This document shows, piece after piece, positions 1 through 64,000 of a DNA stretch of 64,000 nt. The stretch's first letter is position 1. Each line of letters starts with the position of its first letter. Below the pieces are notes generated by a model that did not search any database, was not told the DNA's origin, and saw nothing but the letters and a program-made list of their open reading frames with translations. Source of the stretch: Cladocopium goreaui. Taxonomy: Eukaryota > Sar > Dinophyceae > Suessiales > Symbiodiniaceae. The stretch spans positions 211,001-275,000 of the forward strand of contig CAMXCT020004035.1 in the NCBI GenBank assembly GCA_947184155.2. Direction: 5' to 3'. A program made the translations under genes and the position numbers.

Positions 1-2658
1 GGGTGAGTTGTGCAGCAGATGTGTCCACTTCACCCTCTGGCCTCCAAAACAGCAGTGGCTGTAAACTGTCAGGAACCAATCACCTGTCAGGCGCAACTCC
101 TCAATCTCATCTGTATCCCACACAAAACTGTTGTAGGGGTGTTCAAGCGAGGCCACACCACCTGCTTTGTGCCTGTTCTGCAACCCCTTTATGGAACGCT
201 TCATGTAGGAGTTTCCTTGCCTCACAGCAATTGCGTCCCCTCGACTGAGCTCCTCGAAACCCCACGGTTCGTCTGAACTGCGCACTTGTCGGGGGCCTTG
301 TATCCAGGTTCCATCTGGGAGTTGGATCCATCTTCCTCTCGCGCGCGAGAAAGTGCGACACTCCGGCCCCCAGTGTTCGGCCTTGAGTGCCTCATCTGCC
401 TCTACAGCAGCGAGTCGTTCTTTCCCAGCCTCCGTCAAGAAGTCCCAAGCATCACCCGGTACCAGCTTATCGAGCGGTTTCTGGATCGCAATCCCCGCCA
501 GCCCGCAGGCCTTTGTAAGTGGATACCGTGGCCCGCTGAAGCGTTCTCCAAACTTGGGAGCAAAGAAGTCGGATCGCACACAAGCTTCAGATGTGTGGTC
601 CGAAACACAAAGGGCTGAGCAGAAGCGCTCACCGCATTTTCTGGGGCAGACGTAGATTCTGCGCATTGGATCCATCTCCCTGAAATCTGTGCCGCAGCAC
701 CCGCATTGCTCCTTCTTCTCCAACTCCTCCGGGACCACCAAACTCTTGTTCTTGAACTTTGTGGCAATGGCGGCTCCCCCGCCGGAGGGTGATGCATCGG
801 TGCAGGAGATGATGGGCGAAACCTCCGACCTAAGCTCGCTCTGCGCTTGTGTGGCCAACCCCATGAAGCACAGGATCTCGTCGACCACTTCGCGGCTCAA
901 GGCCTGGCCTCTTGTTCTGCACTTCTCCATCAGGACAAAGACCTCCTGAAGCACCGCAAAAAGAGGGCGTCTGAAAGCGGCCGTAAACGCTGCCTTCCCA
1001 ATCCAGTGCCTGATCTGAAACTCCGACACCACGGGGGAAGTGACCAGCGCCAAGCTGATGGCAATGAAATTGTGCAGCTTATCCCTGCTTACCTTGATGA
1101 TTCCCTGCTTTCCATCAAGTTCTCCACCTTGGATTCCGCCGCTCATTGCCTTGATCAGCTGCTTAGCACTGTTTCTGGCCAAGCCCAATTCGTCACAGGC
1201 AGCATTGAAGCGAGCATGAGTGTCAGTTGGCTCTGAACCGACCTTCTCAAGTTCCTCGCTGAGCCGCTTGACAATGCGGATCTCGTCCATGTTGTCCAGG
1301 TAGACCACCGTCAGGTGATTGCCCTCTGGGATGGGCAGACCTTTTTCCAGGGAGGTGGAGCGCGGGATTTTGGCAAGCCCAAACACCAGTTGCCGCACGG
1401 CGAACTGAACCAGCGTCACTGCGGACTTCCACCCCATTGGCACTACACAGAGTGCTGGTCTGACCTTGTCCAAGTCTGGGCGGCCAAAAGCTCGACCATG
1501 CACCTTACGGGCATAGGCGAAAAAGGGGCTCCAGCAGGGCGGCACCCTGAACAAGTTGAAGGCGCTCTGCAGGTTCTCCGACTCCAAATATAAATCCTCA
1601 TCAGGGGCAAGGTGCAACGCAGTGAGTTGACCGACATAGGGCAGGGTGTCCTGTGCCCCCGGGAGTTCCATCATCATTTCATTCGTGGGAATAAGCACTG
1701 AGATAAATCTCTGGAGGGTCACTTCCTTTCCATTGATAACCTTGACCTTCGTGACACCTCCGGCCCCGTTGACCACCAGGTGCCCTGAACGATCTTTCGG
1801 GACATCTGCATCATCCACCATACAGAAGAGGCCCCTCTTGTACCCCTCTGTGCAGATCTTTTCCCATTCACTGTCAGTTGCCCTGACAATGGAACGCTTC
1901 GAGGTGAGGGGCTGCTTGTCCCAAGGCAACACCCACTGATGAGGGTCCATCATCGCCTCCTTCACCTCTCCTTCCAGTAGGTCTGTTATGCATCTGACCC
2001 CTGCTTCACCTGGCCGCGGCCATGTAGGGAAAACCTTCTCTGCCTTCAATTCTTGCATATATTCCACAGGGTTTCCCGCATAGTCATACTTTTTGCTCTG
2101 CAAGGAGGCCCTGGCTTCTCCCAGAGTTGGCACCTCATCTGCACTGATGATGTTGGAGTCAACCGTGCGAGCTACTTCAGCCACTGCCAGGGCCTGATTG
2201 GGTGACAACTTGCTGTCCATTGGAACGCAGATGGGCTTGGTCCAAGCTGTACAGTAGTTGTAATCGATGAGGGTGAACATCAACTGCGTCCACTCCAAGT
2301 TGGCATCCGTGACTCCATTTTCCCCCACTTTGATGCACGTTGGATGTACCGGTAGTAGATCCCCCTTTCTGGCGTATGGGACCTCGTCGGTCGGTGGCGG
2401 CTGCATGTGATGACAAAAACGCCTGGTGAAGTCGCCCAATGGCGTATCCAGCGTGCTAAGGCTGTGGAGGATCAGGGCCCCAAAATCCGCGAAGGTTTTC
2501 CTGCCTGACTTGAAAGCCTCTGACAATGACTTCTGCCAGTCAACCAGTGCCACAGGGCCGTCACGCGTGACTGTGATCCTGCTCCGCAGAGCTGACTCCA
2601 GAACTTCCTCCCCAGAGTCCACATCTGCAATCACGTCAACCTGATCATCGCCAAACAT
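1..2658 (-). CDS. Pol-like polyprotein (reverse transcriptase / RNase H), C-terminus outside window
   Basis: I read this frame codon by codon: 886 codons from the ATG at 2658 to base 1 contain no stop. RT-like features follow the palm order: LQSAF near residue 360, a CVVPMGW stretch about 45 residues later, then VVYLDN with D455/N456 where the catalytic YxDD box is expected, then LARNSAKQ near 495. A CTDASPSGGG stretch (D621) resembles the first catalytic aspartate region of retroelement RNase H. A Cys-rich patch (QCGCCGTDF, then PRKCGERFC) lies near residue 650, and ECRTFSRARGR near 768. The frame is -1 relative to the gag-like ORF and is open upstream to 3327, so it overlaps gag by about 655 nt. 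Expression could use the ATG 12 nt after the gag stop, or a -1 frameshift; I found no perfect slippery heptamer. The second Asp of the RT box is Asn, which is unusual. Element class is not settled. Confidence 0.8.
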   Translation of the reverse strand, partial: MFGDDQVDVIADVDSGEEVLESALRSRITVTRDGPVALVDWQKSLSEAFKSGRKTFADFGALILHSLSTLDTPLGDFTRRFCHHMQPPPTDEVPYARKGDLLPVHPTCIKVGENGVTDANLEWTQLMFTLIDYNYCTAWTKPICVPMDSKLSPNQALAVAEVARTVDSNIISADEVPTLGEARASLQSKKYDYAGNPVEYMQELKAEKVFPTWPRPGEAGVRCITDLLEGEVKEAMMDPHQWVLPWDKQPLTSKRSIVRATDSEWEKICTEGYKRGLFCMVDDADVPKDRSGHLVVNGAGGVTKVKVINGKEVTLQRFISVLIPTNEMMMELPGAQDTLPYVGQLTALHLAPDEDLYLESENLQSAFNLFRVPPCWSPFFAYARKVHGRAFGRPDLDKVRPALCVVPMGWKSAVTLVQFAVRQLVFGLAKIPRSTSLEKGLPIPEGNHLTVVYLDNMDEIRIVKRLSEELEKVGSEPTDTHARFNAACDELGLARNSAKQLIKAMSGGIQGGELDGKQGIIKVSRDKLHNFIAISLALVTSPVVSEFQIRHWIGKAAFTAAFRRPLFAVLQEVFVLMEKCRTRGQALSREVVDEILCFMGLATQAQSELRSEVSPIISCTDASPSGGGAAIATKFKNKSLVVPEELEKKEQCGCCGTDFREMDPMRRIYVCPRKCGERFCSALCVSDHTSEACVRSDFFAPKFGERFSGPRYPLTKACGLAGIAIQKPLDKLVPGDAWDFLTEAGKERLAAVEADEALKAEHWGPECRTFSRARGRWIQLPDGTWIQGPRQVRSSDEPWGFEELSRGDAIAVRQGNSYMKRSIKGLQNRHKAGGVASLEHPYNSFVWDTDEIEELRLTGDWFLTVYSHCCFGGQRVKWTHLLHNSP

Positions 2659-2669
2659 AGTAGGCTCAG

Positions 2670-4289
2670 CTATGCGACTGGCGTCTTCTCCTTGGTGTCC
2701 TGCTCGGGGCTCGTCCACTTGCCGCGTTTGCCCCCTTTCTTTCCTCGACCCTTTCCGACGCCTTCGCCTTTGCCTTTCCCCTCTGCTGTCCACGGGGTTC
2801 TTGGTCTTGACTGCAGCTGCATCTTGGCTTCCAGAGCTTGCTCGCGGGCTGCCATCCGCTGTTCGTCCTGCTCGGCTAAGCCTGCCCCCTCCGGAGCTAT
2901 CAGCTCGAGGTACTGAGCCCGATGCCAGCCGTTGTCGTTCAGCTGGAGCTCCAATGCCTTGAGACGCTGACTCAGGATGTCCGCCGCGACGGCTCCTTGC
3001 CCTGCTGCTATGTTGTCCAGGGCGGCAGTCACCGTCCGAAGCTCTCGAAGGAGCCTTACTCCCAACTTCTCCTTGTAGGTTGGGATCATGACCGTCAGCA
3101 GGTAGCTTGTCGATGTTGAGGGAGTCATGTCTGGGTTCGAGGCGAAGTTGATGGCGGACCCGGCGTCCCTCGCGAGCAGCTGTCGCATCTTCGTCAACAG
3201 CCGGCTCGTCAAGCGACCTGGCCTCCTCTGGGAGTACTCTACCAGCCGCAGCTGGTGGCTCCTCCGGTCCGAGCCCGCCCTCTGAAAACCCTCTTCCCCG
3301 GACATTGAATCCGACTCCTCCTCCTGTTCACGGTCGAAGTCAATTGCGGCCCCACAGCCATAGGGACCACGGTCACGCTCCTTCTTTCTTCTCCTCTTGC
3401 GGCCACGGTCATGTGAATCACCAGAACTGCTCCTGGAACGCTTCCTGTCCTTCTGTCGCTTTCTGGACCGTGACCTCCTCGACGAAGAGGAATCTCTCCT
3501 GACGGGCTTCACCTTCTGCCCAAACCAAATCCTCTCTTTGGCGCCTGCTGTCTTGTCCTTCTTCTCCTTGCTCCTTGACACAGTCCTTGATCTGCGAGGC
3601 TTCTTTGCTGGGAGCTTGGCCTCCGTTCCCTTGCCTCTCCGCGGAGATCTTTGGCGTGCAACCCTCGTATCCTTTTTCCGGTCTTGGTTCACGTCCCTTC
3701 TGAGCCGATCAAGCTCATCTCTCACATCTTCATCGCGACCTCCAAGACCTTCGCGATCGGCAGCGCCACCCTCTGGCTCTGGGACCTCTAAATCAAAAAC
3801 TTCACCATCGTCCACAGGGCTACCAGGGCGCACCCCCTTTTTGTTGGCATCAAGCAGGGTCTTTCTGAAACCCTCAAAGTCCTTCTTTGCAACTCCAGAC
3901 TGCCACCAAGCGGCCCGACGATTTTGTATGTCAGAAATCTCCAACAGCCGACCACAATCAGTGTGGAATGAGAAGGGGTCCTTGGCATGAATGCCCTTGC
4001 AGCTCTTGACCTCCCCATTGCAGATGTGCAGGAAAAACTCCCTGCGTTGGGTGCTCCCCGGTCCTGTGTCCAGCCACCATTTGAGGTGCTCATCCTCGAC
4101 CGCCACCAGGGTAGCTGTCAACCATTGGCCATGGGCCTTCTCACCTCGGGCTATGGTCTCCCAGATTGCCTTGCCTTGCGGCTGCAAGGAGCTGTCGTAC
4201 ATGTGACACTCCAGCAGCTCCTTGGAGGTCCAATCACGACCAGCTAGGAACCCTGGATTTTCAGCGCCGCTTATCCATGGCCCTGGCAT
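2670..4289 (-). CDS. Gag-like ORF1 protein of the retroelement, 539 aa
   Basis: The uninterrupted 539-codon frame starts at an ATG that directly follows an in-frame TAG, so it cannot be extended in this frame. The first ~150 residues are mixed and Trp/His-rich (WTSKELLECHMYDSS, LKWWLDTGPG). Residues ~150-200 are acidic. Residues ~200-320 are strongly basic with RS/KR runs (RSPRRGKG, KKPRRSRTVSRSKEKK), plausible for nucleic-acid binding. A helical region follows (about 355-490), and the last 40 residues are Gly/Lys-rich. No CCHC knuckle is visible. Position directly upstream of the pol-like frame supports a gag role; this is inference from context and composition. Confidence 0.8.
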   Translation of the reverse strand: MPGPWISGAENPGFLAGRDWTSKELLECHMYDSSLQPQGKAIWETIARGEKAHGQWLTATLVAVEDEHLKWWLDTGPGSTQRREFFLHICNGEVKSCKGIHAKDPFSFHTDCGRLLEISDIQNRRAAWWQSGVAKKDFEGFRKTLLDANKKGVRPGSPVDDGEVFDLEVPEPEGGAADREGLGGRDEDVRDELDRLRRDVNQDRKKDTRVARQRSPRRGKGTEAKLPAKKPRRSRTVSRSKEKKDKTAGAKERIWFGQKVKPVRRDSSSSRRSRSRKRQKDRKRSRSSSGDSHDRGRKRRRKKERDRGPYGCGAAIDFDREQEEESDSMSGEEGFQRAGSDRRSHQLRLVEYSQRRPGRLTSRLLTKMRQLLARDAGSAINFASNPDMTPSTSTSYLLTVMIPTYKEKLGVRLLRELRTVTAALDNIAAGQGAVAADILSQRLKALELQLNDNGWHRAQYLELIAPEGAGLAEQDEQRMAAREQALEAKMQLQSRPRTPWTAEGKGKGEGVGKGRGKKGGKRGKWTSPEQDTKEKTPVA

Positions 4290-4739
4290 CTACACCTGGG
4301 CCTCAGCCCGGCGCCTTCCCCTCGGGGAGACCCAAGCCCGCAGGCTCGATGAATTTGGGGCAGCCCAGCTGCCCTAAGATCAGCCCCTCAGGGCACTTCT
4401 GTCCCGCAGGACTCAAACAGCCGTGCTTTTGAGCAGCAATGGCTAAGAGCAGTCCAGGATAGAAACCAACGTCCCCACAACACTCCGTGTTATTTGGACT
4501 GGGTTCAATGTATATAATTATATATACTGCATACAATATACACATAGATATAGATACTGATATAGATAGAAATATAGATAGATCTTCATACATTCCCTCA
4601 AAAAATGAAAACCCATGTAAATCCATATTAAATCCATCTTAAATCCCTCTAAAATCCTGAAATCCCCATGAAATCCCCATGAAGTCCCTATAAAAACTCC
4701 CTATAAAAACTCCCTATAAAACTCCCATCAATCCGCAAC
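4290..4739. other. 5' flank of retroelement and short degenerate array, no gene
   Basis: Bases 4290-4440 are GC-rich and may be the 5' untranslated part of the retroelement. Bases 4500-4610 are AT-rich with a TATAGATA-like run. The rest is the degenerate AAATCCCCATG array listed separately. No credible reading frame was seen. Confidence 0.5.
4620..4735. repeat. Degenerate 10-14 bp array of AAATCCC / ACTCCCTATAAAA units
   Basis: Imperfect tandem copies of AAATCCCCATG drift into three copies of ACTCCCTATAAAA. The array touches the 3' side (in minus sense) of the exon at 4740-4822. Similar arrays occur at 8040-8200, 45176-45425 and 63220-63330, each next to a coding island. Confidence 0.6.
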
Positions 4740-4822
4740 GCAGGTACTGGGCCGTTTTCGCCAAGGCGTGTAGCTCTTGGCGCTTCAGGGCCGCTTCCTG
4801 AAGCAGAACGAGCCCGACGCTT
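4740..4822 (-). CDS. Internal exon, gene D
   Basis: GC-rich island in AT-rich surroundings. The minus frame reads SVGLVLLQEAALKRQ then ELHALAKTAQYL, helical, with about 78% GC at third positions; the other frames score much lower. It is bounded by a CACCAG acceptor and a CTGC/GTTGCGG donor candidate. It needs two bases from the previous exon, which does not match the phase-0 end of the exon at 6899, so an exon may be missing between them. Product not recognised. Confidence 0.5.
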
Positions 4823-4879
4823 CTGGTGATGGGATACCATACTACTTGGAGGATACCTATGTTAGTTATATCCATAGTA

Positions 4880-4970
4880 ACCTAACATAGCTATTGAAAA
4901 TGGTCGTTTATAGTGGATTTACCCATTGAAAATGGTAATTTCCATAGTTATGTTTGTTTACCAGAGGGTA
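4880..4970. mobile_element. MITE family A, copy with degraded left end
   Basis: Right terminus is canonical (TTTACCAGAGGGTA). The two arms (ACATAGCTATTGAAAATGG and CCATAGTTATGT) remain complementary, but the left CCCTCTGG is lost. Confidence 0.6.
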
Positions 4971-5330
4971 ACTATGATAAGTTTACCTATGTTGTTTTTC
5001 CATATATTGGGAATTGGGAATTTCATCATCCCAACTGACTTTCAGAGGGATGGTACATGTCTTAGTTATATCCATATAGTATTGTATCCGTAATATTATG
5101 ATGAATGGTACAGTAAGATATGGATATAACTATAGCTATCATTAGTAGCAGGTTTGGTTATTTTCCATAGCTAGAATAGTTTACAAGAGAATAGCTATAG
5201 CTATCATTAGTAACAGGTTTGGTTATTTTCCATAGCTATATTACTTTACCAGAGAATAGCCTATGATGAATGGTAACTATGGTAACTATATGATTGCATA
5301 ATGTTACATAACTGTATTGGCCATATCACA

Positions 5331-5368
5331 TACTGTGGATAGAAGAAATCCTGCACCAGTTGGTAACC
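5331..5368. mobile_element. MITE family C, left end only
   Basis: TACTGTGGATAGAAGAAATC plus CTGCACCAGTTGG matches the family C terminus; no matching right end follows. Confidence 0.55.
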
Positions 5369-5416
5369 ATTGAGTTACTATGAAACACTGTAAATTTCAT
5401 AGGATTATAATGGGAT

Positions 5417-5535
5417 TGCCCTCTGGTAAATTGAAAAAAAATGCTAGTGAAAATGGCGAAAATTACATAGTTGATTTACCTATTAAGGATTGTGATTGTC
5501 CAGTTCAGTTCGCTATCTTAGCTTACCAGAGGGTA
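5417..5535. mobile_element. MITE family A, diverged copy
   Basis: TGCCCTCTGGTAAATT at the left and TTACCAGAGGGTA at the right, about 119 bp apart, with a diverged interior. Confidence 0.6.
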
Positions 5536-6476
5536 GCATAGTACTTGGATATCATACAGTTACTAGTTGATGTTTTAAAGAAAGAAAACTACCATACTAC
5601 CTATTATCATTCCAAAAAGTGAGGTTTTATGATACCCCCAAGTTAGGATAGAAAAGTGATTTATCACCATTTCGGAATCGGAATTTACCAATTTCTAAGT
5701 GGGATAATCCTCCAAGTATTGTTATTGTTATGTTTCATTAATAGGGAACATAGTAGTTGGGGAGAATATAGTTGCCATATTGTTTGTCATCAGTGTTGCT
5801 ACTATTACTACCTATTGCTATTATACTTGTAATGTGGATATCCCCGCGATATCTAGTGCGTCCCAATATAATCACATATGATACAGTATCATACACAAAC
5901 ACAAAATTGGAATAGTTGAGCCATAGCTATGTACTGACCAAACATACGGATTTAACCACCAAAAACAGGCATATATGGCACATATATGCATGTTCATAAT
6001 ACCAATGATTTTGTAGTAGCAATTATTATGATAGCAATAACACAATTAAATAATAATACATAATAATACTATGATTAGTCGTGCTATTAATTAGAAGGAA
6101 AATAACAGTACTTATATATTCATGTTGGAAGTTATAATTGGAAATCATAATGAAATAGGAATGAACCTCCAAAGTTCGTTGTTCAAGTAATCATCCCAGC
6201 CCCCCAGTAAGGCCATAGTCTGGGACCGGGTTTCCCGAGTGGGTTCGCTACACTCAACCAGGATGGAGCAAGATGTTTCTGGTGGTTTCTATGGTTTTGA
6301 TGGTTACTCTTCAACCAAGGAATCCTGTGAAATTATATACATAGACCTTAAAGTGGAGATTTCATAGGAGTATAACCAACAGAAATGGCAAAAAAGAATC
6401 ACCCTTTTTCCATATGGTAATGTCAGATGATCTCTTCAGCATTCTTCAGCAACCCACAACCAACAGACTATTTTAT

Positions 6477-6583
6477 TTCCCTCTGGTTATGACTAACATA
6501 GCCATGGAAAAATACCATTTTTAATAGGTAAACCATCTATAAATGGGCAATGTTCCGTGGCTATGTTAAATAACCAGATGGTT
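6477..6583. mobile_element. MITE family A copy
   Basis: CCCTCTGGTTATGACTAACA at the left pairs with TGTTAAATAACCAGATGGTT at the right. The interior carries the shared AATAGGTAAACCATCTATAA core of this subgroup. Confidence 0.75.
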
Positions 6584-6898
6584 ATTGGTGATAACTTCAA
6601 TCAGAATGTCCATCATAAACGCAAACCCCCTGTAGGCCGCCATAGTGCTCCAAAGATATTCATATGTCTGAATATTTGTGCGGGACAATTGGGATGGCCC
6701 CAAAAAATTGAAGTTTTAACTCCAATTTTCCCAGTACCGTCCACTATCACAGAAACAAAAAAAGAATCAGCAAATCATGTAATGTAAAATCTTCCACAGA
6801 AACCCAAAAAAGATCAGCAAGTCCTTTTTCAGAGAATTCAGTTGGAAACTTCGGAAAATGGAGGATACACCACTCACAAGTGGTCGTCATCTGCACAC

Positions 6899-6979
6899 CT
6901 GGGAGAACTCGTAGAGCGAGACCAAGTTCTGCAAGAGACAGGGCTTCAGAAAGCGCAGGGCGTCTTGCTTCACAAGCGC
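6899..6979 (-). CDS. Internal exon, gene D, 27 codons
   Basis: Phase 0 at both ends: a GGCAAG acceptor, then ALVKQDALRFLKPC and LLQNLVSLYEFSQ, then a TCCCAG/GTGTGC donor. The peptide is amphipathic and helix-like and the island is clearly more GC-rich than its flanks. The next exon identified in this gene is at 4740-4822 and a weak upstream one is at 8219-8251. Function not recognised. Confidence 0.6.
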
Positions 6980-7152
6980 CTTGCCATGGCGAAATGGGAA
7001 GGAAGTTCCAGTTAGATTTGGGCCATGGGTTGTGAACTGGCGATGCTGGTGTGGAATTGGGTAGTTGATGGTAGTTGTATAATCCAGTTACTAACCAACC
7101 AACTAATCCCATGGCCCATCTAAGCATGGTTTTGAAGTTCTTTCAATGAATC

Positions 7153-7272
7153 GGGGTAAGTTATGATATGTTACTGACCTGAAAGTTTCGGCCATTTGGG
7201 GATGATTTCCCTTATTACAGTAACCATTATTCCCAGGGCTCGGTCGCAGTGAGTTCGTTATAATTTACCCAG
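7153..7272. mobile_element. MITE family G copy
   Basis: GGGTAAGTTATGATA at the left and TTATAATTTACCCAG at the right. The shared core GCCATTTGGGGATGATTTCC is present. Confidence 0.7.
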
Positions 7273-8039
7273 ATAAATTGCAAAATGGTTTGAGTTCACC
7301 AACACGAGGACATCACTGGCAGGTACTCATATAATTTGGCATTGTTATCTAAAAATGATATCAAAATGCCTGGAATCCCATAAAGAAATAGTGGTCTCAG
7401 TGCGATCAACTAGCTACAAGTGTAGAATTCTAGCCCAAAAAATTTAACAACTTGTGACTAGTGCCCAAAAAATGCAAACTCGGCAAGCCGCGCATTCCAA
7501 CCATTTGTAGGCAAAAACCATTCGGGAATTTCCAGAATCCCAAGAGATGGAAGAGATGGTGAGATCAAGTTGTCTTGGTTGCCTTTCCGAAGATAGCAAT
7601 GTTCGAGTTAAAATCGCTATAGGCTATTCATTTGCGGGAAAAAAACTGCTGAATTTTTAGAATGTCCGTCTTCAATACGCATTCTACTGTTAAGCCCGGG
7701 GTTTAGGTTTCAGGGACGTTTAGGGTTTCAAAAAACCGAGAAAGAAAAAAAATAGGGTTTTAATTTGAAATTTTGTTAATTGCATATGGGCAAATGAGAA
7801 ATTTATCGATCTAAAGGTTATGGTCATGGAGTTATGGTTCGCTATTCCGGGCTTTGAAAAATGCAACGTCTATGATATCAGCACCCAGATGCAAAGGCCC
7901 GGGGAGAACCCAATGCATGTTGCCTACAAGTAGTGACCTGTACGTGCACCATGTGGCAAACCCTGCCCATGTATGAAACACAATACTCGGAAGTTGCACT
8001 AGAAGACGACAATTTCGCATCGCCCAACTCACTATAAAA

Positions 8040-8200
8040 ACCCATCAACCAAGGGTTTTTACCCATTCGATCACCATGAAAATCCCTGTCAAATCCCATC
8101 TTAAATCACTATAGAAAACCGTGACATACCATGACATTCCTTTCAAAACCCATGAGATTCCTATAAAATCCCCATGGAAATCCGAAAAAATTGGTGATTC
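8040..8200. repeat. Degenerate AAATCCCATG-type array
   Basis: Loose repetition of AAATCCC, ATAAAAACCC and CCATGAAATCC units directly beside the candidate exon at 8219-8251. Confidence 0.45.
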
Positions 8201-8218
8201 GTGACCCATCATAAAAAC

Positions 8219-8251
8219 CGCCTCGAGCCGCCGGCAAGCTCCCGGCAGGTC
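8219..8251 (-). CDS. Possible small exon, gene D, 11 codons
   Basis: GC-rich island: CACCAG acceptor, DLPGACRRLEA, then a GAGGCG/GTTTTT donor, phase 0 at both ends and so compatible with the exon at 6899-6979. It is short enough to arise by chance. Confidence 0.3.
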
Positions 8252-8996
8252 CTGGTGGCGTCACCGACACGATGCGTTCAATCAAGAAAACAGTCATAGT
8301 TCATAGATGTTCATAGTAGTTAATAGTCAATAGTAGTAACTATAATAGTTAAGAGTTCTATAAGTTCTATATACTAGATTATACTAGTAGTTAATAGTGT
8401 TGCGATAATACAAGACATTAGAACACATGTGAATACATGTGAATACTATGATTTGCAAGATGCTGCAACTATTAGGATAATACTATTCTTAGTTTAAATA
8501 ACTCAAGTATTGAAAAACAAATAGCTACTATGTAGCTGCTTACAAAATTAAGAGTTTGTATTTACTATCATAATGCATACATTGATTACAGTACTGGTTG
8601 GCAAAAATTGTACTTCGAGTAAGAACATGACTTTCAATCAGGATGCTTAGCCAATAAAAAAAGCATTGTGTCACCAATGAAACTCTGCCGCAAGGAAGCA
8701 ATGTGTTTATGTTCTTAGGAAAAAAACTCTTCAAATTTCAACCAACAGTTGGGGGTTTCCATAAATTGAGGTACCCCCAGTTCTCATCCATGGATGGATT
8801 TTCCATGAAACCATCCTGCTATTGGGGTACCCATGTTTTAGGCACCCCCTAGTTGTTCTTTCGGTCCATCTTCACGGATGAAAACTTCATAAAACACCAG
8901 ACGACAACCAAAGAGTTGCATGTTTTAAGAGTAAACTACCGTTTTTCAACTACCGTGTCAACCTAAATCGTCAAACACAGTTTACGAGCTTCATGT

Positions 8997-9077
8997 TACT
9001 GTGGATGGAAGAAACCCATCCAAAATAATGGGATAAACTTCTATCAACTGGTGCATGATTTCTTCCAATCCACCGTA
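8997..9077. mobile_element. MITE family C, short copy
   Basis: TACTGTGGATGGAAGAAACC at the left and TTTCTTCCAATCCACCGTA at the right form the family C terminal inverted repeat; the core is only about 40 bp. Confidence 0.7.
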
Positions 9078-10063
9078 GTATTGTGGTAAACCCAGAATCC
9101 CAAGTTTGAAGAAACCTACTGTCCTGCTTTGCACTTCCTGAGACTGTGAACCCTCACGTTTTGCTGAAGTTTGGCGCCCCTGATGAAAAATGGTCCGTCA
9201 GAATTTTCCCTATAAAACGTCCAGAAATCGCGGTACATCCCCAAGTTACGGACTTTTTGTTTACCCAAACAAGATTGTTGGTGTTATCTGGTGTTATACC
9301 ATGTTATACCCATTCTCTGCCACAACTCGACAAACCCCCACACTATGGCTGGTTGGTTGATGTTGGTTGTATACCATTTCTGTTTCGGATGCATACCCTC
9401 AGGTCCTTGGTATAGAACTTGCAGACGGCCAGGTTATTTTCAGCCGCCAAGGCCTAGAACGTGATCGGATGCCGTGTTGAAAAACCACTGCTGCTTTGGT
9501 GGTTCACCGAAAGTTCACCCCAAGACGTAGGAAGAAATTTAGAAGCGCGGTTGTAAATGGGCAAACCCTTCTACTTGCAAATATTATATATTGCACATGA
9601 TTATGATTTATTCTAATTTAACCGCATTTTTGCTGGCGAACATTCCCGTGATTACTGCCGGCGACTCCTCAAACAATGCTAAACTGCACCTGGTATGGGA
9701 TCCCAGACCCTCGAAGTGGATCAAGTTTCCACCAGTCCAAACTACCGTGGAATCATCGAAGCACATCCACCATTGTTCCCGGCCACGCTCCACTCGAACC
9801 AAGAAAGATCTTCACGAGAAATTTGACCAGCGGCTGACGGAAACCTTGCCCCATTCTCAGCATTGATTGCACTAGTGAGTTGCAAATGGTATTCAACACC
9901 AAATGGTGGATCTACTGAATGACCTTGTTCAGTCTGGTTCACGATCTGTTGCGTCATCAAAATCTGCCTACGGCATGTTCCGGCATGTTCCGGCAGCACT
10001 CGATATGCAAAGTGGTGGTGTTGGCAACAACCCATGACGTGCCAAAACCGAAAGAAAACAGTG

Positions 10064-10075
10064 TTTTGGCTCAAG
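10064..10075 (+). other. 12-nt match to the 3' end of the dinoflagellate spliced leader
   Basis: TTTTGGCTCAAG equals the last 12 bases of the conserved dinoflagellate spliced-leader RNA. Upstream bases do not match and it lies on the strand opposite the genes, so it may be chance or a relic. Confidence 0.3.
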
Positions 10076-10441
10076 AAATCCCACATGTTGGCTGCGATCT
10101 ATGGGGAAATGTGAAATCACATGACATGTGGAAAATGAATCAAATCAAGTCACACTGATAAGAACATCAACTTCACATCACATGAATTTCAAAGTTAAAA
10201 GTTGATCGGCCAGCATCTGTCCTACAATATCCTACAATCTTTTATCTGTGATAAGGAGTTATCATTCCGGTTCCCTCCATGAGTACCTACAATGTTTAGT
10301 GACTAAACTTACTGTAAAACCACTTAAAACCAATATGTTCACATCATCATGTATCAGTTATATCTCCATTATTTCTGAATTTTAATGCTTAAAACCCCCG
10401 TTTCCGTTTCGTTGTTCAACTGACACCTTAGATCCACCAGT

Positions 10442-10496
10442 CAATCGTCGGCCTCCTCTGGGTCGGACGCCGCAGTGGCGGATTCAAAGAAGCCCC
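10442..10496 (-). CDS. Gene T terminal exon, completes the last TPR, stop TGA
   Basis: After the acceptor TTTTCGGCGAG the frame reads GFFESATAASDPEEADD then TGA. With two bases from the exon at 11001-11065 it forms R-GFFESA, the second helix of a TPR (aromatic at position 24, Ala at 27). The acidic tail is a plausible C-terminus. A plus-strand frame is also open but has no family signature. Confidence 0.65.
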
Positions 10497-13400
10497 TCGC
10501 CGAAAACGGGTGAAACTTCGGAGGTCGGAAATAAGTATCATATGATTATCATACTGTGGATGGGGCCCCCGTTCGATAGCGTTCAGTTGGTTTATAACTC
10601 CAATAACTATGGTTTATGGTACTTATAACTATAGTTACTGGGGCCTCACATTGTATGATTATCATACTGTGTATGGAAGAAATCCGAATCACCAGTTGAT
10701 AGGTGGTAAACATCCCATTATTTTGGATGGGGTTCAACCATCCAAGGTGGTGCAGGATTTTGCAACCATCCACAGTATGTTGAAAATTGATGAAAATATA
10801 GGAGTGTGATTGAAAATAAGTACATGTGTTTATATACATGATATAAATAAGTCAGTTGAGAGATGAGATGACAAGCAAAATATGTTGGATGCCCGAAAAG
10901 TCCAAAAACATCCAAAAACTCTGTGATAATCAAACCATCAAACCTCCCAAAAGCCAGTGATTTCCCACTTTTCAGCCACTGATTTCGGGGTTTCCCGCGC
11001 CTGGCATGGGCGTAATCGCCCTGGGCCATAGCCAACAAGCCTTCATTGAGGAACAAGCTGGCTTCCTGACGTCATGGAACGAATGAAACTGCAACAGAAA
11101 GAGTCCCCCCCAAAAAAAAATATGTCACATTATGATATGGAAATATCATATTGGATTTATATATATATATATGATATATATATATATATTGGAATTCTAT
11201 GAAATATAGTTCTATATAGTTGACATAACTAACATAAAACTCAAATGAAATATATATTGAGATGTGATTCATGGAGTTTTCACATGTTCCGCCCAACCCG
11301 GACGCTTCGAACATGGCAAAATTGTTGTGCTTTGTCATACAAACAATATTTTCACAATATGTTTGAATGGGGAAAAACACATCAACGACTGTCTTCATTA
11401 GGAATCAAATCTGCCAACCCCTCTGAACAATATGTTGAATCAGGTAAGTCCCATCGTTTCTCATCTTCATGGGTGGGGAATCAACCTGGCTGCCACCCCC
11501 TCTTCATAAGGGATGGATATCCATTTCAAAGAAAATCTACCGTTTTTGCAAGGTGTTCACACATCTTCAAAATCCGAGATGGACATGTACAAAAGAGAAA
11601 AAACATATATCTTATGACATCTACATATCTATATCTATATAAATATACATGTACATATACATATATGATAAACATTGACCAAGTATACATATACATTTCG
11701 AAAGTCCACCAACATAGCTGTTCAAAAATAGGCGACCCTTCCACAATTCCGTGGCGGGCAAACGTCAGGATTGCAGCGAAGATGTTTTAACCAACACAAA
11801 TGAGGGGGTTCATAATTGATTGATACTTAATATACTAGCTACGTTGGTCTTAATCCCATGTAACTTTCGATATATCCGCCACAAATCCTATATAGTTGGC
11901 CTAGTTATAAATCGACTTACATACTGTTACATACCTTAATTTCAAAACAAGATCACTGGCATCACCGGCATCACCGGCATCACTGGCATCACTGGCATCA
12001 CTGATTGGAAAGCATCAAAATACAAACCAATCAACGATCAACTCACATGGGTTTGTGGCATTGTGGTGAATGTCATGGGTGCAATAAGCCATGGCATCAT
12101 GAATCAGTGGCTACGGGAAACATACCATCTGTGTATGGAAATGTATCTGATCATTTGCGGATGTATAGCTGCTAATGTTTCTGAAGGTGATGGAATGCTT
12201 CATTTTAATTATCTGTTTTACTGGTGGCTTGCTCAGTGGATTTTGGGGTTCCAGATTTTCAGATAGACAATCCCGGAGGTGCAGACCCAGAAATCGATGC
12301 TCATCTCGGTCTCGGTGACCCCGGCGAGGTAAGTGCAGCGCCACAAAGGAGTGAGGAAGGCTGGCATGGCCAGCACTTCAAGAGCATCTGGTGGAACTTG
12401 AGGATTTAGCTGAAGAACAGGTCTGGTTGGTGGTTTTAACCATCTCGAAAAATATTAGTCAATGGTTAAGGATGACATCCCATATATGAAATGGAAAATA
12501 AAATTCATGTTCCAAACCACCAACCAGAGGTACTTTTTACACTCCGGAGGAACTGCACTCCGCACAGCATCGATTGTCATGTCAGCCCATGGGAAGCTTT
12601 TTCCAGCCGTTGACCGATTTTCAACGAATGCTGGACCTCGGGAGGGCCGAACTATTGGAACATGGGCAGCGGGTAAGGCGGAAGCATGAGATGATGAGGA
12701 AAAAAATCTCTAACAAAATTACCCTCTGGTAATTTAACATAGCTATGGAAAATCACCATTTTTAATGGGTAAAATCAACTATTTCTATGACCATTTTCAA
12801 TAGCTATGTTAAATTACCAGAGGGTATGTCTGATGAAGTTTACAGATGAAAAAAGGAAAAAGGACATCTGGATGAAATTTTCAGCAAATTGAAATGATAG
12901 GAAAGAACCCAATCTGAAACCTTACAAAATTATGTTCAAGGGGTTACACATGAAGAAGCACGTGCGCATGTTGTTGGTTCTGCAGGGTCACAAGATTTAT
13001 AGTAACAACTCCTACCTGGTTGATGAACCATCTGTATGTCCGAAAAGAGGCGAGAATGGTACCCTCTGTTTATTCAACCCCTATGGAAAATGGCCCATTT
13101 ATATGATTTATGATGATCTACCTGTTTAAAAATGGTGACTTTCCATGGCTTTTGACCACCAGGGGCACCAGCTGCAGAAGCATCTGCCCAGGTGCTATCT
13201 AGGGCCCAGCTGTGGCTGGAACTAAGAACCAGGCCCTGTGGCAGAAAACCCGATTTTAAAACAAACATCTTTCACTAGCCAAGTGTCGATCTGGGTTTAA
13301 CAGTTCTTCTTGTTTCTTGTTTTTTTTCAAGTTGGATATATTATGATATATTGTTATCATGGGCCTTGAGATAGTAGATATATCTGCTACAGGCTCACGG

Positions 13401-16400
13401 AATCTCTTAATATACCTAGTTTGGCTTTGATAAGTTTCATAGCGCCTAAAGGCCTAAAAAAAAAAACGGCCACCACACCAAGTCAATGGATTGGTTTAGG
13501 GGAAAATTTACAGGAAAACCCAATATTCAATGGTAAAAACCATGGTTTCCTGTAATTGTTCCCTTAAACCAATCCAATGACCAAGGCCAACAAGGCCATC
13601 AAACTCCGGTCCTGGGCCGGTCCCAAACTCCGCGCGGTCTCGAAGGCGTCTTTGGCAGCAGTGAGATTGCCCCAGCTCAAGTGGTGTCGACCTCACGCGG
13701 AGATTTCCGCATGGCGAACCACGTCCGTTGGTTTTAATAATTGAATTGTGATAATATGAACAAGTTGATAATAATCCAATAATAATAAACAAGTGATAAT
13801 AACTATAACTATTGATTGAATAATATAAATATCATGAATAATATGATAAGCCAATAAGCTCCGAATCTGGAAAACAAGGACTTCTTGACATGATATCTTG
13901 TAAATTCTGTCTCATCAATTAGTATCTACAGCATCAAATCTTCAATTCTTACAAATTCTACACAGATCTATGACAAAAGAACACATTCCCCTGGCACCAT
14001 GGTATACCATGGTATACCTGTCTGAAATAAGGCATCACTGTCAACTTGTGGCCACAACATTTCACCTTTTTTGAGAACCAGTCCCCCAGTCCGGGAACAG
14101 GAGAACATGTCACACCTACTGTCAGGATCCCTAGGATCAGTGGTTCATAATCCAGGTGATCCTAAATCCCCGATTCGTGGATTCTCCCATTTACCCTCTG
14201 GTTATGACTAACAGTTTGCCATGGAAAGATCCACCATTTTTAATAGGTAAACCCAGGTAAACCATCTATAAATGGGCCATCTATACCATGGCTATGTTAA
14301 ATAACCAGAGGGTATAAATGGCTAAACTAAGCCCAGTTACATCCAGTTAACCACTTCAGGGACCGCAGTTCCCGTTCCGGCCTAGCAAGGACCACAGCTG
14401 GCGCTTTGCCCCGTCACCTCATACATGTCCAGAACTTTCGAGGTGACCTTGTTTATCCAGGAAACATGGTGGATTCCACATGCAAACATGGGGGCTTCTT
14501 AAGTCATGGAGGATCCCCAAGTCGCCATATCAAGGAAAACTTCAGGATCCTAAAGTCTAGGTTCCGTGGCATATATTCACTTTTTGTCGGCTACATAAGC
14601 CGTACATATGCCTTACATAAGAAGTTAAGTAAGGCCTATGTAAGGCCTATGGCATAGGTTTCAATACAAAGTCATGGTCCAATGTTGGATGATTTGGGCT
14701 AGCCCTATTTTTAGGAAACCACCATGCGGGGTATCTATATGCGGGGTTTCTGGGTTTCTTAAGCCATGGGGTTCCCCAAGGTAAGTCACCATGGAAGATA
14801 TGGGTCAAAAGCTGCACCATAATTGGGGCAGCGTCCATTAGCGATTTTGATGTTTACCAATGTACTGGGGTTGTGATCAAAACCATTAGTGATATATCCC
14901 CAATTACTTATCATACCCAATTTGTGATCCATTAGCGATTTTGATAACCCAACCATCAAAATCCAACCATAAATATGTTATAACCCGTGGGTTTTGATCA
15001 TAATCCAAATTGCCAAGGCGGTTTTGATTATGATCCATGGATTACTTCAGGGCTTTCCCCATCCAGCGCACCCGGCCGCCCTGGAAGCCATTCCCGGGCC
15101 GCCTCCATCCAGCGCCCTTTGGAGAGCTGCCAGGCCCACATGTCCATGGCCTACCTGGAGACTCAGCTGAGAGAAGACCTGCGAGAACATGGAGATGGGA
15201 CGAGTCAGAAATCTTCATAAATGTTGGACATTTACATGTAAATCTTGGAAATTTGTATGTATATATATATATACATATAAATATATATATATACGTATAT
15301 ATACATATTACATACATGGGTTATAATAGGGGGAAGGGATTTGATGGAGATTTTGATGGCTTATGAACAATCCCATCCCCCTATAATAGCTGTCCCAAAT
15401 TATGCATAAATCCCCCGCTAAACCATGAGGATTTCAGCAGATTTACCCAGCAAGAAATCTGTGGATTGTGTGGAAAAACATGGCCAACCAACCAGCGGAA
15501 TATCTGGATTTCGCCTGCAAAATCTGTGCTTCAACTTAAACCATGGAGATTGAAGCAACGTGTGGATTTAAGATCTTGAAGCAACGATTTCGCACGGATG
15601 TCGCCGACGATGGATGGACTAACTGCCCGAAGACCGAAGAGTCCTTTGATCGAAAGTGTTTGATGAAAGATATCGAATTTATAAATCAACTGAATATGGC
15701 TGTTTTGTTGGTTGATGCCAGTTGATGCATTTTATTTTGCAAATAGCCTAGGAGTGGGTATCATCAACTATGAGGTGAATATCCTTTGCAACATCCTGTT
15801 ACGTCCATCCAGACTATGGATGATGGTGGACATATTGTGGATGGAGGAAATCCTGCACCAGTTGGTAGATGGTTTATCCCATTGTAATCCCATTATTTAC
15901 AGTGTTTTATAGTATTTTATAGTTTCCAATAGTTACCAACTGGTGCAGGATTTCGCAACCATCCACAGTATGGGGAACTGCCCCAGTCGTCAACCTATGT
16001 CGACCTCAGATGATAAGTCAGCTGAAGCTCGGTCGACCTCTTGATGGATTTCGCTGCTGGTATGACAATCAATTTCGCTGGTGGAAGTTTACCAACCAAA
16101 AACGATGTTGGATATTGGATAATTCCATATATGAAATTGGATATAATATTGGATATTGGATATAATTCTATTAGGGAAAAATAGTCTGGTTGGTGATGCA
16201 ATAACCATCTTGAAAAATGATGGAGTTCGTCGATGGGAAGGATGACATCCCATATATGAAATGGAAAATAAAATCCATGTTCGAAACCACCAACCAGAAA
16301 TATTTTAGAACTCCTGAAAATTCAAGTGGATCAAGAATTCCCTAAGCCCCGAATAGGACATAAATTTACCGGAACGAATCTCTTAGTTGGATCTTGATAG

Positions 16401-19400
16401 GATCTGGTTGGGTTCCACATCTATTTCTTGGCGACGATTTGGCGATGGGAGGTTTTCATCTATACATGGGAGAACTATATCTAAGTAATTACCCTCTGGT
16501 TATTCAACATAGCCATGGAAAATGGCCCATTTATAGATGATTTCCCATTAAAACCTCCATTTATGAGGGATTTTCCATGGCTATGTTAAATAACCAGATG
16601 GTAGATATTCTGGCTGGCTGATGATAATTCACTCACCTGTAAATAGCTGAAGTGATGGGCCAGCTATGGGGATGATTCCCCGCAATCTAATCATACCAGT
16701 GACGTCACAGTGAGGTCACTACAGTTTATCCTGATAGAATGGTATACCTTGTTGCTCCATGTATATACTGTACGTATTTACTTCTTACAATATGGTACAA
16801 AAATAAAACCGTCTGGGAACTTAGCTATGGAAAACTGGGTGAAATCCAAATGAAGCTAGGTGATATCACCGAGATTCTGCTAGGTGAAGCAATGGAATTT
16901 GGGGATTGAAACATAGCCATGGAAAGATCCACCATTTTTAAGGACGGTAAACCAACTATAAATGGGCCATTTTCCATGGCTATGATAAATAACCATAGGG
17001 TAAAGCAAAATACCACCCGGACTACAGAACGATATGATCTTTCCAGACGGTACACTACGTATTACCTACCCGATATAAGTAGGGCTTACTTCACTCCTCC
17101 GAGCTAGATTTATATACCGACCAAATGTATAACCAAGAACAAGGCCAATCACTGTAGCTAACATTATTAATTACTGGATATTGCGGGTAGCTTGCCGTTG
17201 CATTTGATAGGTTTTCCTACCAAGAAAAAGGTGATCGATATAAAGCATAATAGCTATATACATTTATTTATATTTATCTAATATTTATTTAACTACCACT
17301 TGTTTTGAGGAAATAGCCTTCAATTGTGGGTAACTCTTGATACCTCAAAACCATTGAAAACCGTTGAGTTGTGACATGGTTCCACCCATTTCCACAAATG
17401 GTGTCATATGTAGATGGGTACCACTAGGTTTCAAGGACGCAAAACCGATGACCGAAAAAAACCCAAAGTTTGAAACGCTTCAACGTGTGCAGAGGTGAGG
17501 ATCACCAATTGAGGTGGTAAAACTAAGATGATGATCGCATTACATACATGGGTGTGTCTGAAAATGATGTAATATCACCCATAAAAAATGTAATAGGGAG
17601 AATAGGGATTAACCAATGCATTCAGGGGTACGATATTTTCAGACAAACCCACATCATGGTTCTTGAGTACGTCACCATAGACTCTACGCCTGCAGCAGTT
17701 TCAATCGAAGATCCATGCTCTCTGGACCTGTGCGGGTGAGGATTGATGACTGCGAATCACTTCTCTCTTTACAGTAGACATACTGTGGATGGAAGAAATC
17801 CTGCACCAGTTGATAGGTGGTTTATCCCATTATTTATTGGGTTTCAACCATCCAAGGTGGTGCAGGATTTCTTCCATCCACAGTACCTCTCAAAAAGCAT
17901 TTGTGGAATGTGTCCACTCTGTTCATTGATGTGTCCGTTAAAAGGTTGTAGGCGGGATGGGATTCTGAATGGGCGACCCAACGAGAAAACGATGAGAAAT
18001 GCCGAGCCAAAGCAGAGTACTTAAGAGGTTATCTGAGTTGCCAGTGGATTGCCCATTTGAGATGACTGACTCTCGTCGCCCGCACTCATCTTCCACTATT
18101 ATGGCTGAGAATCTTCGAAATTTGAAGCCCGACATCTTCGAACAAGTTCCGATTTGTGGAGTTTCATCTACCCATCTGGTTTTTATATACATCAAAGTTG
18201 GTGGCAAATGGATGCTCAATTCCGAAACAACATACGCACCATCCATTTCCCATCTATTTTGGTTTTCACCATCCATTTACCAGCAGGGATTCCGAAAAAA
18301 AAAAAACATCCATAATTACAATCCCAATAGATGGTTATTCACCATTTCCCATGTATAACCAATGTATAACCATCCATTTCCCATCTATTTTGGTTTTTAG
18401 GGATTCACCATCCAAAGCCACTTTGTGTACCCTCTGGTAAACGTTTACATAACTATGGAAAATCACAATTTTTAATGGGAAAACTCACTATTTCAATGGC
18501 CATGTTCAATAGCTATTTGACATCACCAGAGGGTATACCCATATTACTATTATTAAAATTATAGCAACTATAGGGGTTATATGGATATAACTTATATAAC
18601 TATAGAAATATAGCCATTTTCAATAGCTTTGTGTAGATTCTTTTCTAGGTTTCGCCCCTCTTTTCACCGGTGATTCTTGGTGGTGCAGATTCGCCCAAAA
18701 CACGGCTAAAGAGGCCTGCTATGGCTATGACATGGGAATCCACCCTGATAGGTTAAACGTGGCAATTGAGAAATGGTTACCCTCTGGTGAACTAACATAA
18801 CTATGGAAAACCACCATTTACAGTGGATTTTCCCATGAAAAACGGTGATTTTCCATAGTTATGTTAGTTTACCAGAGGGTATATTGAGAAATGAGAAATG
18901 CTTATAATATCTTATAATTCTCAAAAGCGATCATATATTGATCAATGGCCTGATATGGCAATAACTGAAATCGGTGAAATATGGCCAAAAATACTCATCA
19001 AAATGGTGATATCACTAAAAAAAAATCGGTGATATTGATTGAAAAATGGTTGTATCAAAAGCGCTTACTATAGCATCATGACATGTCAATGGGAATTCCA
19101 GGATCCTAGAATGGAGGTAATGTACCATATAAGGCCATATTTTGGGGGTATATCCCCTTAAATAGCCCTAAAAAATAGGCCTTATACAATCTTATACATG
19201 GTAGGTACCTCCATTTTAGCATCCTGTTGCATGGCATTTTTCACATGGGACTCCACCCTGACCTCCATCAGCTATCGGATCTATCGCTGGTGGTCAGATT
19301 TCGCTCGCCTTTCTTCCGCCACGCTTCCGACAACTCCTGGCCACTGGGCAAAATCATTGGAGAATGAAGCCACTACCCCCTGTCCCCATTCATCTTACAA

Positions 19401-22400
19401 ACGGGATATAATATCTTTATATATATATATATATACACACCATATAACATAAACTATGTAGTTATATAATATATGTTGTATAATATGGTATGTGTCCTAT
19501 AATATGTTCCTATATACATATATACAATATAGCATACCTATAACTATGGTTACTCACCAGTCACAGTACGAGGATCCGACTCATCCGAAAGGCAGAAGAA
19601 ACTCAGCTTGATGAGAACGTTGGATGATTTGAATATTGAATAACTGGTTGCTGGTATACCTACCCCTCTAAAAGATATATAATTAAGTCAGTTGGGGTCC
19701 TTATTCCCAATATATGGAAAAATAAAAAATGTTCCAAACCACCAACCAGAACCAGAAGATTGAATATTGAATAATATGGAACATTATTGATTTAGGGAAT
19801 AAGCTTGCGAACTTGGATCACGTTCTCTTCCAAGTCATGGAACGCAAACTAATATGGAACACAAACTAATATGGAACACAAACTTGGAGGATTTGGAAGG
19901 TTGCGAACATCTGAGAATCATTACCAATTGCAGTTCTATTGGTGCCAGATTTTGCTTCGCGGCCATGGAAATGTCGGGAATCCCCATACGTATGCAATGC
20001 GAATGATGCACATCGGGATCATCCTATTGGTCAACGATGAATACGTTGTTTGAATCACAATTCTTTGCACTTGCGATCATGAAAAATTGTTGATATGTAT
20101 TCCTAAAATTGCAGTGGACAACCATCTTTTCAGGATCATATGGGTTTGTCTGAAAATAGGCTATATTCCCAATGAAATAGCCATTTAATAGGGATAATGA
20201 TCAGCAAAACCATTGGGTTTAGGGGTACCCTATTTTCAGACACACCCATATGTTCTTTGGGTCGTTCAATCACCATCTTCCATTGCTTCCACCAGGTCCA
20301 ATCTCAGATTTTCTCCACGTTCGTCGCATAAAACTGGCCATATGCCTTGGATGCCTTGTTTTTTTTTCAGGTGCCGAAAGAAACATGGGGCGCCGGCTCA
20401 TGGTCGCAAAACGAAATGTCATGTAATATCATATATAATTATACACACATGTGTATGTAGATTTATATATATGCATGTGTGTGTAGTTATATGTATATTT
20501 CATAATTATAGTTCCATAATATTCTATAAGTCTATAATTATCCAAAATAACCGTGACATGTCTACCGCTTTGAAGGATATCTAGGCTTGTTTATCTTGCC
20601 ATTTAGTACAAATATACCGGCCATAAACCCAACACTTGAGTTCTATTGCCAGTTCCACTGGTTCAGTCCCGATTTGTTCTTTGAATGACAATTTTTGTTC
20701 CTCAAATCCCAGATATGTTGGTTATGGTGTCCAATTTAGCTATCCGAAATCACACATCAATCATCATGTTTTTTCTTGTTGAGTCCCTTTTTTGTGTTGG
20801 TCAAATCCCGTGTTTGTTAAATGATAAAACAACAATGATATATCCCGATTTGTGAGTCCCAATTTATCAATTTTCTGAGTCTTGATGAAATCAACATCTT
20901 CAATGTGTAACCCCCAATGTTTGTTGGTTAAATAAAAAAACAAGTTCCTTGATTGAATCACCATTGTTGATTTAAAAAAAAAAAAATCCTTCTTGGTTAA
21001 ATCCCTTGATGGTGCCCGGATTGATCCTTCCAAGTTTAAAGTGGTGCAAAATCCCAAGATGTGTTGGAAAAATCCCATATGTTGATTGTTGAATCACATG
21101 GTTTTGTGGATAAAATACATGTTGTGTATTCATTTCTTTGTTAGATCAAGAGTTGTCATGCTTAAATCCCAAGATATCCCAAGTTTTCAGAGCTAAACTC
21201 TGTGAGACCAGCCCAATTTTTCCATGAATTGTTCATGGTTAACCCGTCAAAGCCGCCAGAATTCATAGCTCCTGCAGCTTCCGCAGCGCCCCGAAGCCGT
21301 CTGCCCGGAGCAAATATGGCGCCTGTGCCAGGAAGAGCTGCGCCTGCGACAAGGGGATAGATAGAGTTAATGGGGTTTAGGATATACTGATATACTGATA
21401 TACTTAATGGATGATGGAGTTTATAAACCAACTGGCAAAATGACTAGAGCTCATGTTTTTTTCATGATTCACCGGAATTCACCTTACTTAGTGATTCATC
21501 ACCAACTAGTAATGGAGTTCTAAGTTAGATTCATCACTAGGTTCAGTTAATGGGGTTTGGAAACCAATTTATAACTGTGGGGTCCCACATTGTGGAGGTT
21601 GAAACAGCATGAGAAAGCTGGGAAATTTATCGAATTAGCCATGAGGGTATCATAGGGTATCTAGCTAGTGAATTCTCCTAGTTAACCTTTACTGATATCC
21701 AGAGTCTATAGGTTGACTAAGGTATCAAAACCAATGGAATTCCATCAAACTCTGGATGAGTCTATAGATATATGTATATTATATATTATATTATAGTCTA
21801 TGGTTTGCTGGCAAATCAACAAAAGTTCGTCAATATGTTAGTTCCTAGAACCCCAATATTAACAATGAACCCATGGATTTTGACACCGTTCACTTTGTAA
21901 ATGGCAGTCATAGTTCTATGCGGGATAAGCCATTTAGAGGACATACCATCAACAGGCTTATTAACCAGCTACTAAGTTGGATGATCCTCCAAGTAGCAAA
22001 CCAAAATGGGGGTTGGCTTGGGGGGGTCATATGGATATTCCATGGAGATATGTCATGGGGATATTGCCAACAAGATGGGAATATCATTGGCATTTGCAGG
22101 GTTTGTAGATTTTAGGGTTACCTAATTCTCTGATTGGTGCATTTAAGAAAACAAAAAAAAAGTATCATATGGGTATATCTCAACCATTGAGTCTGCAAGG
22201 TGGTGCCCCAGTTTGTTGGCCAAAGGGTTTATCAAAAAAAACATGGTCATGGCGGTTATCGCGGTTTATTTATCAACCAACAAACAGAACTGGGGGGCAC
22301 CACATTGTAGTCTTCATCAGAGTAATTCCCAAAAAATGGTAGAAAAAACAAATCCTCTTGGAATAGTGGTAAATCAGGTGTGTATCTTTTGAAAGGGCTG

Positions 22401-22895
22401 CTATATCATACATATTTTGTTCTCCCTAATCAACACCGTGCAAATGGGCCCTGTATTGTGTGCTGCAAGTTGATAGGAAAAAAATAAGATCCTCGGAAAA
22501 AATGGAAAATCGAAACAAATGAAATGCAAAAGGACATTTCTTTGCTACAGAATGATCAACATGATCGAACTGAGCCAAAGTCCCTTGAACGGATGGCATG
22601 GTCAAGTCATTTCGTACCGGATGGTCCCCAAAATGAATCCACATGTGCGGGCGTCAGAAATCTTGAGTGCTAAGTCGCATGGGATGAAGCTTGAAGACCC
22701 ACCTGAATTCGTGTGGTCTTGGGCCTAATGGTGACGCAATGTTCATCACAATTCATGATAATATATTTCTAAATATATATACTGTGTATAATCATCATCG
22801 TCATCATCCTCATCATCGTCATCATCGTCGTCGTCGTCATCATCATCATCATCGTCATCGTCATCGTCATCATATATTGTGTATATATATATATG

Positions 22896-22926
<31 letters not shown>

Positions 22927-25900
22927 GATGATGATGATATTAGTTTCAGCAGTGTCTGGTGCCCCATTTCCATTTCGAAACTCACGGCTGCAAGATGAGT
23001 AGATATGGATTGCTATGATGTTTTTGGATTTATATGGACCGTCTGACACTCCATTTCCAACTAGATATGCTCAAACTTTCAGGAACAAACCTTGGTTTGA
23101 ATCCAGGTTTTTTCTGTGTAATCCAACCAGAAATCTCCAACCATCCCATTTGAAACCTTCCAAAATGGTGGTCTTATTTTGGTCGGTTTCACGTTCCATT
23201 GAGAAGAATTGCATAGTGAGCTGGGAAGCCTCGAAGCTATCCTTCAGTTCTTCAGTCTCGCATTCCTGGTGTTACAGTCGGTGACAAGTGGATTTCATGT
23301 TGTAGGAATTGAATGGGATTTTATAGGAATTGAATTTTAATGACGATTTTTTGACATTTACTCAAACATGGCCATCGGAAATCACCTTCCAATGGAGGTT
23401 TAGTTCGCTGGGAAAATCATCGAACTAAAGGGATGATTTTCCAGCACGCCATGTTTGATTCCTGGAGAGTACATTGATACATTCCTTTACTTCGAGTAAT
23501 CCCCACCCTGACACCCTTTGACATAACTTCCAATATACCTGGGAGTATATATGGCCATATGGCATATATCTGGATAAATTGTAATAATTCACTAACCTGA
23601 ATTAAGGCCACCACTTTCATTTCGGACCCAGCTGCCCCCTGGCCCACCGGACCTGAATTAAGGCCATTTGGGGATGATTTCCCTTATTAAGCATTCTTTC
23701 TGGCATTCACTCTGGCCTGTGTTTGGGGGCGCGGCCCGCGCACCCGCTGCAGAGCTCCCGATGGGCTTGGACTCCAGGCCACATGACTCGGATGCGTGCC
23801 GTCCCCACGAGCTGACAGAAGGAGGAGGAGGAAGAAGCTGAAGGAAGCTGAAGGAAGCTGAAGGAGGAGGAGGGGCTGCACCTTTGTTAAAATCTAGAGA
23901 CCACCTGGCAGGTGGCCAGAAACGGAAATGCCATGAGCCGGAAACATGTCAGCTGGAGCTGGGGCGAGAGGTGCAAATGAGGAACCAGCGGGGGGAGATG
24001 TGAGGGTGCGAGGGGTGCGAAAGGGCTTCGATTAACCTATATATATATGTGTGTAATGTAATGTAATGTAATGTAATGTAATGTAAGGTAAGGTAAGGTA
24101 AGGTAATGTAATGTAATGTAATGTATGTAATATACATATATAAAGAGGTGTCATGTTTAACCCCCACGTCCCAGCTCCTACCCATGAACTTCAACCCTTC
24201 TCCTTCGCAGCATCTGCAAATTTCCTCAGCTGGATGAAGCACTTCAACCGTAGCAATGCGCCCTGGAGCGGGTGGGAATCTGAGAGGTATCCTTCTGAAA
24301 TCAGACATGGCTGCGAAATCCTCTATAATTTTCTATAAATAGATGCTTTTTAAATGGAAAATCCTCTATAAATGGCCTGTTTGGCTATTGGGGAAATGGA
24401 TGGCCAGAGCACATCATATACCCTACCCTCAAAAAAATAATGAGAGAACAACGGCTCGGCAGATGATGTGCGTATTGATCGCGGTTCATATTCATTTTAA
24501 AAAATCAATGGCTTGATTCCGTGGACTATGAATATGTTGTTTCTGATTTACCACGATTCACCTATTCCACCCATTGATCTATGTGTAAAATTGCAAATCA
24601 TTCGAATCATTTCCATGCAGTGATTTAATGACGCCTTCTGGGTGGAGACTTGCGCAATCCTCACAGGTAATGCTGGTAAAACAAACAAACAAAAACGAAA
24701 ACACCCACCAGAATCATCAAACCTTAAATTCCTATAATTTTCTGATGAAATTAGAACATTCAAATCTGTTTGCTTTCACTCCCCATCTTTGCTCCTGAAC
24801 GTGCCTTATCTTGGGATTTTAGTTGATCTCCATCCCCGATCCTTCTACAGCAAATCGAGCCATGAATAAATTCATCCCGAAAATATCCACATGAAATATC
24901 TCCATAGTATTGGCTATGTCATGAATGTGTATATATATACATACATATGTATATATATATGGGTAAATTATAATAATTCACTAACCTGAATTAAGCCCAT
25001 TTGGGGATGATTTCGCTTACTAACCATGATTCCCAGTGAGGTCGTAGTGAGGTCGTTATAATTTACCCAGATATATATATATATGTATATTATATTTCTA
25101 GGTTTTGATACATCTTCATGTTGTCTTTTCATTGGTCCCAAATTTGCTGCTTTCCGCGCCTCCGCACCGTACTTGCCACTTGGAAGTCCTCGCAGGGCCG
25201 TGTCCACACGTCGCTGCTCCACCAAGGTCCTTCGCGTCGATGGGTCAAAGTTTCGAAGGTCCCTTGAGGATCTTTCGAATTTGTAGTCATGTTCATTCAT
25301 TTTCTATGATATAAATCATAAAATATAGGGATATATATATCAATCATATATCATATATCAATCATTTTTTTAGTGATATAAGCATCCAAGTTTTGGTGCC
25401 CAATTCTGACCAATTCTGCGCCGAATGGAAAATCTGCAGGATTTGACCATGATCTTGACCCAAATCTAGGAATTCAATTATGGGGATAACTGGAAGATTT
25501 CGATTGTTTGCTACAAATTGCTATGATCCGTACATGGGTGCGTTTCAAAATGGAGTATACCCCCAAGTTGGTGATTTTAAAAGGAAACATTGTGATAAAC
25601 CATGATAACCGGTGGACGAAATGGGATTTAGTAATTTCAGACAAAGCCATACAAGAGAAGATTTCGAAAAATCTGGACAAAAAACGTTCAAACTTTGGAT
25701 CAACAGGGGAGTGGTTTAAACCCAAACCGTGGTTTTTTCAAGAAAGTCATGGAGGTCACACACAGAGGATTCCACCAAGCGGATCCCAGGATTCACCTTT
25801 TTCAAAAATGGGAACTGCCATGCCAGCCATGCTTTTGTTTATGTTTTTCGACTGGTGAAATCCTTCAAAAAAAACACGTGGTTTTCTGACTTTTTTCGGT

Positions 25901-26345
25901 ATGGGGCCACTCATCAAGAGGTTTTTGTCCACATGATACAGGAGTCACTGGGGCCATACTGTGCTCCAATGTTTCTGAAATCTCCACCAAAGCTTCGTCA
26001 AAAGTGATGGGTTAAAAGTTCCAGTTCTCCTACCCTCTGGTTATGACTAACAGTTCGCCATGGAAGCCATGGCCCATAGAAATAGATGATTTACCTATTA
26101 GAAATGGTGATTTCTTTCCATGGCAAACTGTGAATGTCATAACCAGAGGCTAAATCTCCATGAAAATCACAACTGATTAAAAAAAAAAAATGATAAAATC
26201 ATTCTTAACCACTATGAAATTAGCCCATAGAAATCGTTGATTTTCCATGATTTTCCCATGAAAAATTGTCATTTTCAATAGCATTTGTGGGTCACCTGGC
26301 GCTGGTCCTGGCCGTCTCGACTCCGGCGGGCTGAGACTGGGTGAC
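10442..26345 (-). CDS. Gene T: tetratricopeptide-repeat protein, multi-exon, 5' end not found
   Basis: Proposed exons in gene order: 26345-26296, 25271-25112, 24262-24196, 21343-21272, 19336-about 19310, 15178-15072, 13675-13582, 12636-12598 (optional), 12409-12320, 11065-11001, 10496-10442. Phases agree throughout the last part (15178 onward) and from 26345 through 24262. Three segments fit the TPR consensus: LKCFIQLRKFADAAKE (exon at 24262), WGNLTAAKDAFETARSLGP (13675) and NEGLLAMAQGDYAHA joined by splicing to RGFFESATAASDP (11065 plus 10496). TPRs are helical protein-binding repeats; the partner cannot be told. The last proposed intron has a GC donor (CCAG/GCGCGG). Introns are 0.5-4 kb and carry families A-D and G. 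Middle exon ends are uncertain, and the model could merge two genes. Confidence 0.55.
10553..10777. mobile_element. MITE family C copy with an extra left end
   Basis: The full element spans 10665-10777 (TACTGTGTATGGAAGAAATC to CCATCCACAGTA). A second left terminus, TACTGTGGATGG, lies at 10553 followed by unrelated DNA, suggesting a nested or broken copy. It occupies much of the last intron of gene T. Confidence 0.7.
11001..11065 (-). CDS. Gene T exon: first helix of the last TPR
   Basis: Acceptor GACGTCAG, then EASLFLNEGLLAMAQ and GDYAHA, ending AG/GCGCGG. The peptide fits TPR positions 4-20 (F, G, A, then the GDY turn and Ala). The end phase (two bases) matches the exon at 10496 exactly, which requires a GC 5' splice site. 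Confidence 0.65.
11066..12319. other. Gene T intron
   Basis: AT-rich, with a TATATATA run at 11157-11190 and the 9-bp tandem repeat at 11952-12003. No exon-like island between 11100 and 12230. The minus frame of the exon at 12409 stays open to 12233, so that exon may be longer. Confidence 0.45.
11952..12003. repeat. Short 9-bp tandem repeat, unit ATCACTGGC
   Basis: Nearly six copies of ATCACYGGC in a row. Confidence 0.8.
12320..12409 (-). CDS. Gene T internal exon, 30 codons
   Basis: Strong acceptor CTGTTCTTCAG, then LNPQVPPDALEVLAMPAF and LTPLWRCTYLAG, with a candidate GCCGGG/GTCACC donor; phase 0 at both ends. The frame continues with convincing sequence (TETEMSIDFWVCTSGIVYLK) to a TGA at 12233, so the donor could be further on. 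Family B ends only 14 bp upstream of the exon. Confidence 0.6.
12423..12527. mobile_element. MITE family B copy beside a splice acceptor
   Basis: CTGGTTGGTGGTTTTAACC at the left and CCAAACCACCAACCAG at the right, with core GACATCCCATATATGAAATG. Its left edge is 14 bp from the first base of the gene T exon at 12409. Confidence 0.85.
12598..12636 (-). CDS. Possible small gene T exon, 13 codons
   Basis: After GGCCCTCCCGAG the minus frame reads VQHSLKIGQRLEK, then a GC donor candidate; phase 0 at both ends, so it can be kept or skipped without changing the frame. The same bases on the plus strand also form a well-spliced 22-codon exon, so the strand is not certain. Confidence 0.3.
12720..12826. 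mobile_element. MITE family A, intact copy
   Basis: TACCCTCTGGTAATTTAACA at the left and TTAAATTACCAGAGGGTA at the right. Both ends carry TA, consistent with a TA target duplication around CCCTCTGG...CCAGAGGG. Nearly the whole element folds back on itself. Confidence 0.9.
13060..13152. mobile_element. MITE family A, copy lacking its right end
   Basis: Left end TACCCTCTGTTTATTCAAC and inner arms are recognisable; the right CCAGAGGGTA is gone. Confidence 0.55.
13482..13580. repeat. Inverted repeat next to a gene T splice donor
   Basis: CAATGGATTGGTTTA plus GGGGAAAATTTACAGGAAA at the left pairs with TTTCCTGTAATTGTTCCC and TTAAACCAATCCAATG at the right. The right arm begins within a few bases of the donor of the exon at 13582-13675. 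Confidence 0.7.
13582..13675 (-). CDS. Gene T exon with a canonical TPR segment
   Basis: The frame reads (x)WGNLTAAKDAFETARSLGP then AQDRSLMALLAL. It matches TPR positions 14-32 (G15-N16, A20, F24, A27, P32). The exon begins with one base finishing a codon and ends in phase 0 at CCTTG/GTCATT. Its phase matches the exons at 15072-15178 and 12320-12409. Confidence 0.65.
14192..14314. mobile_element. MITE family A copy
   Basis: TACCCTCTGGTTATGACTAA to TTAAATAACCAGAGGGTA, with the AATAGGTAAACCCAGGTAAA core of the longer subgroup. Confidence 0.9.
15072..15178 (-). CDS. Gene T exon candidate, 35 codons
   Basis: Acceptor GTTCTCGCAG, then VFSQLSLQVGHGHVGLAALQ and RALDGGGPGMASRAA, donor GCCGG/GTGCGC. 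It ends with two bases that join the C of the exon at 13675 to give Gly before WGN. LAALQRAL resembles a TPR second helix, but the spacing to the next TPR is shorter than 34. The plus strand is also open here, so strand is moderately uncertain. Confidence 0.45.
15257..15310. repeat. TA/CATA microsatellite
   Basis: Alternating TATATA and ACATA units. Confidence 0.8.
15831..15971. mobile_element. MITE family C copy
   Basis: Left ATTGTGGATGGAGGAAATCC with TGCACCAGTTGG pairs with right CCAACTGGTGCAGGATTTC and CCATCCACAGTA. Confidence 0.85.
16186..16297. mobile_element. MITE family B copy
   Basis: CTGGTTGGTGATGCAATAAC to GAAACCACCAACCAG, core GATGACATCCCATATATGAA. Confidence 0.85.
16490..16603. 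mobile_element. MITE family A copy
   Basis: TACCCTCTGGTTATTCAACA to TTAAATAACCAGATGGTA, TA at both ends. Confidence 0.85.
16614..16730. mobile_element. MITE family G, diverged copy
   Basis: Contains AATTCACTCACCTG, GGGGATGATTCCCC and AGTGACGTCACAGTGAGGTC in the family order; ends are degraded. Confidence 0.5.
16900..17002. mobile_element. MITE family A, left end lost
   Basis: Arms ACATAGCCATGGAAAGATC and CCATGGCTATGATAAATAAC remain, and the right end is CCATAGGGTA. Confidence 0.65.
17546..17655. mobile_element. MITE family D copy
   Basis: CATGGGTGTGTCTGAAAATG at the left and ATTTTCAGACAAACCCACAT at the right form an inverted repeat. Confidence 0.75.
17781..17885. mobile_element. MITE family C, intact copy
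   Basis: Left TACTGTGGATGGAAGAAATC plus CTGCACC is the exact complement of right GGTGCAG plus GATTTCTTCCATCCACAGTA: 27 bp of perfect terminal repeat, with TA at both ends. Confidence 0.9.
18428..18535. mobile_element. MITE family A copy
   Basis: TACCCTCTGGTAAACGTTTA to TGACATCACCAGAGGGTA. Confidence 0.9.
18778..18881. mobile_element. MITE family A, near-perfect palindrome
   Basis: TACCCTCTGGTGAACTAACA at the left pairs with TGTTAGTTTACCAGAGGGTA at the right; the pairing runs through most of the 104 bp. Confidence 0.9.
19268..19336 (-). CDS. Gene T exon candidate
   Basis: Acceptor CAGTGGCCAG, then ELSEAWRKKGERNLTTSDRS before a stop at 19268; a GC donor (AAAG/GCGAGC) near 19309 would end it earlier. 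Phase 0 at the start. It could follow the LRKLQ end of the exon at 21272, giving a helix LRKLQ-ELSEAW. The end is undetermined. Confidence 0.4.
   Translation of the reverse strand, partial: ELSEAWRKKGERNLTTSDRSDS
19644..19749. mobile_element. MITE family B copy
   Basis: CTGGTTGCTGGTATACCTAC to CCAAACCACCAACCAG. Confidence 0.8.
20136..20253. mobile_element. MITE family D copy
   Basis: CATATGGGTTTGTCTGAAAA at the left is the near complement of TTTTCAGACACACCCATATG at the right. Confidence 0.8.
20254..21271. other. Gene T intron
   Basis: A weak island at 20300-20360 (minus ASKAYGQFYATN, or plus VPKETWGAGSWSQNE after a poly-T acceptor) is unresolved. Bases 20620-21160 hold a very degenerate run of TTGGTTAAATCCC-like units spaced roughly 30-40 bp. 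Confidence 0.35.
21272..21343 (-). CDS. Gene T internal exon candidate, 24 codons
   Basis: Acceptor CCCTTGTCGCAG, then AQLFLAQAPYLL and RADGFGALRKLQ, with about 83% GC at third positions, the clearest coding bias in the window. The only in-phase exit is a GA donor (CTGCAG/GAGCTA); otherwise the frame ends EL-stop at 21263. The helical character fits a TPR neighbourhood. Confidence 0.55.
22196..22306. mobile_element. Inverted-repeat element, single copy seen (family H)
   Basis: AAGGTGGTGCCCCAGTTTGT and CCAACAAACAGAACTGGGG with GGCACCACA form matching ends about 110 bp apart. Confidence 0.6.
22790..22938. repeat. Mirror-opposed trinucleotide array (ATC)n and (GAT)n
   Basis: A run of TCATCG/TCATCC units on the left faces a (GATGAT)n run on the right across an AT-rich 30-bp spacer, so the two halves are complementary. 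Confidence 0.85.
23362..23459. mobile_element. MITE family F copy
   Basis: TCAAACATGGCC at the left and GCCATGTTTGA at the right, with inner TAGTTCG...CGAACTA pairing. Confidence 0.75.
23571..23692. mobile_element. MITE family G, rearranged copy
   Basis: TAAATTGTAATAATTCACTA at the left; CCTGAATTAAGGCCA occurs twice and the right end is missing. Confidence 0.6.
23706..23811 (-). CDS. GC-rich island, possible exon, frame undetermined
   Basis: A long pyrimidine tract on the minus strand (bases 23820-23880) ends in TTCTGTCAG at 23812, a strong acceptor. All three frames are open for at least 30 codons, so neither the frame nor membership in gene T can be fixed. The tract itself contains tandem GGAAGCTGAA units. 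Confidence 0.3.
24054..24126. repeat. Pentanucleotide array AATGT / AAGGT
   Basis: About 14 units: TAATG units, then four TAAGG units, then TAATG again. Confidence 0.85.
24196..24262 (-). CDS. Gene T exon with a TPR segment
   Basis: Acceptor ACCCGCTCCAG, then GALLRLKCFIQLRKFADAAK EKG. It fits a TPR from position 5 to 23 (C/F, then K-F turn, A20). A GT donor at 24195 would leave one base; a GA donor at 24202 would be phase 0 and match the next exon. The plus strand also has neat splice-like ends here, but its peptide shows no family signature. Confidence 0.55.
24960..25069. mobile_element. MITE family G, intact copy
   Basis: TGGGTAAATTATAA at the left and TTATAATTTACCCA at the right are exact complements; core CCATTTGGGGATGATTTC and AGTGAGGTCGTAGTGAGGTC. 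Confidence 0.85.
25112..25271 (-). CDS. Gene T exon candidate, 53 codons
   Basis: Frame SSRDLRNFDPSTRRTLVE, QRRVDTALRGLPSGK, YGAEARKAANLGPMKRQHED. It starts with one base that completes the codon left by the exon at 26296, and a GAT/GTATCA donor ends in phase 0, matching the exon at 24262. Highly charged and helical. An earlier donor (GGCAA/GTACGG) is possible. Confidence 0.5.
26031..26152. mobile_element. MITE family A copy
   Basis: TACCCTCTGGTTATGACTAA to ATGTCATAACCAGAGGCTA. Confidence 0.85.
26296..26345 (-). CDS. Gene T, most upstream exon found, 50 nt
   Basis: Acceptor AACTGCCAG and donor GCCAG/GTGACC are both good. The phase-0 frame reads VTQSQPAGVETARTSA and leaves two bases that join the exon at 25271. 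The other two frames are also open, so the frame rests on phase agreement. No ATG exon upstream was identified. Confidence 0.45.
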
Positions 26346-26444
26346 CTGGCAGTTGCTGGCAGAAAATTTTGGAGATTTTATGGAGGAAGAATGTATCAAG
26401 TGTATCAACCATAGAACTATCACTTAACTATACCAAAAAAAATA

Positions 26445-26549
26445 TACCCTCTGGTAAATTAACATAGACCCGGGCAGATAGGGGTTGGAAGACTAGTTTC
26501 CATTAAAAATTGGTGATTTTCAGGGTCTATGTTTATTTACCATAGGGTA
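26445..26549. mobile_element. MITE family A, subfamily A2
   Basis: TACCCTCTGGTAAATTAACA to TATTTACCATAGGGTA; the A2 core ATAGGGGTTGGAAGACTAGT replaces the usual interior. Confidence 0.85.
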
Positions 26550-27829
26550 TCATCTAACTTGGTAAATGGAGTTTTGTTTTACCATACTAGTATATTCATA
26601 GTAATTAGTTACTGTAGCACAGTTGGGTGTAACTTGAGGCTTAATCATTATATGTATCAGTCTATCTATATAGTATCATATTCCAAGATATGCTTGTAGA
26701 TACATGTATCAGGGATAGTATACAAGATATCTGATATTAGTAGGTGTTCTTAGACAGTATGTGATACAATATGTATGCGATTGTCCATTAATATATCTTG
26801 GTCAATACAATATGTTTGTATCACTAGTATACTATGTGTAATCAATTTGAGGGTCAATTGAATTTAGTATAATTTAGTACTAGACTAGTATATCTACTCC
26901 AAGATTACAATATCTGTATATCTTTACATGCATTAAAAGGTATATGTATATGTATAATATTGCAGCATATGTATATATATACATATATTCAACATTCACA
27001 TATAGTGTGAGTCGATATAGGTGTATACGTTCGTTGAATTAGCGTCTGTATACACAATGCGTCGATTATACATTGGTTCAAAAACAACAATAGCCATGTG
27101 CGGTTTATAATTGTGTTTACCACATAGATGGAAGAAGGTATTGCAGCCTTTTGGGCCTAACCCTCTGATTCGCCGTGCAAAAATGTCCAGAATAATTCTT
27201 TCCAGTTTACATGATATATCCTTATTTCTACCTCTTGCCAGGGCCATAATATGATACCCCTAAAATGGTTGCGTTTTTCTGGAGGTGCAACCACCAAACA
27301 TGGGACTCTTCCGGCGAATCATACGGCGAATCCGGAGACAATCCATCGGAGGGTGTTCGGCAGACATTTTATGGAGTTTTTTTACCCACAAAAAAGGGTG
27401 ATGGAGCGCCAAACATGGGGGGGGGGTTGACGAACAAGAGAATAAAGATTAGAGTCTCAACAATGCGGGCTGAGTCCCAACAATTGGTGACATGCCAAAC
27501 ATCTGGATTTAATCAACAAAACAAAATCACAGTGGCCAGAAACGGGGATGTGATCAGAAGCAATGCCGAGCTTGCAAACAAACATGCAGAACGGGGATTC
27601 CAGCAATGAAAGTGGTTGCTTTGACCAATAGATTCCAAAGAGCCAGAAAATGATAATGGAACTGAATGTTAGATTAGAGTTATATAAGTTATATATAAGA
27701 TATTAACAGGGATCAATGAGTAGTTCAGAGTTTTAAAAAAGCGCGGGTAAGTATGTTTCGCATGTGCCCAGTAAGGTCCATCGACAATGTGCAACTCGTT
27801 TTACCCATCGACAATGGCACTATTAATCA

Positions 27830-27938
27830 CTGGTTGGTGGTTTTAACCCCTCTGAAAAATATGAAAGTCAATGGGAAGGATTATCCCATATATGAAATGG
27901 AAAATGAAAAATGTTCCAAACTCCAAACCACCAACCAG
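27830..27938. mobile_element. MITE family B copy
   Basis: CTGGTTGGTGGTTTTAACCC to CCAAACCACCAACCAG. Confidence 0.85.
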
Positions 27939-28461
27939 AAAAATTATGGCACAAAGCAGAAAAGGAAAGCCCAATCCTTTTCAGTGACGGCAAGTAAGTT
28001 TCACCCTTTCTCAATCTTAGAACACGCAGTGCCAAAAACATAAAACAACAAAACATGACATGGCTATGTCTATTTCCAAGTATTTGATCACCCCAACCTT
28101 TCCACTATGCAAATTCAGTCAAAAACCACCGGAAATTTTGGAGGATTGTCCAGAAATCCCTAAATGAGAATCTCATCATATCCCCATAAGATCTTTGGTT
28201 AACATCCTCATAAAAACTGCTGCTTCAACCTCCATTTTCGATTCATCTCCCTGGATCAATTACAATCATTTACTAACGTGAAAAGTTCCACGATTTCGGC
28301 ACAGTTATCCCAATCAATTCCCAAAAAAAATCCGCTGAAGTCGCTCACCGTGAGGAATTTTTGTGATCTGAAAAACCTATCCAGATGATCACGATTCGAT
28401 CCCATGACTTGCAAGTTAACTAAGTTAACCTCCCATTTGTTGACAACAACATATGTGCTAT

Positions 28462-28577
28462 CCGGTTGATGGTTTAAAAACAATCTTGAAAAATGATGGA
28501 GTTCGTCAATGGGGTTGGGATGACATCCCATATATGAAATGGAATTCATAAAAGCCATGTTTGAAACCACCAACCAG
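28462..28577. mobile_element. MITE family B copy
   Basis: CCGGTTGATGGTTTAAAAAC to TGAAACCACCAACCAG; core GATGACATCCCATATATGAA. Confidence 0.75.
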
Positions 28578-28741
28578 ATATCTCATTAACCATTCTTAAC
28601 ATTGATTAACCATGATTAACCATCATTACCCCATACTAAACACCCCATTATGTAACATATTAATAACCATCTTCCCAGGACATTGGTCGTTTCATGACAC
28701 TTGATCCATGAAAATCGCCACGGCTTTTTTCCGCAGCGGAC

Positions 28742-28780
28742 TCAGCGGAAGAGGCCGCCAAAGATGCGACGGAAGAAGCC
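28742..28780 (-). CDS. Possible terminal exon, GFFRRIFGGLFR then stop
   Basis: Acceptor GTGAACCAG, a 12-codon frame with about 83% GC at third positions, then TGA. It could follow the exon at 29058-29154 if that one ends at its CAG/GTGGCG donor (phase 0). Two other frames are also open. Confidence 0.35.
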   Translation of the reverse strand, partial: GFFRRIFGGLFR

Positions 28781-29057
28781 CTGGTTCACGGTGACGATTC
28801 AGGGACCCATAGGGACCCATAGGGAGGAGGCTGAACCAGCCAAAATGGGCCAACGACTCCTTTGCATAGGGATCGATCAACGGGTTCAACCAGCAAAAAA
28901 TGATATCTAACAGTCTAACATAATTTCTAGGCATGTTTAACCACACAAACATTGGACCAAAACATCGAACACGTCGAACAAAAACCAAACCACCTAAGTT
29001 GTTTCAGGGACCAGAAACATCGACTGATTTCCAACATACCCAGGATATTTCACAAAC

Positions 29058-29154
29058 GACCCCCGGCCTTCTTCTTGACATTCGCCACCTGTGTATCGAC
29101 GCCATCTGCTGCGCTGGCCAATCCCATCTTGACAATCCTTGGATTTTCGCCCTT
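29058..29154 (-). CDS. Exon candidate, unknown product
   Basis: Acceptor TATGTGTGCAG, then KGENPRIVKMGLASAADG, VDTQVANVKKKAGG. Donor candidates are ACACAG/GTGGCG (phase 0, about 29088) or GGGGGTC/GTTTGT (29058); the frame stops a few codons later. The alanine-rich, lysine-ending peptide is not recognised. Confidence 0.45.
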
Positions 29155-30717
29155 CTGCACACATAAAAGACTTGAAAAGGGGAACATAGGAATTCAAAAG
29201 AAACCAGGGAGTATAACCCCCTATAATCATCAATCAACAAAGGGAACACGAAAGGTTTTTCTTCGGAAAGTGGAAGAGGCTTGGCAGGTCATGCTGTTCG
29301 AGGATGATGCTGGACTTAAACCCTTCGGGATCCTCAATGAAAGTAGTAGCAACGCAATGGTAGGAAATTCTACATGATTGGGAACTGGATTGACCAGTGG
29401 CCAATCACAAATCAGTTCACATGTTGGTGTGTCTGAGAAAAGGCTACCTGTAAATCGACTGTTTGATCACAACCATCCCTATCAAATAACCGTCCCTATT
29501 TTCAGACACACCCATAAATTGCCAGTAGATTCCCCATGAGATTTAGCAGATTTACCAAGAACCAATGGAAAAACAGGAAAACAATCCAAGAAATCTGTAC
29601 TTGGAAGTGCAGATTTCTAAGTTAAACAGGTCTTTATTGGTCCATAGGGGCCAAGTTACCCCAAGTTATGGGGGAACCTGGCAAGTCCCCATGGTTTTTT
29701 ATAGAAAAAGTCCATCCAAAAAAACCCGTGAAAATCCAGGAATCTGAGCAAAAGAGTCCAAGTTCATGACCATTTTCTGGGCCTGGCAAGTCACAGATCG
29801 AGATCACTGGAGTGGATAGCCATTTGGAAAAGCTGCAGCCAATCTAAGGCAGTCGCTGCTAAGCTGGGCAGCTGTAGGGTTATACCGTGAAAAACCGGAG
29901 AACTTGGGCAGGGGCTAAAGCCCACCTAGAAGTGGGCTTATAACTTAGTAGAGTTAAGCACCAAATAGGAAAGCGTACTTGAATTCAATGACTCTCGGAC
30001 TCTCGGGCCAAGCAAAACACTTCAGACCTCTCCAGTTTTGGTGGTTGAATCCCTTGGTGCACCCATGAATTTCCGGGTGGATAAACGACGAATCAAATTG
30101 GGGGATCCAGCACCACATCCAAGGCTGCCAAGGCTTAAAATCCGCGATTACAACTGGATCATCACCATACTATGTCATAATATGACACTATGGGGTACCA
30201 CCAGATATATGAGGCTTGATCATGATCTTGAGCAGATTCCCAAACGGCTATGCCAGACTCTCCAGAGTCCCGTGTTTTGGGACCTGATCAAACGGTTTCG
30301 TTAGCCAAAATTATCTTTGAAACCTGTAAATCCAGTAACATCTCTATTTATCTTTGCAACTTGAGTCACTTGAAGGAAAAAAAAACTGTACCATTCGATT
30401 ATGCTGCTTGGTTGATAATTCTGTTCCATAATTTATGGGTGAGTTCACAAACCCTTTTAATCCCTATTATATAAACTCGGTCGCTTAATAACCCACTAAA
30501 CCATGATTTCAGAACCTATCAACCATCATTTGTATCCTCATATTTAGTGGTTAAAACTTGTATGGGATGCTTAAATTCCCCTTGTGAATCTTGTCATCCA
30601 TTTCCAGTTGGTTATTTCAAAATTCTCGCTTACAATCAGCCAACATTTCCTAAGCATAAGCCCATGTTTGGTGCTTAAAACCATTTCTAACCCATGAAAC
30701 CCGTGTCGTTTTCACGT
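29155..30717. other. Non-coding stretch
   Basis: Family D element at 29421-29515. Remaining sequence, including 29760-29960 and 30000-30300, has no coding island I can support. Confidence 0.4.
29421..29515. mobile_element. MITE family D copy
   Basis: ATGTTGGTGTGTCTGAGAAA to TATTTTCAGACACACCCAT. Confidence 0.7.
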
Positions 30718-30893
30718 TCACGTTCCGCCACGTTCCGCCATCGCGGAACTCCCCGTTTCGCGTTTCGAAGCCGCCTTGGTCTTGAGGCTCAGGATCTCAG
30801 CGCTACCCTCGCTGCCTAACGCCATTTTCAGTGGGCCCTCTAGAGATTGGGTCAAGGCCTCCAGCCGTTGGTTGAAGCTTTTCCGAAAGCTGC
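30718..30893 (-). CDS. Terminal exon candidate of an upstream gene, 57 codons
   Basis: Acceptor CGAAAACGCCAG, then SFRKSFNQRLEALTQSLEGP, LKMALGSEGSAEILSLKTKA, ASKRETGSSAMAERGGT and TGA. The third-position bias is high and the segment is sharply GC-richer than its flanks. Its upstream partner would lie beyond the satellite block or was missed. Charged and helical; function unknown. Confidence 0.5.
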
Positions 30894-31399
30894 CTGGCGT
30901 TTTCGAGACGAGACCAGGAAGGAGCGTTTTTTGATGAAAGGACAGGTCGGACCGGGGATGGGATAGGAATAAATAGGAATAAATAGGAATAAATAGGACT
31001 ATTGAATACGTATTGTGGGATGGGATAGGTATTGATAATTTGATGCTTGTAGTGGGATGGAAAAGGATGGGACGGATGGATAGGAACACCTGATAGGAAA
31101 GGATGGAAGGGGTGGGAAAGAAGGATTGTTCAAGTATTTTGGAGAAGGCAAAATCTAGTGTTGAGGAATGGTTTTCTGGAAGCTGGCTGGCAGAGGACAA
31201 ATGAACATAGGAAAATCAGAAGGGGTGAGAAGGGTGGTTGACAATTGAAGTCTATATGATTAAGGAAAGGTTTTCTGATATCAGGATATATCTGGCAGCT
31301 TCAAATGGAGGAAAGGATAAGAGGTTGGGTCTTGCAACCGGAGATCATGATCATAGGCTTTCCCCAACCAAAAATATCATTACACTTTGATTTCCTTGA

Positions 31400-31500
31400 G
31401 GAAATAATAAATGTATGTATATATATATCTACATTATATATATACACAATATAATATATACATTATATATATATATACACAATATAATATATACATATAT
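31400..31500. repeat. TATATA / ACAATATA microsatellite
   Basis: Two near-identical AT-rich segments in tandem. Confidence 0.75.
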
Positions 31501-31559
31501 GATCGAGAGACCTTTAGGTACCATTTTGTTCCGGTTAATTCTGATAATTTTTAGAGCCT

Positions 31560-34018
31560 TTTGGATAATTGAGAGGATTTGAAGAATTAAATGATTTAAT
31601 CCTTTTAATCCTTTTAATCCTCCAGAGCCTTTTGGGGGATTAAAAGGATTAAAAGGACTAAATGATTTAATCCTTTTAATCCTTTTAATCCTCCAGAGCT
31701 TTTCGGAGGATTAAAAGGATTAAAAGGATTAGATGATTTAATCCTTTTAATCCTTTTAATCCTCCAGAGCCTTTTGGAGGATTAAAAGGATTAAAAGGAT
31801 TAAATGATTTAATCCTTTTAATCCTTTTAATCCTCCAGAGTCCTTTGGGGGATTAAAAGGATTAAAAGGATTAAATGATTTAATCCTTTTAATCCTTTTA
31901 ATCCTTTTAATCCTTTTAATCCTCCAGGGGGTCCGGAATTCCCGGCCCAAGCCCTTGAGAAATATATTTAAATCCATTTAATCCTTTTAATCCTCCAGAG
32001 CCTTTTGGAGGATTAAAAGGATTAAAAGGTTTTAAAGAATTAAATTGCTGGGCTTTTCTTGGGATTCTGGGAGGTCTGGAGGATTAAAAGGATTAAAAGG
32101 ATTAAAAGGATTAAATCATTTAATCCTTTTAATCCTCCAGAGCCTTTTGGGGGATTTAAAGGATTAAAAGGATTAGATGATTTAATCCTTTTAATCCTTT
32201 TAATCCTCCAGAGCCTTTTGGAGGATTAAAAGGATTAAAAGGATTAAATGATTTAATCCTTTTAATCCTTTTAATCCTTTTAATCCTTTTAATCCTTTTA
32301 ATCCTTTTAATCCTTTTAATCCTCCAGGGGGTCCGGAATTCCCGGCCCAAGCCCTTGAGAAATATATTTAAATCCATTTAATCCTTTTAATCCTCCAGAG
32401 CCTTTTGGAGGATTAAAAGGATTAAAAGGTTTTAAAGAATTAAATTGCTGGGCTTTTCTTGGGATTCTGGGAGGTCTGGAGGATTAAAAGGATTAAAAGG
32501 ATTAAAAGGATTAAATCATTTAATCCTTTTAATCCTCCAGAGCCTTTTGGGGGATTTAAAGGATTAAAAGGATTAGATGATTTAATCCTTTTAATCCTTT
32601 TAATCCTCCAGAGCCTTTTGGAGGATTAAAAGGATTAAAAGGATTAAATGATTTAATCCTTTTAATCCTTTTAATCCTTTTAATCCTTTTAATCCTCCAG
32701 GGGGTCCGGAATTCCCGGCCCAAGCCCTTGAGAAATATATTTAAATCCATTTAATCCTTTTAATCATCCAGAGCCTTTTGGAGGATTAAAAGGATTAAAA
32801 GGATTTAAAGAATTAAATTGCTGGGCTTTTCTTGGGATTCTGGGAGGTCTGGAGGATTAAAGGGATTAAAAGGATTAAAAGGATTAAATCATTTAATCAT
32901 TTTAATCTTTTTAATCCTTTTAATCCTCCAGAGCCTTTTGGGGGATTAAAAGGATTAAAAGGATTAAATGATTTAATCCTTTTAATCCGTTTAATCCTCC
33001 AGAGCCTTTTGCAGGATTAAAAGGATTAAAAGGATTAAACGATTTAATCCTTTTAATCCTTTTAATCCTCCAGAGTCCTTTGGGGGATTAAAAGGATTAA
33101 AAGGATTAAATGATTTAATCCTTTTAATCCTGTTAATCCTTTTAATCCTCCAGGGGGTCCGGAATTCGCGGCCAAAGCCCTTGAGAAATATATTTAAATC
33201 CATTTAATCCTTTTAATCCTCCAGAGCCTTTTGGAGGATTAAAAGGATTAAAAGGATTTAAAGAATTAAATTGCTGGGCTTTTCTTGGGATTCTGGGAGG
33301 TCTGGAGGATTAAAAGCATTAAAAGGATTAAAAGGATTAAAAGGATTAAACGGATTAAATCATTTAATCCTTTTAATCCTTTTAATCCTCCAGAGCCTTT
33401 TGGGGGATTAAAAGGATTAAAAGGATTAAATGATTTAATCCTTTTAATCCTCCTCCAGAGCCTTTTGGAGGATTAAAAGGATTAAAAGGATTAAATGATT
33501 TAATCCTTTTAATCCTTTTAATCCTTTTAATCCTCCAGGGGGTCCGGAATTCCGGGCCCAAGCCCTTGAGAAATATATTTAAATCCATTTAATCCTTTTA
33601 ATCCTCCAGAGCCTTTTGGAGGATTAAAAGGATTTAAAGGATTTAAAGAATTAAATTGCTGGGCTTTTCTTGGGATTCTGGGAGGTCTGGAAGATTAAAA
33701 GGATTAAAAGGATTAAATGGTTTAATCCGTTTAATCCTTTTAATCCTCCAGAGCCCTTTAGGGGATTAAAAGGATTAGAAGGATTAAATGATTTAATCCT
33801 TTTAATCCTTTTAATCCTTTTAATCCTTTTAATCCTTTTAATCCTCCAGGGGGTCCGGAATTCCCGGTCCAAAAGGATTAAAAGGATTTAAAGAATTAAA
33901 TTGCTGGGCTTTTCTTGGGATTCTGGGAGGTCTGGAGGATTAAAAGGATCAAAAGGATTAAACGGTTTAAAAGGATTAAATGATTTGATCCTTTTAATCC
34001 TTTTAATCCTCCAGAGCC
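31560..34018. repeat. Palindromic 9-bp satellite with higher-order repeats
   Basis: The basic unit is CCTTTTAAT. Runs of this unit alternate with runs of its complement (GGATTAAAA), separated by CTCCAGAGCCTTTTGGAGG, so adjacent runs can pair. Two landmarks mark a larger unit: GGTCCGGAATTCCCGG and AATTGCTGGGCTTTTCTTGG. The second recurs at 32044, 32444, 32817, 33270, 33655 and 33900, giving units of 400, 373, 453, 385 and 245 bp. Short ORFs made of RIKRIK or LILLIL are by-products. Confidence 0.95.
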
Positions 34019-34020
34019 TT

Positions 34021-34279
34021 TTGGTAGGTTCAACAGGGTTCCGGATAAAGTTCCGGGAGGCTTTGGTGCAGAGCCAGGTCAGGCTCAACAGGGCTCCGGG
34101 GTTCCGGAGAAGGTTCCGGGAGGCTTTGGAGCAGAGCCAGGTTAGGTTCAACAGGGTTCTGGTGAAGGTTCCGGAGAAGGTTCCGGGAGGCTTTGGTGCA
34201 GAGCCAGGTCAGGTTCAACAGGGTTCCGGAGAAGGTCTGGGAGGCTTTGGTGCAGAGCCAGGTCAAGTTCAACAGGATT
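34021..34279. repeat. Minisatellite of about 66 bp, four copies
   Basis: Units contain GGGAGGCTTTGGTGCAGAGC, CAGGTCAGGTTCAACAGGG and TTCCGGAGAAGGTTCC. GGGAGGCTTT recurs about every 63-66 bp. It abuts the satellite block. Confidence 0.9.
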
Positions 34280-34289
34280 TGTGGCCATT

Positions 34290-37200
34290 TAACTCACGGA
34301 AACCGAGCTGAAGTGTTTCCAGCGCTTGGTTTGGCAGCAGGCTTCAGAAAGATTAGTAAACATAAAACGTTGCGGCTGTTGGGCATACCACCGAAGCTTG
34401 TTTTCCAAAGACATTTGCTGTGGATGGAAATTGCATGTCCCTTCAAAGTTGCAAGAATGCAGGGGTGAGGCATGTCACCCTGCCTTTGGCAGCATTGTAA
34501 GTGACAGCACACGAGATTTCTTGTAAAGAAGCAACGCCCGGATGTTTGTTTGAAATTTCCAGGAACAAATATTTTTCGACAAGGGCCACATCACCACATG
34601 GGACTTTCAAAAAGCAATGCTCTTGAGCTGCATTGACAGCTGGTGAGCCTCCATCCACATTGTGCAAACAGACAACATCACCAGAAGTAATTGTTGCCCC
34701 AGAAAAAGTTTACAACGAGAGCTCTGCATGCAAGGCATTCCCACAGGAACCACGCCAGCATTGCATAGGAATGCCGTCATCTTCTTTGTGGGGCCCCCTT
34801 TTTGCATTTTGTAGGCAGGTGCCTTCTCTAAACAGTCTTGACTCTTCACCCAATGTATAGATGTGCCCTGCGATGACAGACTTCCTCAGAGAAGTTTCCC
34901 AATAGGTAGTGTTGCACAAGACATTCCCATGTTTTCTAGTGCCTTTGTGCTTCCTTTCCATGGTCCAGCATGCAGGTAATTGGCCATGCCTCTGGAGACT
35001 TTGACTATAATATGAAGTGACCAGTGCATCTTTGGCTCGAATTCTTCCGACCAGTCAGCTGCAACAGTTGCCTCCAATGCTGCTTCAACAAATGAAAGCA
35101 ATTGCTTGTAGTCAGGCTTTTCCAAAGCAGGGATGGATAGGCGATAGTCCAAAACTTTGCACCAAGCCAAAGAGCAAGTTGACCCCAGAAGACAAATGCC
35201 ATTAGGCAAGCAACAAATTTGGACATAGTGTGCCAGCACCTGGTACAGACCCAGAATCTCTGAGGATGCATCTGAACTTCCCAGCTTTTTTGTGGCCTCC
35301 CACTGCTTTGGGCAGAAATAGCCTTTTCAAATTGCATTTGTGAATGGCAGGCTGGGCCCAAAGTTGCACAAAGCCATGTGCCTTCCAAATCTCAGCCACA
35401 CCACTGGAAGCAAGCGGTTGGATCCACAAAAACAAATACCTAGTTCAGCACACCATTTGGGCAGAGCCCATGCATATAATCATGCATGTATTGGGTGATT
35501 GGTCTCAGAAGGTTCTGGGACTTCAGCTTGTCACTCAGCAAGAGTGAATGCTGGGAATAATCAACCCCAGAAGCCTGGCTCCACCTTCTTAACTCGGTTT
35601 TGTTGCCCTCTTGCATCCTTGCCCACGAGGACAGGATTTCTTGGTCTGTTGCAACATCCAACAGAGAGTTTCAGTCTTTTAAGACCTCCCTGTAAAAGTA
35701 CCTCAGAATGAGGATGAGCATATTTGTTGTCAAACATGTGCTCCAGGATCAACCTGAAACATTGGCCAATGCTGGCTGCCAGCTGTGAGACTTGCTCACT
35801 CCTCTTCCCGAGCAATGTCAACCAACTTTCAGAATTTGACAGCGTGGCCCCAAACTGGCAGATGAACAGTAAATTGCCCATGTATTCCTAGAATTCCCTG
35901 CCAATTGGTTGCCAGGGTGCAGTTCATCTACATAAAGAATGCAAGACCAAGGGTTGTTGAAGGAACCAGGGTTGTTGTCATGTACCTTGTCAAAATAATC
36001 CGCAAAGCAGCCACCAGCTGCATAAGCACCAGCCAAATAGTTAAAGATGTTGGCAAATGCCAATTCCACAGGGTCCTCTCCCAAAATCATAGCTGAAGGC
36101 CAGCAATGACCTGCTCAACAAACTCTGATTTGTTTCCTTTTGTGACTAGCAGGAATGCCTTCCTGGGCTGCCAAAGTCAATATTGCTTCCGGGGCTGACT
36201 GGCTGCAAAATGGGATTCTCTGTTTAAAACTTTGCAATTTTGGAAAGTCTGGCATGGCTGGCTGGAAGCATTTCTTTGCAGAAAGGTGATAAAAGTAATC
36301 TTGGACAATGTTGGAGTATGACTGTGTGAAAGGCAAAAACTAGTGTTCCATGGCCTGCTGCGGAACCTGCTGCTAACATGGCCTCCAAATATGTCATTTG
36401 CAGATTTGGCACACATTGCCTTGGGCCAGGCCTTGCTTCATGCAGTAGCCTTGCAGAAAGCTGTGCCCACAATGCTGTGCTACTGATTCAAACATATTCA
36501 AACAAAAAAGCCCTTGCAGGCAAACGGATTTCAAATGATAGCTCTTGAAGCCAAAACTGAAAAACAACAAGCAGAACCAAGGGCAGCACTGCAAGTTAGT
36601 GGTCACTTACTTTCATGCTGGAAAATATGTCTAGATAAGTATGTCAAGAGAAAGCCTAAGCGTTTCTGTTTTCCCCCACTGCCTGTATGATTTACCATTG
36701 CTGTGTTTGCATGGTTATTTACCACAAGGCAGCCCACGATCTTTTGTCTGACCAAGGAAATATTTACACTTCCTTTTGTTCCCCTGCTGCCTTTCTTGTT
36801 ACCAGTTGTTGTATTCCTGTCTTGAACTGAGACTGAGTCCCCCCAAAGTAGGGAGACTGGCACTTGTCACAGCCACTCACACTGCCACGGCATCTCACAC
36901 ATCCATAGATTCCTTTGAGGAAAGCTGGCGTGACATGCTTCGCTTCCTCAGCATTCTTCTTCACAATGGCCTTTTGCTTGGGCTCTGCTTTGGCTAGGGT
37001 TTTCTTAGAAGCTGGCCTCTTCATGGCAGTATCCAAATCATTGCCCTTCCTCTTGGTGAGCATGTGTTTGGCCTCAGCTTCATAATCCTCAAGGCTTTTG
37101 CCTGGGTGCCATCATTTCCTCCAGCAGGTGCAGCACAGTCAGACGGTGCAGGTAGAGGCAAAACAGCTGGAACTGCCGGCAAAGCTTTGGGAGTCAGGAG

Positions 37201-38200
37201 TCCCTTGGGCCGGCCCCATCTGAGAGCAAGGAGTTGCTGGAAGGAGGCTTCTCCAAGCTATCATTGTTCAAGATTTTCTGGCTCAAGGCATCCAAAGCTC
37301 TGGCCTGTTTCTCCATCATGTCAAAGAGATGGGTGGTCACCATACTGTTTGTAGGATCTTTCCCTGTCGAAGGCTCTGCTGGCAACTGCTGAGAGGTTGC
37401 CTGTGGAGTGGCCACAGCCCTGAGTTCCTTGGCAGTTCCGCTCACTGTGACTTTCTTGGCAATGCTTCCAAGGTTTATCATATGACTGGTAGCGAGCAAG
37501 CAGAAAGCCTGCAAGTGTTTATGTTCAAATGGAAATATGTATACGTGTCCATACGTGTGTGTTCAGGGATTATGTCATGGCTAAATTTTGACTTCAAAAT
37601 TATCAGCTTGAAAGCAGCCATCACCAAAGATTCTACAAACCCAGTGCCTCCCCAATGTCGTGGGGGCTAGGTGGGTACCTTGCCAAACCAGCATGCAGAG
37701 GTTGAGCCACCACAGCCTCGAACGTATCCAGCACAAAATTTGTACATGTCAAAAACTGGAGGCAAGACATTGGTGATTTCACCTGAAGGCTGACCAAAAA
37801 GGATGTCAAGTACTTCTTGGTGTCTTCTTTGAGGCTTTTCAACCCACACACTTTGATTCTTTTGATCAGCATGTGGGTAGCATCAACTGTGTTGATGCCA
37901 TTCTGCATCTGCTGCCATTCGCTTTGGGACAGGTAGTTCCAAGGCGTGGTCATGCTTTGATTGAAGAGGCTGCCCTTGATTCGAGAAATGCTTGCAACTC
38001 TGCCTTCGTGTCAGCAGTCAAGATGCCATTTTGAACAGCATCAGGACGCTTCAAGAAGTTAGAAGCAGCGAGCATTTGGACACCATTCACTTTGGACTGC
38101 AATGCATTCGTGGCACCAGCTGTGAACCAGCGTTCCTTTGGTAAATCGCTTCCATATCACTAATCTCCTTGACTAAGTCCTCAACGTCCCAAGTAGCCAT
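34290..38200 (-). pseudogene. Frameshifted copy of a repeated dinoflagellate gene family, function unknown
   Basis: Starting at an ATG at 38200 (MATWDVEDLVKEISDMEA), coherent protein continues in shifting frames: LPKERWFTAGATNALQSKV, FLKRPDAVQNGILTADTKAE, then MTTPWNYLSQSEWQQMQNG, a Cys-rich GCVRCRGSVSGCDKCQ near 36870, an ILYVDELHPGNQLAGNSRN stretch near 35930, VLDYRLSIPALEKPDYKQL near 35140 and MERKHKGTRKHGN near 34950. I count at least four single-base frame changes, for example after DMEA and after SSIKA, too abrupt for introns. I recall similar sequences as a multi-copy, unnamed family in Symbiodiniaceae proteomes. The D, ERKH arrangement could belong to a transposase, but this is speculation. 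Some interruptions could still be introns. Confidence 0.6.
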
Positions 38201-40042
38201 GGTGATCAAAGGATCTAGGCTAAGGTGAGCCCACAATTCCTATGGGCCCACTGCAGCAGAAGCAGAAGAGAATTGATTCTGCTAACCTTCAAAGTTAGAA
38301 TTATGACAGCTCCTTTGGGCATGGGATAAAGGAGTTTAAGCCTTTACATGAAAGCCCCTTTGGGCAGAAACAATTTAGTTCACAAAATAAAATGAAAGCC
38401 CTATCAGCAAAACCTGTAGCAAGAGTCGGTGGGAATGGGTTCTGGGACCCTTTAAGGTTAGAAGCATATAAACTTCAGTGGGCTCTCATACCCAACCCTG
38501 GACCTTTACATGAAAGCCCCTTGGGCATAAACCACAATAGTTTCAAAATAGCAGGAAAGGCCACTGGGCCAGAAGAAAACAAGTACACCACATGGTGTTT
38601 TTTTAAAATATTTTTTCTCCCCCCACAGTATTTTGATTCCACCCAAGTATGTTTTCATCCAGGCTTTCCATGCACTATGGGCATACAGCTGCAGCTATCA
38701 GGCGCAGATAGCATCGCCAGAAGGAACAGGGACCCCAGCCAACATGTAACTGATTTTGATCAAGTTCTTCAGGCTGGCAGGCAAAAGATGTGGGCCTTCA
38801 TTCTGCTTGAAGTGCTCAAGAGCATCCTGCCTGAGCAAGCGAGCAATTTGTTTACGTCTATCCTCATACTACCTGAGTTCCCGTATGCTTTAAAAACATG
38901 ATGAGTTTCAACCTGGTAACCAAGAATCAAAGCCTGATTGATGAATCTCGACATACCAGAGGCTCTTCCATCCATTGGATGAGGTCCAGGTTTGAAACTG
39001 TCGAGATACCATTGGATCAGTGGCTGAACCCCGTGCCTGACCCCTATTACTGGACATCCTGACAGCTTACACCTTGACAAGAAATGCAAAGGACACATGT
39101 CTGATGCACTAATGGAACACCAAAACCTGAAGCATCAATGTGCTATACTTGTGACAGCTTCAAAAAATGAAAGCATCAATGTGCTTTTTGGCTTAAAAAA
39201 TGAAAGCCCTAAAGGCTGCTTATGTAAAAACTACATTATTTTTTTGATAGTTGTGCCAAATAGTAAACCAAATTAATATCAAAATCTGAACAGTAAAAAA
39301 TATACTATTGTAGGTTCAAGTTAAGGTTCTGAATTGAAATGCCAACTGTTTGTTTTCCAATTTAGATTTCTGAATTGACATGGAGATTGTTTGATTTTCA
39401 ATTTGGAATTCTGAATTGAAATGGTGATCGTTTGATTTTCAAGGTAGATTTCTGATTGAAATGGTGAATGTTTGATTTTCTATTAGATTTCTGAATTTAA
39501 ATGGCGACTGTTTGATTTTCAATTTAAATTTCTGAATTGAAATGGTGACTGTTGGATTTTCAATTTCGATTTCCGAATTGAAAATTGCGACTGCTTTATT
39601 TTCAATTTAGAAACAGAATTGAAATTCTTACTGTTTGATAGTTTATAAGGTTTTTTTTAACCACCCAGGCTTTGCTGGAGTCAGTAAGATCTTAGGCGAG
39701 TACAAGTGTTCAAGCCATACTCACCCTCCAAGTTCTTTTGCCATCCACACTTTTTGACGTAGCCCACCAAAGCTGCCACATACGCCTTCACCCGTAAAAC
39801 CTCTTCCCATCGTTATAGTAGGCATCTCATCCTGTGCGCTTCTCCAAGCTTCCAAGCAACTACTAGCCCAGAAACTTTCCTGAACCAACCTCCACTAGAA
39901 GTTCCTCGAGGAGGCACGAACTCTGGTACCTGAGAATGAACAATACTAAATGCATAGATCAAGAAACTTGAATCCCACACAGAAAGCAAAACCATAGAAA
40001 CATATGATGCTTGAGAAAATGCATGAATTTCCTATCAGATAC
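38201..40042. other. Non-coding stretch upstream of the pseudogene
   Basis: ACATGAAAGCCCCTTTGGGC occurs at about 38347 and, nearly, at 38507, and AATGAAAGC pieces recur to 39210, suggesting decayed repeats. The 41-bp array follows (39331-39642). Bases 39660-40042 show nothing clear. Confidence 0.4.
39331..39642. repeat. Tandem repeat of about 41 bp, seven to eight copies
   Basis: Units read GAATTGAAATGGTGACTG then TTTGATTTTCAATTTAGATT with scattered changes. Confidence 0.85.
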
Positions 40043-40522
40043 ATCTTGAGTAGAGGACGGCCCAGTCGAAGCTTGAGAGCCTTTTTGTTTGGTGCAATAA
40101 AGAAGCTTCTTCACCTGGTCAGGAGTACAGGTCAACCTCCCCCATTGCTTCTGGAACTGGACCAGGTAGTTCTTTGGGGATGCATGCTGCTGAAGCCTCA
40201 GAGGGGGTACTTCAGGAGTGGCAGGTGCCAACAAACCAACATCAGGGTGAACTGGCAAAACCGTAGTTGCACTGGCTGGTGAAGACGCGCAGATACCTGG
40301 ACTTGGGCCAGGTGCCATTGCCATAGAAGCTTCAAGTAGTGGTGCACCTGGGTGTTTGGCTTTAGAACCTTCCACTTCTCGCAGAAAACCAGATCCACTA
40401 CTGGGCTCACCTGGTGGCTGTTCTGGCAGGTCAGGCATCAGGCCATCCATCTGCAGCCTGTACGCAAAGTTCACCAAGAGGTCCAAGGTCTGCTTTTGCA
40501 ACTCTTCTTCATTCAAAGGATC
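40043..40522 (-). CDS. Long exon, 160 codons, Pro-rich protein of unknown function
   Basis: Excellent acceptor CGTCCCCTCTCAG, then DPLNEEELQKQTLDLLVNF and AYRLQMDGLMPDLPEQPPGE (helix, then proline-rich), a low-complexity Pro/Ala/Ser middle, and KNYLVQFQKQWGRLTCTPDQ followed by VKKLLYCTKQKG near the end. GAT/GTATCT closes it in phase 0. It may be the upstream part of the decayed gene at 34290-38200, or a separate gene; nothing decides. A second minus frame upstream (to 40995) is open but shows no signature. Confidence 0.5.
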
Positions 40523-41261
40523 CTGAGAGGGGACGACAGCGGGGCCAAAAACAATGAAGTGATGAGTATGACAAAATGAAGGGGTTGGCCGCCATCACCC
40601 TCCCTCTTCATCACTACAGGTGGAAGTGGTGGAACATGTTTGCATTGCTTTGTTGCTTGTGTTACATGCCCATGAGGTTCCTTTAAGGTTTTTTCTATAA
40701 AACTATGCTTATTACTGATATTGCAACCAGTTGAACAACTACAAACTCCTGACAACCAAAACATTCCCATGCATGAGCGCACAAGAGTCCCAAACTTGCA
40801 TGCGCATTCCAAAACTTTGTAGCTTGCAGGGATGGAAAGCAACACAATTGACACTGGAGGACTCTTCTGCTCAGAGTTCAAATTGGCGTGCGTTCGCGCG
40901 TGCTGGTGACAGCATCTCTTGGAGCAGAAAACGGACGCTGCGCAGGTTGAGGGGCAAGGGAAAAAATTGCGACTTTCTGTTGAACTTGTACACACATGTA
41001 GACATATTTACTTGTGTATATAGTATATATGCATATAGAATGACGTTTGATTACGTTTGTGCGAGGAGGAACGAAATAGACCCCAAAGGTCCCTGCCACA
41101 TACATATATATATATTCCCTATAGATATTTTGATATTTATAGACTCCCTTTCCGTAATGGATTTCCCAAAACGGCGGACAACAAGCCAACCAAATCATCG
41201 GCTGAGCAAATCCAGGGATATATCGGATATGGATGAGATGGGAGTTTTCTGCTTAGAATAA

Positions 41262-41374
41262 GAAACTAACCTGAAAATAGCTGTTATGTAAAACAGCCAA
41301 AAAAAAGGGATGCTTCCCCTCATCCTCACCATCATTCCAGTGACGTCACATTTTTAGGTCATGATGATTCATCC
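41262..41374. mobile_element. MITE family G, diverged copy
   Basis: AAACTAACCTGAAAATAGCT, CATTCCAGTGACGTCACAT and CATCCAGAT follow the family order. Confidence 0.5.
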
Positions 41375-42063
41375 AGATGATCATCAAGCGGTGTTTAAGA
41401 GGATATGATGAGATGTCACCGACCAAAACTGGCTGGACAGGAAAAACACCTATCCTGCGAGAAGCCCTGTTCAAACTGCCTGGCAAATATGTTTCACAAA
41501 AATTTGGCAAAAGGATGCGTGCCCTACAATCACAGATCCAACATGTGGTGTTTCTTCTTTCGATTTCCAACCGGCTATGTTCACCAAGCAGTTGATTTGG
41601 GACGATGTCCACAATTTTTTCTGCCATTTTCCACCAAAGCAAGACCTGGCCTGTTTCCGACTTCATCAGACACCTCTAGAAAACAAGAAGCTTTCTACCC
41701 TGATTACACCTTGATTTCCCATTTACGTGGGTCAACAAAACTTGAGAACAACAAAACAAACACCAGGCGTTAACGTGTAAAACGAAGAACTACAAAACAA
41801 CTTAGATTGCAAAAGAATGCCCATGTTTGGGATGATTCCCCATAGTTAGGGACAATCTTATTGATGGCAACTGATTTTCCGAGACGCAACACATTATGAG
41901 GGGTTAACAACCATTCAAACAAAAAAAACATGTTTTCATTCAAGCCCCCTGAAAAAAGGCAATATGAAAGGCTCTGCCCTTCTTGAAGGGCTACATACCC
42001 ACTGTTTCATGGCGGAAAAACAACGAGTTTTGGATGTTGATTCCCCCAGTCGAATTTCATAGC

Positions 42064-42175
42064 TACCCGGCCTGGCGAACGTTTACATAACGAACTGGAA
42101 ACTCACCCTGCTATTAATGGGTAAACTATTTCGACTGGGTCATGTTCAATAGCTATGTAAACGTCATAACCGGTA
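42064..42175. mobile_element. MITE family A, diverged copy
   Basis: TACCCGGCCTGGCGAACGTT to AAACGTCATAACCGGTA, with inner AATGGGTAAACTATTTCGAC. Confidence 0.6.
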
Positions 42176-42445
42176 TACCCATATTACCAAAAAGTAACTA
42201 TAGGGGTTATATGGATATAACATGATATAACTATAGAAATATAGCCATTTTCAATGGATATAACTATAGAAATATACAATTTTCAATAGTTTTCTGTATG
42301 TTTTACCAGGCCGAAATCAATCACTTGACCCAGCCTCTGTTGCGATCCATCCGATCCATCCCTTCAGACCCCGTTTGAACGACCAGCCTGTGGTATCTAC
42401 GATTGAGTCCAGTTTGCCCTTCACGTCCTGGGAAGTGACGACTTT

Positions 42446-42644
42446 CTGGTTGGTGGGGGCTACCTACCACTGTGGTTAATATACTGTTAATATATGGTTA
42501 TTATATGGTTAATGATGGTTAATAATAATCTGGGTGGTGGGGGCCAACCTACCCCTCTGAAAAATGATGGAGTGAAAGTCAGTTAGGATGATGACATTCC
42601 CAATATATGGGAAAATAAAAGCCATGTTCCAAACCACCAACCAG
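42446..42644. mobile_element. MITE family B with duplicated left end
   Basis: CTGGTTGGTGGGGGCTACCT at 42446 and again CTGGGTGGTGGGGGCCAACC at 42530, with a single right end CCAAACCACCAACCAG at 42644. The 84-bp gap is TTAATATATGG-like repeat. Confidence 0.75.
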
Positions 42645-43077
42645 CTTTTTGTGTAACCCAGAACCGATACACATCCTAATTTTGATCCAAATAAATCCAA
42701 GTTAATATTTAAATATGTATGTGTATGTATATATATATATACTGTCTGCAGAGAAACATGTAGACATACATATATATATATACAACTCAATCGAAGTTAA
42801 TCCAATTCAAGCCAATATCCATCCATATTGATTCATAGTTCCAATGATATACATTTCAATCCCAGTGACTACTATATATATATATACATGTACATACTAA
42901 TCCACATAAAATCAATTCTCGTAGAAAACATCGAAAATTGCCCCTTGCGTCCTGCTTCATGGGGATTCAACCCCCCAGTCAGGTGACCCCCGATGTTTGG
43001 TGATGCACTCTGTCTGTTACAAGGTCCTTGGAACTGGGAAAGCAATATGGTGTATCCAGACATGTGTAGGTTTATGT

Positions 43078-43745
43078 AAGTATGTATGTATGCATGCATG
43101 CATGGATGTATGCATGCATGCATGCATGGATGTATGTATGTATGCATGCATGCATGGATGTATGCATGCATGCATGCATGGATGTATGTATGTATGTATG
43201 CATGCATGCATGGATGTATGCATGCATGCATGGATGTATGTATGTATGTATGCATGCATGCATGGATGTATGCATGCATGCATGCATGGATGTATGTATG
43301 CATGCATGCATGGATGTATGCATGCATGCATGCATGGATGTATGTATGTATGCATGCATGCATGTATGTATGTATGCATGCATGCACTGGATGTATGCCA
43401 TGCATGCAATGGATGTTTCCATGCATGCATGCATGATGTTATGCATGCTGCATGCCCTGGATGTATGTATGTATGAACGCATGCATGGATGTATGCATGC
43501 ATGCATGCATGGATGGATGTATGTATGTAGGTTTATGTATGTATGTATGCATGCATGCATGCATGCAGATATGTATGTATGTAGGTTTATGTATGTATGT
43601 ATGTATGCATGCATGCATGTATGCATGGATGTATGTATGTATGCATGCATGCATGGATGTATGTATGTATGTATGTAGGTTTTTGTATGTAGGTTTTTGT
43701 ATGTATGCATGTATGTATGTATGCATGCATGTATGTATGTATGTA
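43078..43745. repeat. (ATGTATGC)-type tetranucleotide array, about 670 bp
   Basis: ATGT and ATGC units mixed with ATGG, interrupted by short breaks near 43385-43480 and by TAGGTTTATGTATG blocks. The GCATGCATGT parts are strictly alternating purine/pyrimidine. Most frames lack stops, which creates large false ORFs on both strands. Confidence 0.95.
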
Positions 43746-45013
43746 TGAATTTGTGTATGATTCAAGCCCAACTATAGTTATTAGGTATTATCAACTATTA
43801 TCATTGGTTACTGTCATTAGTTACTAGCATTAGCTAGTCTTTAGGAAACAATAGTTACTGATGATGTTAATAGTCTAGTATATTTTAAAACCATTATCAT
43901 GGTTAACCAATGGGTTACTATGGTTAAACATGATGATAGTCTAATGATGCTTATTAACTAGTCACAATGCCCATGATGGTAATATATCAAACAATAGTCT
44001 AGTTTATAGGTACAACTATAGGATAGTATAATAGTTGCAATCATAGTAAATATACGATTCTCATTGTAATCATGGTTTATGGTTTTAGAGTTACTGATGC
44101 CAGTGAAAAAATGTAAAATCATGGTTTCTAATGATAATGTTATTTGTAGTTACTAGTTATAGTAGTTATAGTTATGATGCTTGATATTGTATTAAACTAT
44201 GATATATTAAAACCATTACTAGTGATTACAGTTACCATAGCAGTTTACTGAAACCATTGTAAAGCCATAGTTACTAATGATAACTATAGTTATATAGTTA
44301 CCATATGTTACCATATAGTTGCCATATAGTTACCATAGTTGCCATAGTTACCATTTATCATAGGCTATCCTCTGGCAAACAAATATAGCTATGGAAAATC
44401 ACCATCTGTTACTAATGGTAACTGTATTTATATCCATGTATGATATATTACTGTACCATTCATCGTAATATTATGGATATAGTAATATATGGATATAACT
44501 AGTACAAGTACCATTGTAACATATCCTGGTTGGTGGTATACCTCGTCAGTTGGGATGATGAAATTCCATTCCCAATATATGGAAAAATAAAATTCATGTT
44601 CCAAACCACCAACCAGATGGTCATTTAATCAACAACAATGGTGATTTAACCAACAATGGTCGCTGAAAATCAATAAAAAATGGAAGTTTACCAACAACCA
44701 TTGTACCATTGTAGCATATCATAGTTATTTAGTTAAGATGGTGATCATAGTAACTATAGGGGTTATATGGATATAACTATAGTAATATAGCCATTCCAAA
44801 TGTAATATTACATGTTGTAACTATAGTTATACCCATATTATGGATACAGTAATATATGGATATATAACTAATATATATATATATATAATACATGTACCAT
44901 TGTAACATATCATAGTTATATCCATCTTACATATATATATATATCCATCATAGTTATATCATAGTTATACCATAGTTATATCATAGTTACATGTACCATT
45001 TGTAATATATCGG
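43746..45013. other. AT-rich non-coding stretch downstream of gene A
   Basis: Dense TAGTTATAGTTACCAT-type runs, a left half of family A (about 44365-44440) and a family B copy (44526). Confidence 0.45.
44526..44616. mobile_element. MITE family B, short copy
   Basis: CTGGTTGGTGGTATACCTCG to CCAAACCACCAACCAG. Confidence 0.85.
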
Positions 45014-45129
45014 CTAAACCATCCAAACCTCGCCCCCCCGGGCCCCGGCCTCCACGATGTCGCCGTATTTCTCGTGGGTCGTTTCCGTGACCTCCGAGGC
45101 CAGCGCCTCCGAGGACTCGGCCAAGTCAC
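45014..45129 (-). CDS. Gene A exon 8, terminal
   Basis: Acceptor GAAAATCCAG; the frame reads DLAESSEALASEVTETTHEK then YGDIVEAGARGGEVWMV and TAG. It accepts one base from exon 7 to make Ser. A GAG/GTTTGG donor at 45028 is also possible, so the gene might continue. High GC and strong third-position bias. Confidence 0.65.
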
Positions 45130-48100
45130 CTGGATTTTCGGCACGCCGAGGACTCGGAAATGGTGATTTCGTGGTGATTTTATTGGGATTTTATTGGGAT
45201 TTTATAGGGGATTTTATAGGGGATTTTATAGGGATTTCATGGAATTTCAAGGGGAGTTCATGGGATTGAAAGGGGATTGAAAGGGGATTTCTTTGGATTT
45301 TACAGGGATTTTTGATGGAATTTAATGTATGTTAATACGATGTTAAGGGATTTGATAGGGGTCTTAATGGAATTTCATAGGGGATTTGAATGGGATTTCA
45401 ATGGGGATTTAGTGGGATTTAGCTCAAGCATCTGAAAATCTAAGCACTTCCATGTTGATTGTTTTATGGTGACTATTTCATATTTGAAAACCATCCCCAC
45501 AATGGATAATCGTCCGATATGACTGGCTAGTCGACCACACCCAGAGTTTCACATCTCAAGCACGCCGCCAAGACACAATAGCCGAGTCAAAGCCCAGCCA
45601 AACTGTGCAATATCATGAATTCTATAGGCATTTTAATATCCAGTAAATTAATATAGAATTTACTGAATTCTGAAGGCATTAACATGGAAGCTAAATCAAT
45701 GGATTATATTCAGGGTCACATTGCGCAGAATATTGGGGATGATCATTAATCATCCACCATGGGAAAGCCTATAAACCAGCTAATGTATTGGGGATATACC
45801 AAAAAAAGGTCTTGGGGGGCGGCCGGGCGGCTTTCCCATGCGTTTTACGGCAAAACTGGTAGATTATTGGTGAGGTTACACCGCCCGATGGTATATTGGG
45901 GATTAGCATTACCTGCCGGCAATCAAACATGGCTAGCTGGAAATCCACCATTTAGTTCGATGATTTTCCCATTAATAAAGCCTCTATTTATAGGGGATTT
46001 TCCAGCTAGCCACCATTCATAGATGATTTCCCAATAAACCAATTTGTATAAGTCCCTATAGCCTATAATACTTAATCAGCCTGGGTTTGGTGACTGTTCA
46101 GTTGTCTGAAAATTTTCCTTCCATGTTCAGAATAGATGTTTGATTACCAGAAGGCTACCCTCTGGTAATTTAACATAGCTATTGAAAATCACCATGCTAT
46201 TAATGGGAAAATCCACTATTTCTATGGTCATTTTCAATAGCTACGTTAGTCATTACCAGAAGGCTACATACTGTAGCTTTGCCCAAAAACGACGACCGTT
46301 TTTTTTTTCCCCTCCGCGGCGCCATGACAATCGATGGGGAACGTGGGACCCAGCGTTTTCAGTAAAATGTGTGATCCTTGGAGGGGTTCCATCAAAAACA
46401 AGACATTCCTATACCCAAAAAAAAGGATCTCGGTTGCCCTCTGGTAAATTAACAGTTGGACCCTGAAAATCAACTTTTAGAGGAAACCAGGGTCTACGTT
46501 AATTTACTGGAGGGTATATCCCCAGGTTTGTAGATTGTTTCAGTTCTCTCATTTCTGCAAACGTTCCACATTTGTCTGGATCAGGGTTGCTCAAAAAACA
46601 AATCCCAGCAGGCAGATTGCCCAATCGGATGAATAGATGGATACGTATATTGATAGATAGGTATTATTAGATAGGTTTTGATAGATAGAAGTATTAATAG
46701 ATAGAAATACTGATAGATAGATATTGATAGATTAAAAAAATATTGATTGATAGATACATTGATAAAAACAGATATATTGGTAGATTGATATTGACAGATA
46801 GAATACGGATTGATAAATATATTGATAAACAAATATATTGATAGAAAGATGTTGATAGATATTGCTAGATTAATGTTAATAGAAAGATATCGATAGATAG
46901 ATATTGGTAGTTATTGATAACCATTGATAGGTATTGAAAGATGTGAATGGTTTATAGCTAGTGTTGGGTTTTGATAGTTATTGACAGATGTGGATAACTG
47001 CTGTCGCATTACATACATATTATACAATATATTAGATCATATCTATGTATATATTATATTATATTACATCATATTATATTATATTGCATTATGTTATATT
47101 ATATGATATCTTATTCAAGTATTCGATGTCATATCATATCATATGATATCATATTATATTCTATTATATATATAATCATATGTATATGTATATATATACA
47201 TATCCATGTGTATCCCCATTATATCTCCGTATATCTGTGGTTTTAACGGGGTTCATTACCCATCACTTCCCCCTGCCGGATCCGGTGCACCGAACTTCTC
47301 CACGACTGTCTGATTCAGATCCTCCAACTTGTCAATCAGATCCTCGCGGAAGACGCGAAAACTGGGGCCTTTAGATAACTTTATAAGTTTTTATAAAAAC
47401 TTTAGATAACTTAAATCTGGGGCCTTATAACAACTGGGTACGCAAAAAAAAACAACAATTCGACAACTAGGGGGGCTGTACCCTTATGTAGCTTGTAAAG
47501 ATATCTTTAGATTTGGAGATGATCATCCAGCTGGAAATCCCAACCGCTGAAATGTGATACCCTCTGGGAATGAAACATGGCAATTGGAAATCCTCTATAC
47601 ATGAAGGCTTTGACGCGAAAAAGCATCAACGCATCAATGACCAGCTAGCCATGTTGGATGACACCGGAGGGTAACCATCAAATACCCTCTGGTAATGACT
47701 AACATAGCGAACTGGAAAGATCCACCATTTTTTATGGGAAAATCCACTATTTCTATCGTGATTTTCCATAGTTATGTTAGTTTACCAGAGGGTATAGGAA
47801 CTTGATGGGAAATGATGGGATATCATCCAACCACTATGATAATTTGCCTCCACCAAAACCCTCGGCTGAACAATTGCGGTGTTCCGGCATTTCCAAAAAA
47901 TCGAATGTCATAAGATTGAATATGGTCCCATTTTCAAACACACTCATCCCAGACTTGGTTGATATATCCGTATCGTACCATATGTTTGCCGTTATGATCC
48001 ATTACATCCTAATAATATGGTTGACTAACAAAGTGAACATCTCAATGTTTATATAATGGTTAAAAGCCGGCTATCCTAGAAACTGGAATCATATTGCTTG

Positions 48101-51100
48101 TATACCCCGTGAGATCTCCCACAAAATATCCCGTAGATCGATCTGGTTTATCATGTTTTATTGTCCTCACATAGTTATGCAAACGTTTACCAGAGGGTAA
48201 ACTGGCTGGTCAGCATCTCCATGGTATATTGACAACATGTAGACAATGTTTTTTGCGGTTGGTCACTCGATATGATCCCTACGTAAGAGAACTCCCCACA
48301 AAACTATTAGATCTACAAATATCAGCATCATATACTGGTTGGTGGTATACCTACCCCTCTGAAAAATGGGAGTTCGTCAGTTCGGATGATTATTCCCATA
48401 TATTATGGAAAAATAAAAGCCGTGTTCCAAACCACCAACCAGTCATTGTACCATGTAGTAATATATCATGTCTATCTCATTGTATCTACCCTCTGGTAAA
48501 TTAACAGTTGGACCCTGAAAATCACCAATTTTTAGAGGAAACTAATCTTCCAACCCCTATCTACCAGGGTCTATGTTAATTCACTGGAGAGTATATACAA
48601 ATATATCATTGCATCTATATACAAATATGTCACTATAAGATCCTACGACATCCCGTTGGTCACTTGGTCACAAAAACTGGTCCCAGTCTATCCAAGTACA
48701 TCCCGATAATATGGTTACCTTACATAGTCAGTGTTTATTGGGAGGTTAACTATTATGTAAGGTAACCAACCATAGAAAGGTAACCAACATAGTTGACTTA
48801 AGTAAACATATATGTTGATTATTAGTTACCTTACATAGTCAGTATGTATACATGTTTCTTGTTCAAGTCAAATCCCAATTCTTGTTGGATAAATCCTGTG
48901 TTTGTGAAAAAAACATCCCAAGTTTTACTACTGTATATAATCCATATTATTATCCATATTATATCTATCCATATTGTTGGCTACGTCTGCCATCATCTTC
49001 CACTATGTCCCCAATTTTGGCGTGTTTTATACCCCCAAAGTATCGGAATGCTAAACATTGTATCTCATGATATTTGTGGATTATACAAGGTGTTGCCTCC
49101 CAGTTATGTTAATTGGTATTTCAAAGCCACCATAAACCCTAGTGATACTAGTGAAGTAGAGCAACTTGGTTAAGAAACTGGAGCACCAATTAAGACTGGT
49201 TTAAACTCATTCAGTTCAGTAAATCTAGTTACCCTCTGGCTATTTAACATAGCGAACTGGAAAATCGCCATGTTTAATAGGTAAACCATCTATAAATGGG
49301 CCATTTTCCATGGCTATGTTAAATAACCAGAGGGTAGTATTTCCATGAAATCCCCCATGAAAACCGCCCACCTTCTGCCCCATCATCCCTGCAACTGCTT
49401 GGGTGGTCTTAACAGCGATCTGCACCTGAAACAGCAGTTCCCTGACCCCAAAATGGCGGGACTTCAGCGATGGGATTTATAGATATTTATAGGTGATCTA
49501 AAAATGTCTAAAATATTTCTTACGACAAAAAAGCTGTTTTCTTTCGCTCTGTGAACGAACGTTGTAATATGGTAGATATATCTACCATTTGGTTATTGAA
49601 CATAACCATGGAAAATGGTTGATTTTCCCATTAAAACCTCCATTTATAAGGGATTTTCCATGGCTATGTTAGTCATAACCAGATGGTATAGTATTCTACA
49701 GTCAGATGGGACTATCAACGGATTTGGATCGGGCACCACGGGTTCATGCCAGCATGCCAGGAACCGGGGAGTCAACAGCTCCAATAAACGTTGCAAGAAA
49801 TTGGGATTTCACATTGCCAATCAGCCAGATACCCTGCAAAAAATTATATAAATTCTTTGCTGGTTAGTAGATATTCCCATTAATACCAAAATGACTAGTT
49901 AGGATTAAAGTATCCATGTAAGATTGACCTAGTTCACCAGCCAAATGTGGTTTTTGTCACCCAAGAATTCATGGCAAAAGTGGATGAAGCGGGGAAAGAA
50001 CTTGATCTAGACTAGATGAATCTAGATGGATCCAAAATTCAAAGGTTGGGTCTTACTGGCAAAACATGGTGGTTTCACCAAGAAAAGCGATGGTTCTCCA
50101 TATCAGTTACATTCCCTATGATCTTCCCCCATAGTACCCCTGGAATAGGGGACTATCATCCGGGGTCCCTCACTATTATCATTAGCCCCGTAATGTCACC
50201 TGGCGTGCTGGAAATCACCCATTGATGGATAATTCTCTCCTATGTTCCCATGAAAAGCTTAAGGATGTTTCTGCCATCTGAAAAATTACCAGAGGATAAT
50301 TATCACCAACATTCCTCACGATATTCACATTTTATTTGGGATATTTATAGATAGAAATCACTTTTAATCATAGATGGTGTATCCGTGTATCCCATCAAAT
50401 CATTTATCCCCCCTTGCGAGAGCAACGTTGCAACGTTCAGCAAGCAAGAAATTGCTACTATCATCCTATGATCATCCCTTCAAGTCATATTTCACTAACC
50501 TGAATAGTAAGGCCATTTGGGGATGATTTCCCTTGTTAACCATGATTCCAGGGTTCGGGAGAACAGTGAGGTCGTGATGAAATTTACCCAGATTCTATGG
50601 TATATCCTGTGAAATCATCCCTCAATGGTGAGACTGCAAGCAGTTTCAGAAAATCTGGCAGTTTCTGAAAATCTCCTGGCAATACCAGAGTTTCGCCACT
50701 ATCAAATATCACAAAATTCCGTATTATATCCCATTAATGTGGACCATATCATCCCATTATTCAACCATTTCGCAATATGGAACAAACCAGTGTATGTGCT
50801 TCTTTTTGCCTAGCTACCACATACATTTCGCCATATAGATCAGTTATTATCCTTTTTTGTACCCCAAACGAAACATTTTTACTACTACATACCATACATA
50901 TTCAGCAATGATCATATCATTCTCCCAATATTCAACACACGTGATCCCATTTCGCCACATTTCGAGACGATGTTTTTTGTTGGCGATAAAGATACATATT
51001 TGGGACCATGGAATGGGTGTGTTTACTCTTAGGGCCTAGGGCTATTGAGAAGATTGGTGTTGCAATTTGCATATCAGGGATATAATGAGATATTTTCGGG

Positions 51101-54100
51101 AAATTCTAGTACGTAATTTAATTCATGGGATAGTGGGGATATACCATGTAGATCCATATAGTAGCCAAAAAAATCAAGGTTTCCAGCTTTTCGATTTTTT
51201 GGGTGGTTGGCTTTCAGGTGAGGCCCCCCATAAAAGTCCAAATGTTCACCGAGTCATGTGCGTCAACTTTGCGAGTTCGTCAACAGGGGACCTCACCATG
51301 TTTGTTTGTATGGGTTTATCTCCTATCGCTACAAATCCTCATTCATCTTCATGAATCCTCCATATAGCCATGCAGATTCTCATTACATCCCATTTTGTTT
51401 ATAACCACACCCAGAGTTTTGCAACCAAACAGCCCCAGACCTGTTCCATGGCTGAGCTGTAGAAGGGCACATACCTTTCCAGCGTGGTGCTGATCAAGGT
51501 CTTGAACGCGGTCAAATTTTGACCTCAAAATCGCGCGAGTTTTCTGACCATGAAGGTACAACAATGGCTAAGAATGGAGGAATCATGGATTAATAAAGGT
51601 GAGACATTGACAGGAACTCATACCAACAGTTGGCAACATCCAGGTTCAACAAATGGCGAATACACCATGCTTTTCGGCCATCAAATCAGAAAGAAACTAG
51701 AGATAAAGTTGGAAAATACATAATGGGACAGGCAAATGGGGAAATAACCTGGGAAGAGTAGGGTTTTTAACCACGGGATTCTTAGGTTTCCGAACAAGCA
51801 TAATCATAGTTTTTGGAGGTTACTATTTAGACTGGGATACTATATAGGAATATTACAATGGGGTCATAACATGTTATAACTGGTCCCGTCCCCTAATAAA
51901 TACGTATCATATTTCATATTATACATCACATTACGTTACGGTAACTACATTTACCCTCCAGTAAATTAACATAGACCCTGCCAAATAGGGGTTGGAAGAT
52001 TAGTTTCCATTAAAAAATGATGATTTTCAGGGTCTATGTTTATTTACCAGAGGGTAAATGTACGGACTTTTAAATATACTAAGAAACAGGTATACAAAAA
52101 AATACCTCCGGGAAGGTTCCCCTTGGCCCGCCCTCCACATATCTAAATGTCGTTAGCGTATATCTATAATATGATATTATATGTGCATCATATGATATAG
52201 ATGTTATATTATATCATATTATATTATATTGTGTTACATATTGTATTATACATACCTACTATTTGTATCATATCATATCATATAATATCATATCATATCA
52301 TATCACATTGTATTTTATCTTATTATAGTATAGTATATATGTGTTATTACATAATATTACGTTATATCATATTATATCATATTATATTATATTATATAGC
52401 ATATATCATTATATATTATGTTATATTATGTATAGTCTATTTTAGATAATATTCTCTAGATTTTATTAAATTGTATCATATATATATATGTAATTCTATA
52501 ATATGTATATATATAATATCAATCACCTTCATTCTATGGTCCGAAATATGTCCTTTCATCCCCAATAAAACACGTGGTTTAGGTTTCTGGCGGTGGGATT
52601 AAGAGAAACGAGTCGGCTTAGTTGGGCCCCAGGTTGAACCCACGATTTTTACGGTTGGCTTTGTGATGATATACCTATAGCTAGATGGGCTTCAAAACTA
52701 ACTTTAACTTGAAATAACATGTTATATACTAACCCAAAAAAAATAGAAGTGGGTACACGGTACAATCCTACTAAAATAGTGATCAATGACTTTTCTATCT
52801 TCTGGGGGTCAATTTTTCGCTATCGTTGGGGTAACATTAACCAACTGAAAAAATAGGGTGGCCCACCAGGGGGCCACATTTCGCAAGTTGTGGTGATCTT
52901 CACAACAAAAATCTAACTCACAATCATCAGGGAATCAACCAACTGTCTTACCTGGAGTTGTCTCAGAATCTGACTTTGGACCTTTCCAGATGTGCCAAGT
53001 GGCTCACGGTGGTGGTTGCATTCAAGGCCTGATTGAACTTGCTGAGAGAAGCGTTGAAGCGACCCTCAGCCTGCATCACCTGCCGGTGCTGCGCAGGGAG
53101 AGCTAGGTTGCCTTTTAAGGGGAAGATATGATGTAACGAGTATTCACGGGTGAATCTAAACCAAGAAATTAGGGTTAATATGTGTTATTTTTAATTAGTC
53201 ATATAAACCTTAACTATGGCAACTATGGTTTATAACTGGTGAGCTATGGTTTTTGATAGATATGTCCATACTATACCATAATGGGGTTTATAAACCAACA
53301 TATCGGGGGGGCCTCATCTTGTATTACCGCACACTGGAAATGGGTGCTTCTACAATGGCGGTCAAAAGCTGGATTCGGAACCAGACTCGTGAACACGACC
53401 GCAGACCATGGTTGCTTGAGAAAGCCCCAAAAATGAAGTACCCTCTGGTAAACTAACATAACTATGGAAATCACCATTCTTAGTGGGTAAATCAACTATG
53501 AGTGGAAACCTCATTCTTTGGGCGCTTCTTCTGGTCACTGCTATCGGAATCTTCCTGAACAGGGGAGTTTGATGGAAACATGTCAGAAGAAGTCCTTATT
53601 CCTGTCTACTCTTAGATACCCTGCTCGAAAAAAACAATTCTTACCCGGGCAAATGTCTACGCCCACGGTAATCACAGTAGTTCGTGGCTTTACCTAGGTA
53701 CGGGAATCGTAGTTTTCCAGGTTCCAGGACATCAAATGTGTTCGTTACAAAAAATGTCCCACCGATGGTGGTCTTCCTCTCATCACAGTAAATGGTGGCT
53801 ATGAAGCACAGGAGAAAGAATCTTAGCTGATGGCCCAGTTCTCCATAAATCCGAATGCCAATCTGGTCGGTCTGGTGCTTTCATGAAAAAGATAGGGTTG
53901 AAAAACCAGCAATCCATTTTCACCCTGGTTTATCAGCTATATCCCCATATTTTCAGTGCTTAAAACCCCATAAATCCGCGCCATTGATGGTTAAATCGCA
54001 TGAAATTCCTCTTGACATCCGGGTGGGTGGGAAACTCAATTTGTAGCTCCAACTGGCTCCCTATGCAAAATAGGAAAAATCGATCACCATAATTCACCAG

Positions 54101-56203
54101 AATTCGCTCCCTTCACCGCTACTGGATAGAACATCCCAGCTTCGAAATCTCAAAATCACAGAAATTCCCAAGTTCCAGTCCCAGCAGTGACATCCCACCT
54201 GACTGTCCAAGTCAGTGATGGCATTGCCGATCTGCGAGGTCACTTTGCCAATGCCTCCACTCATGGCATCTGCACCTGCTGCAGCACCTGCCTCCAGAAT
54301 CTTCGACCAATCTGGGAACTTGTCCTTGGCACAAGTAGACCAGCTCTGGAGGATCATCCAAGACCTGGTGGTAAAATTTACCCTCTGGTAAACAGACAAA
54401 AAGCTATTGAAAATTGCCATTTATAGTGGATTTACATCGATTTACCCATTGAAAATAATGATGTTCCATAGCTATGCAGCTATGTTAAATTACCAGAGGG
54501 TACAGTTTGCGAACTGGAAAATCACCATCTTGAAGTTCGGTAAATCAACGAACTAAATTAGGGCCATGGCTTCAAGTCCGCAAAGTGTTGAATTGCCAGA
54601 GGGTAAGCCCAGTGAGTAAGAACCCTAGTGGGCTCCCAGAAAAATGGAGGTTTCCTAAGTCTGCGATGGGACGTAGCCCCAGTTCTCATCCAGTCGTCAT
54701 GGACCATGACTTAGTGACTTGAAACCCGTGGTGACTTGGGGATCCTACATTTTAAGAAACCCCCATATATCATCTGGTTGGTGGTTTCAACTCCTCTGAA
54801 AAATATTAGTCAGTTGGGATGACTATCCCATATATTATGGAAAATAAAAGCCATGTTTGAAACCACCAACCAGTGATTGTGTTATAACTATGATTATTAA
54901 TCACTTACGAGCCGTGGGATAATCCAAGTGGAGTGTCTCCACTTATATATGATGATTATGATGGGAATATGAATCATGAGGATATGAATCATAGGCAAAA
55001 AGGGCGGCAATCTCTTGGGGATTCCTTTTGGGGTTCATTAGGATCTAGTTTCGAGGAAAATCATTTGTAAATTGGGATACAACGGGATGTTTTTGTACGG
55101 GGATATATGTCGCTTTAACAATATGATGAGTGATATTTTGCAGGATCAATGAATCTCAACTTGATGTATTTTGAATGATATTTGGATGGTGTAGTTTACC
55201 CCAAATTTGGGCTATCAAATAGGAGGGAAAAGACCAGTGGATGGAATGGGGTACCCAATTTTTTGGACAAGCTGAACCAAGAATCTGTCCATCATCTAGA
55301 GCCTCACAGAGTATCGAATTTTGAACTATACTGTACCCGTTAAGTTTGGATTCTCAGTCGGGATGCATGACCAAAAACTATACCCCAGGCACATATGGGA
55401 ATTTCTGAAACTTCGGAAGTGCAAGAAACTGCAAGAATCACCTAAAACGCTCTAGAAACGTGGGTTTCCAAGAAACATCCACATTGAAAACTGTGGATCA
55501 TCCAACAATACTTGGGGCTTGGGGCAGGTGGGCTTATTAATGGCTATAACTATGTACTAACCCTAACCCAAGGGATTTCAAACCCCAATAACTCTGGTTT
55601 TTCATAACATTACATAACCAGTTCACCGGAGCTGCACCAACTGGGACATATGAGACTATCAGAGCCCATTCATCGTGTTAACCTATGCGAACATTTGCAC
55701 ACAGTACATGTAATATAGTGTTTACGTTTTATGTATATATATATATATGTGCATATATAATTATACAATATTCTACAGCATTTATAAAGTAATTAATATA
55801 TACTATGATGACTCTATATATTTCTTGTATGTCATGACTCTATGTCCAACATAGGTCGTTCTCAATGACTTGACCCATGCCCAACTACCCTGCAGTGTCA
55901 AACATGGCCGGCTGGAAAAAAAACGATCAAAACTGAAGGTTTATTGAAGCTGGGAACATCATCGAACTAATTTTGTGATTTTACAGCAAGCCACGTTTGA
56001 TGACCAGATATTCACATATTCACATTGACTGGTCGGTGAAAACTCAACGAGTTTAACACATCGAATGGGAGGGCAAATGTTTGCAAACTCCTATGGAACT
56101 GCCCAGTCGCATGCACTTGAAGAAGCTGAAGTTCATCATTCTCACAATCCTCTGCCGCAGCCAGGAGAGCGGCGGTGACACAGAACGACAGAAAGCGGTT
56201 CAT
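45014..56203 (-). CDS. Gene A: predicted secreted protein, eight exons, 232 aa
   Basis: Exons: 56203-56117, 54345-54199, 53088-53008, 51543-51475, 49833-49765, 49425-49372, 47342-47267, 45129-45014. All phases agree (0 throughout, except one base carried from exon 7 to 8) and the sum gives 232 codons plus TAG. The N-terminus (MNRFLSFCVTAALLAAAEDC) is a signal peptide with n, h and c regions, followed by ENDELQLLQ. The body is alanine-, serine- and charge-rich and helical (KILEAGAAAGADAMSGGIGK, DLIDKLEDLNQTVVEKFG, SEALASEVTETTHEKYGD), with no domain I recognise. Two Cys residues remain in the mature part if cleavage is after AAA. GTAGCAG about 20 nt before the ATG could be a trans-splice acceptor. 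Introns are 0.3-4.5 kb and carry families A, B, F and G. Exon 3 has a competing frame. Confidence 0.65.
45176..45425. repeat. Degenerate GGGATTTTATTG / GGGATTTCATGG array
   Basis: About twenty imperfect 10-12 bp units immediately upstream (minus sense) of exon 8. Confidence 0.8.
45924..46014. mobile_element. MITE family F-like copy
   Basis: CATGGCTAGCTGGAAATCC at the left pairs with GGATTTTCCAGCTAGCCA at the right. Confidence 0.7.
46156..46266. mobile_element. MITE family A copy
   Basis: TACCCTCTGGTAATTTAACA to GTCATTACCAGAAGGCTA. TTACCAGAAGGCTA also lies directly left of it (46143-46157), as if it had inserted into or beside another copy. Confidence 0.85.
46435..46516. mobile_element. MITE family A2, short copy
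   Basis: TGCCCTCTGGTAAATTAACA to GTTAATTTACTGGAGGGTA; arms TGGACCCTGAAAATCA and CAGGGTCTA. Confidence 0.8.
46628..46990. repeat. Degenerate GATAGATATTGATAGATA array
   Basis: GATAGAT and ATTGATAGAT units with drifting spacing. Confidence 0.75.
47000..47190. repeat. ATATT / ATCAT AT-rich simple sequence
   Basis: Repeated ATATTATATT and ATATCATATG units. Confidence 0.75.
47267..47342 (-). CDS. Gene A exon 7
   Basis: Frame DLIDKLEDLNQTVVEKFG then APDPAGG, after TCTTCCGCGAG; donor GGGGGAA/GTGATG leaves one base (A) to form Ser with exon 8. An upstream acceptor (GGCCCCAG at 47362) would add FRVFRE but break the phase. Confidence 0.65.
47558..47673. mobile_element. MITE, mixed A/F ends
   Basis: TACCCTCTGGGAATGAAACA to GACACCGGAGGGTA; inner arms AACATGGCAATTGG and CTAGCCATGTTGG resemble family F. 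Confidence 0.7.
47683..47794. mobile_element. MITE family A copy
   Basis: TACCCTCTGGTAATGACTAA to GTTAGTTTACCAGAGGGTA; 9 bp from the previous element. Confidence 0.9.
48174..48199. mobile_element. MITE family A, right end only
   Basis: TATGCAAACGTTTACCAGAG then GGTA with no left partner nearby. Confidence 0.5.
48335..48442. mobile_element. MITE family B copy
   Basis: CTGGTTGGTGGTATACCTAC to CCAAACCACCAACCAG. Confidence 0.85.
48487..48593. mobile_element. MITE family A2 copy, opposite orientation
   Basis: TACCCTCTGGTAAATTAACA to TTAATTCACTGGAGAGTA; the core ACTAATCTTCCAACCCCTAT is the complement of the A2 core at 26445 and 51952. Confidence 0.85.
48600..49229. other. Gene A intron part
   Basis: Repeated GGTAACCAACATAG / TTACCTTACATAGTCAGT pieces (48700-48845), otherwise no structure seen. 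Confidence 0.4.
49230..49336. mobile_element. MITE family A copy, 35 bp from exon 6
   Basis: TACCCTCTGGCTATTTAACA to TTAAATAACCAGAGGGTA. Its right edge is 35 bp from the donor side of gene A exon 6. Confidence 0.9.
49372..49425 (-). CDS. Gene A exon 6, 18 codons
   Basis: Acceptor CTGCTGTTTCAG, VQIAVKTTQAVAGMMGQK, donor CAGAAG/GTGGGC; phase 0 at both ends. Both splice sites are among the best in the window. Confidence 0.7.
49583..49688. mobile_element. MITE family A copy
   Basis: TACCATTTGGTTATTGAACA to GTCATAACCAGATGGTA. Confidence 0.8.
49765..49833 (-). CDS. Gene A exon 5, 23 codons
   Basis: Acceptor TAATTTTTTGCAG, GIWLIGNVKSQFLATFIGAV DSP, donor CCCCG/GTTCCT; phase 0 at both ends. Only this frame is open. 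Confidence 0.65.
49834..51474. other. Gene A intron 4
   Basis: Family G element at 50484-50590 and a family A right-end relic at 50284-50299 (TTACCAGAGGATAAT). Otherwise non-coding. Confidence 0.45.
50484..50590. mobile_element. MITE family G copy
   Basis: ATATTTCACTAACCTGAATA at the left, core GGCCATTTGGGGATGATTTC, right end GTGATGAAATTTACCCA. Confidence 0.75.
51475..51543 (-). CDS. Gene A exon 4, 23 codons
   Basis: Acceptor CTTCATGGTCAG, KTRAILRSKFDRVQDLDQHH AGK, donor GGAAAG/GTATGT; phase 0 at both ends. The other two frames contain stops. Confidence 0.7.
51952..52056. mobile_element. MITE family A2 copy
   Basis: TACCCTCCAGTAAATTAACA to GTTTATTTACCAGAGGGTA; core ATAGGGGTTGGAAGATTAGT. 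Confidence 0.9.
52190..52510. repeat. ATATC / ATATT pentanucleotide-like simple sequence
   Basis: Runs of ATATC and ATATT with irregular breaks. Confidence 0.75.
53008..53088 (-). CDS. Gene A exon 3, 27 codons (frame contested)
   Basis: Acceptor CTCTCCCTGCGCAG, then HRQVMQAEGRFNASLSKFNQ ALNATTT, donor ACCACC/GTGAGC; phase 0 at both ends, 20 of 27 codons ending in G/C. A competing exon (53041-52952, QVQSGLECNHH...ILRQLQ) has a better donor, CTCCAG/GTAAGA, also phase 0, but poorer codon bias. Either keeps the gene in frame. Confidence 0.5.
53438..53504. mobile_element. MITE family A, left half only
   Basis: TACCCTCTGGTAAACTAACA and the AGTGGGTAAATCAACTATGA interior, with no right end. Confidence 0.6.
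53505..54198. other. Gene A intron 2 part
   Basis: No element, repeat or exon-like island that I can support. Confidence 0.35.
54199..54345 (-). CDS. Gene A exon 2, 49 codons
   Basis: Acceptor GATGATCCTCCAG, SWSTCAKDKFPDWSKILEAG, AAAGADAMSGGIGKVTSQIG, NAITDLDSQ, donor AGTCAG/GTGGGA; phase 0 at both ends. Amphipathic, with a small-residue-rich middle. An alternative acceptor (ACCACCAG at 54365) would need a different upstream phase. Confidence 0.7.
54379..54502. mobile_element. MITE family A copy, 33 bp upstream of exon 2
   Basis: TACCCTCTGGTAAACAGACA to TTAAATTACCAGAGGGTA. Confidence 0.9.
54503..54606. mobile_element. MITE family A, second partial copy in tandem
   Basis: Starts inside the motif TTTGCGAACTGGAAAATCAC and ends GAATTGCCAGAGGGTA; no own left end. 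The copy at 58756 shares its GAAGTTCGGTAAATCAACG interior. Confidence 0.65.
54774..54873. mobile_element. MITE family B copy
   Basis: CTGGTTGGTGGTTTCAACTC to TGAAACCACCAACCAG. Confidence 0.85.
54874..55897. other. Gene A intron 1 part
   Basis: Non-coding; a TATATATA run at 55735-55750. Nothing else identified. Confidence 0.4.
55898..56000. mobile_element. MITE family F copy
   Basis: TCAAACATGGCCGGCTGGAA to CAGCAAGCCACGTTTGA, in intron 1 about 115 bp from exon 1. Confidence 0.75.
56117..56203 (-). CDS. Gene A exon 1: start codon and signal peptide
   Basis: ATG then NRFLSFCVTAALLAAAEDC and ENDELQLLQ, donor CTTCAA/GTGCAT, phase 0. A hydrophobic core of about 13 residues with small residues at the end fits a signal peptide cleaved near AAA-ED. 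The first ATG in the island was chosen; no in-frame upstream ATG precedes it in the GC-rich part. Confidence 0.7.
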
Positions 56204-57059
56204 GGCGATTTCACAGCGCGGATCTGCTACGATGGAAGACTTCAGTTTTGTGGGGCTTGAGCCGAAAAAATCCGAGTAAAATGGAACAGTCGAAACGACT
56301 TGGGCACTGGAATCGAAGAGCTGGAAGGTAGCTAGTCATTTCCAATACGAAAATCAAATTCCAACGACATCTTTCCCCTCTGTGGTAGTTTTGATGGGAA
56401 ACTAAAAAATCACTATCATCAGCAATTCACGCAATTTTTCAGCACCTGCACCCTTATTTTCGAGGTGGGATGCGGAAACCGCAGTTTCAACCAGTTGGTT
56501 TCCCTACAAGATGATCTATATCTGGCTTGGATTCCAAAAGAAAGCATCGTATGTATAGTAACCCCCCACAAAGCTAGAAGAGTAAAATCCAACATAGTCA
56601 TAAATTATCATAAATTGCTGTTCTATCCTTTTTTGGGGGTTGCTAAATACAGTTGTAGAGATCTCTTTAAACCCAAGCCCACCTGAATCATGTGCGTTTC
56701 GAACATAGGGTCGCCCAAACTCACATGCTGGACGTCATTGAGGGACGTCCATCATTCTTCGACAAACACCATGAATCTCCCCCGAAAAAAACCTAGGTTC
56801 TGTCCACATTTTCCCCATCATATACCTGATATACCTGCTCATATGCCCCAGATGATCACCCTTGTTGTTGGTGAAATTCCAATATGTGTTTGGTTACCAT
56901 CCCCATTTTGCTGGCTTCAATGTCCCGACAGGGTGCAACCCTAGACTACTTTCCAAGCTACAAGATGAGGCTCCATAACTATAGTTGATTTATAAATCCC
57001 ATGATAGAAGTGATATTCCCCATAAACCCCGTTTACGTTAACCAAGCTTTAAGCAAGAT

Positions 57060-57185
57060 TCTAAGCGGCGCCTGCGAAATCGGCGCCTGCGAAATCGGCG
57101 CTGAAACGATGTCTTCCCGAAGCATGAAGGGCACCTGTGAAATCGGAGCCGTGGAGCGCGTTTTGTTTGGTGGAGCCATGGGGTA
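57060..57185. repeat. GC-rich island with 15-bp repeats, coding status unclear
   Basis: GGCGCCTGCGAAATC recurs two to three times. The plus frame gives GACEIGACEIGAE; the minus frame gives APISQAPISQAP. Both are open, so I cannot say whether either is translated. Confidence 0.4.
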
Positions 57186-57429
57186 GGGCCCCTGGTACCC
57201 GGATGGCCTAAGTCATAGCTGCCATAGCTGGGTCATATGGATATTCCCCCAGTCATGTCATGTCATATCATGTCATGTCATGTCATAGGTTGTTTTCAGC
57301 AATAAATATCTGGGATTCAGCGAATGTCATCATGGCCACCATCCCCAAGCCATCACCATTTTTATACATGGTATATAGTGTGATACACCTGGGTCATGAT
57401 TCAGTCAGAACTGATGGCAACATACACAT

Positions 57430-57530
57430 GGAGGTGTCCTAAAATTCGGATACGCCCAAATCATCCAAGAGTAGACCATTTTTGTATTGAAACCCATCGC
57501 TTGGGGCATCTCCGATTTTAAGACACCTCC
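57430..57530. mobile_element. Inverted-repeat element, family D-like
   Basis: GGAGGTGTCCTAAAATTCGG at the left pairs with CCGATTTTAAGACACCTCC at the right. Confidence 0.7.
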
Positions 57531-58343
57531 CTGTATATGTATTCATATACACATTATATGTTCTCTGTGAACATTGTGAAATGGTAACTGATTCAATCAT
57601 TCAGCGGAAATTCACCACGACAAGTAGTTGTAAGAAAGGTCATCAGACATTCACACAACCATTCCATCCTGAAAAAAAACACATACGTCTGCTGATTCTA
57701 CCATAGATTCACCATAAACATTCCCCAAATACTGCCCGAAGAACAGAACTATAGCAATTGTATATGTATAATGATCCCTTCCCCAGTTCATAATAAAAAT
57801 AACCCAAACGAAATCCGTTTCTCTATTGGATCTATGCAGTATTTGGCCTTGGCCCCTTATCGAGTGCATAAAATATTAGAGAAATGGAACTATATAATTA
57901 CCACATGTCAAAATAACATAAAATTACAACAAAATTCCAAAAGTTGGAGATAAATTTGGCAAATAATATAGTCATCCAAGAATAAGTCAACATCAATCAA
58001 CAAAAAAAACTGCCACAGGAATTGGACCCGAATGCATGACAACAAATATGGTTTGTCCAATGAGAATTCTCCCAAAAATCAATAACTCCATTTGGAAAAA
58101 AAAAAAACTCCACATGTTTTAATCCCTATTTTTTGGAGGAAATCTCCACAAAAAATACCTCTATCCCCTATCCATAGCCCATCTCATGACTAGTTGGTTA
58201 AAAAACCATGTCCCATTCAAAAAATGGGTTAGTTCATATAATCTCCAAATAAGACTAGCTAGCATAAGTATGTATAACTCCTCACTTCATAACATTTCAT
58301 ATACCATCAGTTATCTTCCCATGACTTGACCTATCTTCCATGA

Positions 58344-58454
58344 TACCCTCTGGTAAACAGACATAGCTATTGAAAATGGCCATTTATTTATAGTGAGTTT
58401 TCCCATTAAACATGGTGATTTTTCCATAGTTATGTAAACGTTTACCAGAGGGTA
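58344..58454. mobile_element. MITE family A copy
   Basis: TACCCTCTGGTAAACAGACA to AAACGTTTACCAGAGGGTA. Confidence 0.9.
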
Positions 58455-58482
58455 ATCATCCATTAAATCCCATTAAACCACC

Positions 58483-58750
58483 ATTTTCCTATGGTTTTCC
58501 TATAGTTTTCCCATGGAACCATGGTTTTCGTGGCCAAAATCCCCATGGCCGGCCGTTTCGTGGCCGCCATCAGTCCGAAATCCGCGGCACTTCGGAGGGA
58601 ACATCCAAGTCATGGCAATTTTCGTCCAGGCTCGGCCTGGAAATCAGGCTTCTGATCATGGCTTAGAAAACCATAGGAAAACCATAGGAAAACCATAGGA
58701 AAATGGAGGTGTTAATGGGAAAACCATAGGAAAATACCATGGGAAAATGG
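58483..58750. repeat. Inverted arrays flanking the last exon of gene B
   Basis: Left TTTTCCTATGGTTTTCCTAT and right ATAGGAAAACCATAGGAAAA are complementary; the right side holds four copies of AAAACCATAGG. The exon at 58570-58636 lies between the arms. Confidence 0.8.
58570..58636 (-). CDS. Gene B terminal exon
   Basis: Acceptor CTGATTTCCAG; the first base completes Arg with the exon at 60626, then PSLDENCHDLDVPSEVPRIS, D and TGA. Confidence 0.5.
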
Positions 58751-61342
58751 AGTTTTACCCTCTGGTAAACGTTTACAGTTTGCGAACTGGAAAGATCCAC
58801 CATCTTGAAGTTCGGTAAATCAACGAACTAAATAAGGGCAATTTTCAATAGCTATGTTAGTCATTATCAGAGGGTATGATGGTTGTTTACATCTATATAT
58901 ATAACGGTTTATAACTGCTTTTTATATCTATAAATATAATGGTTGATAATGGTGTTTACATCTGGTTCATAATGGTTTATAATGGTGTACATGTAATAGT
59001 CAATGTACATCATTGGAAAAACACATCTCTAGGTGGGAATATCACCAAAAAAATTGGCGAATCTAAATCTTGGGACAATTTTGGAATCTTACCGGGGATC
59101 ATCAAGAAATTGAAGAATCTCAATGCGAATACTGTTGGGGAATAATGGGATCCATTGGCGTTATATTCTAAGTGTCTAAATTTATGGGATATGACTGCGA
59201 GACTTTTTGGACGGAATCTAGTGGGATATAAATGGGGATACAGTATCAATGGGAAAATGAGGATGTTTGCTTGGTGGGAAAGATTAGCGTCTCTACAGTG
59301 GGATATATATATATATCATATATCATTGGGTACAAGTTTGATCTACAAATGTAGAAGTACTGTATAATATACAATTTCTTCAAGGCTACTATGAATGGAG
59401 AATCGCCTCAAAAGAAGGGCATCTCAACGGCTTTTGGGGATGTTCTACCGGGATTTTACCACCAAAAAGGGGACATTTTGACGAAGAAACATTGGGATCA
59501 TGGGCACAGCCCATGCTGATCCCTTTGGGACTCCAAGGAACTTTGGGATTCGGAGTCGGGGAGATTCATGGGGGCCCATCATTTACCCTCTGGTAATGAC
59601 TAACATAGCTATTGAAAATGACCATTGAAATAGTGGATTTTCCCATTGAAAATGGTGATTTTCCATAGTTTTTTGTATGTTTACCAGAGGGTATGTCATG
59701 GGTCCCATAATTGGAAAGCAATCTAGAAACCTGGATCCAAATTGATTTATGACCATCTGGTTATGACTAACATAGCCATGGAAAATCACCAGTTTTAATA
59801 GGTAAACCCAGGTAAACCATCTATAAATGGGCAATTGTCCATGGCTATGTTAAATAACCAGAGGGTAGGGGTTATGAACAGGATATACAATTAACACGAT
59901 ATAACACGATGATATTCAAGGTTGTGTCTGAAAATGTGGTATAGAACCAGTCCAGTAGGTAAAGTCATAATGTATATATTATATGATATTATACTATATT
60001 ATATTATATTATATTATATTATATCTTATATAGTGTATTATATAGTATAATCTATATTGTATTATATATTATATATTGTATTATATATATATATATAAAT
60101 TATATTCTATTATATTCTATTATATTTTATTATATATTATATTATAATATATTATATTGTCTTATATTATATTATATTGTCTTATATTATATTATACTAA
60201 ATTATAGTATATTATATTATATTATATTATATTTTATTATATAGTAGTGTATATATATAATTTGTAGCAGTGGATTTGGGGGTAGCCTATGTTCCGATAA
60301 CAATTCTTAATGATCTTTCAGTGACGATGAAAATTGAGTATCAACAAGATTTTTTCATCTTTCCAGGGTTGAAGAAATGGATGGATGTCTCAAAATTTGG
60401 GCAGACAAGTCCAATGCTTGGGATCTTAACAAAAAAAATATGGGAAATTGACCAACCAAAATGGTGACTAACCACTAAAATATGAGGGATTCAACCATCA
60501 AAATGCTTGGAACGTGCTTGGATGTAGCATCAAAAAATGATGATTTTTCAGCATCCAAAACCCTGATGTGACCATCAACCCGTTTTTTTTCTATCCAGGG
60601 CATGCTGGAACCAGTTGGAACATACCGTTTCTGCATGGAAAAACACTGGAAAGTAAGGCTCCCCCCTGAGCTGCCAAGCACTGCGGGGGGATCCAAATCA
60701 AGTTTCAAGCTCTGCAAGACCTGCGGCAACGTTCACCGAAACCCACCATTTCTTCACGGGGAGTTTGTGCCACAGTGAAATTCATGGGATTGTTGACCAA
60801 GTTTTTGGATGTTTTGTGGGGTGAGATTCATTGGCAAAAAAAAATGGAGTGAAAACAATGATCCACCAATGGAAAATGTGGTTGCCCATTCGACACTGCC
60901 ATTTCCTGGTTCCAGTCCGGCAATATCACAGGTTGGTGCCAGGACGGGTGACATGTTGTGATGTTTCAAACGCACACAAAAAAAAAAAAAACGACACAAG
61001 AAAATGTGGTTGAATCATGCTAAATCAACATCGAAAAGGGTAGGAACCCATCAGACCTCCAAGTTTTTTCTTGTCAAAAATGGATTCCATGTGTGTGTGT
61101 GGCACACACACACACCATGGTTTCAATGGTTGGTTTTCAAATCACCATATGTGAGACAGTGACCAAATACCATCTGCTAGTGAATCACCAGAAACTGGTC
61201 GATGTCAGGGTTTTTGCTGGTGAAATCGAATTTTTCACTGGTTGAATCATGTCGCATCACATTTTTTCGATGAGCAAAAGCCATGCAGCTGCCATAGCAC
61301 TGTGGCCTCTGTGTTCTCCTCGATCTCTGCGCACTCCTCCAG
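58570..61342 (-). CDS. Gene B, 3' part: three exons ending in a stop
   Basis: Exons 61342-61301 (LEECAEIEENTEAT), 60720-60626 (VLQSLKLDLDPPAVLGSSGG then SLTFQCFSMQK) and 58636-58570 (PSLDENCHDLDVPSEVPRIS D, stop TGA). Phases run 0, 0, 2 and then one base, so the joins are exact. The peptide is acidic with no domain I can name. It is the next gene upstream of gene A on the same strand. Earlier exons may lie at 63.1 or 63.35-63.8 kb. Confidence 0.5.
58756..58876. mobile_element. MITE family A copy
   Basis: TACCCTCTGGTAAACGTTTA to GTCATTATCAGAGGGTA, with the GAAGTTCGGTAAATCAACG interior shared with 54503. Confidence 0.85.
59584..59693. mobile_element. MITE family A copy
   Basis: TACCCTCTGGTAATGACTAA to GTATGTTTACCAGAGGGTA. 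Confidence 0.9.
59751..59867. mobile_element. MITE family A copy
   Basis: GACCATCTGGTTATGACTAA to GTTAAATAACCAGAGGGTA, long subgroup core as at 14192. Confidence 0.85.
59975..60260. repeat. ATATT pentanucleotide-type simple sequence
   Basis: Long runs of ATATT with ATCTT and ATAT variants. Confidence 0.8.
60626..60720 (-). CDS. Gene B exon
   Basis: Acceptor GTTGCCGCAG, VLQSLKLDLDPPAVLGSSGG SLTFQCFSMQK, donor AAACG/GTATGT leaving two bases. The plus strand also has a poly-T acceptor overlapping here (60580-60599), which I judge accidental. Confidence 0.5.
61090..61117. repeat. Palindromic (TG)n(CA)n
   Basis: TGTGTGTGTGTGG is followed directly by CACACACACACAC. Confidence 0.8.
61301..61342 (-). 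CDS. Gene B exon candidate, 14 codons
   Basis: Acceptor CCAAGTCCAG, LEECAEIEENTEAT, donor GCCACA/GTGCTA, phase 0. The frame stays open past the donor (VLWQLHGFC), so a later GC donor is possible. Confidence 0.45.
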
Positions 61343-61652
61343 CTGGACTTGGTTATTTGGGTGTGGAAATGGGGCATACCGCCATAGCGTAATATTGGAC
61401 TAAGATGATAAATTCATGGCATAGTTATGGATAATATAGCGTGATACATATGCCGTAACTAGTTATGATAAATTTGGCATATGATATATGATATAACCTT
61501 ATAATAATCATTACCAATAGCGTTATGATATATACCGGCATAGAATAAATCTTATTGGACTTGGGGTTACCATAATTCGAGATGCACCCACATCATATGA
61601 TTACAAGAATTCATGTGGGCAAATTGCACATAATGAACCCACATAAATGGCT

Positions 61653-61749
61653 AAATTTGGCAAACATAAGGTCATTAGGTTCCATTTGCTAGTGTAATGA
61701 TGTAATCATATGGCAAATGGAACCTAATGACCTTATGTTTGCCAAATTT
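61653..61749. repeat. Perfect 37-bp inverted repeat with 23-bp loop
   Basis: Arm 61653-61689 (AAATTTGGCAAACATAAGG...) is the exact complement of 61713-61749 (...CCTTATGTTTGCCAAATTT). Confidence 0.95.
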
Positions 61750-61829
61750 GATCATGAGAACATTGTATAACGAGATTTGACCAACCAAAAACCGGGGTGA
61801 AGCAGGAAAAAGAACTAAATGTAATCTCT

Positions 61830-61875
61830 ATATTTATACATATATATATACATATACATATATATATACATATAC

Positions 61876-61907
<32 letters not shown>

Positions 61908-62075
61908 ATATACATACATACATATATATATACATACATACATATATATACATATATACATATATATATACATATATATATACATATATATATACATATA
62001 TATATACATACATATATATATATATATATTGATACATTATATATATATTGACACACATATATATATATATATTTT
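61830..62075. repeat. (TA)n(CA) microsatellite
   Basis: TATATACATA units throughout; it causes false YIYI/MYIY reading frames on both strands. Confidence 0.9.
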
Positions 62076-62079
62076 TCAC

Positions 62080-63347
62080 CGCCTGCCCCCATTATCATTG
62101 ATTATTTTGTTGGTGTGATGGTTGAAATAATGTGTGGTTTTGCATAGACTAGACCCATCTAGATGCGGTTTGCATTGTTCTTTTGCTGACCACTGCCAGA
62201 CTTGAAACATACATACCCTAAGACAGCGCTGGATAGCGCCCTCTAAACCAAGTTTTTGCTTCGTGGGGTAGTTGAGTGTCTTATTCTTTAAAAGGGATTC
62301 AAATAGGAAAGGAATTGAGAAATGAATTGAAACACCAAAATTTAGGCCCTTGAGATCCAAATACTTTTTTTTAGACGGTGATATCATTCATTATTATTTT
62401 GATGTTAGGACTACTGTACCCCCTTTGCACGATTGTCTTTTGGTATTTCCCAATAAGGGTTTTTTAAAAGAAACCGATCAATTCAGATCTTTGGGGATTT
62501 TGAGATTTCACTGGGTGCTCTAAGGGAGACGGGTAGCAAAGTCATAAAAACGTGATTTAGGGTCTTGTGAAAGCAAAGGATATCAAATACTTTATTTGGG
62601 GGGACAAAACGGGGGAAAAAAAAACAAGAAAAAAACAATCGGGAATAAACATGGTGGAAAAAAAAGACAAATAAAAAAAGAACGAAAAAAAACATATCCC
62701 AAAAAAATATGTTGGCGTACTTTTATTCAGGGGGTGGGTTTATTCATCCCCGGGTTTGGAGATCTTTATTTAGCCGTGGTGTACTAATCGTATATGAACA
62801 TTACTAACCTCTCGAAATACCAAGCCGCCTGGGGGTAGTTTAGAATCGGTTCCAATCAGTTGTAACCCTGAAATGAGTATATGATCACCCGTCAACCAAC
62901 ATAACAGTGATATAATATAGCAAGTCCCAAAACAAGTAAATTCAACTCTTGAGATAAGAATAATTCATATAGTAGTTCATATTAATTCATATTAATTCAC
63001 AGTAATTCATACTAATTCATAGTAATTCATAGTAGTTCATAGGTAGTTCATATATACTTTTCCATCTGGGTGTTACGTTACTATAGCTATGACAGCTATC
63101 TTTGAATCGCTCCTGAGCTGCTGTGCTCGGAAGCGTCTGGCCGTCGCCTCGCAGCGACGGAAGCTCCGAGGCGGATGTGGGATTCATAGGATTTTCATGT
63201 TTTAATGGTGGAAAATCCTGGCATTTAATGGGATTTCATGGGATTTCATAGCAATTTTATGGCATTTCCAATGGTTCTAATGGGATTTAATATATGTGAT
63301 GGATTTTAATGGGATCTTACTGGGATTTTGAAGAAGTTGGGGATTCT
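62080..63347. other. Non-coding stretch with a small GC-rich island
   Basis: A-rich run at 62610-62700, a loose TTCATAGTAA array at 62960-63050, a GC-rich island at 63100-63170 (minus SELPSLRGDGQTLPSTAAQE or FRRCEATARRFRAQQLRSDS, frame undecided) and a GGGATTTCATGG-like array at 63220-63330. Confidence 0.4.
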
Positions 63348-63791
63348 TCATCCCCGGTGGAACATCGATAGTCGTTTGGCAGAGCGCCAAATGGCGATTC
63401 GTCTGTCGAGCCGGGGATTCGGTCGGCTTTTGGTCACGGGGATGCTGTCAACAAAGGCGTCTGCTTTCCATGTCGGGACTTGTGCGCAGACTGGACACAA
63501 TCTTGCCAGCTCCACAAAATCCACAGTTCTTGTGCGAAGCCTTGACATCCGCACCAAGGGCAATACCCGGGCTCTGCGTAGCCATCGCTGCACGAATGCG
63601 GACAAGGAATACACGGTCGGCTGAATGGTGATGCTGTAGGCGAGAACTTTCTCAGGCCGGCAGAATGGAAAAAATGACAGATCCCCAATTTGTTGGGCCA
63701 CGTTCCCACGACTCAGAAAAATCCTCGGTTTCATCGTCGAGGGGGGACGGAGATGCAGTTCCTCTGGTGTGTTTTTCTCAGCTTCGAGCAA
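63348..63791 (-). CDS. Ambiguous coding island, 147-codon open frame
   Basis: The longest non-repeat open frame outside the retroelement and the 40-kb exon on this strand; it contains VDFVELARLCPVCAQVPTWK then ADAFVDSIPVTKSRPNPRLD. Two other minus frames give Cys-rich peptides (HKNCGFCGAGKIVSSLR; CIPCPHSCSDGYAEPGYCPW) and a plus frame of 98 codons is also open. GC content is raised, so at least one exon is likely, but strand and frame are not settled. Confidence 0.35.
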   Translation of the reverse strand: MLEAEKNTPEELHLRPPSTMKPRIFLSRGNVAQQIGDLSFFPFCRPEKVLAYSITIQPTVYSLSAFVQRWLRRARVLPLVRMSRLRTRTVDFVELARLCPVCAQVPTWKADAFVDSIPVTKSRPNPRLDRRIAIWRSAKRLSMFHRG

Positions 63792-64000
63792 ACTGAAGGA
63801 TCAAATCTGACTCCTCGACATGGAGGATTCGGAAAGAAGGCAGACTTGGGCCTATTCCATAAATACTTCGGATATAGAAAGGGAAATCTGAAAAAATAGG
63901 ATACGACCCTTCATACGTAGCTGATGCTTTTGAACTTGCTCCTACATCGATGGGCCTGATGTAGATGGTGGCATAGATTTACACCTGAGCACTGGAGGGC

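Follow-up and report, generated by a model that had tools for sequence, protein, structure and literature searches.

Introduction

Genes without annotation are very common in dinoflagellates; PMC11453091 puts their share at about 50% or more. The gene models of such genes are fragile because their exons are short and their splice signals differ from the usual ones. For Cladocopium goreaui, the published values are 96.1% for AGG acceptors and 36.6, 43.6 and 19.8% for GT, GC and GA donors, respectively. Two further features of these genomes bear on gene structure. Relicts of the spliced leader DinoSL between -50 and -100, and retrogenes with introns, have been described in dinoflagellates, according to PMC6050394, and the introners of S. 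microadriaticum are reported with 4-bp duplications in PMC9860276.

Here we examined a 64,000-nucleotide stretch of the C. goreaui genome (contig CAMXCT020004035.1, positions 211,001 to 275,000; hereafter the window), in which a sequence-only reading had joined minus-strand islands at 45014..56203 into a gene for a secreted protein. We conclude with high confidence that these islands are exons of a real dinoflagellate gene belonging to a gene family. The earlier exon model is right in substance and wrong at several boundaries. Like other 'dark' genes of dinoflagellates, this gene has no Pfam or PDB match above threshold, many short exons and non-canonical splice rules; the difference is that one family is resolved here and that an intronless paralog constrains the exon structure. 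The paralog serves as an internal check, which backs the gene and puts its exon boundaries right. The account as a whole, in which an intron-rich gene encodes a secreted, helix-rich protein whose function we infer, is moderately probable when the proposed role is included.

Results

The minus strand contains all eight islands, and a chain of eight exons can be built that starts with an ATG at 56203 and ends with a TAG at 45014. The sequence-only reading gave no list of boundaries, and our rebuild of it encodes 234 amino acids compared with the 232 codons claimed. Under a codon model for which 1493 codons from unrelated synthetase exons of the same genome served as the training set, the region scored 83.2 bits. 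Local shuffles did not come up to this value in any of 200 trials with 200-base blocks (maximum 34.6 bits), nor in any of 200 trials with 1000-base blocks (at most 27.4 bits). This score, together with a collinear paralog, upholds the proposal of a multi-exon minus-strand gene. The argument originally offered for it, that a chance string of eight compatible exons is unlikely, fails: every one of 20 dinucleotide shuffles contained phase-compatible eight-exon GT-AG chains reaching 232 codons (the lowest value was 485 codons, against 569 in the real sequence), so that phase agreement is not valid as evidence. In the eight refined exons, no internal stop precedes the final one, and the codon scores are positive in every case.

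The rebuilt splice sites are unlikely in view of the published C. goreaui values, because only three of the seven acceptors were AG|G (four were not) and all seven donors were GT, rather than a mixture of GT, GC and GA. We redrew the chain by dinoflagellate rules, that is, with AG|G acceptors and GT, GC or GA donors. The refined model has AG|G at 7/7 introns with five GT and two GC donors, its boundaries having been chosen with the rule in mind. In the synthetase exons (15 segments, placed by eye with the rule expected), all nine placeable acceptors were AG|G, and the donors were GC in five of six and GT in one. For eight kinesin loci, an automatic spliced alignment proposed 20 introns, several of which were forced, and 14 of the 20 had AG|G. 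The 5' ends previously given to exons 2, 4 and 8 are at odds with the acceptor rule, and the true ones probably differ from them.

A search with the redrawn chain reached an intronless paralog of 285 amino acids in the same genome (locus L057), the coding frame of which contains no intron. The final model matches it over 217 amino acids with 27% identity (pairwise E 3e-18), compared with a pairwise E of 1e-5 for the rebuilt earlier model, and collinear protein homology was found with L057/L059. The window gene belongs to a small family, of which this genome has two or more distinct members. At the penalty used with controls, exons 7 and 8 are not backed by the spliced alignments, whereas exons 1, 2, 4, 5 and 6 are.

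The exons, all on the minus strand, are as follows. Exon 1 (56115..56203; LLR 14.7 bits) contains the start codon, a signal-peptide-like leader and an acidic segment ending in DELQLLQ; its 3' end has phase-2 donor options at 56142, 56127, 56115, 56109, 56103 or 56100. Exon 2 (54199..54364; LLR 25.9 bits), predicted to be helical, lies between the acceptor CCACCAG|G and the donor CAG|GTGGGA and starts at 54364, compared with 54345 in the rebuilt model; its score against the paralog was reached by 9 of 1000 shuffles. The former exon 3 (53510..53554, EDSDSSDQKKRPKNE) was dropped on paralog comparison despite its good codon score (10.3 bits), as it was skipped in all three spliced alignments and the alignment with the paralog needs no insert there; it is probably absent from the main transcript. 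Exon 4 (53004..53079; LLR 16.5 bits; acceptor CGGCAG|GTG, phase-1 donor GTGA|GCCACT) was recovered with identical boundaries in all three alignments, its score against the paralog being reached by 39 of 1000 shuffles, and it bears the sequon FNAS, which the paralog shares. Exon 5 (51441..51523) reads QNLTAFKTLISTTLERYVPFYSSAMEQ in its corrected frame, with a score of 59 against the paralog that 0 of 1000 shuffles reach; the frame first given, KTRAILRSKFDRVQDLDQHHAGK, was rejected, since its score was matched by 490 of 1000. The query of the paralog search had an interim exon 5/6 junction ending ERELLFQVQIAV, which was replaced by ERYVPFYSSAMEQ|VQIAV once the paralog was known. Exon 6 (49372..49425, VQIAVKTTQAVAGMMGQK) is weak when taken alone (LLR 5.3 bits, 143 of 1000 shuffles) and was recovered up to 49376 in all three alignments. 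Exon 7 (47267..47342; LLR 15.9 bits; phase-1 donor GGGGAA|GTGATG) and exon 8 (45029..45129; LLR 34.2 bits; acceptor ATCCAG|GT) were recovered only partly, in one and two of the three alignments, respectively. Of the sequence-only reading with its eight exons of agreeing frames, the islands and their joinability stand; the comparison with the paralog refutes the frame of exon 5 and gives exon 3 no support.

The stop at 45014 is also no longer certain. Exon 8 can end at the donor GGCGAG|GTTTGG or read through to the TAG at 45016-45014, and a possible exon 9 lies at 42317..42427 on the same strand (DVKGKLDSIVDTTGWSFKRGLKGWIGWIATEAGSSD followed by a stop; LLR 11.4 bits). The 3' end of the gene may be at 45014, or it may be supplied by this ninth exon.

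Further relatives were sought for the family. The candidate C136 matches the paralog's leader at 36% over 47 residues, in a frame with no start codon, and its E value was 3.4 genome-wide and 5e-8 when only two loci were searched and composition was not corrected for. C945 (E 9.2) may, by its sequence, be a distant member. C593 and C3985 were rejected, since they match only around the earlier exon 7/8 junction and disappear with the refined model; the stretches obtained from C6106 are all either short or interrupted by stops. When the paralog was compared with collections of genome contigs and viral contigs, there was no relative among the 26 and 10 pattern matches, respectively.

The N-terminal leader, read earlier as a signal peptide, aligns with that of the paralog. 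It has an 11-residue hydrophobic stretch with a mean Kyte-Doolittle value of 2.35 (2.66 in the paralog) and small residues before the acidic segment, and closes with D-E-x-Q-L-L-Q. The mature protein is acidic (net charge -14; paralog -24), two N-glycosylation sequons are common to both proteins, and a strong amphipathic-helix periodicity was computed, in agreement with the helical protein first proposed. We regard secretion as likely. In dinoflagellate proteins bound for the plastid, the signal peptide precedes a transit peptide that is basic and rich in Ser/Thr. Here the residues behind the leader are acidic (EDCENDELQLLQ), and we set plastid targeting aside for that reason.

The earlier statement that the protein matches no nameable family holds for Pfam and PDB sequences, where nothing rose above threshold, but not for the genome itself, where the intronless paralog exists. 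The protein of the earlier model gave only two sub-threshold Pfam families (E 0.15 and 0.67) and no PDB match up to E 10. Up to E 10, the refined protein and the paralog gave 7 and 22 Pfam families, all under the cut-off. Against PDB sequences they gave 10 matches (best E 0.16) and 5 matches (best E 0.062), respectively, none above threshold. Apolipophorin-III (PF07464), which is absent from the list of seven families for the refined protein, reached 18.2 bits with the paralog against a cut-off of 36.3. Ten other open reading frames of the window had no Pfam match at E up to 0.1, and an Rfam search of the window gave no match.

A DinoSL relict, TTTCGGCTCAAG, lies at 56256..56267 on the minus strand, 52 nt ahead of the ATG, and matches TTTTGGCTCAAG at 11 of 12 positions. 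Counting this one, three such sites occur among 127,976 positions of the window, a density near 0.002 per 100 nt; the 56256..56267 site was missed by a longer pattern of 15 bases with three mismatches. The genome (1.17 Gb) contains more than 1300 DinoSL-like sites. The paralog carries the relict TTTAGGCTCAAG 57 nt ahead of its own ATG.

Discussion

The chief alternative, to which we give somewhat less than an even chance, is that the exons are real but part of a longer gene, continuing through exon 9 or even as far as the coding sequence at 40.5-34.7 kb. The donor-like GGCGAG|GTTTGG just ahead of the exon 8 stop would permit this, and the score climbs from 99.8 to 109.4 bits once exon 9 is included (a gene-finder gain of 9.6 bits for its longer version, 42463-42317), with 251.2 bits for a single gene forced to 34.7 kb. 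However, the scorer knows no gene borders and therefore merges neighbours freely, exon 9 has no clear similarity to the paralog (a neutral score, reached by 304 of 1000 shuffles), and the paralog itself stops after 285 amino acids.

In our preferred reading, the mRNA would be trans-spliced and the leader would route the protein to the ER. DExQLLQ closes an acidic segment that may be kept at the mature N-terminus or removed as a pro-peptide, and the glycosylated remainder would form a bundle of amphipathic helices, with a site of action that is either extracellular or the lumen of an endomembrane compartment. Exchangeable apolipoproteins such as apolipophorin-III are likewise secreted and built of amphipathic helices. 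By analogy with them, the leading, still tentative, candidate role is that the protein binds lipid or other apolar surfaces reversibly; the paralog's weak profile match is a further likeness, although that match is under the cut-off and is not counted as membership. It is also conceivable, at a similarly low probability, that the protein is not a lipid carrier but an acidic, helical secretory-granule or extracellular structural protein, stored in mucilage, in the cell covering or in an extrusive organelle. The leader, the acidic segment and the helical character are also traits of ciliate trichocyst matrix proteins, and the net charges and helical periodicity reported above fit such a function, but one literature search on these matrix proteins listed nothing close. 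That the gene has decayed and lost its expression is improbable: exons 6 and 9 are weak, but the eight refined exons are open and all score as coding. A chance string of open islands with no gene, for which only the abundance of compatible chains in shuffles speaks, is hardly credible given the coding score and the collinear paralog recovered by search.

The relicts at 52 and 57 nt in both paralogs, and the intronless frame of L057, resemble the described DinoSL-tagged retrogenes. The window gene differs in having six or seven introns despite its relict; if it is mRNA-derived, its introns were therefore kept or regained. We consider it possible, though unlikely, that the window gene is an old retrogene refilled with introns: a DinoSL-tagged mRNA copy would have founded the family, L057 would have stayed intronless, and the window gene would have acquired its six or seven introns without losing the relict or the protein order. 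If so, the two genes would form a before-and-after pair for intron gain within one genome; an intronless and an intron-rich gene that both carry a leader relict could be used to time intron gain against retroposition.

Symbiodiniaceae introners have a counterpart in this genome in a kinesin intron (L047). This intron is an element of 128 bases whose ends are inverted and whose target duplication, GTTT, provides the donor. No exact copies of the ends of this element were found at the intron boundaries of the window gene. Copies with ends nearly identical to those of the kinesin element are present in the window.

Coding signal and exon structure

Codon usage gives independent support for the minus-strand gene that begins with the ATG at 56203. 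With a codon model trained on 1493 codons from aminoacyl-tRNA-synthetase exons of the same genome, and a simple exon-chain scorer with published splice frequencies, the gene region scored 83.2 bits, with both strands of the window starting at 4.6 kb as background, compared with shuffle maxima of 34.6 bits (200 shuffles of 200-base blocks) and 27.4 bits (200 shuffles of 1000-base blocks). When the gene's own introns served as background, it reached 126.1 bits versus at most 55.6 in 40 shuffles (200-base blocks); the joined introns scored 18.1 bits and the plus strand 62.4 bits. Among 24 strand-tiles of the window, the gene region being one, five scored higher, all within two other coding-rich stretches, and 18 lay at 19.0-62.0 bits. 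Exon GC was 49-66% versus 38% in introns, given the exon cuts used (two islands shifted by a base).

All eight islands of the sequence-only reading are present in this region. That reading had considered eight phase-compatible exons unlikely by chance, an argument that fails: 8-exon GT-AG chains from ATG to stop of at least 485 codons occurred in 20/20 dinucleotide shuffles (the real sequence permits 569 codons), and phase agreement by itself is therefore uninformative. Its frames have the highest sense-frame sum in seven of the eight islands, the exception being exon 5; under the codon model, an antisense frame scored slightly above the proposed frame in islands 1 and 4. Because the best exon-chain path (seven exons, exon 3 omitted) extended some exons into introns, the islands and frames are fixed, and the base-level ends are not.

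Individual exons were scored with an enlarged training set (2891 codons) and compared with the paralog L057, an intronless 285-aa gene elsewhere in the genome; we give the shuffles of 1000 that reached the real score, as raw counts over nine tests. Exon 5 (51523-51441; 10.0 bits) in a corrected frame gave 0 shuffles versus 490 for the frame originally proposed. The acidic segment of exon 1 (from 56203, drawn to 56115 but with six candidate phase-2 donors; 14.7 bits) gave 9, exon 2 (54364-54199; 25.9 bits) gave 9 and exon 4 (53079-53004; 16.5 bits) gave 39. Exons 7 (47342-47267; 15.9 bits) and 8 (45129-45029; 34.2 bits), tested jointly, gave 112, and exon 6 (49425-49372; 5.3 bits) gave 143. Exon 3 (53554-53510; 10.3 bits; 128 shuffles) has a coding score comparable to those of some other exons; we reject it as part of the conserved protein, because in the paralog alignment exon 2 is followed by exon 4 without an insert, and 3/3 spliced alignments skip it. 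As read from the sequence, exon 8 may stop at the donor GGCGAG|GTTTGG and continue into a ninth exon (42427-42317; 11.4 bits; 304 shuffles), whose addition raised the exon-chain score from 99.8 to 109.4 bits.

Splice sites and origin of the gene

The assembly containing the window comprises 1,165,616,438 bases in 6202 contigs; the C. goreaui SCF055 genome report gives 1.2 Gbp, 44.38% GC and 6843 scaffolds, with AGG at 96.1% of acceptors and GT, GC and GA at 36.6%, 43.6% and 19.8% of donors (PMC9412976). Synthetase exons of the same genome, with ends placed by eye and this rule in mind, showed AG|G at 9/9 acceptors and five GC and one GT donors. The rebuilt model of the sequence-only reading has AG|G at 3/7 acceptors and GT at 7/7 donors, boundaries that violate the splice rules of the lineage.

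Across the assembly, 18 bases of the dinoflagellate spliced leader (DinoSL) were found at 676 forward and 691 reverse sites when up to two mismatches were allowed (reversed control, 19 and 6). At 56267-56256, 52 nt before the ATG of the window gene, TTTCGGCTCAAG agrees with the leader at 11 of 12 positions, and TTTAGGCTCAAG sits 57 nt ahead of the ATG of L057. Such sites occur at about 0.002 per 100 nt in the window, this one included; a 15-base DinoSL pattern with up to three mismatches misses it. DinoSL relicts at -50 to -100 are described as a sign of retroposed genes, and intron-bearing retrogenes are on record (PMC6050394). L057 is therefore consistent with a retrocopy; the window gene, too, may have arisen from one, with introns kept or regained. 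A second relict, an exact TTTTGGCTCAAG, lies on the plus strand at 10064-10075 and may flag another retrogene downstream.

Predicted protein

The best-supported prediction is a glycosylated, secreted, helical-bundle protein. Its N-terminal leader is basic, then hydrophobic (mean Kyte-Doolittle 2.35 over 11 residues; 2.66 in the paralog), and the mature protein carries a net charge of -14 (paralog, -24). The helical character proposed earlier is supported: in both proteins the helical moment is highest at 100 degrees, a maximum reached by 0/300 shuffles of either, and single-sequence structure prediction of exon 2 gave two helices (pLDDT 77 in the best of five models and 57-62 in the others; pTM 0.38). 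There are four N-x-S/T sequons in the window protein (shuffled mean 1.16, P 0.018) and two in the paralog (P 0.33), FNAS and QNLT being common to both.

The protein had been described as matching no recognised domain, and searches of Pfam and PDB with the window protein models and the paralog indeed returned nothing above threshold; it nevertheless has a relative in L057. Sub-threshold matches to apolipophorin-III, Apolipoprotein and Clusterin, which stood amid unrelated helical families, some ranked higher, are compatible with a secreted bundle of amphipathic helices. As a putative function, binding of lipids or surfaces is a tentative first choice, with a role as a structural or granule protein ranked next. 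Literature searches by word, which are blind to gene identifiers, found no description of the family.

Other loci and repeats

Two further loci may be related to the paralog, judging from sequence similarity. The third forward frame of L061 (C945:146100-146900) holds an open helical stretch 26% identical to paralog residues 90-195 (E 9.2), possibly a distant family member. The first forward frame of L060 (C136:667300-667900), which lacks a start codon, matches the paralog leader and following segment at 36% over 47 residues (genome-wide E 3.4), possibly a decayed or distant leader exon. Downstream of the window gene, on the same strand, 34700-40600 is a second coding-rich, many-exon stretch, six ORFs of which had no Pfam match. 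At 1-4300 on the minus strand, two long open frames (1109 and 539 aa) have 57-58% GC, most of the window being at 34-48%; a Pfam search to E 0.1 matched neither. Aminoacyl-tRNA-synthetase genes on contigs C1 and C2380 (L018-L020, L022, L023, L025-L027, L034) have long stop-free frames and 59-68% GC, with 39-47% at the remaining loci from the same search; they are probably bacterial contamination of the assembly.

A kinesin intron (L047 reverse strand, 1504-1631, contig C3546) is a 128-base element with GTTT-CTGGTTGGTGC at its start and CCACCAACCAG at its end; GTTT comes again after it, so the donor is provided by the target duplication. Pairs of near-identical element ends lie at window positions 12423-12527, 27830-27938, 42446-42644, 44526-44616, 48335-48442 and 54774-54873, and together these copies look like an introner family; exact copies of the ends were found at none of the intron boundaries of the window gene. 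The introns of this gene contain many copies of a MITE-like family: TACCCTCTGGTAA and near copies (up to two mismatches) occur 48 times in the window versus 1.7 expected, including 18 sites within 45130-56114, and form at least 16 inverted pairs spaced about 70-110 bases apart. At 31553-33845, nested inverted repeats TTTAATCCT / AGGATTAAA form an array of about 2.3 kb.
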